The position numbers were made by a program, and so were the translations under genes. A model generated the notes under the pieces. It ran no database searches. It was not told the origin of the DNA and worked only from the letters and a program-made list of their open reading frames with translations. From contig JAUPFP010000004.1 in the NCBI GenBank assembly GCA_036925085.1, forward strand, positions 3,486,001 through 3,550,000: a stretch of DNA of 64,000 bases. Direction: 5' to 3'. Source of the stretch: Brachycybe producta. Lineage: Eukaryota; Arthropoda; Diplopoda; Playtdesmida; Andrognathidae. Of the stretch, positions 1 through 64,000 are shown piece by piece. Every line of letters begins with the position of its first letter. Positions within the stretch are counted from its first letter, which is position 1.

Positions 1-535
1 TCCCAGGTCTGTGTGAGTGTGTGTGTGTATGTGTGTAACATCGGAATTTATATAAATTTGAATAAATGAACTGCGTTTTTTTTCTCAAGGTCAACTATAT
101 GTTGCACCCTTCCCATTAAAGAACCCCATGATATTAAATTGGAGAGGGAAAAAGGTTGGAAAGTGTAGAAGGGGGAGAGAGAAACGTGGAGGGGAAAAAG
201 TGGGAGGGGATGACTGAAATTGAAATGAAAGGAGTAAAAAAGGAACAAACGACGCGCATGCGCACACCAGAGAAAATGAAAAACTCATTTTCCCTTTCAA
301 ATATAAAAAAGGGGAGGGGATAATAGTAGCAAAATTAAACTAGAATTTATCACAGGCAATTGTGCCCAGCATTAGAATTTCTTTTGCTCAGCCCTTTTAT
401 GAACGTCATCAATTTCTAATAAATTGGTTTGTTACTTGGTCTGACGTCATAAAAGGGCGGAGGAAAAGAAATCCTAATGCTAGGCGCAATTACCTGTGAA
501 TTTTGCTCCCATCATTTATGACGGGTTTACCCCAC
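1..535. mobile_element. MITE copy 1, left end cut off by window edge
   Basis: This is the same family as the complete copy at 11692-12460. Long shared stretches include the block around 118-300 (with the palindrome GCGCATGCGC) and the terminal arm ending in TGACGGGTTTACCCCAC, followed by a TA. The right part (about 345-520) folds back on itself: the segment from GGCAATTGTGCCCAGCATTAG to CCCTTTTATG returns in reverse complement near 445-500. There is no coding capacity, so it is a non-autonomous DNA transposon. The target site could be TA or CTAG, because the flanking ACTAGT is palindromic. The superfamily is not assigned. Confidence 0.7.
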
Positions 536-537
536 TA

Positions 538-3500
538 GTTTATAATATTATTAGAAGAATTGCAGTTGTTAATTGTACACACTGTCTTGCACAAAATGCT
601 GATCTTGCAAACTTTGAAAAAAAAAATTGTGCAATGAATTTTGTTGTAAAATATTAGCGGGTCTTTTATTAGTATTATGTTTTTTGTGTAGGGCTACTTT
701 TAATGTGTTTTTAAACTTATTAAGAAAAAGCTGTAACAATAGAGTTTTAAAACTAGCTGAAATTGCAACCAACTAGTTTTAAATGTTGTCTTTAGTTTTT
801 TTGTGTGTGTGTCTTTGAAAAAAAAAAAGATGGTACTTTCAAGCGTGTGACACAGATTTTCAAAGTGTTGAGATGTGTAGACTCTTTTAGAAACAATCAC
901 AGCCTCTTGATTGTTTTAGTCAGGTGATAATTGGTGGGGGTCCCTTTTTTCTTCTTTTGTTGAAGGCTTTTATTTTGTTTCATGATGTTCATCTTTACTT
1001 TTTTTTATTTAAGAAGAAACGTTTGAGATTTTTTTTCTCTCTCTCTCTTTTGTTTGTGTTTGTTATGTATACAAATGTACATTGTATATACCTGTACTGC
1101 AAGGATCGGCTTTTGTTTCTTGAAGGCTGTTTACATTTTTTTTTCTTCTCTTCACTCTTTCTTTCTTTCTACTATACTCTCAGCACTATGCTTGATTCGA
1201 TTTGTAGGAGGATGGTATTATTTGAGAGTACCATACCCATACATAAGGCACACAATCCTAATGAATATTTAGAACACCCGTGTGGCCAACACGATGTCTT
1301 CAGAAAATAAGGCACGAAACTATGTTTGTTTGTGTGTTTTTTTTTACTCTTCAAGATAAACGTAACGCGATTGAAAATCCTCTTCTGAATTCAGTGAAGA
1401 CAATAGATATGACTGAAGAAATTTTCTATTGTTTGAGTATATTGAAGGGGTTTTTTTTGTTGTTGTTGGTCTTATTGGTCTACATTTTGTCCACTTTAAA
1501 CAGTTGTTACAATAAAAAAGAAACAGTATAAAACGATTTCATGCAAAGTGGACTGGACAGATAGAAAAATAGGGTTTTTTTTTTTGGGTCGGGCGAGAGT
1601 TTTTTTTCTTGAGTTTTTTTTTTATTCTTCTTCCTTTGGACGTTGTGTCCAAAGGAAGAATAAAAAAAAAACTTAAGTTGAAATATCCGTTTTACATGGT
1701 TTCACTTGAAGAAATAGGCTTTATATAAAATGTTGGGTATATTATATCATTATGTACGCCTACATACAATTTGTCCATTGGTCTCTTTTGATGTCTTGAA
1801 ATGAATTTTTTTTATGTATAATTCAGACCATTTTTAGTGAACATTTCAGTGTCTTTTGGGAGACAACTAAGCATTTTTAGTGTATTGTGTGTGTTTGTGT
1901 CTGTGTTCTATAACTTCTAATGTTGTCTAACGGTGAAGTCTTCCGCTTTTAACGTTGTTTGCACAGATTACTGCAATTTTGTTCTTGAAGTACTCAGTTT
2001 AAGAAATACAAATGTTCATCTACATTTATACAAGTGTATAGGATTGTTGTATAAATATTTTTTTCTGTCTTGTAAAACTTCGAAAAAGAGAACAAAAAAA
2101 AAAAATAGGGTCTAAATCCTTCATTTGATTAAACATTCGAAGAAATATCCTCCAAAGGGACGTAACTACAGTATTTTCAATTATATTTCTGTAGACAAAC
2201 TTGTTTTATTTGGGGAGATTCATTATTTTTAGGCATATTACTTAAGAAACATTTTTGGAATTAATTGACTTTTTAATAAATGAAAAAAGCGTTTGTATAA
2301 ATCCCGTAAAGATTAAATACATTTGCCAATCAAATGATGTGACACATTTTTTATAGGGTCTTAATTGTATTTTCCCCCCTAAGTTATATGTGTATAGAAA
2401 AAGAGAACTTCACGATGTACAGATTTCAATTATAAAAAAATATAATATTTGGTTCCTAAGAACACATTCTATTATGATTAGATTGCTTGCAGCATTGTCG
2501 ATCAGAAACGCACTTTACTTCTGAGTGCTTAAAGGCACTGAATTTACAATTAAAATACTTTCAAATGATTTATTCAATAAGAAAAGTTTTACCAACTGTA
2601 TTTCCTGATATGTCAGAACTTTAAAACATTGGTTACAGTATGCCTAAGGTTGCCAGAGCATGAAAAATGTATCAGTACATTAATGCATATACTACATGGC
2701 TACATGCATATACTACATAGTAGTATGTAGTAGAGCTCTACTTTGTTTATTTGCCAACTCATGATAACTGGTTGGATTATTTAAATAGTTCTAAGTAAAC
2801 CTTTTCAATATTCAGTTCTGATTGGCCATTGGGGTGTGGTAAGGCACTGTCTTATCTTTAGACCTGCCCGTTTTTTTTCCTGTGTGTTTGCATTTGTGCT
2901 TTTTTCTTACAAGTGTAAAAGAAACATTCTTCTATTTTTTTAAAAAAAAAATTCAATCAATAATTTCGAGTTGACAAATATGGTAGATATAAAATTGCGA
3001 AAAGTTTTAAAATTGAATTTTCGTTTGCATTACTTTTGCAATTTTCACAAAAATGCGTTTATTCCATTTCCATTGCAAATTCAAAATTGATAAAATTTAC
3101 AATTGATAATGCAACTCAATTTATGTTTTTGCTAACTATTTCGGAGTTGTAAGCAAAAGTGACAATAAATTGATTACCAAAATGAATCTATGATGAATGA
3201 ACCCATATAAGTTACTATATTATGAACGATAACACTATAGATAACATTCATAATCGATGATACTGTATGAAATGTTTATTATTATTGTAGCAGCTATTGC
3301 TACCACATATTAGGCATCGGTCGATCCACTATGTATGTTGCCTTCATTTCCTATAGAATGTCTGTCTTTTTTCACCAAAAAATGCCAACTATTTCCATTG
3401 GATAACTGTGGTAGTGCGTTATACATGTACAATAGTCGCAGCTAGTATAAGGCCCATTGCAGCAAATGGAGCGAGTTATCATTGTCCCAGTACCGTTAGT

Positions 3501-4242
3501 TATGGACAATTCATCTTGCCCATTTTATTGCTGCAAGGGGACTATTTTTTTCTTTGGTTTCAGGCAAAAAAAAGACTGTATGTATGTATGTATGTGAGTG
3601 CGGCACATGACAGACATTGTAATCGACATTGCTTGTTGCCATAGAAACCAATATCAAATCTTCTTCATTGTGTTTGGTATCTTTCCCTTTTTTATCCCTC
3701 ACAATGTGTATATATACTAGGCCTCTATGAGTAGTGTTATAGCCATTATTTGGTGTATATTCAAGATATAACTGATGGAAGATATCATTTCTCGCCGATT
3801 TTCAAGCACAGATATAACCTTATTATGATTGCAAAAAAAGGGGATATTTTTTTTTGTTCTTTCTTCTTCTCTATCTATAATTTGTAGACATTTCATTTTT
3901 ATTTATTTATTTATTTTTCGAATGATAATATCTAACTTCCGTTGACTCAGAAATACAGTATATACAGTATACTGTATATGCCCTATATACATTTTTAGGT
4001 TTTTAATGTAACCAAAAAAAATGAATTCAATTTTGTTATAAAGTCTATAGCCTTTGGCAAAAATATCAATTGTGGTACATTTTTTTTTATTTATTTACAA
4101 ATGTTTCATTGGTTGTTGGGTAAACTGTTTGAGGGGTTGGTAAATTCACCAAATATGGATTTGGCATATACACACTGATCACATAGACACACACAACATA
4201 CATAGGGGCCTACAGATGATAAATCACAAGTGTACATGTTGT
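538..4242. other. Non-coding AT-rich DNA
   Basis: I see no supportable gene. Open frames are short (128 codons at most) and phenylalanine/leucine-rich because of poly-T tracts. The notable structures are a strong hairpin at 1608-1677, small inverted TA/TGTA repeats at 2685-2740 and 3955-3985, and many T and A runs. Confidence 0.6.
1608..1677. repeat. Near-perfect inverted repeat (hairpin)
   Basis: The arms meet at TTCCTTTGGAC / GTCCAAAGGAA around a 5-base GTTGT loop. The stem runs on through poly-T/poly-A and ends in CTTGAG / CTTAAG. Over about 31 paired positions there is one 3-base indel and one mismatch. It could be a small fold-back element, or a transcribed hairpin if the region is transcribed; the sequence does not decide. 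Confidence 0.6.
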
Positions 4243-4500
4243 GACACACACACACAAACAGATAGCTCAGATAAAACATATACGAAAACAGATAATACTT
4301 ACTGTTAAAATATACATTAAACAGGTAACAAACACCGTGAAAACTTAGAAGAAACACACACACAAACAGATAATGCAGATAAAAGACACGCAAAAACTGA
4401 TAAGAATACTGTTAAAATGTAGATTAAATAGGTAACACATAGCGAAAACTTAAAAGACATACACACAAACAGATAAGACACATGAAAACAGATAATAATC
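4243..4500. repeat. Minisatellite, about 107-bp unit, about 2.4 copies
   Basis: Units begin near 4244, 4353 and 4460 with a CACACAAACAGATA block. They continue through ACTGTTAAAAT, GGTAACA and GAAAACTTA. Related sequence reappears at about 4770-4835, after the hairpin element at 4523-4648, so the array seems to have been interrupted by insertion. Confidence 0.55.
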
Positions 4501-4522
4501 GAGTGAGAGAAGAATTACTCAC

Positions 4523-4648
4523 GCTGAAAAAAACCACCAGATAATAGAAATAGAAATAAAAAAATTCTGTGTTCCTTTGCACTCAAAGATATAGGGTGCT
4601 TCTGGTAAATGCAGAACAAAATGATATTCAGTGAGTTTTTTTTTCAGC
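4523..4648. mobile_element. Small hairpin MITE, copy A
   Basis: This 126-bp element starts GCTGAAAA and ends TTTTCAGC. Its interior (ACCACCA..., AAATTCTGT, TTGCACTCAAAGAT, GCTTCTGGTA, ATTCAGTG) matches the element at 9226-9350. It has no coding capacity and sits inside the GATA/CACA minisatellite. The superfamily and target duplication are unclear. Confidence 0.55.
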
Positions 4649-5339
4649 ATGTGTGATTCTTCTTAGTTTTTTCAATTGTATGGATTCACGTTATGCGGAA
4701 ACCTTCTTAACGAATGAGAATCTACCCGCATAAGTCAAGGACTTACTGGACTGTTCAAATATGGACAAAGCTGGTAACACACACGCATAACTTAAAAGAC
4801 ACACAGATAAAAGACACAAACAAACAGATAACACACGTCCCTATGCTTTACATGTATCTCACCTACGATATCGGTACTGAAAATTATTTTCGTTTTTCAT
4901 CTTTTTTTTTATTTATTTATTAATATATCTGAATCTCCAAAATTTTTGTAATTTATCTACGGACAGTGTAATTTAAGTTTGAGAATATTTATTCACTTTG
5001 AAAATATTGCCTCAGTTTAACAAACGCAGTCTTCAAAGATTTTTGTTTAACTTGAAAATTTTGTTTTGTTTTTTTACCTTTGTAAAAATCTATTTTATGT
5101 TTGTTATTTAGACATGGTTATAGACATAATTTCATATTTAATTCCCATATGATTAAATTCTAATATGAAAGTTTATTGATTTAACATGATAAATTTGTAG
5201 TTGATAGTTTGCAATTTGCATTCGCTCGTTTTTCAATGCTTACAAAGATAGAAAAGGTCAAACATCTGTTAGTATAAAAACATGCTTTAGTAACTGTATT
5301 AGTGTCATTTTTAGGCCAACAGTAACCTTAAAGCGCGCA
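4649..5339. other. Non-coding AT-rich DNA
   Basis: I see no gene. The beginning, around 4770-4835, carries residual minisatellite sequence related to 4243-4500. Confidence 0.5.
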
Positions 5340-5591
5340 CCTCCCCTGGAAGCGTGGCATAACTAAAATAAAAACACTTTTTGGGGAAAATGAGTTTAAA
5401 GTTGCATTTTTTTTCTTTCTATCTCAATCTATTGCATGGAAGCCAAATAAACCGATATTGTGAATAGTTAAAACGGTTTTTGCACTTGAAAGCTCTCACT
5501 CAGCAAAGTAAGCCATGAATCTTCTCTTAACTTTAAACTCATTTTCCTCCCAAAAGTATTTTTTTTAGTTGTCCCACTCTTCCAGCCGAGG
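5340..5591. mobile_element. Fold-back element, about 65-bp arms
   Basis: The left arm (5340-5407) reads CCTCCCCTGGAAGCGTGG and continues to GGAAAATGAGTTTAAAGTT. The right arm (about 5525-5591) is its reverse complement with few mismatches and indels. The central spacer of about 120 bp is unique and non-coding. It looks like a MITE or fold-back transposon. Alternating purine/pyrimidine sequence (GCGCGCAC, GTGTGCGTG) lies just outside both arms, so the true ends may extend further. Confidence 0.55.
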
Positions 5592-7275
5592 TCCGAAGTG
5601 TGCGTGGCTGTGTGTGTGTGTGTGTGTGTGTCGTGATGCTAACATGTTATCCTAAGTTGTCAGCCCACATACAAATACACACACTCAATGTTGTTTTCAT
5701 TGTACAATATAAAGAAACACATACCTACTTTTAAATTTCTTTCAACACAAACATTCACACTTATATACTGTTTTTTTTCTTCTTTTTCTTCTTCTTCTTC
5801 TTCTATTGAAATACAGCAAACATTCTTTGTATAGGCCTATATGGTATAGTCCTATATGTATATATATAACTGTTTGTGAAAACATTAGGGATGAATCAAG
5901 ATAATATGAACCATGCTGATGTATCCCTGGGTGCTCGTTGTCATCGCATTGGCTCACTTCTTTCAACGGTGAGAGTGAGTGATCTCCAACCGCGTTTTCA
6001 GAAAGAGGAAAAAAAAACATTTCGGTTGTTTATACAATAGAATATATGTGCTTAACTTACAACAAACACAAACATGTTTAGGCCTACGTTTAGTTTTTCT
6101 TTTTTAATACGGAATATGGAAAACTGTACAATAATTACGTGAACATTTTTTATTCATTTGTAAATGCATGCATGGATTTCATTAAAAATTGATCACAGCT
6201 GTCAGGATGATGCTTTTCTGTTGGGGATGTGTTGGTATAACGTTTGTAGATGTATAGAGGAACATTTCAAAAAGGTGTTGCCTTTTTTTTTCTTCTTTTT
6301 TGGATTTTTGTTTTATATTAAGACTTGTTACACGACATTACTTATCGCGATAGAAGTGTCGATATATATCCTCCTACGCAGGCTCCACATTCGTTTATTT
6401 TTTAATTGTCAGTAAGGAATAGTGACGTCAAACTGAATGCACAGCCAACGCCGTGTATCTCAATGCATTTTGATGTGGCGTTATTTAACTTAGACGTAAG
6501 TTGGTAACTAGAGCTTTGTAAGCCTCTATAAAAGTGGGGCCACGGAGGAAGTTTTTTAAAAAAAAAAACGACACCAAATTTTTTTAAAACTTTTAAGCTT
6601 AGAGAATTATTGTAATAAAATCATTGTTTAAGTATAAATCTTGTTCAAGCAAAGACACTTTAATCTTGTCGGATAACAATTAAGCTAGAAATAATCTTTA
6701 TCTACATGTTTTAATGTAGGAAGCATTAGAGTGGCCACACATGTGATTACAGCTTGACACGTTGGTGTCTGAGATAGGAATATGACTGGTGATTGTGATT
6801 AAACAGAGGGACGCAACAACACTTTTACTACACACAGACAAACATAATATACTGAAAGGGAGAACATATAACAAACACCTATTGAAAAAGACCAGACACA
6901 CACACAAACTGTGATAACTGCATCACACAAAAATACACAACTTTTATATTTGACTGACACAATCACCAATAAAAGTTGTCTGTTTGAGTCAGCGTTACTT
7001 ATCACACTTTTGTTATCTCTTTTTATAATTGTGTGTATTTTGCGTATATTTGTGCTGTTTTTTTTTTCTCTTCTCTTCTTCTTTTAAAAAAAGAACAAAC
7101 TCTTGTTCTAAACAATGTCTACTATACTTTAGTAGCTAAGAGGTTGAAGGTGGTAGAACTAGATCTAATTAAAATTTCATTCCATTGTGACTAATTCAAA
7201 TACAAATGATAGTGATGGTTGAATGCTTAGAATCCAAGTCTTGAAATGCACTTTACATTTGTCAGAAGTAACAAC

Positions 7276-7358
<83 letters not shown>

Positions 7359-9225
7359 AACTTTGATTTTTGTTGCTTCTAATGAACAAGGCAATAAAAG
7401 TTGCTGTTTTGTCTAATGGCAGCAGCACCGCCACCACCACCATCAATACCACTAGCTTGTACATTGTACAATGTATGTGTGGCCTATACATATAACCATA
7501 TGTTTTTGAGGCTTGATTGGGCCTTCTATGGACATTGCAGCACTAACTAGAACCCTAGTGCAATCATGTTTAGATGTTATATGAAACCCTATCTTGAAGC
7601 TTATTGGACAAAGGAATCTTCATTTCATCGTCGTCATCTAAAGAGCAAATGATCTCTCTAAAGGATTTAGCTGGGATTTGTAACACACCTAAGCCAAGAT
7701 GAAAGCTTTGAGTGGTCGTCTTTTCTTATGCTGTTTTCTGCTTCTACTTCTACTAGTATAGGCTTACTTAATGTCATTTCTCAATGCATGCCTTCACTGA
7801 AAGAAATTGGTTGGTGATACTAAAAAAAAGCGAAATGAACGATTAAGAGCAAAAGATGGGACAACTTGCCATTTGTTCTGCAAAATGCATGGGGATGATA
7901 TGGGAAGAAGCATTTATCGACAACATTCTTCCATTTTTTTCTTTTTCTGAATTGCATTATATATCCTAGGTATAGATGGGGAAAAAACCTTTATGGTGTC
8001 TGCCTGTAGTGTCATATGTGTTAGTGTGTGTGTTTGTGTGATATAGGTATCTTATGTTACCATTCATTCCATCTCAATGCTCAATTCACAACAGTTGTTT
8101 TTTCTTCTTCTTTTCATATAAAATATTATAACATTTGATGTTTGTATCTTTGGTGAAAAAATATATTCAGAAGGATTTCAGCCTTGTTTTATTTTTTTTT
8201 GTTATTTTCTTGTTTCTTTGCTTCTATGTTTAATCAAATACATGGACTTGCATTACAGAATCTTAAACCGTTATTCCATTAATATAAAAGAATATATGAT
8301 GGATATATATTGCAGAAAAATATATAAAAAAATAGAATAGTAAAGGGGGGGAGGGAGAAAGTAAGAGGAAAGAGCAAAAAAAAAAATAGGGATTGGAATA
8401 AAAAAGGCACCACCATCACCGCCACCAATTCATGAGTTTTTTTTTTCATATAAAATTCCACATGTCTGTAGGTGACACAGCTATATAATATCGACCATTG
8501 TGTGTGTATGTGTGTGGACAAGAATAATCAAATTTTGTCAGAATAGAATTGGAGGCGTGAGTAGCATTCAAAAATAAGGAAAAAAAAAAAGATATGCATC
8601 ACAAAAGTAAAATTAGTTCATGCGTTAAATCATGAAATTCCATATGAGAGGGATGGAGAAGAGTAGAAAAAATAAAGAGATGAACATTTTAAACATAAAA
8701 ATGGTAAAGGTACAGGACGTGCTACCAGTCAAAGTAAAAAATCAGTTATTCTATACAAATACTAGACAATGCTTAAAATCACCAATTTCAAAAGTAAATC
8801 TACATGTTTGATAGAGATTTTATTCTATGTGCACTGGGTGCAGTGACCTAAATCAAAAAGTCAATCTGGATAATTGCTTTTTTTTTTTTAGTGTTGACCC
8901 TGATGCACATTGTCAAGCAATGCAACAGCAATGTAAGATTGCTTTCTAGTTTCTACTGAATTAAGTGCAAAGTGTAGTAACTAAAATATCAACTATTGGG
9001 TGTACATGAGCAATGTAGTGCGATAATACATTGTTGCTACATTACTTCATGGTGTATGGCACTATTCATAAGAATCTTATGAGTATATGGGCAATCTGCA
9101 CATTGCACTGAACTTTGTTAAACGAATTTCGTGTTAAAAGAATGAATTTGTATGCTATTCTAAGAGGCCGGACCAAAATGTATTTGGTATTATCCAATTT
9201 CTCATGTTCGGGTTGGATCACATAT
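5592..9225. other. Non-coding AT-rich DNA
   Basis: I see no supportable gene. It contains (GT)n at about 5608-5630, a TTC-rich tract near 5770-5805 and a long (TA)n microsatellite at 7279-7354. The open frames are low-complexity. Confidence 0.6.
7279..7354. repeat. (TA)n microsatellite
   Basis: An uninterrupted TA dinucleotide tract of about 76 bp. It gives a spurious isoleucine/tyrosine reading frame. Confidence 0.9.
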
Positions 9226-9350
9226 GCTGAAAAACCACCATAAAGTAGAGATAAAAATAAATTCTGTCTATCCTTGCACGCAAAGATTTGTGGCGCTTCT
9301 GGTATGTTTTTGTTTTTATAAATTGGGATTCAGTGGAAATTTTTTTCAGC
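9226..9350. mobile_element. Small hairpin MITE, copy B
   Basis: This 125-bp element is flanked by GCTGAAAA / TTTTCAGC. It is homologous along its length to 4523-4648, with shared AACCACCA, AAATTCTGT, CTTGCACGCAAAGAT and GCTTCTGGTA blocks. It has no coding capacity. Confidence 0.55.
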
Positions 9351-10956
9351 TTGTGTGTACATTGGCTTGAAATTTTACAGAATGACTGATTTTAAACCTT
9401 TGATGGTATTATGTACCTACAGTATATATTGCATATGCTATTTCTATAAAAGGGACATTGAATGTATTGATGCAGAGGGACGGAATAGGGGGGAAAAAAA
9501 ACTTGAGAAACCCTTAAAGGAAAAAAAAGTAGAATAGAGTCCGTTTATGCTCGTTTATGTTGAAGTAGCTTTGTTATATAAATGCTGTGTTCGACTCTTC
9601 GGTCCTCTTTTTTTCCGTCGATGATGATGATGGTGTATGTCTCTTGTATATTATAGGGGCCTATACACTTGTATTGTTATCTCCTAGATTCACTCTCTCT
9701 CTCTTCCTTTTCAGTTTATATTAAAGTTATACTCGAAGTTCCATTGTTATAAAGGGTTTGGACCGTGTACGTGCAGTTTCATTTATGTGGCTAGTTGATT
9801 TGCTATTGGGGGGGTTGAGGTGGGTTTTTTTTTGGGGGGGGAGATTGAGAAGGTTTGTAGAAGTTGAAAGACATGTCCTTAAGGAATCTAGTCATCTTAT
9901 TTTCGAGAAAAAAAAAGTTCAGATAGATGATTGTGGTACGGCATTTTTCTTGTTGTTATTATGAAAGAAGAAGAAATTCAAAATATAAGTTTCTGGTATT
10001 GACTATTGAACCATATAAAAGTTAAATTTAACTTTTTTTTTTCTGTACGTTTGGAGCTTTTCCAAATTTATCTTTTATGTTTAACGGTTATAGAAGGTCT
10101 ATAGATTTTGTCATCATCACAATTAAATTTAATGCAATGGGCACATTGATTTTTGTAATTTTATTTTGATCATACTTAATGTCTTCTCTTATATTGTGCC
10201 CTACATTTACGATTGATGATATTTGAGATATCTAATTAAATGATATACTTGGTTAATGGCGTACACATCGCATAATGTAATAATAATATAATCAGGTTGG
10301 AGAAAATGAGTTCATGTTTCTAAAAAGGACTACAGTGTGATGTGTGTCCTTTCATTCTAAGTTTGTGTGCATGTGTATATTTTGTGTGTTATGTGTATTA
10401 CTGGGAGTTTGTGTGTAGTTTGAAGAAAAATGCGAATTTCTTTCTCTCTCTTTCTCTCTCGAAGGACATTTTTAAGTGAAGTATTTTTTTCTTCAAAACG
10501 TCACATGTCCAGTTACTCAATTTTTTGAGGAAAAGCAACAAAAAACCCCGAATATTTCTACATGTAAAAGATGTAGAAAACCTGAATTACTTGTTAACCA
10601 CCTTAAATAACATTTTTAACATTCATTTAGACAGAGAAAAAAAAATGTAAAAAGGTTATTTTGATAAGACTTAAGATATTTATTTCAGAGTTTACATTTA
10701 TCATTTATATTTTTTTACCTCCTGCATTTAAAAACATATATAAATGTACGAGCCGTACACACATGTTCATATAAAAATGTGTGTATTTTGTAAAAAGTTG
10801 AGTTACAGATGACTTGTGTTCTTCTCTAATGTTGAGAAATTCTCGGCCAACCGTAACGATGTAATTTATATGCCGTTCTTGATGTCAGCTCTGCAACCTA
10901 AAACACTCCTTTTGCTTTTGCTACTTTAATTATACCATTACGTGGTTTGATGGAAT

Positions 10957-11001
<45 letters not shown>

Positions 11002-11691
11002 GTCGTCGTCGTCGTTGTGATCATCACCATTTACATCACCATAGAGTCTTTATATTTGAAGACGCACTGAAAGAAAAAAAGGGGAGGAAGGAAAGGGGAA
11101 ATATCTTAAATTGAAACATGTTTATATCCATGAGAAAAAAAAGCAATACAGAATTGGGGTTTCTATTGAGTAATTTGTAGGTAAAAAAAAAACAATGTTG
11201 AACTTTTTTAAGAGAGACATTAGACAAGAGTAGCATAGCATGTAATTTAGATTAAAGTTTATCTTGTTTGTATGTTGAGCAAGCAGATGGATGGATGGAT
11301 TTCTGTTTAAAGAGTTTAGAAATTTGTTGTTTTTCATTTATTTTCATATAAAATTAAGGAAGAAATTGAAGTTGCGTTTGAATGTAGAAGAGTTTAGGGA
11401 CAGACTTATGGTTTCAAATTGATATTCCTTAAAAATAAATCTTATCACATATATAGTTTTTTATTGTCATTTTTGCACCAATTTGAAGTGAAATGCAGTA
11501 TTTAAAAAAAATGAAATGTCAATTTATTTATAAATAAAAATATAAATTAAATTATCAGAAAAGTATATATTTTTTAGTAATATAAACCCTTTAAAGATAA
11601 AGTGGTGTAAGTCGTTTATACCAAGTTTTGAGATAGTTAAGTTTTGTAATATGAGCTAGCACTAATTTGCATGTGAATTATCTAGGAACTA
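9351..11691. other. Non-coding AT-rich DNA
   Basis: I see no gene. It holds a trinucleotide array, (ATC)15 at 10957-11001 followed by (GTC)5 to about 11015, and several T runs. Confidence 0.6.
10957..11015. repeat. (ATC)n-(GTC)n compound microsatellite
   Basis: About 15 ATC units followed by about 5 GTC units. Flanking frames carry no domain, so it is unlikely to be coding. Confidence 0.85.
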
Positions 11692-12460
11692 GTGGGGTAA
11701 CCCGTCATAAATGACGGGAGCAAAATTCACAGGCAATTGTGCCCAGCATTAGAATTTCTTTTCCTCCACCCTTTTATGCTGTCAGACCAAGTAACAAACC
11801 CAACAACCCAATTCATAAAAGGGCGGAGTTGTTGATCATGGGTTCAATCCCTTGCAGTGTGAATTATTATATATACAGTATATTAAGCCCCGTCTGTGTT
11901 TTTGTGTTTCTGTGTTTTTGTCTATGACTAACGCTGTACAAACAATTAAGGACAAAAACCTTGAACCACGTCGGAATTTATATAAATTTTATGATTAAAT
12001 AAATGAAATGCTTTTTTTCTCTTCTCAAGGCCAACTATATGTTGCACTCTTCCCTTCCAAGAACCCCATGATATTAAATTAGAGAGGGGAAAAGGTTGGA
12101 AAGTATAGAGGGGAGAGAGAGAGAGAGAAACGTGGAGGGGGAAACTGAAATTGAAATGAAAGGAGTAAAAAAGGAACAAACGACGCGCATGCGCACACCA
12201 GAGAAAATGAAAAGCTCATTTTCTTTTTCAAATATAAAAAAGGAGGAAATAATAGTAGCAAAATTAAACTAGAATTTATCACACTCAATTGTGCCCAGCA
12301 TTAGAACTTCTTTTGCTCCGCCCTTTTATGAACGTCATCAATTTCAAATTGGGTTTGTTACTTGGTCTGATGTCATAAAAGGGCGGAGGAAAAGAAATTG
12401 TAATGCTGGGCACAATTGCCGGTGAATTTTGCTCACGTCATTTATGACGGGTTACCCCAC
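11692..12460. mobile_element. Complete MITE with about 112-bp terminal inverted repeats
   Basis: The 769-bp element starts GTGGGGTAACCCGTCATAAA and ends in the reverse complement. The arms 11692-11803 and 12349-12460 pair with few mismatches. It is flanked on both sides by TA (or CTAG). A third copy of the arm sequence lies at about 12275-12345, so the right end can form its own hairpin with the terminal arm. A shorter CTCC(A/G)CCCTTTTATG / CATAAAAGGGCGGAG inverted pair does the same at the left end. The interior is homologous to 1-345. No transposase is encoded. The TA flank fits a Tc1/mariner-type target, but the superfamily is unproven. Confidence 0.8.
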
Positions 12461-12462
12461 TA

Positions 12463-15400
12463 GTTTTCAAATATATTTCAGAAGGTGGTGGACAAACAAA
12501 CAAACAAAAAAAGTTAAATAAAAGCGAGTAAAAAATATATCGTCTGCTTAAATGGGTAATTTTCAAACTCACATTTTATGTACATTATGTTGAAAAGCTA
12601 CCAACATGAGATTACACTTAATTTATTAAGCCACTCTTCTAGTTTCCAAAACACATTTAAGTCTATTTTCATTTTGCATCTGAAAAGTAAAATATTCAAG
12701 AGTTTTAGAGTTAGAGGTGCTTAAACTTTAAAATCATCTTAGTTTTAATTTTGATTATTTAGCTTTCATTTTATAATGTTAAAATACAAAAAGTCCTTTA
12801 GACTTAATACAATTGGAAATATCAACTCATAAATCAACCTGACTGCAACTTTGACATTTTATTTTATTGTAGTTGATGTACAAAAAAAGTTATAATACAT
12901 TTAAGGTAGCGCAAAATTCTGTCTCTTTCTCTCTCCCTCATTGTAGACCTATTACTTTCTAATACACTTTCGATTTTTTTAAAGTTGCTTCTAAAGCTTG
13001 TACTTTAAGAGTTTTTTGAACTGTTAAAGACCAGGTCACGAGCCTAAAAAAAGTATTACCAAAAGTGTTCAATGTTATGATCAGTTTTGAGGAGTGTTTC
13101 TGGTATGTTTTTTAGACTTCAGTGGATATTAGTATATATTGGGTGTATATTAGTATTCTTTGTTGCATTTGAGGATGAATACTTGGACAGGTCACCATCT
13201 TACAACCTGTTTGAAAATTAGATCTTAAGAATGCTGAGCACAGTTAGACACACATCTTTCAGTCTAGTGTACATCATCCTGCGAACCTAGGGTTAGATAA
13301 ATCTTGTAACTAAGCTCATAAACACCTGTGAAAAGCAACGCAGAGACTTAAAGAACCAGTCACTGGCTTGAATCCACTTGATTCAGCTGAATATAAATCG
13401 ACTAATGGGGGTCACTTGTAATCTTTACTTCCTTACGTTTTGATATAAGAGGTAAAAACATAGATTTGCTAAGGTTTAAGCAAGTACTATTAATTAATAA
13501 CATCACAGTTTGGTTTTTCATATGTGCGCGCTCCCCTGTAGAAGGGCAATCACTGCTAACACATCTCGAAGCGGCAAACTTTTCTTATTGTAAACAGATA
13601 AAGAGATTATTAAACGTGTTATTTTTACTAATTATGAGTCCTTATGTTGTTTGCATTATTTACATATTGCATGCATGGAAATAAATAGAGAAATGAATTT
13701 TTTTCTTTCTTTCTTAAAGCTTTGAGCTTTTAGAATGAAGGAGAATTTTGTGGTTTCTTCAAGAATGAATTGCATTCTAATAAGAAGCTTTATTATGCCA
13801 GCTGAATTGCATAATGAAAATAGAGGAGAAAAAAATGTCGCTTATTAAACTGGATAAGCTTTACTTTATTAAATGAAAGAATAAAATTCGTGCGCGTGTT
13901 TTTCTTAACTCTGGTACGTGTGTTTGCATCTGATTATTAGATTATATGGAGATTTTTTGAAGATTAGTAATTTCTTGTAAGGAAAACTTGAATTGTCAGC
14001 ATTTTGAATTTTTTTTGCAAACGATGCAATTATATTTGGTCATTGACTTGCATGATTACAAGTGCGTTGACGAGAAGAAATGCGAACTTAAAGACTCTTA
14101 TTGAATTTCTTTTTTTATTTTAAATTATATATTAAAACAGATATAACTAAAATCGCAAACTGTGTTATAAAGTAGAGGAGAGTAAAAGAATAAAGTGAAC
14201 CTTTTGGCGCAGTTTAAAAATGACTGAATTGACCAGTTTGTTTCCAATTGGCATTTTTGCTTTTCATTTGATTTTTGATTAAGAAAACAAGAAGCCATTA
14301 AACTTAAAATTTTTAAAGTTATCAGCATGAAAATATTTTTGAACAGTTTCTTTACTTTATTTATTGGTACTTTTAATTTTAAATACACTTTTAAATCTCG
14401 AATAATGAAATAATTGAAAACATTTTTTTGTCAGTACTTCTTGCAGTATTCAATCACAAGTACCTTATGTAGGTCGTAGCTACAAGAATAAGCTTGTATT
14501 TATAATTTGAAATATAGTAAAACAAGAAGAAAGACAAAAAACCATTTATAGCAAATCCGTTGAATATACAATTATATTGCCTGAGCTTGACATGTAGTGC
14601 CTATATATATATATATATATATTTTTTTTGTTTTCATTTGGTGCTTATCTATAAAGGCGTTATGTTATGTTTTTTATCTTGGAAACTTTTTTTTTTATGT
14701 CTATGTGATATTTAATGGTAAAGCAATTCTCCAGACTCTGAAGAAATCTCAATTTCTAAGCGTGTCCAGCAGATTTTTTTCTTCTTTCTTTCTTTCCATC
14801 TGTCTCTCTCTCTCTCTCTTTTCTTGGTCTTTATAATCTAAGTATCCATTTCATCTTTGCCGTCCTTCATTTCTGCTGATTCTTTGCTATATGCTTTCCG
14901 TCCACTTTTTTATGATAAGAAACAAATGCTGACGAAAAAAAATATGGGATTGATTCCATTGCAAAGATGAAGAAGAAGAAGAAGAAAAAAAAACACAGTC
15001 AAGAAGAAGAAAATCTTTTTGAGCTTATCCCTTTTCCCTCAATGCACATTTGGTGCATGCAACCCATCTTCAATATAGAATACATTGAGTGTTCTTTCTT
15101 TCTCTATATATGTATTTTTTTTTCTTCTGGTCCAGTCTCTGAGCAAAGAAAAAAAAAAGACATTGTCATCGTTAGAGATGCAACTAGTTTAGAAATCGTC
15201 GTTCTTCTCATAAAACTAATCCCAAAATTGTTTTGGCACTTTTCCACTGGCCCAAGTGCTCATATAGCATTTCTTTCTCTCTTTTTTTTTGTTGCTTGTC
15301 TTATCTGAAAGCATCGCTTGGGCTTTCCTCATTACGCCACCCATTTTTCAAATGTAGAATTGGGTGGAGGGGAATAGAGCTGTCAGCAATGTTAGCAACC

Positions 15401-15673
15401 AAAAAAAATATCTTGGCTCTTTCTTGGTTCTGATCTGGCTGATTGTTGCCTCTATCCAACAACCAACATCAGCACTACTACTACCACCACCACCAAACCA
15501 ACCAACCAACCAACCAACACCACAGCCAATAGCAAACATCAACTTAAAATGCAACTCCATGTTTTGTGATGTCATGGCATTGTGTCCAAGAGAATTGGTT
15601 CTTACAATTGTCCAACTGAGAGAAAGATAGATAGATAGAGCGAGAGAAAGAGAAAAAAGAGATATGAGGAGAG

Positions 15674-15712
<39 letters not shown>

Positions 15713-15840
15713 CGGAAACACGTCTGCATATATATGCAGCAGAAGTTCTATTTAGTTTTTATATATAGAAAATATTGAGAGGTGGTGGTTCAACTGACAC
15801 CATGCACACACATAGACATATATATGGAGTTTCATATAGA
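12463..15840. other. Non-coding AT-rich DNA
   Basis: I see no supportable gene. It contains (TA)n at about 14601-14622, a CCAACCAA/ACC-rich tract at 15480-15530 and (GA)n at about 15677-15710. Confidence 0.55.
15677..15710. repeat. (GA)n microsatellite
   Basis: A pure GA tract of about 34 bp preceded by imperfect GA/GATA sequence. Confidence 0.85.
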
Positions 15841-16300
15841 GGAGGGGTGGGCAAACTTTTCTGTTTAAAGGGCCACATTTTTATTAACCAATATATGATG
15901 GGTGATGCAGGAAAAAACGAGTTTTGTTTAAAGGTGAATATCTAAAAAAAATTATAAAAGCAACAAATTTGAAAGTTCAGATAGATATTAAAGACATATC
16001 TAAATCCATTTGTATCAAATTTCAAAAATCTTTTTTTCAAAATTTGGTCAAAGTATTGAATTTTGAAAATGACATTTTAAAACAGTCGTTTTCATGTAAA
16101 GAAAATTTTAAAAAGGGCTAATGTATTGCAGTTTTATACAAATTAAATTAGCGACATTAAATTGAATATATTTTTAATTTCATAATATACAAAGGTTTTT
16201 TTTTAAAAAAAAAGTTAGGGTTAAATGTTATGAAAAATGGTGTAAATTCAAATGATGGGCCATAAAAAACAATATTGGGCCATAGTTTAAGCTAGGGTAT
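15841..16300. mobile_element. Degenerate hAT-like element
   Basis: The left end GAGGGGTGGGCAAACTTTT followed by GGGCCACAT resembles the termini of many hAT elements (family knowledge). The right side carries GGGCCATAA and TTGGGCCATAGTTTAAGC, a weak inverted counterpart. The interior is AT-rich with no transposase. The exact ends and the 8-bp target duplication could not be established. Confidence 0.35.
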
Positions 16301-16660
16301 CTAGTACAGTGCTTATACATGAGATGAGTATTGTGTAATATTTCATATGTATTGTATTACAATTGAAATGGTGTGAGATATATCGAAAGCCTCGGTTGGA
16401 AATCGCGTAGGGACTTTCGAAGATGAACAAAGTTTGGAGGCTATACCGAAAATGATATTTAGATATGCGGTCAAAAGAGCGAAAGAAAATGAAAAAAAAA
16501 GGTTGGAATAAAAGTGGAACGCTGCAGTTTAGTGAATATCGATTGAAAATGCAGAAAAAAGAGATGGAGAGAAAAACGAGAGATTCAGTCAACCATCGAC
16601 TTTCCAGTCTAATACATGGACTTGTATAAGAAGCTTTTGAGTAAAAGGCATGTAGCCATT

Positions 16661-16735
16661 GATATATACAGTACAGTATATACTGTATATATATATATAT
16701 TTATATATATATATATACAGAGAGAGAGAGAGAGA
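16661..16735. repeat. TA/TACAGTA palindromic tract plus (GA)n
   Basis: Alternating TATA with nested TACAGTA/TACTGTA palindromes, followed by about 8 GA units. Confidence 0.7.
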
Positions 16736-18424
16736 CATCAACCATCACTAATCAAAAAAAAAACCAAAAGATAAAAAAGGAGGCCTCTTTTTTATACATG
16801 TTTAATATGTCTCCAATATATACATACTGTATATACTGTATATACAACATTGTATAAATTAGGTAGGCCTATCTATGCATTTTACGTTTGGTATTCTCTG
16901 TATTTGGTTATGATATTGGACAATTGCTATTGAGAATCTACTTGAAAGTCAATGAATTGCTTATCTATAAAACATATGACAGTACTTTTTTTTCTTCTTG
17001 CAATATAGGCAAAATTTACATTACTTCATGTCTAGATAATTATTGGTGGATTTTCTGGTTTTCCTCCCCCTCTTTCTCTCTTTAAATTGATTTTCTCTGT
17101 TGAAAATCTATTCTAAACCATTAAAGTATGTATGTGTTTACTTTCTGTAGTATTTTCTATGTTTGTATCTGCCCTTCAAGCTATTTATGTGTATGTAGGG
17201 CCTATATTTGTGACTGTGTTTAAATCTTATCTCTCTAATTTTTCAATGCGTATGTGTGCGTGCTTGAATCACAATGTACTAATATGGATGGCTTGTCATT
17301 TAACATTTGTAAATCCTACTTTACCAATTAAGTAAATGTATTAGTATAAATCGTATTTTTTTTTAGAAATGCTTACATAACATTTATTATTATTATTATT
17401 ATCTATAGAAATATGTTAAAATATTACACCAATTATTGTAAAAGGAGAAGAAAAAAGATGCAAGAAAACATTTTCTTTTGTGTATTTTATAAATAAGTTT
17501 TTTTCTTTCTTCTTCTTCTTCTCAATGTATTTTATTGTGTTAGTTTTGAAGATGAAATGGCAGCTCAACAAATATTTAGACTATATAAATTATGAAGCAG
17601 TGACTTGTATGAGAAGACATACAAAACTATATGTGATTCTCTTATGAGACAGAAAAAGAGATAGAATTGAGATAGAAGAAGACCCCATAACAAGCTGTGC
17701 ATGAGTGACTTAAGCATGCATGTCATAACCATATGGTTGTTGAAATTTTGTCTCTTTTTCTCATCCACTATATCATTGATGATGGGTCCCAAGTCTTACA
17801 AGAAGGAAGAACCAAGACACATACCAAAAAAAAATCTTTCCCTCATTCTTTTCTGAAAATGTGGTCACACTTTTTATCCAACCCATTTCATGGTGTACAG
17901 CAATTAAACTTAGATTTCAAAGCACATGTTTTTACTGAAGATGGGATCATAACATAACACACATGAACTTCCTATATGGCACAATAAAGACTCTTCTTGT
18001 CTAGTAGTACAGAAAAAAATGGCTTTTTATCTTTAGTATTTTTTGTTGCAAGAAACAAAAAGGGAAAGGGGGGGGGTAGATCAACGGTTAAGTTAAAAAC
18101 AAAAATGTTTCTTTTTAGAACTCTATGTTACCCTATTATATCTCTATCTTGTTTTTTTAAAAAAAAGTTTTAACCCTCCTTTATATCTCACTCTCTATCT
18201 CCCATGTGTTTCATTGTAATTATTGGTAAAATGTAGATGTATAGGTAAAAGGGGATGATGTTAAAATTACATGGGTTAGACAACATGTTCTTTACTGTTT
18301 TCCACCCTACTTCATTATGTTGTACGAGTACAAACATTATACATGAGGGCAAATAAATTTTATGCAGTTTTGAGAGTATGATGAAAGTTTGCTGGAGGAC
18401 TGCATCTCAAGTAAACAGACGGGG

Positions 18425-18479
18425 TCTCTCTCTCGCTCTCTCTATCTCTCTTTCTCTATATCTCTTCTCTCTCTCTCTA

Positions 18480-18511
<32 letters not shown>

Positions 18512-18517
18512 TCTGTC
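18425..18517. repeat. (CT)n microsatellite
   Basis: About 90 bp of slightly interrupted CT repeats. The serine/leucine and arginine/glutamate open frames over it are artefacts. Confidence 0.85.
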
Positions 18518-21500
18518 TTGCTTTTTTGTGTGCTTGTTTTGCTTGGTATAAATTCTTATGTCACACAGAAAAGGTTTGAGCTTATGCCAATTACACCAAG
18601 TCATTCCAATGAATCTTTTTCCGGAGCCAAAACAAGTAATAAATCTAGTCAAAGTTAAATCGTTGACAAACTTCTTGATGAGAAAAGAGGAAAATAAAGG
18701 AAAAAAAAGTGTTTTCTTAGGAAAAAATATTTTGAAGTATATAAGCTTTTCTTTAAGACTTCTGCTTTAATAATGACACATGATTTTTTTTAAAAGGAAA
18801 AGAATCAGAAATAACAGAGGAAAAAAATAATCTTATTGAAGAGAGTTTTTAGCTTTTGTGTTTTACGAACAGATATACCAAATATATAAGATAAATAATC
18901 TTATAAAAAAAGTAAAGTATTAAACCCCCCCCCCCCCAAAAAAAATATAATAGAAAATGCGTAGTTTTCGTGTTCTTGAGTTTTCATTTCACTTCATGAC
19001 AAAAAAAGTCGAAAACAATTGAGAATGTATGCATGAAGGGATTAAATAAACGTTTATTAGACCTATCTATCTCGTTGTTTGTTTGAAAATGCATGTGAAA
19101 AAAATCGGTTAGAATGTTTTGAATGGAATTTAAATAATAAACCGAATTTTTTTGTATTAAAATTTTAGATGATTTTTAATTATGAAATGTTTATGAGGGG
19201 GGTATATATTAAATGGTTTCAACTTTTAAATTATTTAACATCAAGCAGAGTACCACATAAGTATTTTTATATCATTCAAATGAAACACGTTTTTTTAATG
19301 TTGTATTCATTTTGGGGAAAAAAAAATATCACCACAGTTTTTTCAGCTTTCATAATGCTGAAAGCAAAAATTTTAAGTGCACCTCTAAAATTTATTTTTA
19401 ATTATAAATTCATAAATAAAGCAAAAAAAAAAAAAATTCGTTTTTCAGTAGCATAACTTGGTTAGAGTCTTGAATTCAGATGTGAAACTGTATCGAACGA
19501 AATTTTTTTTTTATTGCAAGTGCATTTTTTTCTGGTTGCTTTACTAATTATTATAAAATCAATGAGTATTAATCAGACAATTTGATAATATTTTTTAAAA
19601 TAAAAATAAGATTTGAAGGTGTCCTTTTGGAGACTGGTGCCAGGATGCAAACAGTTCGTATTGCTCCCCGTAGCTACAGTGCTGCATTAAAGCACTCATG
19701 CTGATTAACAAGTTAACATCATTTAATATTAACAATCAAGTAGTTACATGAAGATCATCCTTCCAAACCAGTACACAACAGCGTGTCCCAATTGATGGGG
19801 AATATCTTGGACTGGATTCGCTTCAAGTTGAAAAAAAACATCAAATTTAATTTGGTTTAAGAAATCCTGGCAAAAAAATTGTTTATTATGAAATAAGGAA
19901 AATTATGCAATTTTATGCAAATTTGGAATTTTTGATTGAACAGATTATTATTGCACATACTGTATGCCACTCATACTGTATAATGGTGTACACAAAAGGG
20001 ATAGGCATTTTGTACGTTTTATACAGTTTACAAACAGGGTCAAGTTTTTATTTTGATCAGAAAAGAAAAACTCCGTTTGAACATTGGTCCTTGAAGACAT
20101 TTTAACATATTCAAATTTATTTTTTTTTACTTTATTAAATATGGAACATTATGTATTCAGTTTGTAAACAGTTTGTATCTATAAATAAATATATTCTTAA
20201 AACTTTTATTTTCCTACTATATACTACGCTAGTAGTTTTTTTTTCAGAATTTAAATCCTCCTTTTGCATTAATATATATTTTGGAAGATGACTTTTTTAT
20301 TATCTAAGCATTTCTTTACATGTTTTTATAAAATTGGCTTCTTTTTTTTCGACAAAAAAAAGGTAGAGAGATGGCATATGTTGAGAGATGTATCAAAAAT
20401 GTTTTTCACTTTTTTGTTAGTGATTTTTTTTTCATCTCCTTTTTTTTCTGAAATCCTCTGAAGGAAAATAACAATTTATGTAAATGTGCATACGGTTTTC
20501 TTCGTATATATTTCTTTTTTTATATTTTCCACATACGTGAATCATATAGGACCTTCATAGATCAACTATCTGTATTTTTTTTACCAACACCAGAAAATGA
20601 CTGTCAGACGCCTGCATAATTAACTACTTGGAGAGACGCATACACACACATCTCATTGATATGCAATTTGTACTCGATTTGCGTCTCTGTGCCTTCCAAT
20701 CATTAATATGCAAATAAGACGCCATTTCCACACCTCTTTATGTCTGAGCTGTCATGTCTTTTTGAGCGCTTATATAATAAAAGCAGCTATAAATGTGTAT
20801 ATGTATAAAAATATTACTCACACACACACATAATATACACAATCATCAAATATAATATTGAACTTGTAGTTAATTAATGTAGACAATGGTACCATTATTT
20901 TTTTGTTATTTACTTAAATAAATGAAAAAACAAAATGAACTGCAATCAAGCTGTTTCTTGTTTGTTTTGTAAAAAACCCCGGCGCAAGTTTTGCGTGTGT
21001 ATAAAAATTGTTGCTCAATTTGAACATTTTTTTATACACTGTTCCAAAAAAAAAAAAAAAAAAAGCAGTACAAATTATTTTAGGCTTAATATTAATCTGC
21101 TTATCAAAAGGGATTTTAATTCAAAATTTGTTCAAAAATTAATAAGATAATATAAAAATAATTCAATGATGATACACGTCAATTTTGACCATTATTGATT
21201 AATTTTTATTGAAAAAACAAAACAAAGTAGCCTATTTTGAAACAACCATACAACGTTTATTTTGAATGTTAATTCTATTAAATTAATATTAAATGATTTA
21301 TTTGCTCTTAGAGTGTTTGAGAAATTCTAATTTTTTTCTGAAGAGCAAATATTATACGTTAGTTCGCCAGTATCTCTTAAAAATCTCATTACAAGATGTT
21401 CATCCTGAACGGTGGCAATCACTGCTAGCACATTGCCATGTTATTTCCATTCGACAGGACCATCCATAATAAGCTCCAAAAAGCTTAAAAAAAAGACTAA

Positions 21501-24500
21501 ATTTTTTGGTACCAATTTAGTTACTATATAATTTTTTTTAAAAAAGCTTTATTTAGAACAGTGTTTTTTTATTCGAAATGAAAATATTTGGTATGCCATA
21601 AATGATTTAATGAGCTCTTAATGTAAATTTTAACATTTTTGTTTAGTCATTAGCCATTACTCATTACGTTAAAGCTTGACTGACTTTCTGACTAGCAGAA
21701 CAACTATTTCCGTTTCCGTTCATCATGTTGTCTATAAATAGAAACAGTGTTTTTCTCCCCCCCCTCTTATTTCATTTATTTACAAAACAGCGAAGAAAAT
21801 GAATGACAAAATAGGAAAAAAAGCACAGTTAGATAAATGGATACATCTAATGGAAAATTGGGATGAAAATGGAATGAGTGAGTGGATGGGGTGGGTTGGG
21901 GGGTTGTGGATACTGATCGATGCTTCATTTATTTCCCTATTGACTAAATAAATAAGAGAAACAGAGTAAGAGATTTATTCCAATTTATTTCACTTATTTA
22001 CTTTTATATTTATCACAATTTGTGAATACATAATCTATTCAGTGTATAGAATATTCACGTCACAATAGATATATTTAAAAGTGTTGTGTGGGTGTGGGTA
22101 GATGTGTAATAGCAGCACATTCTAATTTTTTACATTTGTTACAACAGTTTCAAAAAAATAAAAGAATTACGTAACATTCTAAAAGCAATTGTTGTGTGTT
22201 AGCTACTAGAATAGTAGGTATTTTCTTGATGATATGTTTTGAAATAAACTTTTTTTTATCCCAATTTGAAAATCTCTTTGCACTAAACTTTGAAACACAA
22301 AAGACTAATTAAAAATATGGAAAATGTCATAAAAAGTTTTCATGTTCTTAAACATAGCGTATTTTAATTTATAAATATCATTTTCTCAGATTGCTCCTTT
22401 TTTGGCAAATGCAATACGTTTATATATATATTTTTTAAAAGCTTGTTCTTTTTAATGTAACTTATAATTTACTTTTAAACAACACCTTTAAAAAATGTTT
22501 CTTAATTTTAATAATGGATTAATCACTTTATATCAATTAATACTTAAAAAAAATTGTCTTATCTGACATTTCTAAAACACAACCACCTTAAGCATTGAGC
22601 TATAAAACAAACAAAAAACAAGAAGATTTTTTCACGGTGGCAAACCGAATGCATAATAAAATCTGTAATCTAATTATATTTAAGTAAAAGTAAGTGTTGC
22701 ATTAATTTTTGTAAGTACATCTAAGATTTTTTTTTAAAAAAGCGCCTTGCTACAAGCCGACATTTTTCTTTACCAATTTAGATATCGAATATCAAAAAAA
22801 AAATGTATATAAGATGAAAAGATATATTCTTTAAAACATATGTAGGTGTATCTAACTAAGTCTATAATATATACAAACTATATATAGATCTTTATAATAT
22901 ATAATGGGTATAAGGAAGAAGATGTGCTTCTTCATGTAAAGCTTTAGGTAGAGCTTATGGACTTTTTGAGATCCCTTGAGACTACTTCGACTCAGTGATG
23001 AGTTTAAAGCATACGCCTATATATATATCTATATCTATATATATATAGATATATATAGGGAGAGAAAAGCCATCAACATGATAAACTAACATCCATCGAT
23101 CGCCCCAAAAAAACGAAAAACTAATGTATAATAAGTCAACGTCAATCTGTGGTCGAATGTCTTGAATGAAGATCATAGTCGCTTTTGTAATAAAAAATAA
23201 GGGTCTTTTGTCTGAAGATGAGAATATGGCTTACTTAAAACCAAAACCTAGAATCACTTTTCGTGGAATGTATGAATATCTTTTCTAGCCATTAGCATTA
23301 AGACCTCCCGCCTACTAAAGGATTTTATAGGATGTAAGACTCCTTTAGTCCGTTTTATAGTAAAAATGCTGTCGATCGTGACCTGTTTATTTTACTTTAA
23401 CCATATATTTTCTGAAGAAGTTCATGTTTTACAACACATTCCCATTGGTTTATTACTTTTATAAGGAGTCACATCAACAGTTAAAATAAAATAAATAAAT
23501 TTTGTCTTATAATAGACATTGAAGGATCAAATCAGAAGTTCTAAAATTTGGACTTACTATAACAATGTTACCTAACCTTAACCTTAATCAATTGGTTTTA
23601 TTTTTAAATTTAAGAGTGTGTTTTGCTGCAGAGTTTATTAAATTCTATTGGTTTACTAGCAATATAAAATCTATATTACTTGACGTCATAACATATTGAG
23701 TGCGACACTTACACATTGGATGTATGGGCCACATACTGTACACATACATACATTCTGTACATGTACAAGCATGCTGCCTGTGTTAGGCCTCTTTTGGCTA
23801 TAGAGTGGGCAGCAAAGTAGAAATGACATTAGCTGTCGACATTATTGTGTATAGTGGCCATTATTTCGGAAAATGTTGACTATACTCATACAAAAAACCT
23901 ATGGTGGGGGAAAGCTATAGGTGTTTTTTTTTTGTAGCTAGTTTTATTCTACACTGTATATATAAATGCTAGACCAGAAATTGTTTCTTTTATGGAGTCT
24001 GTAGTAAAAACAAAGTAGAAAAATGTTTATAAAGAGAAAAAGCTTTACTTTTTTTTTTACACTCTTTGCAATGATGATTGCAACATTCACTGGTATATGA
24101 CACATACACCAGAACACGACACACATACCCAGTAATACACATCATACATGTACATTGCAAATGTTACAGGCCTAATATAAATGTGAAATGGGTTGAGGAG
24201 AAATGAGGGTTAGAGCCTTTTCATTTAGATTTAACAGAACGTGTAAATGCCAATCTTATTTTTTTTTTATTTTGGTATCGTAATCGCCCATCTTCATTAT
24301 TAATCAGTTTTTTCTTCTCCGCCATAATAATGACATACACTATTATATTTTAATGTCATGTACTCTACATCTATATCTACTTGTATTGAGAAGCATATTA
24401 TATAGAACCTACACATTACTAGATAATTAATTACAATATTAAATTGTCTATTAGAATAAATTGCTTTGAGTCCATTATTAAAGAATGTACACAGTATAAT

Positions 24501-27500
24501 ATTATAGACTGTAGGCCTTTACAAGTAATAATTACCTATCAATCACTTTTCGTAATTATTTTCAATACTCTATGATGACACGTGTTAACACTTATTTTTA
24601 TTATGTCACATATTTAAAAAAAACGTTTATAATTTGCACTATAATGCAGGGGAGTGTATATGCCCTTCATAAACAGGTGTTCTTTTAAAATCTAAATGTT
24701 CTTTACAAATTACCAGTGTTTGCAATATACTGATATGAATAATCAGACTGTGACACACATTCCTACCAAGTAAATTCTTTTGTGTAATGTACGCGTATAT
24801 ATCTTTTTGTTTGCATTAGGCACTGACTGTGGAGAGGTCAGCCAAAACTATTTAAATTAAGTCTCTTAGTTAAATCCTTGTATTTAAGGCTCATTTGCAT
24901 AAGGGCATTTCCAAAAAAAAAATATAGGCTGACATTTTAATAATATCTACAATTAGACATTTATTTTCTGTTTGTTGTTATTATTCTTTTAGCTGTTTTT
25001 TTTTGGAACTTATATTAGCACAACAATAACAATTTGCAAACTGTGTTTTAAGATAACGAATGTTCGTGTAGTATATGTACAATAGAAAGAGTGAGCAGTA
25101 TAAAGAGAAGGAATCACACCATTTATGCTCTGAGGAATTTATCCACAACGACCCAAATTTGAATGTCATAAGGGAGGGGGGCCCTCTTTCAATCTTTCTC
25201 TCTCTCTCTCTCTCTCTAGCACAATGAATGTAGAGGTGAAGATGTTGGATGATGGCTACAATAGAAATACAGTATTATGTGTGGTTGTTGTTGTGTCTGT
25301 GTGCTCTTATAACTTTTCAATTGTTTTCTTAAGACTGTATGTTTGCCATTCTTTTTGATAAAAATGGCATAAGAGTTAAGCACCATGAAATAATGTCTTG
25401 TTGTCGACTTACTAATTAACATTTATTTACACTGTGAGAATGGATAAAAGGAATAAAAATGGAGGGAGAGACAGAGAAAAAGAAGAGGGCAAAATTTAAT
25501 GATTGTTGTGAAATTAAAACCCCTCTGGCCTTGGACATTTGTAATGTGCCCTTTCATTATAAGATGATCAGACAGAAGACACCTTTTTAGTCCAGTCTGA
25601 AAAAAAGACCTTTGCATAAAACAATGTACATTGTATATTATTATATACATATGTGTGTATATAGTATAGACATAGATAGTGACGTGTTATGTCTATTAGG
25701 AAACAGACAGGAATTGTTGTCAAAAAATCGATATTAAAGATAGGACGAAAGATAAAAGAGAGAAAAAAGGAAGAATAAATGAGACACCACACATATATAG
25801 ACAGAAGGAAGAAGATGCATGCACGCCACACTGGTTTCAAGAAACATTACTGGGAATGGAGGGAGGGAGTAGGATGGTTTGGTTTGGAAGGGAAAAGGGA
25901 AGAAGGAATGGTCGGTTGAAAGTTGAAAGCCAGCAAACCTTATCGTGGAGTTGTTGAAGTAAGAAAAAAAAAGAGGTTTTTATCTACGTGCCATGCAAAT
26001 TACAGTGGGCGTTGGAACATGAAACGATAAAATTGCATCTGCATCGAAATAGGCTTTTAATTTTTACAAAAATGAAGCTTTGCGTCTCATCTTTATTCTT
26101 CTTCTTATTCTCTTATTCTCTCTGTGTTGTCTTTTCCTTTTGTGTAATATTTTTTCACCATAAAAATATCACAAAAGCTTCAATGCAAATGGCTGCATGT
26201 GTTGCTGACAGCTGAATTGAACATTTAAAGATGGCTGCCAGTCATTTTCACATAAATAATGTATTGTTTTCTAAAAGAATCGCACTTATTGAACAGCATT
26301 TGGACAAAACTTGTATTAATTCTGAGGATATTGATGTCATGCATTTTGCTTATAATATGTATGCTTGCGTGGTTGAAAACAACCAATGTAAAACAATATG
26401 TTGTTTAGGTAACTGCTGCTGGTAATTTTCAGCATGTAGGCCTATTATACTGTTTTGCATAAAGCTGCTTTTTTTATTAGTATTAATGTTAAAGCGAAGA
26501 ATGAGAATGTGTTTATATGTGTATAAATACTAAGCAATTATCTTTTTTCAAGGCAAACAATGGGAATTGATAAGGATTAAGAAAAATGTTTTCATGTTAA
26601 TTTGAAGATTTCAGCCTTTTTTTTTTGCCAAAATGCATCCATGCAATTGTTTGATTGATTGGATGGATAGGTTCTGTTTGGATATACACGTATATTATAT
26701 AGAAGAATCTCTAGAAGTTTCATTCATCTTTTGATCACAATCTCTTGAATCTCCCCATATACAGTAGTGAAGCACTTTGCTGATAAAAGTAGTGAATATA
26801 GTATTAATCACATCATTTTTTTCGTTATTGATTGTTCAAGATGGGCTTTGTTGTTGCCTCCAGAGCGCTGTTTCTTAATTTAAATAAAGTGTACTTTGGG
26901 AATTTGAATCTTTTTGCGTGATCTACTGTGATAGCAAATGTGTGTTTTTTTTTTTTAAAAAAGTAGTTTCTAGTTATTAACCATAAAGCCTCTCACACAG
27001 GGACACTGTCTCAAAAGAGACATAAGCGTCTATTTCATTGTTTATTATGTAGTATAAATGAAATGCTATGCATACTAGATTTAGTTTCATAATAGAAGAC
27101 GTGCCCATTCTGTTTTAAAGTGTGTCCTTGTATGATTGAGTAGCAATTAACAGATTATATCACATTTGCAATGCAAAGTGTTTCATAATCAATATAATGT
27201 AGGTGCTTTCTACATCGCATAATAAAACTAATTTGCAGTAATGAAACATATGAAAATATCAGCTGTCTATGAACAAACTCATTCACTACAGTAGATTTTA
27301 TTGAAAAAATATTTTTTTAACAAGAAAATGAAACAAAAAACATGTTTTTTTTGTGATACTCGCTTTTATGAAAAAAGGTCTGAAAAAATAAAAAAAACGA
27401 AGTATAATTTGTTCTTGTCTTGTTGGTGTAGTGGTTAGTGTCTCAAAGAGCACGGTAGGGTTTTAAAAAATAACAATTAAAATCATTAGTTACTGAAGAA

Positions 27501-28987
27501 CTAACTAATAGAAATCCTGGTGAATTAGAAGCAACAGGAAAAAAATGCGTTCTTTTGCGTCAGTAACTTTAAAATTGAAGACAAAATTACTAGTTTAAAC
27601 TTTTAACATCTGAGTTCTAACCTCTAACCGGATTTCTCAAGTGTGATTATAATAACATTTTTTAAAAAAAACTTAAGACTTGCAAATCTAAAAAAAGGCA
27701 ATATTTTAAGATACACAAATTGGCACCATCAATTGATAGTGTTCTATTGTACAAATTGGTACCTGAATACTAAGTTATTTAATGCAAAATGTGTTTTTTT
27801 TTTTGTTTTTTCATTTTGCAACAAGAATTGAATGAATTATTTTTTTTAATGGAACTTTTTCACACAATACAACTTACGAAGAAAGTGCTATTTTTCGTTG
27901 ATTTTCTTGAAATGCTTTCATTTGTCCAATGATAACAATAAGAAACGTTTTTTGGAGGGTGGGACCCATATATATACTTGTATATACAGTAAAGGTTAGT
28001 CAACTGGTAATCGTAAAATCGATATTGGGAGGAGAATGACTTTGGAAAAGATGAAAGCTTATAGGAGGCTACTAAAGGAGTGAAAAGGGATGAGGGTTTT
28101 TTTTAAAGAAAAGATAGGAAAAAAAAAAGAGACAGAGAGAATCACACTGCGAAAAATAATTTTTTGGCCAAATTTTTCTTTACAATTCATCCATTGAATT
28201 CTATTGGCTCAACAATTACGCTTATGGAACATTGATATATGAACCTGTGTGTGTCTGTAGGCAACAGAAAGCTTCTATTGTCTGACTGTGATATTAAGGC
28301 GGTGGTTTTTTTTCTTCTTAGAAATTTCACTTCTCTATATGAACATAAAATTGAGAATAAAGAAATTCGTCTGTGATTATCAATAATGAAAGATTTTTCA
28401 TATATATATATTTATTAGCTGTGCTTTTTTTCAAGTTTTTATTTTCCATTTCTGCATTTGTGTATTTTTCAACATTTTTTTTTCTTCTCATTTTAAAATA
28501 ACCCACATATATGAGATGAGAAAGAGGCAATTCGAGTTATAATATTTTTTATGACTCAAAACGATTGCCATGGTAACAAGATCTACTGAGTATCATATTT
28601 GTCCTCTTCAAAATTGGTCACTCACAAATTCACTATAAAGGTGGCAAATATTGCTATCCACTTTGGAAGTAACTCCCTTTTTTTCTTTCTTTTTTTTTTC
28701 TGACAAGACTCAAACTGAAAATAAAGTATCATGGACGATGTGAGAATTGCTTTTGTGCAATTTAAAGAAAAAATTGTGATAGATTCTATTTTCAGAAATG
28801 ACATGTCTTATACAGGGTGTATCTCAATTGTATTTTATTGTTTAAGATGGCTCACAAGTAAATTTACTAACACAATTAAGTGCGAACATTTTCAAGAAAT
28901 TCCAAAAGAAACTAGAAACTAATATTTTAGTATCTAAATGTGCTTAAAGTATTTCCATGCAAGGAAATCAAGAATTTTAATTAATTG

Positions 28988-29548
28988 TAGTGATGCTTAA
29001 TGAATCCGTGGATAAACGGATATCGGATATCTGTTTGAAAAAATAAACTTAACCCTGTGATATACAGTATTTTGAATACGGATATCATTTTTTTCACTTT
29101 TACACATTTAGCAAAGTATATATGCCTCGTATCAGCTTTTACGTCGAGTACGCAATTGTATTTTTTACTATTTAACCAAAGAGTGTTGATTTCAGTTTTC
29201 AAGTTGAAGTACATACAGTGCACGATTTTTTGTTGTTGATAAAACTCGATTTATTTAATTCATTATGCTAGGAATTAATTTGCCAAATGTAACAATTTAT
29301 AATTCAATTTTTAAAGTAATTATCAGTTCATCTCATATAATTTGTAATTGAAAAGTAATTAAAATGAGTAACAACAATGAATTTCTTTTTAGAATTTAGT
29401 TTGTGTCACTTTTGTTACTTTGAACAGTGATTTGTTAAAATACTGATTTCATTTACATCGAATTGTTTTTTTTTTATAAAGTTTTCCGAAATTTCATTTA
29501 ATATTGCGACTATTTAATATGGCAAATGGGATATCTGTGGCATCTCTA
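28988..29548. mobile_element. hAT-like non-autonomous element
   Basis: The left end TAGTGATGC and right end GCATCTCTA form a short terminal inverted repeat. Internal GGATATCGGATATC and GGGATATCTG words near each end resemble sub-terminal repeats of hAT MITEs. The 8-bp flanks ATTAATTG and ATAAACTG match at 6 of 8 positions, compatible with an aged hAT target duplication. There is no transposase and the interior is AT-rich. Confidence 0.4.
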
Positions 29549-30703
29549 ATAAACTGAAAATACTTTAGCATATTCATATACTGTTCTAGTTTCTAACAAA
29601 CTAGATGATATGTCATTGGTAGCAAAGTAACAATTTGTAACTAAATATGGATGTTAACCACTGTAATAATTTTTTTTCGACAGTTCAATTATATAATAGG
29701 CTACCATCATCCATTGTGGAAATTCGAGTGCTCTACTTCAATTTGTATCTCAAGTGCTTATTATGGCAATATTCCATAAAAAAACGTGGTATTTGTGCTT
29801 CAACTTGAACCCTCTAATCAGGTTTTCAATGTAGAAAAAACTGTTCAAGAATAATGATTGAATAATACAGGTTTTTTTATAATAGAACCACTGTTAAGTG
29901 TGTTCAGATTGAAGTTCAAGTGCTAAGTTTAAGAGTAAAGGTCGTATTCCTAATGAGTGCTAACTGTAAGACAGTCAAATCTAGGGCTAAACGCATAAAA
30001 TCTGACATTTTGAGTTTAGCATCTTTGACTATCTCTCAGTAAGGAATACCATCTTAAGTTACTTATGCTTAGTTAAAACTAAAAAGAAATCGTTTATTGC
30101 AACAAAAATTATGCTATTTTTTTCCTCTTAAGTTCTGAAACTTCATAATTTGTTTGTTTTGTTTGTAATTTTCAACATACTACGCTTCATGTGGCACTTT
30201 GTACACGATTCTTAGTTTTGAGCCTGAACTGCGTCTTTCTAGAATTTGGATAAAAGCCTTTAAGAAAAAGCTGTTGGATTCCACGACAGGCTTAGCCTTT
30301 AACCATAGATTAATAGAAAAGACTATGTTCTTAGTTTATGTACTAAATGTACAAAAGGTTCCTATTATGTCATAGTGTGTGTGTGTGTCCCCTCTTTTGG
30401 CTTACAGCTCTTTACTCTCTTTAATTAGTTTTTTATTTGAGTGGCGTACGTGCTCTGCTATCGGTAATTACCCATAGTGATACAATTCTCTGGCTAGTTT
30501 TAATTTGCAGAAACATGGGTCTTGGATGAAATAGTCTTTATGAGCACAGGAGGGGGAGAGGGGAAAAAATCTACGTGTATATATAAAGCACCCAAGTAAC
30601 GTCCATTTATTTTCAAGATAATCATCCTTGACATTCCCACAGTCGACATAACACTTTGCTAAGTATAATGAACGCAATCATATATACAAAAGTAGCCCAT
30701 ACA

Positions 30704-30708
<5 letters not shown>

Positions 30709-30748
<40 letters not shown>
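30709..30748. repeat. (TA)n microsatellite
   Basis: A pure TA tract of about 40 bp. Confidence 0.85.
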
Positions 30749-30753
<5 letters not shown>

Positions 30754-31193
30754 TATCTATGTCCTGCAACAAACAAGGAAGGGGGAACAGTTGTAGTGAA
30801 GTGGGTGGCCATATGGTTCAAATATATAGAGTTCCATTGTTCTTTTGTTTTCTTGCTTAGAAAATACAATGGAAGTCTTGGATAATGGTGGAGGCATATA
30901 TATGTATAGGAGTATACATATATATATATATAACATATAAAAGTAGTGGCATACCAAGACATGTTTAGATATATACCCTACGTGTTATTGCATGAGCCTA
31001 TAGTATATAGTGAAATATTGGATATTCAACGGGGCATGATGGAAGTGATATGGCTCCACTCTTTTCAACATTTATGGAAGCCGGGTTTCGATAGGATTTT
31101 GAGGTGTATTTTGGTGTAGATTCATCTTTTCTATCTATATATCTATATAGTGGGAGAAATGCTATTGGGAAGAGGTTTATTCCTAACAGAAAA

Positions 31194-31252
31194 AGAGAGA
31201 GAGAAAGAGAGAGAGAGAGAAAGAGAGAGAAAGAAAGAGAGAGTGAGAGAGA
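31194..31252. repeat. (GA)n microsatellite, interrupted
   Basis: GA repeats broken by AAA. They yield spurious Arg/Glu reading frames. Confidence 0.8.
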
Positions 31253-31786
31253 TAGGGGGGGTGGGAAAAATAAACAACAACTTGAAGAAGAGGAGTGGAC
31301 ATTTTATGTCGCTGGCACATCGTGAATGTTGAGTTTTGAAGGATTTATTCTGGGGAGAATAGCTTTCTTGCAAGTTTGTCTCTTTCTGTATACTTGTATA
31401 TTATGCATATATTCTATGGTATATATTTTATTTTTTTTTGGTCACCATCATTCAGTAGCCTAATCCCTAGTTAAATTCGCTGAAATCTTTCACCTCGGTT
31501 ACATATTTATGGTGTAGGACCTTCAAAACGTTTCCCATCTCATCTAAAAAGATTGGCAATTTTTTTTGAAGCAATGCAAAATCGTCTTAACTCTGGTTGT
31601 GGGTATGGACAAACTTGTAATGACCAAGGGCCAGGTATAACATTTTTAAAAATATTGCTGTGTTTATTATGGTGGTTTCAGAGTAAAGTACTTATGAAAT
31701 TTTTTTACATTAAAAGTTGATATTAAAAAAAAGTAAATTATAATTAATTAAGATTATTTTCACTAGTTAATTATTTGATATGTGTT

Positions 31787-32272
31787 CCATCTCAAACGAT
31801 TCCATTTCAAATAATTCCTCAAATTCAATCTCTGACGATGATATAGTAGGTAGGGCTCGGAATTTGATGCAATATCAACCGGAATGTTTCTCAATATGTG
31901 GCTTAAGTGCCAACTGTGAAGTGAAAATCTCGTTTAGATAACAAAAAATTGTTCCTTCTAATTAAAAAAACAATGGTTAGAGGCTAGAACTCTAATTGAC
32001 AACTGATAGTAACCAGACATCTAGCCTCTCTAACCAATTTTTTTTATTAGAGAAAACATAATTGCAGTTGCTCGAATGTTAATGATAATTACTTCACAAT
32101 TGGCACTTGGGCCACAAATTGAGAAACATTTCAGTTGATATTGCATCAAAATCCGAGCCCTACTCATAGGTAATGTGGTGACTCTAATGTAATCTTCAAT
32201 TAGCTAGCCTCCACCTCCAACTGTCATTGTCGTTCGGAATGGAATTGTTTGCGATAGAATCGTTTCAGATGG
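31787..32272. mobile_element. Outer fold-back element carrying a nested MITE
   Basis: Outside the inner MITE, CCATCTCAAACGATTCCAT (from 31787) is repeated in inverted form with few mismatches up to 32272. This gives arms of at least about 32 bp. The fold symmetry continues outward from the inner element, so either an older fold-back was invaded near its centre, or one element has compound ends. It is non-coding. Confidence 0.5.
31851..32162. mobile_element. Inner MITE with about 85-bp inverted repeats, hAT-like
   Basis: The 312-bp element runs from TAGGGCTCGGAATTTGATGC to its reverse complement. The arms are about 31851-31936 and 32077-32162. The middle has a second inverted pair, GGTTAGAGGCTAG / CTAGCCTCTCTAACC. 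The TAGGG start is common in hAT elements. The 8-bp flanks agree only partly (shared TAGG), and a TA target is also possible. No transposase is present. Confidence 0.65.
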
Positions 32273-35200
32273 GTATAGTCTTATTTGATTCTAAGATGTC
32301 AGGAGCCAGATTTGGTCCTCAGCTTTGTAGGTGTCCATGTCTGTTTTTTTAGTGTGACTTTGTGTCACACAAAATACAAATGCATCTGACATACTAGCAA
32401 ACTTGAAAAGAAGATGAAGCAGAAGAAGAAAAAAAAAAAGGAAAATTAACAGTTGCTAGTTTCAAAGCAAAGGAAGCAAAGTAAGAATGTACAGAAAGTA
32501 AATCAATGAAATCACAATTTGTAATGAATCACAATAGAGCCTTGTTATGGTGAATTGTGTGTTTATTGTGAAGGCGACGTGATTATAAAAGGGAGGATGT
32601 TGCAACTACTACCATAGATGACGTTCTCTTCCGTACAAATAAAATATGAAGAAAAACCTCCCCGCAAAAAAAAAAGAACTTCTAAAAAAAATGGCAATGT
32701 AGAGTTTCATATGTGTGTATATAAGATAAGATAGTGTTAGTGTATGAACTTAATTTATTTTTGGGGTATACTAGTAAATGTTTTTGGTAAAAATAATGTG
32801 TTCAGTCTGAAAAGAAGTTTCTTTGTGCTTTTAAGATTTGAAAGTAAAAGAAAAGCTTCTTCTCAAGTAGGCTATTCTTGTACAGTATATAATAATAACA
32901 ACATTCATACAAATTGACTTTGCACAACATTAACACACCATATGATTACATGCCAACTATTATTATCATCTCTTTCTATTGCTAGTGTTTTTGAAAAGTA
33001 GCAACCCCTTTCTTTCTTTCTATCTTTCTTTCTTTCTCTCTTTCTTATTACTTTCTGCCTTTCAGACCTTTCTTACTTCATCATCTTTTGGTCATCCATT
33101 TGGAAAGATTTCATCAAGTTTATATGCATTTATGTGGTTGCATTTATATAAGCAACCATGTGGCCAATTTAATTAACTGCTTTGCAATTAGGCTAGATGC
33201 AAAAATTGTTCAAGTCCCTTTGCAACACATCTGTTTCACTTTGTTTATTTCTATATCTAGTTAACGAGATAAAAATGAAATAATAAAAAAAAGATGGCAT
33301 TGAAGAACACTGGCTTTAGCCGTACTTTAATTATACATGTAAGTTGTATTAGTTCCGCGTTTTTTTTTGTCATCAACACAAGTAGTGATGCATTATGTAT
33401 GTGTGTGGCACCGAGAAGTAAAAATATAAATTTTTTTGGCTGAAAAGCACTAAGATTGAAATGCCACTTTAGGCCTAATGGTTATCATTGCATTGCATTA
33501 AGAAGCATTGATGCAAATAATTTGACAGCTACTAAGTTTCAACTTTAGATGCATATATGCATATATAACATCTACACATGCAGATAAATTTGCATACCAT
33601 AGAAATGCACACATGCACAAAAAAGTGTGGGGAGGGGTGGGTGGCAAGAAGTTAAATGATACATGGCTTACTGTCTAGCTAACACTCTTGAAGGGGACAC
33701 AACCATTGAATCTGTTGAAAAATCATAATGTTAGACTAATGCAACTGTAAGTAATGTTAATGCTACTTTTCTTAGTGTTCCTCTGGGTGTATTTTGAAGT
33801 CAGTGGCACGTGTTTCCTCTAACATATACCTATCCATGTTCATTATAGTACTACTTTGAGGTACTGGCAGTGTAGAGTGAAATGAAGTAATAGGTGTTGC
33901 ATTACATTAAACTTTCTTATTGATCTATTTGACCTAATGTATTGAATATTATTCTTATGGAAGATGTTTTTAATCATTTTTAGATTTTGCATTCCAAACA
34001 CCAAATGTTTGTTTGTCTGTCGTGTTGTTGAGGTAGTGTATTTTTCAGTTGTACGCCCCATTTGTAATTCTATATAGGTTCTATCGAAAAATCTCTACTC
34101 AAAACTCAATGAGTCCAACTTTCTAGATAAGAAATCTAGTTTTATATGTTTCTTTTTTGACAATTGTAGGTTTATTTTGTCTGTTTATTGTGGGCAGTAT
34201 ATAGTTGTGGCTAATGGAGAATGTGGACAAAATGCCTATGACTTAAATTCAGCAGGATAAAACTGGATTGAAGTTTAATACCACTTTTGCTCGGATCATA
34301 TCAACTGAAATAGTTTTCTATGTTGAAATCTGGTTTTATTTTTAAATGGCGCCCCTTATCGAGCGATTTAGTGCTGAACAAGCATTTATGACTTTTGTGA
34401 TAGCAAGGATACACCTTGTTGGTTAAAAAAATATATATCTTCTGGATTTTTTTTTGTTTTGGGCTATTTACTTTTGGGTTTTTTTATCTGTAGTTTGAAT
34501 TACTACTAAAATGTCATTGTAGTAACTTCAAAAAACTAAAACAAGACAAAATTCTTAATTTTCTTATTTCTAGAAGACACGCACTAGACATTTTGAAAGG
34601 TTCCACATACAATTTTAGCTCAAAAGTCTCCAACGTCAGATTATAATTACAGTTCCTGTATAAATGCAGACACTCTACAAATGCATCAGGACTGGAATCT
34701 TAAAATGTTCACCATGGTGTAGTATAGTTGTGCAGTCAGGTGTTGTTTGTGTTCTCATCTTGGCGTTGTTGCAAAAAGTAAACCCCCAATGTAACACAGA
34801 AACACATCTCATCTAGAGCTGAAAAAAAAAGAAGCTAGAAATGTAGTTTCAGTGAATATGCTCCTGTGCACAAGTGATAAATGGGTAGCCATGAATAATG
34901 GGGAAAGAAGTGGATTGATGTTTTCACTGTTCGAAAGACTTGTGGTTGCATCTTTTGTGTAATAAAAAAGATGGGGTTAGTTTTCTAGCCATGTTTTTTT
35001 TCTCTCAAACTTGTTTTTTTTTAGTTTATTCTTTTTTCGCAATGCGAACAATGTTTTCTATTTGTATATAAATGCATTTTAAACATAACATACACAGTAT
35101 CTATATATTGAAAAATAGAGATTGACACAGGTAGACCCTGTAAAGTATTTTGTGAAGCCAATTTGACGTTCTATTTATTTGCAACATTTGAAGAAAAGAC

Positions 35201-38200
35201 GGGGTTGTTTAACTTATCTTGGTTTTGTGATACCTACATTTTGGAGCTAACGTTGTTGTTGTTGTGTATATAGATTTCAGCTTTAAAAATCCACAAAATA
35301 TTAAGATGACACTAAATTGTACTAATTGAGGAATTAGTGAGTTAAATTTTACCTAGATTAGTGGCAAACATCCTAGTAATTCTTACAAAACTAGGGCTGT
35401 GGAGCCTATATACATTTTACTTTTATGTTTGCCGTTTCATGTTTACTTAGCAATTTTAAAAACTTACAAATGAAAATTTTATTCGACAATAAATTATTTC
35501 AAATTTAAATATAATTTTTATTCAGATTTGACTATGAATAAAAATTTAACTTATCAGTAGTTCAATTAATTAAAATAAAGCGTTATTGAATGAATAACAA
35601 CTCAAGATTACTAGTTGAATTATTTAAATGTTGAGTACCCCAACCAGTAATAGTGACACAAGTAGTCAATCCTAGGCAAGCAGTAAAATATTTGATAAAA
35701 GCAAGTCACAGGGTTAAAGCAGCCTTTTGAAGAAATGGAAATGTTTGTTCGTGTTGTAAACATTTTGTGTTTGTCCTTTAATTATGGCGTCCATCTGACC
35801 AAAAGAAATTGTTTCTTTTAAAATGGGTGCCTGCCTGCTAATAAAATTTCTCTTATGCAAATCTGGCTATTTTTTTTTCTTTCTTTCCAATAATGAGTCG
35901 AGTAGCAATCACCGATAATAGTTGAGCAACAATTATCAGGCCTCAGCTTTCGCCATAATTAAGCTCTTTTTTAGAAAGCTCTTCTAAAAAGTAACATTAC
36001 AACAGCAGTTGTATGCTGTCATGCATGGAGAATATGCTTACAAGGAAGGACTTCACTTATATACCTTATATGGACCATATAACTCGGTGAGATAAGTGTG
36101 TTTTGGCTTCTAACAATGTCTATTTAGAAGTGCGTTGTATTGCCTTTCTATTGTAACCATTTCATTCAGTTGGTTAAATTTAGTAGCAATGGCATTGTTT
36201 GTCTTTTTTTCTCAGTAAACACTTAATTGCCTATCATATGGATTTTTTTTATCAAAGAGAAAACTACTTTTGTTTGAGTTGAAATGAAAATCTAAAAATG
36301 TGATTGTTAAATTTAGTTTTAAAAGTATATTATTAAAATAAAAGCTATATAGGTTTATTACATTTTAATAAAATTAATAAAAAAAGATGATAGAAATGCA
36401 GTGCTCAAGGACCAAGATTTTTAGCTATGAAAGTTTGGAAAGTTCTCAATTATTGGATGCCTCCAACCAGTAGCAGCGTCCAACAACTAAAGTTGTGTTA
36501 AAATATTGGTAACATTGTGGGCAAACTAGGTTTTTTTGTTCTACAACAGCATCCTATATCAAACAACCTTTGATTAAGAATTACATTACCAAAATGTATA
36601 TTGGTGGAAACAGTACAAGAAAACCGCAAGCATTATTTATACTAAGCTTCAATATGGGCGTCTAGGATTATAAGTGCTGTGACATAAATTGTTTGGTTAG
36701 CTTTAATTTGGGATTTATTTAGACTCTCAAAACACATTTTATGGACCAAAGATATCATTTTGGGTTTCTGGCATTCGTTCTACATATGCATGTCCTAAAT
36801 TTCTAAACACATATTGTAGTTAACTAAGCTTAACTAGTAGCGTTATTTTGCATTCCACTATTATATATATGAAACAAATGTTTTTATGTTTACAGTGGAG
36901 CTCATCTAAATATAGTACCAACTTAATCCTGATTAGTAAAAATGCTGCCTCATAATCAAGATGAGAATTTCACGTGTGAATGGTTTTATTCAGACTCGTA
37001 GAAAAAAAAGCCTAAATGAAAAATCATAGTTTGATGTACGCTCGTATCTATGTATCTATGTTAATATTAGATGTTTGTGGTTCATAAGTGTAAAATAAGT
37101 TTAAATCTTTTAAGGTTTTAAGGTAATAATGTCTAATGGCTTTTATTTAAAAAAAAGGGTCTGTCATCTGGACAAATTTTAATAATCCAATGATGTTGAA
37201 ACACACTGGATTATTCTTTTAGTATATGTATGTATGTATATACATATATACAACCCAAAACTGTCAACTCAAGATTGCAGGTTTGAGTTATGTAAATGAA
37301 TAGCCTAATTTGTGAACGTTGTAATAATGCGTGCATTTCTAGTGCTCAGTTAATAAAAGGTATATATATCTGTATATCAATAAATGAAGGGCAAATAGAT
37401 TACTGAACTAGTGGCCAATCACCGCACACCAACAACCAATGAAAACAACTTATAATAGGTATATCAAAAAGGCTCATTTAAATAGTACAACTGGGATTCT
37501 TGAGTTGATATTGAAACACCCAATCACTATGCATAGTGAGATAGATCTATAGCAAAAGGCTTTCTTTTCATAAAGGGACATTAAAAATTCAATATTTATA
37601 TCTTCATTGAAGAAGTTTCTTTTAGTTTATGGAGTTGAGATAGGTTTCAGAGGTGTGTTTTCTTTCTCATATGTATTATATGTGTGTGTGTGTATTGCAT
37701 TGTGGAGATAGGTTTATAGCATATCTTAAATTATAGGCTTAAATCTATTTTAACAAAAATTTTATAGGCCCTAGAGTGTGTCTAATTTTTGTGCAGAGAG
37801 AAATGGCAATTGCAATTGAGTAGTAAGGCTACATAGTTTCCTTTTTATTAGAGGCAGTAGGTTTTCTGACGTGGTTACAGTGTAAGGTTTGTATATACTA
37901 TGGGGCAATACATACTTATATATACACTGCAATATTGTAATAAGACTATGGTTTTTTGAGACTCTTCTTATTCAAGTAGATTAAAGATGAAGAGTAACCA
38001 ATATGCCTTATCATATAAGAAGACATATACTAAAGTAAAACTAGTTTCACGGGTCACGAATGTGTCATTCTTCGTATATATGAAATGGCTAATGCTTTAT
38101 CTTTGTTCGTGCACTGAATTATAATAAAGCTTTTGCGCAAAAATTAAATGTAATTTCAGCTGCAAGCACTTTTATGATATTCCATTCTTTTTGTATGTGT

Positions 38201-41200
38201 AATTGTGTCCTATGCGTGTGTCTATGTGTATAATATACATGTAGCTCTAGATGATACAGATGCAAAGCAACATCTGCAAGCGATGACAGCCAACAATCTA
38301 GTTTATTGGAATGCATTTCTTTCTCTATTTCTATAGTATATAAATATGTGTAATAACTTGAATGTGACTATAAGGCCTATGACAATGCAATGTATATGCC
38401 TACTAATGGGTCTTATATAGGCTTATGAGATGGTTGCTGGGCGTTTTTCAAACATATTATCGATATATGTTTTATTTATTTACCCTTTTATGAATCATTT
38501 GTTTGCTAAAGGCTTATATTATATCGTGTGTGGTGTGCAGGTAATTTGCTCTCTGTTTTTAAAAGATGATTGATTATCTTAGAAACTTCAAAATCTACAT
38601 ATTTGAAATTTTAACTAGTTGTTGACAGCATACCAAAATATACTGTATTTCTATAAAATACTTAAACATATTTCTTACTAATCAATAAAATTATTAAATT
38701 TTGAAAATATTATTAAAAAATCGTTTTTCTGAGGATTGAGTGAAGTTTCACGTAGTGTGTGTGTCTGTTCTATTTTTACGTCAAAATGTAAATATCTTTG
38801 TTACATGTTTTAAAGAACTTTCTAAAATAACTAGTTTTAGTAAATAAGACACATTCTATTTATGGTCTGCTCCTCACTGTGTAAAATTTCGCTTAGTAGC
38901 TTAATTGATGCTTAAAAAGTGATTTTCAAAATTCAATAAATATGTTAATTTTTGTTCATTATGTTTTAGTTTTTTTAAACACCAAAATCTTGGTAACAAT
39001 TTAGTGTCTAAAATTTCAAATATTTTATACAGTCGTTGATGAGAGATGTCTTTTTTTTTTAAATAAGACGCGTTTTACATGCGTCACTCAGTATGTGTGT
39101 GCATGCGGACAATATAAAATAAATAGATTCTACTGTATATTTGTCATAATAAAAAGCATGTGGGTGTTTTGAACCGAAGTCTTTATACTATCATTTGGCA
39201 ATTATTTATGTATAAACTTAGCTCTGGGTTAGGCTTTATTGTGAATTTCCAAGGGGCAATTTAAAATCTATATTCATATTGTGCAATGTTGCGATTATAA
39301 TAAGCAGAAGACCTTTAAAAAACAATTATCTTTTTGTTGCTTAGCATTTTTATACAGAGCAGTAGAAAGAATTACCTATTACGTTCTATGGATATGGTTA
39401 CATTTAACCCAAAAGTTCATTTTCAAATATTCATCAGTTATTCATCAGATATTTTTTTTTGTATCTTAGTTTTAGGTGAGCTGTCTAGTCTGGAATATAA
39501 TAATTCTAGGAATAATTCGGACTGTAATATTTTGCAGCTATCAAGAATCTTCCAAGGTGAGAGAGAGGCTTAGATGTAAGCCTACTGTAGTTGCCTAACC
39601 AGGATAACATAGATTTCAATTACAAATAGGCCCCATAGGCAATACATTGGTCTAACTTGCCAATGTATTAGAATCAAGTGACACTCAATTTCAACAGTTA
39701 TGTTGTTTACAATCATGTACTGTAAGTTCCTAATATGCTGATAAAAAAATTAATTTACTACAGGCATACTGATTGTAACATGTAAAAAGTAAGTTCAAAA
39801 GATATGCCGCCATTAATTTGCTTGCTCATCCAAAGTTGTATAATCGAGTTATAATTGGAGCTTAAAATATACATGTGCACTTTGAAATTGCAAAATAAAT
39901 AAGAAATACGACTGTTTTCGTAAACTCTTTTCTATATATATGCATAATAGGTCACATCCTATTTCTCAGCCCTTTTTATATTTTTCTTTCTGTCTTTCTT
40001 GCTTTCTTTCATTCTATTATGTGTAGGGGACCTATGTCTTCCAAACAACTGCACATTTGCTCTGCGGCTTTGAAGTAAATTGCATTTGCATAGACGCCTC
40101 CAATTAAATGCACTTCTGATTGTGATTAATTTGAGGCACACGTGTGAACAATGCATTATGTGTGTATGTGTCTACTTTTAATTGCAACGAACATTTGTTG
40201 ACTAGTGAAAATTTTTCTTTCATCTTTTTTTTGTTTCCACTTCTGTGACTTTGAAACTGGTCTCACATATTTCATTTATTTTCATAATGTGGATCTTTAT
40301 CTTCTGTCGTTTAGTAATTTTTAAGCCTTTTTTGTGGGTGTATACAATTTCTGAATTTCAAATTGGCTAGTGAAATGTGTTAGAAATAAAGTAAAAGAGA
40401 ATACTCAAAGAAGAAATTGTTTTAAGACGTTGTGGAAATTTGTGTAGCCTTGGCTTTTGACCCTTTTTTTCGAATTTTAAAAATTCTTGAATCCTTCTGC
40501 TTTTCTTAGTTTTTTGGGACTTCTGGGGCCAGTTCAGGGCTCCTGTGGCATTTTTTAGAGCTTTTAGAGCATTCAAATATTTTTCGACAGTGCCACTACC
40601 TGTTTAACTACCATATAATGCAGTAGGCCTATGTCTCATAACCAACGCCCCCAATCTCATGTATTTTCAAAGTATAAAGAGTGGCGCAACTAAATCGTTT
40701 AAAATTAAATATTTTAGAATTTATAACATTTAAAACTTCAGTTGATTGTTAGTAAGTTAGTAACCTATCAAAATATGCGCTCGTAGTTAAACGATAAAAA
40801 TGAAACAAATTTGCAAAGAATTAAATGTTATTGATTTTGAAAGCTGAAATTTTAATTTTAATCCTTCATTTTTTAGAAAATTCAATAATTTTTTCAACTG
40901 TCTTTCTAGTTCCTTTAGGAAAAGTCAGATTTCTTGTGAAAACAACATTGCATTAATTATATTATAGGAAGCCAATTGAAGGCCTGGTGTAGATTTCTCA
41001 GTGGAGAACAAATGTACTCGAGAGTCCAAATCAAATATTAATCAATATAATTAATGCTTAATAATTTGAAACAAACAGAGACCTGATCAATTATTTATTG
41101 CATTGTTGACCTATTTAGTATCAATTTCTGTTTAAAGAATTTTCTATATACAAATTAAAGATTTTGTTATTGAACTGCTTATCAATGGAAATTTAGCTAC

Positions 41201-42082
41201 GAATGAATTGATGCTAATATGCTGCTGTGTCATATTGATGATTGCCGTTTCTATAGAAATAAATTGCGGATCCTAAAATCTTATTGACGCAGTTTATTGT
41301 AAAAACTAAAGACATCTATGAAGTATGAAGTACCAGAAGTATGACACAATTTCAAGGATGCTCAACTATTTTAATTATGAAATGCATGCCATATTTCCCT
41401 ATATACATTATATACTGAGTAACACACTCACATACATTATATACGTTGCATATTATTAGTGTCCTATATTAGAGCGCATAAGCGTTACTTGTGTAATTAT
41501 GTTTTAAAAGGGTGCATGAAAGAGAGGAAACTTAATCAATTTTCACTTGCCATACATATTATACACGGTTTTATATTGTATGTATGCGTTTTAGTTGTAG
41601 GGATTTTTTTTTTGGTATGTTAAATCTTGATGATGACACATGCTTAAGAATTATGCTTGAAATTTGAAAGGTGTAGCCTAGCATTTATTATTACGAACGG
41701 CACATTATTTTTACATTAATATGATACTTAATCAAATTTAATTCTAGTTTAAATAAATATCAAAACACGCTATATTATGTGTCCTATATATGTCTTAATA
41801 CTGTTTTGAACTTTTTTTTCTCTCAATGTTACTGTTTTATATCAGCTAGGAAAAAGAGAGAAAGTTATTTTTAACTTGGCTTATGTTTCGTAATAAAATG
41901 AAACAAAATCAATGCAAAACAGTACAGTATTACGAAAAATTACAAGTAGGGGGTGGTACACAAGGATTGAAGGAGAAAGTCTAGCTTTCAGCTTTAATAG
42001 AAAAAAAAATTCATATGATAACAAATATTGATCTAATTCGACTTTATTTCAGTCATAAATTGGTTATTAGAATATACTGTAT
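32273..42082. other. Long non-coding AT-rich stretch
   Basis: I see no supportable gene in about 9.8 kb. It has a CTTT-rich tract at 33010-33055. Two less repetitive islands with homeodomain/POU-like words (ATGCAAAT, CATAATTAAG) lie at about 35755-35985 and 40060-40150 and could be conserved regulatory DNA. Confidence 0.5.
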
Positions 42083-42360
<278 letters not shown>

Positions 42361-44730
42361 TTTTGACACCAGAAATTCATGTAGAAGTGGATTGCTATGA
42401 CTTTATACTGCATTAACTTTGTTGGCTGTTTTTACGGTTTAGCATAATATTATTTACTTTAGCTGTCATAATAAATTATGGTTCTACAAAAACGACTTCT
42501 GTCATGTTGTGGTCATGCCACACATAAAAATGACCAAAGCAAACTCGTAAATTCATGTAGAAGAGAATCTACATTATATTTCTTGCTTACGTTTCATTGT
42601 TTTTTATTCATAAATCTACATGTATATTGTAGGTATGACAAGCAGCGAACAAATCCCTATGTTTTTTAAGCAGTTTTTTTAGCCTTGAATAATAATTTCT
42701 AGATTGAAAACATTCCTTGAGGCAATTTTTGCATATGTAATACATATGTAAAAGTTGAGTTTACGCAGTAACGCAGAACTTTTTTTTTATATATATAATT
42801 TATAAAGAAAAAGTTTGGTGTTAATTTTTCAGATAAGACAAGTCTCATTTTTAATTGAATTTATCAAGTGACCACAAACATATTTGATGGATATTACTAC
42901 AGTAGTAGAGGTTAGTAGGTGGAATGTTTTTGGACATCTAACCCAACACAAGAGCATATAGGCGTGTTATACAGTGTAGAACCTTTAGTTTTATCAAATT
43001 AAGTTGTTTTCGAGTGTCAGCGTTGCAGAAACAGTTGATAAGCAATTTGCTTTTTGAATATTAAAAACATTTGTTTTATGGAGGGTCATATTTACACATG
43101 TAATAGGTTATAGTTAAAAAAGAGAGAGGTTGTGTCATTTTGTTATGATAGAGTTTGCAAAGATAGACAACGACGTGGTTCTTGAAAACATTTACTCAAT
43201 TTGGCTCACATATCTATAAAGTGTGTGTACACACGCACGCACGCAGAAAGTGTAAGTGGTGCATATGTACTACATAATAGATGAACACCATTAGATTCAT
43301 AATTATTGCCCATAACACTTGATGAGAGCAGTTCAGGCCATATATATATTTCATTTGAATTGCATTGCAAACATACATTGTAACACACTTCTTCATTGTA
43401 AGACTATACATTACATTTGCCTTATGCAAACACACTTTAACAGTGTCTTTCTCTCTACATGTATGTATTTATTAGTGCCATAGGAAGATATGGTAAGAGA
43501 CTGTCGTACTACTGCATTATTATATTGTGTATCACTCCTACATACAATAAATACATGTGTATTTCATTTAGGAGCCTCCCAAATTTCTTTTAGTGCAATG
43601 TCATTTCATTTATGGCTATGTACTCTAGTTCTACAGTATATTAGAAAAAAAACTAAACTAATGTAGGGTAGTATATAAGACCCTACATGTGGAATATATG
43701 CCTATTTTTGTAAACATTTATTCTATGGAATTTACTGGGATTTTATGTTTTAAGCTCATTTTAGAAAGATTCATTCTGTGTATACATTTTTTTCTTCTGT
43801 TCATTTAATGACTATTACCGTACTTTTGTATTCATATACAGTATAATATAGCAGTATAATCTAGAGCTTTAATTATGTGTACCTTTATATATTGCTATTA
43901 AAATAAAGTTGCTATTATATACTCTATGTACTATATATTGTTTATGGATATCTATCTGAATTTAATTAGAAATATTAGCTCAGATCTGGTAGGTATAATT
44001 ATGTTATAAAATGAAAGGTGGTTTCTGGAATGGCTGAGCAATATATTGCTCGTGAGCTCCTATTTTATATTGAAGCAGTTTTTGTTGTCACTTGTCCAGG
44101 ATTGTTCTGTACTGCCTAGAATGACATCTTCGTCTTTGGCAGTAACTTTTCTGGACGGCAATTGTTTAGGAGACTTAAGAATATGCTATTGCATTTCAAA
44201 ATAATGTACTGTAGTATGCTAGTAAGAAAAAGAAACCTAGAATTCTGTCTTTCTAAATAAAAGATATTCATTAGAACTTTGAGGGCATAGTTGTAATTTT
44301 AAAACTAATCACTTTCTAATTAGACACCTAGCCTCTAACTTGTCTTTTTGTATTTAAAAATGCAGACTTCTGGTTTCTCTGCTAATAAGAATTATGTAGT
44401 TGCTATCTGAAAAAATACCCACGATTTACAATATTTAAAAAGACTCATATTCTGGTAAAATATAAACATAATCACATGTTTTTGGTCCACGATTTATAAT
44501 TTCATTAGGTGGCAACAACCTCTGTGATTGCAACAAATTAAAATTAAAAAGTTTTACATTATTGTGTATTTTTGCTTAAATTATCCGATTGTCCAAATTG
44601 CTATGTGTTGATAAATTTAAATTATTATGACATAGCTAGGTTTGCAGAAATGTAAGAGGGTCACACACAAAAAAAGAGAAAAGTCGTAACTTTTCAAGCA
44701 GTTGCTTCACAATCACCCTATAAAACGCGT
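42361..44730. other. Non-coding AT-rich DNA
   Basis: I see no supportable gene and no strong repeat. Short CACGCACG and TATA tracts are present. Confidence 0.5.
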
Positions 44731-50951
<6,221 letters not shown>

Positions 50952-51706
50952 TGTGACACGGACCCTTCTCGGCTTGATAGAATCTGCACTTTTTGGGTAC
51001 TGTTAGAGTTATTCACTCATTCGGAAAGTGATTGGCTATAAGTCACTTATGCTATCTGGTCTGGGAGGACTAGACCAATATAATACCCTCCGACATCCTC
51101 ACTAGATCTTAAAAGGACTTCTGCAGTTTTGAGGATTTTGTGTCATCTGTATTCCGTCTGGCTTGTGCCTGATTAGTCGCTTCTGAAGATTGGATTGACT
51201 GCTTTCCCTCACAGAGGTCAGGTTTGCACCTGATCGTTGTCTTGGAGAGATGATGGCTAGGTGAAAAGTACAATCGCGCGAAAATAAATAAAATTGAACA
51301 GCACTGTTTAGATTTAAAAATATAACTTGGTTTAATCCAGGTAGAAATATAAAATTCGAAATGATAAAATCTCTGCTTAAACACAACACACAAAATAAAC
51401 GTATACAAAAACCGGAATAAATTCGGTGCACGAAGATACTTTAAAATACGAAAAAAACGATTCTTTATATACCCAGAAAACGAACAAAATATTAGTTGGC
51501 AGATTCTGAGGGTTCATTTGTGATTGGTTACTTAAAGGATTCTGGCCCAAATGGACCAATCAATAGATTGGGCCAGTTGGCCATTTTAAGTGAACTTAAA
51601 AACAAAATCGCATTTAAAACAAATAAACGCACCCAGGTGTAAGGGAACACAAAAATGCAAAAGGGTGCCTCATGCCTTATCACTAAGATCTGGGTAATAT
51701 GGTACA
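50952..51706. mobile_element. Probable solo LTR, 755 bp
   Basis: The segment begins TGTGACACGG and ends GGTACA, the TG...CA form of retroviral-type LTRs. The 5 bases just before it (ACTAG, 50947-50951) are repeated exactly just after it (51707-51711), as a 5-bp target duplication would be. It is visibly richer in GC than its surroundings and contains an AATAAA-type word near 51285. No reverse transcriptase or gag/pol frame is attached, so a solo LTR left by recombination is the simplest reading. A Ty3/gypsy- or BEL-type origin is plausible. Orientation is undetermined. Confidence 0.6.
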
Positions 51707-52905
51707 ACTAGTACCGTGTGACCCAGAAGCTAACGTTTACAGGGCCCAACGACGGCCCAACGGCGTAAAACACAAAAAAAACGTTAAGAAGCCCAAATCG
51801 TCTCACTAGTCATGTCTCATAATTGGCTAAATACGACGACTTCCGCCTGAAGTATATGGTGGTTGAGAAGAGTAGTATAGGAAAAGTCATTTCTGCACCA
51901 CTTTTCTCCATAGACTACTATGGTGACCTCATTTCGAGCTCCACATTCCAATCTCCCATAGACTCTCATTGAGTCATTTCTGCACCACCCGTTTTAAAGT
52001 CATTTTAATGCTTCATCAGAGAGAAAAAACTTTGACCCAGTTTTCATAGAGGGAAAAAATAATAGTCAACAACATGTTTTTTTGTATTGCCTGTTGTTTT
52101 TAACTCATAATTTATTTCCTGCTTAAATTCTATAAAGAGAAATAACACAAAGCAAGGTTACTTGACCACTTATTTTTATACAATTTATGATTATAAAAAA
52201 CCTGTTTGTTTACACATTTTCTGTACTGTAGTTTTTATGTATTGAAGGTAAGTCATTTAATTCCATCAGCTGAAATATAATATTGTATTCTTGTCTACAG
52301 CACTTTTTCCTCACTTGTTTTTTCATGCCTCATAGAATAACAATGAGTCATTTCTATGGCATGGCAATCAATGTCAACCAGTTTTCATGCAGTGTTTCAC
52401 AAAATACTTAATTATGTATTCTTTTCATGAAAGGGAAAAAAGGATAGTCAAAAACACTTTTTGTATCTCCTGTTTTTAACTAATTTATTTCCTGCTTTTA
52501 AATAAATTCTATAGAGAAATAACAAAACAAGGTTACTTGGCCACTTATTTTTTATACATTTCATGGCCATAAAAACTTGTTTATTTGTTTCAGTTTATAT
52601 TATCATTGTAAGTTTTGTATGAAAATAAAATGAGGAAACCTGATATGAATTTAAAATGAATGTTTAATGGCTTCTGTTTTTAGAGATGATGATTATCAAT
52701 GTGTCTCAAACTTTTCATTATTATTTAAAGAAAAACCAGCTTCTTGTTTTGAAGTTTTAATCATATGTAGTCCAAGGTTGTTTTTTTTATTTTGTGATTA
52801 ATTCGTGATTTTATATTGTATTTTGTTTTTTAAATTAATTTTAAAAACAGCCTTGGTATGTTATCTATTATTGAATTTTTTGGGGTTATGTGAAAAATGG
52901 TTTAC
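51707..52905. other. Non-coding flank of the replication module
   Basis: I see no gene. It includes repeated phrases such as GTCATTTCTGCACCAC (near 51887 and 51976) and a diverged direct duplication at 52045-52625. The left boundary of the virus-like module probably falls here, but no terminal inverted repeat could be paired with the right side, which is lost in the gap. Confidence 0.45.
52045..52625. repeat. Two diverged direct copies of about 200 bp
   Basis: Copies at about 52045-52250 and 52425-52625 share TTTTCAT...GGGAAAAAA, TAGTCAA, TTTATTTCCTGCTT, GAGAAATAACA, CAAGGTTACTTG and CCACTTATTTTT in the same order. They lie directly upstream of the first module gene. Confidence 0.55.
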
Positions 52906-52913
52906 TATAAAAG
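52906..52913 (+). promoter_or_regulatory. TATA box of the acidic-protein gene
   Basis: TATAAAAG lies 54 bp upstream of the ATG at 52960. Transcription would be expected to start about 30 bp downstream, in TTTACAACACATTC, giving a very short leader. Inferred from motif and spacing. Confidence 0.55.
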
Positions 52914-52959
52914 AAACCAATTTTCACTTATTTACAACACATTCATCTTTTCTAAAAAT

Positions 52960-53470
52960 ATGGAAGCACCACAAATGAAGACAAAGGAAGAAAAGAAAAA
53001 AGGTAAATATATATTTTTAAAAATAAACAATCATTTTTGTAATGTTTTTTTCTTATTTTTTTTTCTTTCTAGGTGAAGCAAAGATATTCATCAACGATGG
53101 CCACCAGCTGCCTACAATCAGTCAGCTAGAGGAAGCTGCTCAAGAAATGAGGCAACGGCTTGAGGACATCGAGGATTTCATTGAAGAAAGCGAGGAATCA
53201 CATAAAATGGATGTTGATGATGGAGAAAAAGACATCAACGATATCAAAGACCCGGATGATGCGGATAAAGCCACCATTGATGGGATGAATCCTTTAGAAC
53301 TTGATGGTGAGGATTGGGAGTTGGAGACGTATTCGAAGGAGGAAATTGCAGCAATGGAGGAGGCTGCAAAAATGGCCGAAGTGGCCAAAAAAATAGCTCA
53401 GCAAGAGTGGAGGGAGAAAATTCGTCAACAGGATAAGCTGTGGATAGCTTTTCACAATGCAAAAATTTAA
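52960..53470 (+). CDS. Acidic coiled-coil-like protein of unknown function (two exons)
   Basis: I do not recognise this protein. I read it as two exons, 52960-53002 and 53073-53470, separated by a 70-bp intron with donor AAG|GTAAAT and a pyrimidine-rich acceptor TTTCTTTCTAG. The join is in phase 1 and gives 146 residues. The alternative unspliced frame would open at an ATG inside the intron's poly-T and add an implausible MFFSYFFFFL leader. The first exon is lysine-rich. The middle is strongly acidic (EDIEDFIEESEE, DVDDGEKD), and the last 45 residues are an Ala/Glu/Lys helix likely to form a coiled coil, ending in a Trp-containing tail. It is the first gene of the plus-strand module, with its own TATA box and a polyadenylation signal at 53564. 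A role as a replication accessory or core protein is only a guess. Confidence 0.65.
53003..53072 (+). other. Phase-1 intron, 70 bp
   Basis: GTAAAT donor, A/T-rich body with a long pyrimidine tract, and CTAG acceptor. The reading frame is kept across the join. Confidence 0.65.
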
Positions 53471-53540
53471 TCGTTTTTTTTATTTTGTGTAATGTTTTTA
53501 ATATTTTTAGCTATTGTGTTTATTTTTTTATTTTTTTGTT

Positions 53541-54103
53541 TTGCTTTTAATTGGTGTTTTATGAATAAAATGTTTTAAAAGTTTTTTTGGTTTTGGTATT
53601 CTTTGTTATTTTTCTTTTAGTTCTTTTAAAGTTTTTAGACTTCAGGGTTTTAATTCTTTTTTTTTCATTTTTAGTTTTTTAAAGTTTTTAAGTTTTTTTT
53701 AGTTTTGTTAATAATTTTTTATTTTACTTTTAGCTATTTTAAAGTTTTTAGGTTTTATGTTTTTTAAATTGTTTTTTTTCATTTTTAGTTTTTTAAGTTT
53801 TTCAAGTTTTGTTTTTTAATTGGTTTTTATGAATAAAATGTTTAAAAGTTTTTTGGTTTTGGTATTCTTTGTTATTTTTCTTTTAGTTCTTTTAAAGTTT
53901 TTAGACTTCAGGTTTTTAATTCTTTTTTCATTTTTAGTTTTTTAGTTTTTCAAGTTTTGTTTTTTTAATTGGTTTTTATGAATAAAATGTTTAAAAGTTT
54001 TTTTTGGTTTTGGTATTCTTTGTTATTTTTCTTTTAGTTCTTTTAAAGTTTTTAGACTTCAGGTTTTTAATTCTTTTTTCATTTTTAGTTTTTAAAGTTT
54101 TTA

Positions 54104-54137
<34 letters not shown>

Positions 54138-54345
54138 TTTTGTTTTGTTTTGTTAATAATTTTTTATTTTACTTTTAGCTATTTTAAAGTTATTAGGTTT
54201 TATGTTTTTTAAATTGTTTTTTCATTTTTAGTTTTTTAGTTTTTCAAGTTTTGTTTTTTAATTGGTTTTTATGAATAAAATGTTTAAAAGTTTTTTAAGT
54301 TTTGTTTTTTTTAATTGGTTTTATGAATAAAATATTCAAAAGTTT
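53541..54345. repeat. T-rich downstream repeats with five AATAAA-bearing units
   Basis: The phrase AATTGG(T)TTTTATGAATAAAA recurs five times (about 53549, 53819, 53971, 54261, 54317). Linked phrases TTTTTAGACTTCAGG (three times) and TTACTTTTAGCTATTTTAAA (twice) show that the 3' region of the acidic-protein gene was tandemly duplicated with about 150- and 270-bp periods. The first AATAAA (53564-53569) is probably the working polyadenylation signal. A long T run with TTTTG units fills 54108-54152. Confidence 0.7.
53564..53569 (+). terminator. Polyadenylation signal AATAAA
   Basis: It lies 94 bp after the stop of the acidic-protein gene and is followed by T-rich sequence. Confidence 0.5.
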
Positions 54346-54620
54346 TTTTGTAGTTTTTTTTTCACTGTTTAGTTTTTTGGTTTTTAAAAGTTTTTTAAAT
54401 ACTTTATAAATAGTATGTGTTACAAGAGCTAACTAAAGCTATTCATAAGATTGGCTATTTTACATTTTTTTTTGTTTCCATATTGATGCATTCTATAGCC
54501 TTGTTCTGTTTTCTATATTTTGTATAACCTTGTTCTATTTTCTATATTTTGTATTGATGTCTTTCATAACCTTGAATTACTTCTTATTATTGGTGGTTTG
54601 TTTTTAATAGCTGAGTCTTC
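54346..54620. other. AT-rich spacer between the acidic-protein and PC4-like genes
   Basis: I see no gene. A short duplication, CCTTGTTCTRTTTTCTATAT, occurs near 54499 and 54531. Confidence 0.5.
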
Positions 54621-54665
54621 ATTGGTCAATCTTTTTCATCAGGATAGCTAGTTGAGTATAAAAAG
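54621..54665 (+). promoter_or_regulatory. Promoter of the PC4-like/polymerase transcript
   Basis: An inverted CCAAT box (ATTGG, 54621-54625) lies 31 bp before TATAAAAAG at 54657-54665. Transcription would start near 54690 and give a leader of about 320 nt. Inferred from motif order and spacing. Confidence 0.5.
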
Positions 54666-54762
54666 ATTAAAATTTTATCATAGAATTCACATATCATCTT
54701 TTATTCTGAAAGCTTCACAGCAAAGACTGTCTATTGACATTTGGTCATCTTGCTTTTTACAA

Positions 54763-54898
54763 AAATCAACACTTCAGAAATTTTTTTACTGTGACTGCTG
54801 TTAAAATCAACACTCCACAACATTTTTTTAACTGTGACTACTGTTAAAATCAACACTTCAGAAATTTATTTGCTGTGGCTACTGTTCAAATCAACACA
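54763..54898 (+). repeat. 42-bp tandem repeat in the 5' leader
   Basis: AAATCAACAC starts units at 54763, 54804, 54846 and 54888. Each is followed by CTTCAGAAATTT or a variant and by ACTGTGACTRCTGTT. They sit between the TATA box and the first ATG, so they are probably transcribed leader sequence. Confidence 0.65.
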
Positions 54899-55010
54899 AA
54901 TTCTTTCTTTTGTGCTGGTTGCTGTTATTTTTGCCATCTCTTCTATATTCTGTGTAAGACAGTGTTCGTCAAAACCTGATCATCTATAACATCAAAAACA
55001 ACTTAACACA

Positions 55011-55631
55011 ATGCAGGATAATCACGAGATCATTGGTGAGCATGGATTTTTTATCATAAAAGCCATATAGCTGATAATAGACATTTCACAAATCCTTTCT
55101 ACTTTTCTACTATTTTTATTTGATGGGGAATTTGCCTTTCTGATAGTTAAAACATACACATTTTCAAATTTCATAAAGTAGTCAATATCGCTTCTTAGAA
55201 AAAATTCTGAAAACATATTGATAGACTTGACGGTAGAATCTGCAGTAACTGGCCGAAAAACAAAAAGGAAAACCGCACCAAAATCTGAAGTTGCAAAACG
55301 TCCAGCGAAGGCAATCGGCGAGGCGGGGCCATCTTCAGCTGTAGCGGAAGACACGATCAAAGAATGGTTTGGACGTCACCTCAGTAAATCGGAGGAAAAG
55401 AACACTTTACCAGATTTCAAAGTTCATGAAACTATCCCCGTCGAGGACAACTGGAAACTACGTATTCTCGAAAGTAATGAGAATTGGTTCATCGACATCC
55501 GTAAATATAGCATAGAAAATAAATTTACTAAAGGGGCTTGTATTCCAGTTCATATTTACCCCCAGTTAATCACCAAACTTAATCAAGTTCCTACTGTTTT
55601 GGGTAAATTGGGATTTGATTTTGAAAAATGA
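55011..55631 (+). CDS. PC4/SUB1-like, probably single-stranded-DNA-binding protein (two exons)
   Basis: Read as exons 55011-55035 and 55225-55631 with a 189-bp intron (donor G|GTGAGC, acceptor TTGATAG), joined in phase 1, giving 143 residues. The second exon's frame has no suitable ATG of its own before the conserved part, which supports splicing. Residues 18-24 (GRKTKRK) and the following Lys/Arg-rich stretch look like a nuclear localisation signal. Residues about 79-136 resemble the C-terminal core of transcriptional coactivator PC4: NWFIDIRKY, then a short turn, KGACIPVHIYPQL and a final helix. PC4 cores bind ssDNA as dimers (family knowledge), so a role as replication ssDNA-binding protein or late transcription factor is inferred. 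Its stop overlaps the polymerase ATG (ATGA), implying coupled translation. A distant-homology search was not possible here. Confidence 0.65.
55036..55224 (+). other. Phase-1 intron, 189 bp
   Basis: GTGAGC donor after only 8 codons plus one base. The acceptor ATAG restores the frame (G|AC = Asp). The acceptor lacks a strong pyrimidine tract, so it is less certain than the first intron. Confidence 0.5.
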
Positions 55632-58600
55632 GCTGTTTCATATGTGGGGATCCAGATAGCTCCATGGAGCATTTTCTCAATGCCCATGTTATTGGACCTA
55701 TCAAAGAAAAATGTAATCTCTGCAATTCACAATTTAATACTAAAACGGAATGGTTGGTCCATTTAAATAACACTCACGAAATATTTTTACCAGATTCTTT
55801 TATCATACATAAAACGGGATTTGGGAGTGTATTAGTTACCTTAAAACACATGAATGGGAATAATATTCAGGATCCAAGGGACTATTTTCAACACGTCTAT
55901 AATGATGTTACGAATTTGTTAGAGGGATGGTCTAATAAAATGAGATTTAAATTTCAATTATGTTTACGCATTCATTTTATGAAGCCAAAAATCATTTATG
56001 AAAACAATGAGTCAATAATGACTTACGAAACCAATGATTCTTATTTTTGTAGTAATATGAAACTTATTATGCATCATTCAGAAATAAAACAGTACTTGCG
56101 AGAATGTGAAATGCAAATCTTAGGCGCAATAGAAGCTTTCATTAATAGAGGTTCGGGTTGGGTGATCGATTCCATCGAAGATGTAGAAATCAAAATTGGT
56201 AAATACAGACCGTATAAAGGGGGATGTTCGGGAAAACTTCCCGTTTCATTAAAAAATAAGAAATCTATTTTAAATATCGCATCTAAAGATGCCAAATGTT
56301 TTTTATGGTGTATATTAGCTCATTTACATCCGGTCACGAGAGACAACCATCCAAATAGATTGAGCCACTATAAGAAATTAGAAGGTTCTCTGGATACATC
56401 CATGCTTGAATATCCCGTTGGTTTAAGCCAAATTTCAAAATTCGAAATTGCGAATAATCTCAAAATTAACGTTTTCGGTTACGATAAATTTGTGGTTCCT
56501 CTTCAGTTAAGCAATTCCAACTCAAATAGAGAAATAAATCTTCTTCTTCATGACAGGCACTACTTTCTCATTCGAAATATTGCTCGATTAATGGGACGTG
56601 ATGGTTTAAACAAAAAATTTTTTTGCTTACGATGCTGCCAAGGGTTTAAAGTCGAAAGCGCTTTAGAAAGGCATCGTCCCATGTGTGAAGAGCATAAAAC
56701 GGCCAAAATTCGGTTACCCAGCAAAGAGGATTGTGTTTTAAAGTTTAACGAGTTTCATAAAGCCTTGCGGTGCCCTTACGTAGCTTATTTTGATTTCGAA
56801 AGTCTCATCCAAAAAGTCAGTGGCCCAACTCAAAATCCGAGTACCTCCTATACCAAAACCATCCAAAAACACGAAGCTTGCTCGTATTCTTACGTTATCG
56901 TTGATTATCACGGTAAGGTTGTAGCTCACGAATGTAAAAGGTCCCAAGATCCTGCGTATGAGCTTGTCATGACGTTAAGAGACAAAGCCAGTGCATTGCT
57001 GAAATCAGCCCCAATAGAGCCTATGATCATGACGAACGAAGATGAGGAAAATTTCCAGAAAACCACACACTGTTACGCTTGTCATACGGAGTTCAATGAG
57101 TTTATAACGGGCAAAGTAAGAGATCATGACCACCATCTTCCGGGAAACAATTACAGGGGTGCAGCGTGCTTCAGTTGTAATGCAACCTTGCGTGACCGCT
57201 CTTACTTGCCATGTTTCGCTCATTGTTTACGTTCGTATGATGAGCATTTTATCGTTAAAGCCCTATCTAGGATTAAAACGGAAAAGCCCATTAACATTAT
57301 TCCATTAAATATTGAGCGCTATACGAGTTTCATCGTCGATGATCTCGTGTTTCTAGATAGTTTTCAATTCTTGTCCGCTCCACTCGCAACCCTCGCTCAA
57401 AATCTTTCTAAAGAGAAATTTAATTGCGTTTCGTGGTTTTTCGAGGACCCTTCAAAAATTGATCTCATGACGCAAAAAGGACATTTTCCTTATGAATACT
57501 TGGACAGTCACTCAAAATTTGACGCAGTAGGCATTCCGGATAAAGCTTGTTTCAACAATACCCTGAATGAAGAAGTGATCTCTGATAAAGATTACGAGCA
57601 CGTGAAAAAGGTATGGGAGACGTTCGGTTGTGAAACATTAGGCGATTACCACGATATTTACTTAAGAAGCGATTGTCTCATTTTGGCGGATGTTTTCGAA
57701 AATTTCCGAACTATTTCTTTTAAAAGTTTTGGACTAGATCCCGCGCATTATTTCACTTTGCCCATGTATGCATGGTCCGCCGCTTTGAAATACACAGAAG
57801 TTGAGTTGGAATTACTTACGGATTATGATATGCACTTATTTATCGAAAAAGGTATTCGCGGAGGTGTTTCTGTTGCCAGCCACAGATACGCAAAAGCGAA
57901 CAATCCCTATCTAAATGATTACGATCCATCTAAGCCTAAATCTTATTTAGCCTATTGGGACTACAATTCCTTGTATGCTACGGCGATGTGCGAGCCCATG
58001 CCCATGAAAGATTTTTGTTGGTTAGATGAAAATGAGATCAAAACTTTTGACATCCATTCCATAAATCCAGATGACAAAGAGGGATACATATTAGAAGTGG
58101 ATCTCGATTATCCCCTTGATTTACATTTTGATCATAGTGACTACCCTCTTTGTCCAGAAAGGCTCGATATTCACCTCGATATGCTATCTCCTTATGCTAA
58201 AGACCTTCTAAAAAAAGTAAAAGGAAAAGAACCCAAAAACTACAAGACGAAAAAACTCGCACCAAATCTTTATCATAAAAAACATTACGTGATTCATGTT
58301 AGAAATTTACAATGCTACTTAAACCTGGGGATGAAATTAATCAAAATTCATCGTGTTCTTTCTTTTACCCAAGGTAAGTGGTTAAAGCCCTATATAGAAT
58401 TTAACATTGCCATGCGTAAACTAGCAAAAGATGATTTCGAAAAAGACTTTTTCAAATTAATGAACAATGCCGTTTTCGGGAAAACGATGGAAAATCAAAG
58501 AAAAAAAATGAATGCCGAACTCGTTAATGAAAAAGAACGGTGTCTAAAATTACTCAGTCGCGCAAATTTAGACTCATTTCACATTATCGATAAGAATCTC

Positions 58601-59227
58601 ACTGTTTTTAAAATGAAAAAATGGTCCATTTATTTTAACAAACCATTGTATACGGGTTTTACTGTGCTAGAAATATCGAAGTTGTTCATGTATGAATTTT
58701 ATTATTATGTTCTGAAATCAAATTATCCCGGAAATAGATTGAAATTGTTGTATACCGATACGGATAGTTTCATTATGCATATTCAAACGAAAGATTTGTA
58801 CCATGACATGCAGCGTTACCAATACCATTTGGATACGAGTGACTATCCAAAAAGTCACTTTCTGCACTCTCTTAAAAACAAAAAAGTTATGGGAAAATTT
58901 AAAGATGAAATGAATGGTGAACCTATTTCGGAATTTGTGGCCCTAAAATCTAAAATGTATTCTATACTGTTAAATAGCCATAAGTATAAATGTAAAGCTA
59001 AAGGTATTAAGAAACAGATCGTTAAATCTCACTTCAATCATGATATGTACATTGAATCTTTGCATCAGTCTATTCCGAATAGGGTGATTCAACGGCAAAT
59101 CATGTCTAAAATGCACGATATTTACACTCTAGAAGTGAACAAAATCAGTCTTACCGCATTCGATGATAAACGTTATATTGAGAATGACGGAATTACTACC
59201 CTCGCTTATGGCTATTTTTCAATTTAA
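55628..59227 (+). CDS. Family B (protein-primed type) DNA polymerase with zinc fingers and HNH insertion
   Basis: This 1199-aa protein is intact with no stops or frameshifts. Two C2H2-type fingers open it (C3/C6/H15/H20 and C29/C32/H45/H50). Residues about 200-320 form the conserved N-terminal region with DAKCFLW (C224) and RHYFLI (H311), possibly OTU-like. A further finger is C333/C336/H349/C353. The 3'-5' exonuclease motifs are FDFES (D389, E391), LRSYDEHF (D538) and YLRSD (Y678, D682). Between ExoI and ExoII sits an endonuclease VII-like HNH module: C482/C485, DHDHH at 499-503, C514/C517. Polymerase motif A is DYNSLY (D778), B is KLMNNAVFG (K943-G951), C is YTDTDS (D1044, D1046), and KSKMY follows at 1107-1111. 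The long A-B spacing fits the TPR insertions of protein-primed enzymes. All catalytic acidic residues are kept, so it is probably active in DNA synthesis and proofreading. It belongs to the polymerases of Polinton/adintovirus-like elements and related metazoan linear elements. The terminal protein is not identified. Confidence 0.93.
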   Translation: MSCFICGDPDSSMEHFLNAHVIGPIKEKCNLCNSQFNTKTEWLVHLNNTHEIFLPDSFIIHKTGFGSVLVTLKHMNGNNIQDPRDYFQHVYNDVTNLLEGWSNKMRFKFQLCLRIHFMKPKIIYENNESIMTYETNDSYFCSNMKLIMHHSEIKQYLRECEMQILGAIEAFINRGSGWVIDSIEDVEIKIGKYRPYKGGCSGKLPVSLKNKKSILNIASKDAKCFLWCILAHLHPVTRDNHPNRLSHYKKLEGSLDTSMLEYPVGLSQISKFEIANNLKINVFGYDKFVVPLQLSNSNSNREINLLLHDRHYFLIRNIARLMGRDGLNKKFFCLRCCQGFKVESALERHRPMCEEHKTAKIRLPSKEDCVLKFNEFHKALRCPYVAYFDFESLIQKVSGPTQNPSTSYTKTIQKHEACSYSYVIVDYHGKVVAHECKRSQDPAYELVMTLRDKASALLKSAPIEPMIMTNEDEENFQKTTHCYACHTEFNEFITGKVRDHDHHLPGNNYRGAACFSCNATLRDRSYLPCFAHCLRSYDEHFIVKALSRIKTEKPINIIPLNIERYTSFIVDDLVFLDSFQFLSAPLATLAQNLSKEKFNCVSWFFEDPSKIDLMTQKGHFPYEYLDSHSKFDAVGIPDKACFNNTLNEEVISDKDYEHVKKVWETFGCETLGDYHDIYLRSDCLILADVFENFRTISFKSFGLDPAHYFTLPMYAWSAALKYTEVELELLTDYDMHLFIEKGIRGGVSVASHRYAKANNPYLNDYDPSKPKSYLAYWDYNSLYATAMCEPMPMKDFCWLDENEIKTFDIHSINPDDKEGYILEVDLDYPLDLHFDHSDYPLCPERLDIHLDMLSPYAKDLLKKVKGKEPKNYKTKKLAPNLYHKKHYVIHVRNLQCYLNLGMKLIKIHRVLSFTQGKWLKPYIEFNIAMRKLAKDDFEKDFFKLMNNAVFGKTMENQRKKMNAELVNEKERCLKLLSRANLDSFHIIDKNLTVFKMKKWSIYFNKPLYTGFTVLEISKLFMYEFYYYVLKSNYPGNRLKLLYTDTDSFIMHIQTKDLYHDMQRYQYHLDTSDYPKSHFLHSLKNKKVMGKFKDEMNGEPISEFVALKSKMYSILLNSHKYKCKAKGIKKQIVKSHFNHDMYIESLHQSIPNRVIQRQIMSKMHDIYTLEVNKISLTAFDDKRYIENDGITTLAYGYFSI

Positions 59228-59275
59228 ACAAAATTTAGATAAAATCATTTGTTGTTCATTATAGAACCTACCATA

Positions 59276-59695
59276 ATGGTTAAGAGATTAAGCGATGCAT
59301 GTGTCATCCCGAAGAAAATGAATATGGGTGATGCCGGATATGATCTGTATTCTGCGGTGAACTGCACTATTAAACCTGGAGATAGAATGCTCTGTGCGAC
59401 AGACTTATCCATGGCTATACCGTATAATTCCTATGGAAGAATCGCACCAAGATCGGGCCCCGCGCTTCATTTTGGAATCGATGTTTTGGCCGGTGTCATT
59501 GATTCCAGCTACAGGGGAGCTATTAATGTTCTGTTAATAAATTTCGGAACCTATGATTTTTCTATTAAAAAAGGGGATAGAATTGCGCAAATCATTTTTG
59601 AAAAAATATACCCCGATGTGGAATTTACAGAGTGCGATGTTGAACTCCCTCCAAGCACCCGTGGTGAGCTTGGGTTTGGCTCTACGGGAAAATAA
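59276..59695 (+). CDS. dut: dUTPase (deoxyuridine triphosphatase), trimeric type
   Basis: It hydrolyses dUTP to dUMP and pyrophosphate, keeping uracil out of new DNA and supplying dUMP for thymidylate. All five family motifs are present in the 139-aa product: I AGYDLYSA (20-27), II GRIAPRSG (54-61), III GVIDSSYRG (73-81, with Asp76 and Tyr79), IV GDRIAQ (100-105), and V RGELGFGSTG near the end (Phe134). Length is normal for a single-domain trimeric enzyme. I chose the ATG at 59276; the frame stays open upstream only to a TTG and contains a possible splice acceptor (CATTATAG, 59257-59264). The gene starts 48 bp after the polymerase stop with no room for its own promoter. A dUTPase beside a viral-type polymerase fits independent replication in cells with low dNTP/dUTP control. 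Confidence 0.95.
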   Translation: MVKRLSDACVIPKKMNMGDAGYDLYSAVNCTIKPGDRMLCATDLSMAIPYNSYGRIAPRSGPALHFGIDVLAGVIDSSYRGAINVLLINFGTYDFSIKKGDRIAQIIFEKIYPDVEFTECDVELPPSTRGELGFGSTGK

Positions 59696-59783
59696 GTATT
59701 TACTCGATGTAGTCCTATAAATGTTTATTCACGATTGTATACATCCCATAATGTTACATATACCCATTTTAATATATTTACTT

Positions 59784-59834
59784 TATATAAATAATATAAT
59801 AATACATGTATTGAAAAGGTAAAGGGTAAATAAA
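59784..59834 (+). promoter_or_regulatory. TATA-like box and polyadenylation signal between dUTPase and next gene
   Basis: TATATAAA (59784-59791) could serve the frame beginning near 59923. AATAAA (59829-59834) lies 134 bp after the dUTPase stop and is the likely 3' end signal of the polymerase/dUTPase transcript. Both are short AT-rich motifs in AT-rich DNA and so only suggestive. Confidence 0.3.
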
Positions 59835-59922
59835 AATGTAATTAAAAAGCATACAGTGGTAAATATTTTTTTAGATTATAATTAATAAATGCGTGAACAA
59901 TTTTATCATTTCGCAAATAATT

Positions 59923-59951
59923 ATGTCGATGAAACGTAGAAACGATACTTT
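59923..59951 (+). CDS. Start of a further gene, cut by the assembly gap
   Basis: An ATG opens the frame MSMKRRNDT and then enters the run of Ns. The basic start is what a DNA-binding or virion core-type protein might have, but nine residues cannot identify it. The open frame seen beyond the gap is simple repeat and should not be joined to it. An alternative ATG at 59889 gives a 16-codon frame ending in TAG before the gap, and could instead be another short first exon. Confidence 0.25.
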
Positions 59952-60051
59952 NNNNNNNNNNNNNNNNNNNNNNNNNNNNNNNNNNNNNNNNNNNNNNNNN
60001 NNNNNNNNNNNNNNNNNNNNNNNNNNNNNNNNNNNNNNNNNNNNNNNNNNN
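59952..60051. other. Assembly gap, 100 N
   Basis: Exactly 100 Ns, the conventional filler for a gap of unknown size. Sequence on the two sides is unrelated, so the true distance and even the adjacency are uncertain. Confidence 0.98.
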
Positions 60052-61388
60052 TCTCCCCGCTTCTTTTACCCCTCTTTTCCCCCCTCTTCTTTTCCCCCTC
60101 TTTTTTCCCCCTCTTTTTCCCCCTCTTCTTTTTCCCCTCTTCTATTCCCCCTCTTTTTCCCATCTTTTCCCCCTTTTTTCCCCCTCTTTTTCCCCCTCTT
60201 CTTTTCCCCCTCTTCTATTCCCCCTCTTTTCCCCCTCTTTTTCCCCCTCTTTTCCCCTCTTCTTTTCCCCCTCTTTTCCCCCTCTTTTCCCCCTCTTCCT
60301 TTCCCCCTCTTTTTTCCCCCTCTTTCCCCCTCTTCCTTTCCCCTCTTCTTTTCCCCCTCTTTTCTCCCTATTCTTTTCCCCATCTTTTCCCTCTTTTCCC
60401 CTCTCCTTTCCCCCTCTTCTTTTCTCCCTCTTTTATCCCCCCTCATCTTTCCCCCTCTTCTTTTCCCTCTCATCTTTCCCCCTCTTCTTTTCTCCCCTCT
60501 TCTTTCTCCCCTCTTCTTTTGCCCCTCTTTTTCCCCTCTTCTTTCCCCCTCATCTTTTCCCCCTCTCCTTTCTTCCTCTTCTTTTCCCCCTCTTCTTTTC
60601 CCCCTCTTCTTTTCTCCCTCTTTTTTCCCCCTCTTTTCCCCCTCTTTTCCTCCTCCTTTTCTTTCTTTTCCCCCTGTTTCCCCCCTCTTTTCCTCTTTCT
60701 TTTCCTCCCTCTTTTCCTCCTCTTTTCCCTCTCTTTTCCCCCTCTTTTCCACCTCTTTTCTCCCTCTTTTCCCCCTCTTTTCTCCCTCTTTTTCCCTCTT
60801 TTTCCTCCCTCTTTTCCCCTCTTTTCCTCCCTCTTTTCCTCCCTCTTTTCCTCCCTCTTTTCCCTCTCTTTTCCCACTCTTTTCCCCCTCTTTTTTCCCT
60901 CTTTTTCCCCCTCTTTTCCCACCCTCTTTTCTCACCTTTTCCCACCCTCTTTTCCCCTTTCTTTTCCCCCACTCTTTTCCCCCTCTTTCCCCCTCTTTTC
61001 CCCTTTTCCCCCCTCTTTCTCCCTTTCTTTCCCCCCTCTTTTTCCCCTTTTTCCCCCTTTTTTCCCCCTTTTTTTCCCCCCTCTTTTCCCCCTCTTTCCC
61101 CTCTTTTCCCACCCTCTTTTACCCTCTCTTTTCCCCCAGTTTTCCCCCTCTCTTTTCCCCCCTCTTTCTTCCTTTTTTTGTCACCTTTTTCCCACCTTTT
61201 TTTCCCACCCTTTTTCTCCCTCTTACCCCCCTTTTCCCCCCTCTTTTCCCCTTCTTTCCCCCTCTTTCCTTCTTTTTCCCTCTCTTTTCCCCCTCTTTCC
61301 CCCTCCTTTTCCCCCTCTTTCCCCCCCCTCTTTTCCCCCTTTTTTTCCCCCTTTTTTCCCCCTCTTTTCTCCCTCTTTTCCCCCTCTT
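60052..61388. repeat. Pyrimidine-rich CCCCCTCTTTT satellite array
   Basis: Over 1.3 kb of almost pure C/T with an irregular unit of about 11-14 bp (TCCCCCTCTTTT and variants). Pro/Ser/Phe-rich frames forward and Gly/Lys/Glu-rich frames in reverse are artefacts. The tract can in principle form triplex DNA. Confidence 0.9.
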
Positions 61389-62846
61389 ATGCTTTTTATG
61401 CTTTTTATGCTTTTTATGCTTTTTATGCTTTTTATGCTTTTTATGCTTTTTATGCTTTTTATGCTTTTTATGCTTTTTATGCTTTTTATGCTTTTTATGC
61501 TTTTTATGCTTTTTATGCTTTTTATGCTTTTTATGCTTTTTATGCTTTTTATGCTTTTTATGCTTTTTATGCTTTTTTATGCTTTTTATGCTTTTTATGC
61601 TTTTTATGCTTTTTATGCTTTTTATGCTTTTTATGCTTTTTATGCTTTTTATGCTTTTTATGCTTTTTATGCTTTTTATGCTTTTTATGCTTTTTATGCT
61701 TTTTATGCTTTTTATGCTTTTTATGCTTTTTATGCTTTTTATGCTTTTTATGCTTTTTATGCTTTTTATGCTTTTTATGCTTTTTATGCTTTTTATGCTT
61801 TTTATGCTTTTTATGCTTTTTATGCTTTTTATGCTTTTTATGCTTTTTATGCTTTTATGCTTTTTATGCTTTTTATGCTTTTTATGCTTTTATGCTTTTT
61901 ATGCTTTTTATGCTTTTTATGCTTTTTATGCTTTTTATGCTTTTTATGCTTTTTATGCTTTTTATGCTTTTATGCTTTTTATGCTTTTTATGCTTTTTAT
62001 GCTTTTTATGCTTTTTATGCTTTTTATGCTTTTTATGCTTTTTATGCTTTTTATGCTTTTTATGCTTTTTATGCTTTTTATGCTTTTATGCTTTTTATGC
62101 TTTTTATGCTTTTTATGCTTTTTATGCTTTTTATGCTTTTTATGCTTTTTTTTTATGCTTTTTTATGCTTTTTTATGCTTTTTTATGCTTTTTTATGCTT
62201 TTTTATGCTTTTTTATGCTTTTTTATGCTTTTTTATGCTTTTTTATGCTTTTTTATGCTTTTTTATGCTTTTTTATGCTTTTTTATGCTTTTTTTATGCT
62301 TTTTTATGCTTTTTTATGCTTTTTTATGCTTTTTTTTGCTTTTTTATGCTTTTTTATGCTTTTTTTATGCTTTTTTATGCTTTTTTTATGCTTTTTTTTT
62401 TTTGCTTTTTTTTATGCTTTTTTATGCTTTTTTATGCTTTTTTATGCTTTTTTATGCTTTTTTTATGCTTTTTACGCTTTTTACACTTTTTATGCTTTTT
62501 ATGCTTTTTATGCTTTTTATGCTTTTTATGCTTTTTATGCTTTTTGTTTTTTTATGCTTTTTTTTTATTCTTTTTTATGCTTTTTTTATGCTTTTTTATG
62601 TTTTTTTATGCTTTTTTTTATGCTTTTTTATGTTTTTTTATGCTTTTTTTTATGCTTTTTTTATGCTTTTTATGCTTTTTATGCTTTTCTATGCTTTTTT
62701 ATGCTTTTTTTATGCATTTTATGCATTTTATGCATTTATGCATTTTATGCTTTTTATGCATTTTATGTTTTTTATGCTTTTTATGCTTTTTATGATTTTT
62801 TATGCTTTTTATGCTTTTTATTATTTTTTATGCTTTTTATGCATTT
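61389..62846. repeat. ATGCTTTTT 9-bp satellite array
   Basis: Very regular ATGCTTTTT units, roughly 150 copies. About 62150-62460 shifts to 10-11-bp variants with extra Ts, and the distal part decays (ATGCATTTT, ACGCTTTTT). Because the unit is 9 bp, all forward frames stay open for hundreds of codons; these are not genes. Confidence 0.95.
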
Positions 62847-63019
62847 TGGGGTTTTTTTTATGTTTTTTGTTTTTGGGGGGTTTTTTTTGGTTTTTTTTTT
62901 TTTCTTTTTTTTTTCTTTTTTTTGGTTTTTTTTTTTTTAGGTTGTTTTAATTTTTTTTGGGAAAATTTTTTTGGATGACATCGAACTTTTTTGGTTTTTA
63001 AGTGACCTTGAATTTTTTT
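62847..63019. repeat. G/T-rich low-complexity junction
   Basis: Long T and G runs (GGGGTTTTTTTT and similar) followed by short unique sequence containing two GAATTTTTTTGGATGA-like words. It separates the 9-bp array from the 31-bp array. Confidence 0.7.
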
Positions 63020-64000
63020 GGATGAGAAATAGAAAAAAGCAAGAAAAAGTAGAGTAGAAATGGAGAAAAGTAAGAAAAAGTAGAGTAGAAATAGAAAAAA
63101 GCACGAAAAAATATAGTAGAAATAGAGAAAAGCAAGAAAAAGTAGAGTAAAAATAGAGAAAAGCAAGAAAGAGTAGAGTAGAAATAGAGAAAAGCAAGAA
63201 AGAGTAGAGTAGAAATAGAGAAAAGCAAGAAAATGTAGAGTAGAAATAGAGAAAAGTAAGAAAAAGTAGAGTAAAAATAGAGAAAAGCAAGAAAGAGTAG
63301 AGTAGAAATAGAGAAAAGCAAGAAAAAGTAGTGTAGAAATAGAAAAAAGCAAGAAAAAGTAGAGTAGAAATAGAAAAAAGCACGAAAAATATAGTAGAAA
63401 TAGAGAGAAAGCAAGAAAAAGTAGAGTAAAAATAGAGAAAAGCAAGAAAAAGAAGTGTACAAATAGAGAAAAGCAAGAAAAAGTAGTGTAGAAATAGAAA
63501 AAAGCAAGAAAAAGTAGAGTAGAAATAGAAAAAAGCAAGAAAAAGTAGAGTAGAAATAGAAAAAAGCAAGAAAAAGTAGAGTAGAAATAGAAAAAAGCAA
63601 GAAAAAGTAGAGTAGAAATAGAGAAAAGAAAGAAAGAGTAGAGTAGAAATAGAGAAAAAGCAAGAAAAAGTAGAGTAAAAATAGAGAAAAGCAAGAAAGA
63701 GTAGAGTAGAAATAGAGAAAAGCAAGAAAAAGTAGAGTAGAAATAGAGAAAAGCAAGAAAGAGTAGAGTAGAAATAGAGAAAAGCAGAAAAAGTAGAGTA
63801 GAAATAGAGAAAAGCAAGAAAAAGTAGAGTAGAAATAGAGAAAAGCAAGAAAAAGTAAGTAGAAATAGAGAAAAGCAAGAAAGAGTAGAGTAGAAATAGA
63901 AAAAATGCAAGAAAGAGTAGAGTAGAAATAGAAAAAAGCAAGAAAAAGTAGAGTTGAAATAGACAAAAGCAAGAAAAAGTAAGACTAGAAATAGAAGAAA
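63020..64000. repeat. 31-bp purine-rich minisatellite
   Basis: The unit is close to AGTAGAGTAGAAATAGAGAA followed by AAGCAAGAAAA, about 31 copies with single-base variants. It runs off the window end. The reverse-strand open frames of more than 300 codons in all three phases arise because 31 is not a multiple of 3 and the reverse complement lacks stops. Confidence 0.92.

What the first reader, a model, noticed from the sequence alone, without database searches (positions are those of the whole stretch)
52906..59951. Intact replication module of a probable integrated virus or self-replicating transposon
Directly seen: four uninterrupted genes on one strand, including a 1199-aa family B polymerase with all exonuclease and polymerase motifs, a dUTPase with all five motifs and a PC4-like protein. 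Family knowledge: such polymerases belong to Polinton/adintovirus-like or related animal elements. The combination with dUTPase and a PC4-like protein, plus short first exons, is not the standard Polinton set as I know it. Intact frames suggest recent insertion, activity or selection.
Basis: partly seen in the sequence, partly recalled or inferred. Interest (0 to 1): 0.87.

Follow-up and report, generated by a model that had tools for sequence, protein, structure and literature searches.

The report
Recently active Maverick virus-like element
The window holds the left half of a virus-like mobile element (a Maverick/Polinton of the adintovirus kind) that has recently copied itself to many places in what looks like an arthropod genome and carries a gene resembling the host's own cell-death regulators.

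Summary
The observation largely holds. Window 51871-59951 is the left 8.1 kb of a ~17.5-kb Polinton/Maverick element (adintovirus-type), cut by a 100-N gap. PolB (1199 aa) and dUTPase are intact; the 'PC4-like' name failed the tests run. Sister copies show what the gap hides: adenain-like protease, hexon and penton candidates, rve-chromodomain integrase, A32-like ATPase, a RING protein and a Bcl-2-like protein. The ends are inverted repeats (118 bp in three copies compared); 19 of 20 full-length copies with perfect ends have an exact 6-bp target duplication. Four PolB copies, the window's among them, differ by 0-1 of 3597 nt: very recent spread. PolB and the hexon candidate are under purifying selection between families, as far as dS could be measured. 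The twentieth copy (C5), the window and contig C133 have swapped target duplications, an assembly crossover or a real exchange; the satellites after the gap are not shown to adjoin the element. The Bcl-2-like protein best resembles one of three host Bcl-2 proteins compared, and its gene reads through a probable host intron site, suggesting capture. Best reading: an endogenous, recently mobile adintovirus-like virus; a known kind with unusual accessory genes.

The parts
51865..51870 (.). left target-site duplication GAGAAG (its partner lies at the right end of the C5 copy)
51871..51988 (.). left terminal inverted repeat, 118 bp identical to the right ends of the three sister copies compared, starts AGTAGT
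52960..53470 (+). gene 1: predicted exons 52960-53002 and 53073-53470, 146 aa; function unknown; found only in some copies of the family
   Evidence: no Pfam family over cut-off for the ORF 53042-53467
53475..54426 (.). T-rich tandem repeats (one unit about 151 bp) between gene 1 and the next gene
55011..55631 (+). the gene called PC4-like: predicted exons 55011-55035 and 55225-55631, 143 aa; conserved in element families, identity as PC4 not confirmed
55628..59227 (+). family B DNA polymerase, 1199 aa, with a weak endonuclease-VII-like stretch (residues 478-521)
59276..59695 (+). dUTPase (first ATG of the ORF at 59276)
59842..59951 (-). 3' end of the adenain-like protease gene; the rest is beyond the gap
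59952..60051 (.). 100-N gap inside the element; contig C133 begins with exactly the next base of the sister copy
60052..64000 (.). tandem satellites after the gap (units of about 11, 9 and 31 bp); not shown to be part of or next to the element

Best explanation
The window holds the left part of a Polinton/Maverick element, an endogenous adintovirus-like double-stranded DNA virus. It most likely works as follows. PolB copies the linear element (protein priming is inferred from the family; dUTPase would keep uracil out). The rve-chromodomain integrase inserts the copies and makes 6-bp target duplications (the insertion signature is shown, the enzyme's role is inferred). The putative capsid proteins, protease and ATPase would pack some copies into particles (inferred). 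The Bcl-2-like protein, perhaps with the RING protein, would delay death of the producing cell (inferred).
For: Ends and insertion: 118-bp TIRs in three copies compared; 19 of 20 full-length pairs with perfect ends have an exact 6-bp TSD. Gene set in sister copies: rve E 2.1e-15, Chromo 6.3e-8, Pox_A32 8.2e-6; protease against the S273R cysteine protease E 8.4e-4; integrase against solved integrases E 5.1e-7, PFV integrase 5.6e-6. Recency: 0-1 differences in 3597 nt of PolB among four copies; the 12 best-scoring of 42 rows were compared. 41 of 108 rows of the hexon candidate span the whole query without a stop. Purifying selection: PolB dN/dS 0.117 in the one of two pairs that could be measured; hexon candidate 0.066-0.088 in 5 of 10 pairs. 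Bcl-2: 7 of 9 members match PF00452 at E 1 or better, best 9.5e-11.
Against: The hexon candidate has no convincing Pfam match (best E 0.1, unrelated) and no PHROG or PDB match, and no fold could be predicted, so the capsid role rests on position, size and conservation. The adenain match is below Pfam's cut-off. The best A32 stretch covers only 26 residues, and another P-loop family (RNA_helicase) is also over its cut-off. PF03175 is found only with a short slice of PolB. No relative was found in IMG/VR. No outside PolB tree could be made. In one search four of 10 hexon pairs were saturated and one recent pair had dN/dS 0.78. No expression or particle data.
Confidence: 0.9

Rival explanations
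1. A plain self-replicating transposon that moves only inside the genome and makes no particles; the capsid-like genes are passengers.
For: Dozens of copies within one genome; no outside relative found in IMG/VR.
Against: The hexon candidate is well conserved, dN/dS 0.066-0.088 in the 5 of 10 pairs between families that could be measured; genes that do nothing should decay. Recent copies alone could hitch-hike.
Confidence: 0.2
2. An endogenous virus kept and used by the host (domesticated), for example as defence or delivery.
For: Many intact copies.
Against: Copies sit at different sites with exact target duplications, and broken copies are common: the pattern of a parasite, not of a fixed host locus.
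Confidence: 0.04
3. Artefact: contamination or chance neighbours brought together by the assembler.
For: The window contig is broken inside the element, and target duplications are swapped between C4, C5 and C133.
Against: The same parts recur in many copies with their own flanks and target duplications.
Confidence: 0.02

Closest known systems
Vertebrate Mavericks (PMC8097293; abstract in a listing and passages seen)
   Same: 6-bp TSD, terminal repeats with an (AGT)2 end motif reported, PolB, integrase, protease, ATPase and capsid genes in two modules, purifying selection, some intact copies
   Different: its intact elements are described with eight intronless conserved ORFs; here gene 1 and the PC4-like gene have predicted short first exons, and dUTPase, RING and Bcl-2-like genes are added
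Adintoviruses (PMC11071296; section 16 and passages seen; the defining paper Starrett 2021 was not held)
   Same: PolB, rve integrase with C-terminal chromodomain, adenain; anti-apoptotic homologs and/or candidate oncogenes are said to occur in most mammal-associated species
   Different: Alpha/Beta placement and hexon relationship could not be tested; the dUTPase, Bcl-2 and RING set was not found in the papers searched
Drosophila-associated adintoviruses 1-3 (PMC8363768; passages seen)
   Same: arthropod setting; 13.3-14.6 kb; adintovirus 1 is described with PolB, integrase, capsid, protease and FtsK proteins
   Different: 15.0-17.5 kb here; the words Bcl and dUTPase do not occur in that paper's main text
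Polintons as 'Polintoviruses' (PMC4028283; passages seen)
   Same: MCP, penton, ATPase and adenovirus-like protease named as conserved Polinton genes
   Different: the word dUTPase does not occur in its main text

Membership tests
Polinton/Maverick | family B DNA polymerase | tested here: met
   PF03175 53.3 bits, E 2.8e-14, with a 350-aa slice; missed with longer queries
Polinton/Maverick | retrovirus-like integrase | tested here: met
   in a sister copy: rve E 2.1e-15; solved integrases E 5.1e-7
[quoted passage not shown]
   118-bp TIR in three copies; 19 of 20 pairs with 6-bp TSD
Polinton/Maverick | packaging ATPase | tested here: met
   Pox_A32 25.9 bits against cut-off 22.8, but the best stretch covers 26 residues only
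Polinton/Maverick | adenovirus-like protease | tested here: inconclusive
   Peptidase_C5 16.3 bits, below cut-off 21.3; S273R cysteine protease E 8.4e-4
Polinton/Maverick | double jelly-roll major capsid protein | tested here: inconclusive
   441-aa candidate next to the protease; no profile hit of use; fold prediction switched off
Polinton/Maverick | penton (single jelly-roll) | tested here: inconclusive
   455-aa candidate by position; Pfam gives only weak, below-cut-off, mostly coiled-coil-type matches, PHROGs none
Adintovirus | integrase with C-terminal chromodomain | tested here: met
   PF00385 E 6.3e-8, residues 316-355 of 358
Adintovirus | PolB with N-terminal OTU-like domain | tested here: inconclusive
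   residues 1-528 match only weak zinc-finger and endonuclease VII models, all below cut-off; resemblance is recalled
Adintovirus | hexon recognisable by BLASTP to reference adintoviruses | not testable with these tools
   no reference sequences on hand
PC4 (PF02229) | match to the PC4 domain | tested here: not met
   0 of 6 members hit PF02229 at E 1 or better; PDB profile search up to E 5 gives no PC4 among 11 hits; hhalign with PC4 proteins of the same genome: probability 1.1, E 0.051, one IDIR-like stretch
Bcl-2 (PF00452) | match to the Bcl-2 domain | tested here: met
   7 of 9 members match at E 1 or better, best 9.5e-11; second element family over cut-off at 44 bits; the window-family protein alone 19.8 bits, below the cut-off of 31.4
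dUTPase (PF00692) | match to the family | tested here: met
   117.8 bits against cut-off 22

The most novel reading that the evidence does not exclude
A still-mobile arthropod Maverick virus that long ago took a Bcl-2 gene of one particular host-type paralog as an intron-free copy, and uses it, perhaps with an IAP-type RING protein, to keep producing or germline cells alive while it copies and packs itself; the cargo at its ends turns over faster than the core.
Probability: 0.35. Interest if true: 0.7.

Novelty: new member of a known kind. Interest (0 to 1): 0.5.

Why it matters
The abstract of PMC8097293 says that Maverick particles had not been observed. A genome with many near-identical intact copies, plus related families, is a good place to look for particles, insertion polymorphism and host silencing. 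The Bcl-2-like gene gives a traceable case of likely gene flow from animal host to a Maverick-type element, with a paralog of the likely donor type in the same genome.

Tried and rejected
PC4 identity: Pfam on all 6 members, profile against PDB, hhalign against true PC4-domain proteins of the same genome; none supports it. The weak alignment covers an IDIR-like stretch, so a very distant relation is not excluded.

Relatives in IMG/VR: PolB alone, hexon alignment, PolB alignment, integrase; none found in 4 scans. The patterns were few and reach close relatives mostly.

Hexon by sequence: no convincing match in Pfam, none in PHROGs or PDB.

Haplotype duplication as the cause of many copies: rejected for the 19 copies whose target duplications match at both ends, because these duplications are all different.

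Host name: mitochondrial COX1 has ten TGA codons in frame, and AGA stands at four places where serine seems fitting (my judgement). Arthropod, perhaps a chelicerate, is a judgement from recalled sequences, not a database result.

Literature: searches. Polinton with PC4: 0 papers. Adintovirus with Bcl2: 0 papers. Polinton with Bcl-2: 3 papers, one of them also seen in passages. Polinton, Maverick and dUTPase: 6 papers, a listing, the same one seen in passages. PMC4061559 was seen in passages. The defining adintovirus paper was not held.

Full report
WHAT IS THERE. The window is G000:C4:3486001-3550000 of a 295.3-Mb genome in 442 contigs. Its four + strand genes are real and open. A 350-aa slice of PolB (residues 529-878) matches DNA_pol_B_2 with 53.3 bits, E 2.8e-14. 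The full-length query and a 670-aa slice show no such match, and the genome search with this family did not list the window copy; I put this down to HMMER's filters, because a short slice of a related copy scores 64.3 bits while the longer piece does not. PDB searches with PolB found no polymerase. dUTPase scores 117.8 bits. The predicted short first exons have GT/AG borders. No Pfam family was found for the PC4-like protein, and gene 1 had none over its cut-off.

ELEMENT BORDERS. Six copies fetched begin to match the window at 51871 and a seventh at 51869. At 51871 lies AGTAGTATAGG, and the right ends of copies carry the same sequence inverted; left and right ends are identical for 118 bp in the three copies compared. 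A pattern of the first 29 bases with up to 3 mismatches occurs 89 times forward and 87 times reverse in the genome, against 0 and 0 for the reversed control. Of the 100 places listed, 49 are perfect; these make 20 inverted pairs 15.0-17.5 kb apart and 9 singles, the window's left end among them.

TARGET DUPLICATIONS. Flanks of all 20 pairs and of 7 of the 9 singles were read. 19 of 20 pairs have exact 6-bp duplications, all different. The exception is C5, with TACGCC on the left and GAGAAG on the right. The window's left flank is GAGAAG. The lone right end on contig C133 is flanked by TACGCC. C133 starts with exactly the base that follows window 59951 in the C1 copy. The window piece (8081 bp) plus the C133 piece (9386 bp) is 17,467 bp, against 17,470 bp for the C5 copy. 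So one original contig was probably cut at the window's gap, and two near-identical copies have swapped flanks, either in assembly or in reality. The satellites at 60052-64000 are therefore only scaffold neighbours as far as shown.

GENE CONTENT BEYOND THE GAP, read in pieces of sister copies (L045 coordinates). On the - strand: protease 233-700, 441-aa hexon candidate 705-2027, 158-aa basic protein 2033-2506, 455-aa penton candidate with coiled-coil-like middle 2506-3870, integrase with chromodomain 3870-4943, 204-aa and 119-aa proteins, A32-like ATPase 5886-6719, 122-aa and 186-aa proteins, Bcl-2-like protein 8846-9319. On the + strand: a RING protein 8383-8655 (E 5e-12). 'Hexon' and 'penton' are assigned by position and recalled resemblance; profile searches did not confirm them. 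A coiled-coil-type ('Cah-like') insert in an adintovirus penton is mentioned in PMC11071296 section 16.

RECENT ACTIVITY. PolB: 42 rows, 23 full length without a stop; behind each of the 23 lies a dUTPase hit. The 12 best-scoring rows were compared over 3597 nt: the window copy and three others differ by 0-1 nt, and the largest difference among the twelve is 28. Hexon candidate: 108 rows, 41 spanning the whole query without a stop. The dUTPase (150 rows), PC4-like (150) and Bcl-2-like (151) searches reached the limit of scored candidates and include many broken copies; all these counts are lower bounds. A related family (for example C57, C49, C4:7.79 Mb) shows 71-72% identity in the hexon candidate, 62% in dUTPase, 38% in the PC4-like protein and 33% in the Bcl-2-like protein.

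SELECTION (Nei-Gojobori, pairwise). PolB, 2 pairs: window against L004 gave dN/dS 0.117, the other was saturated. Hexon candidate, 10 pairs: 5 gave 0.066-0.088, 4 were saturated, 1 recent pair gave 0.78. Bcl-2-like, 15 pairs: 12 gave 0.20-0.54, 3 saturated. PC4-like, 6 pairs: 1 gave 0.157, 5 saturated. High dS makes these values rough, but those between families point to constraint, tighter in the core genes than in the Bcl-2-like gene.

THE BCL-2-LIKE GENE. Alone, the protein of this family is below Pfam's cut-off (19.8 against 31.4 bits). Of nine homologs aligned, 7 match PF00452 at E 1 or better, best 9.5e-11; the profile hits solved Bcl-2 proteins, best Bcl-2-related ovarian killer at E 1.2e-4. 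The second family is over the cut-off at 44 bits. BH1-like and BH2-like stretches and a hydrophobic C-terminal tail are visible in the alignment (motif names recalled). The genome has stronger Bcl-2 matches that I take for host genes (C6, C22, C10, C8). Three of these four (C6, C22, C10) were compared by phmmer with four element proteins: with the element proteins as queries, all four match the C10 gene best among the three (29.8-41.4 bits), and the others at 15.2 bits or less or not at all (open frames around the match only, a set of seven sequences). In the three host genes the open frame runs past the GGW codon into GT-starting sequence that looks like a splice donor, weakly so in two of them, while the two element genes looked at read on. 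This fits capture of a processed or intron-free copy; the introns were not proved and no tree was made.

PC4. The genome holds true PC4-domain matches: a strong one at C8 and nine weaker ones, all over the cut-off. Of the three weaker ones fetched, two (C5, C11) have nearby a relative of this element's 186-aa protein (56% over 95 aa and 39% over 108 aa), so they probably belong to another virus-like element. The window's protein did not match these PC4 proteins with any confidence. I call it 'PC4-like in name only' for now.

HOW IT WORKS. Shown: inverted ends, 6-bp target duplications, many recent copies, intact genes, constraint. Inferred from the family: protein-primed replication by PolB, integrase-driven insertion, packaging by ATPase, protease and capsid proteins. 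Inferred from homology: Bcl-2-like and RING proteins acting on cell death.

KNOWN OR NEW. [quoted passage not shown] This is therefore a new member of a known kind. The dUTPase, Bcl-2 and RING set was not found in the papers searched (mostly listings, with passages of some), but the defining adintovirus paper could not be read.

Noticed in passing
window 59952-60051; G000 C5:5670939-5688408; C133:1-9386: Swapped target duplications (GAGAAG, TACGCC) between three places show either a mis-join through near-identical 17.5-kb copies or a real exchange; the window contig is cut inside the element.
   Followed up: partly
L115, L116 (C5:545758, C11:3347194), also L117 (C13:4277316): True PC4-domain proteins; in L115 and L116 a homolog of the element's 186-aa protein lies nearby, so probably a different virus-like element in the same genome.
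   Followed up: partly
C57, C49, C17, C10:2.74 Mb, C4:7.79 Mb, C1:6.9 Mb and others: A second, related element family with many near-identical hits (71-72% in the hexon candidate, 33% in the Bcl-2-like protein).
   Followed up: partly
L104 (C3:11523800-11524680); C35:2056665-2057489: Two Bcl-2-like reading frames in tandem.
   Followed up: no
L109 (C8:6201900-6204300): The 16.4-kb form has no ORF of 80 aa or more where the 17.4-kb form has gene 1, yet both forms share near-identical PolB ends, hexon candidate and Bcl-2-like gene: this suggests module exchange.
   Followed up: partly
C1:12697416-12698753; C17:4027703-4029047: Probable nuclear copies of mitochondrial COX1; the likely mitochondrial contig is C442.
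   Followed up: no
window 55628-57211, PolB residues 478-521: Weak endonuclease-VII-like stretch inside the polymerase (E 0.00024, below Pfam's cut-off), seen in 4 of 4 PolB members scanned.
   Followed up: no
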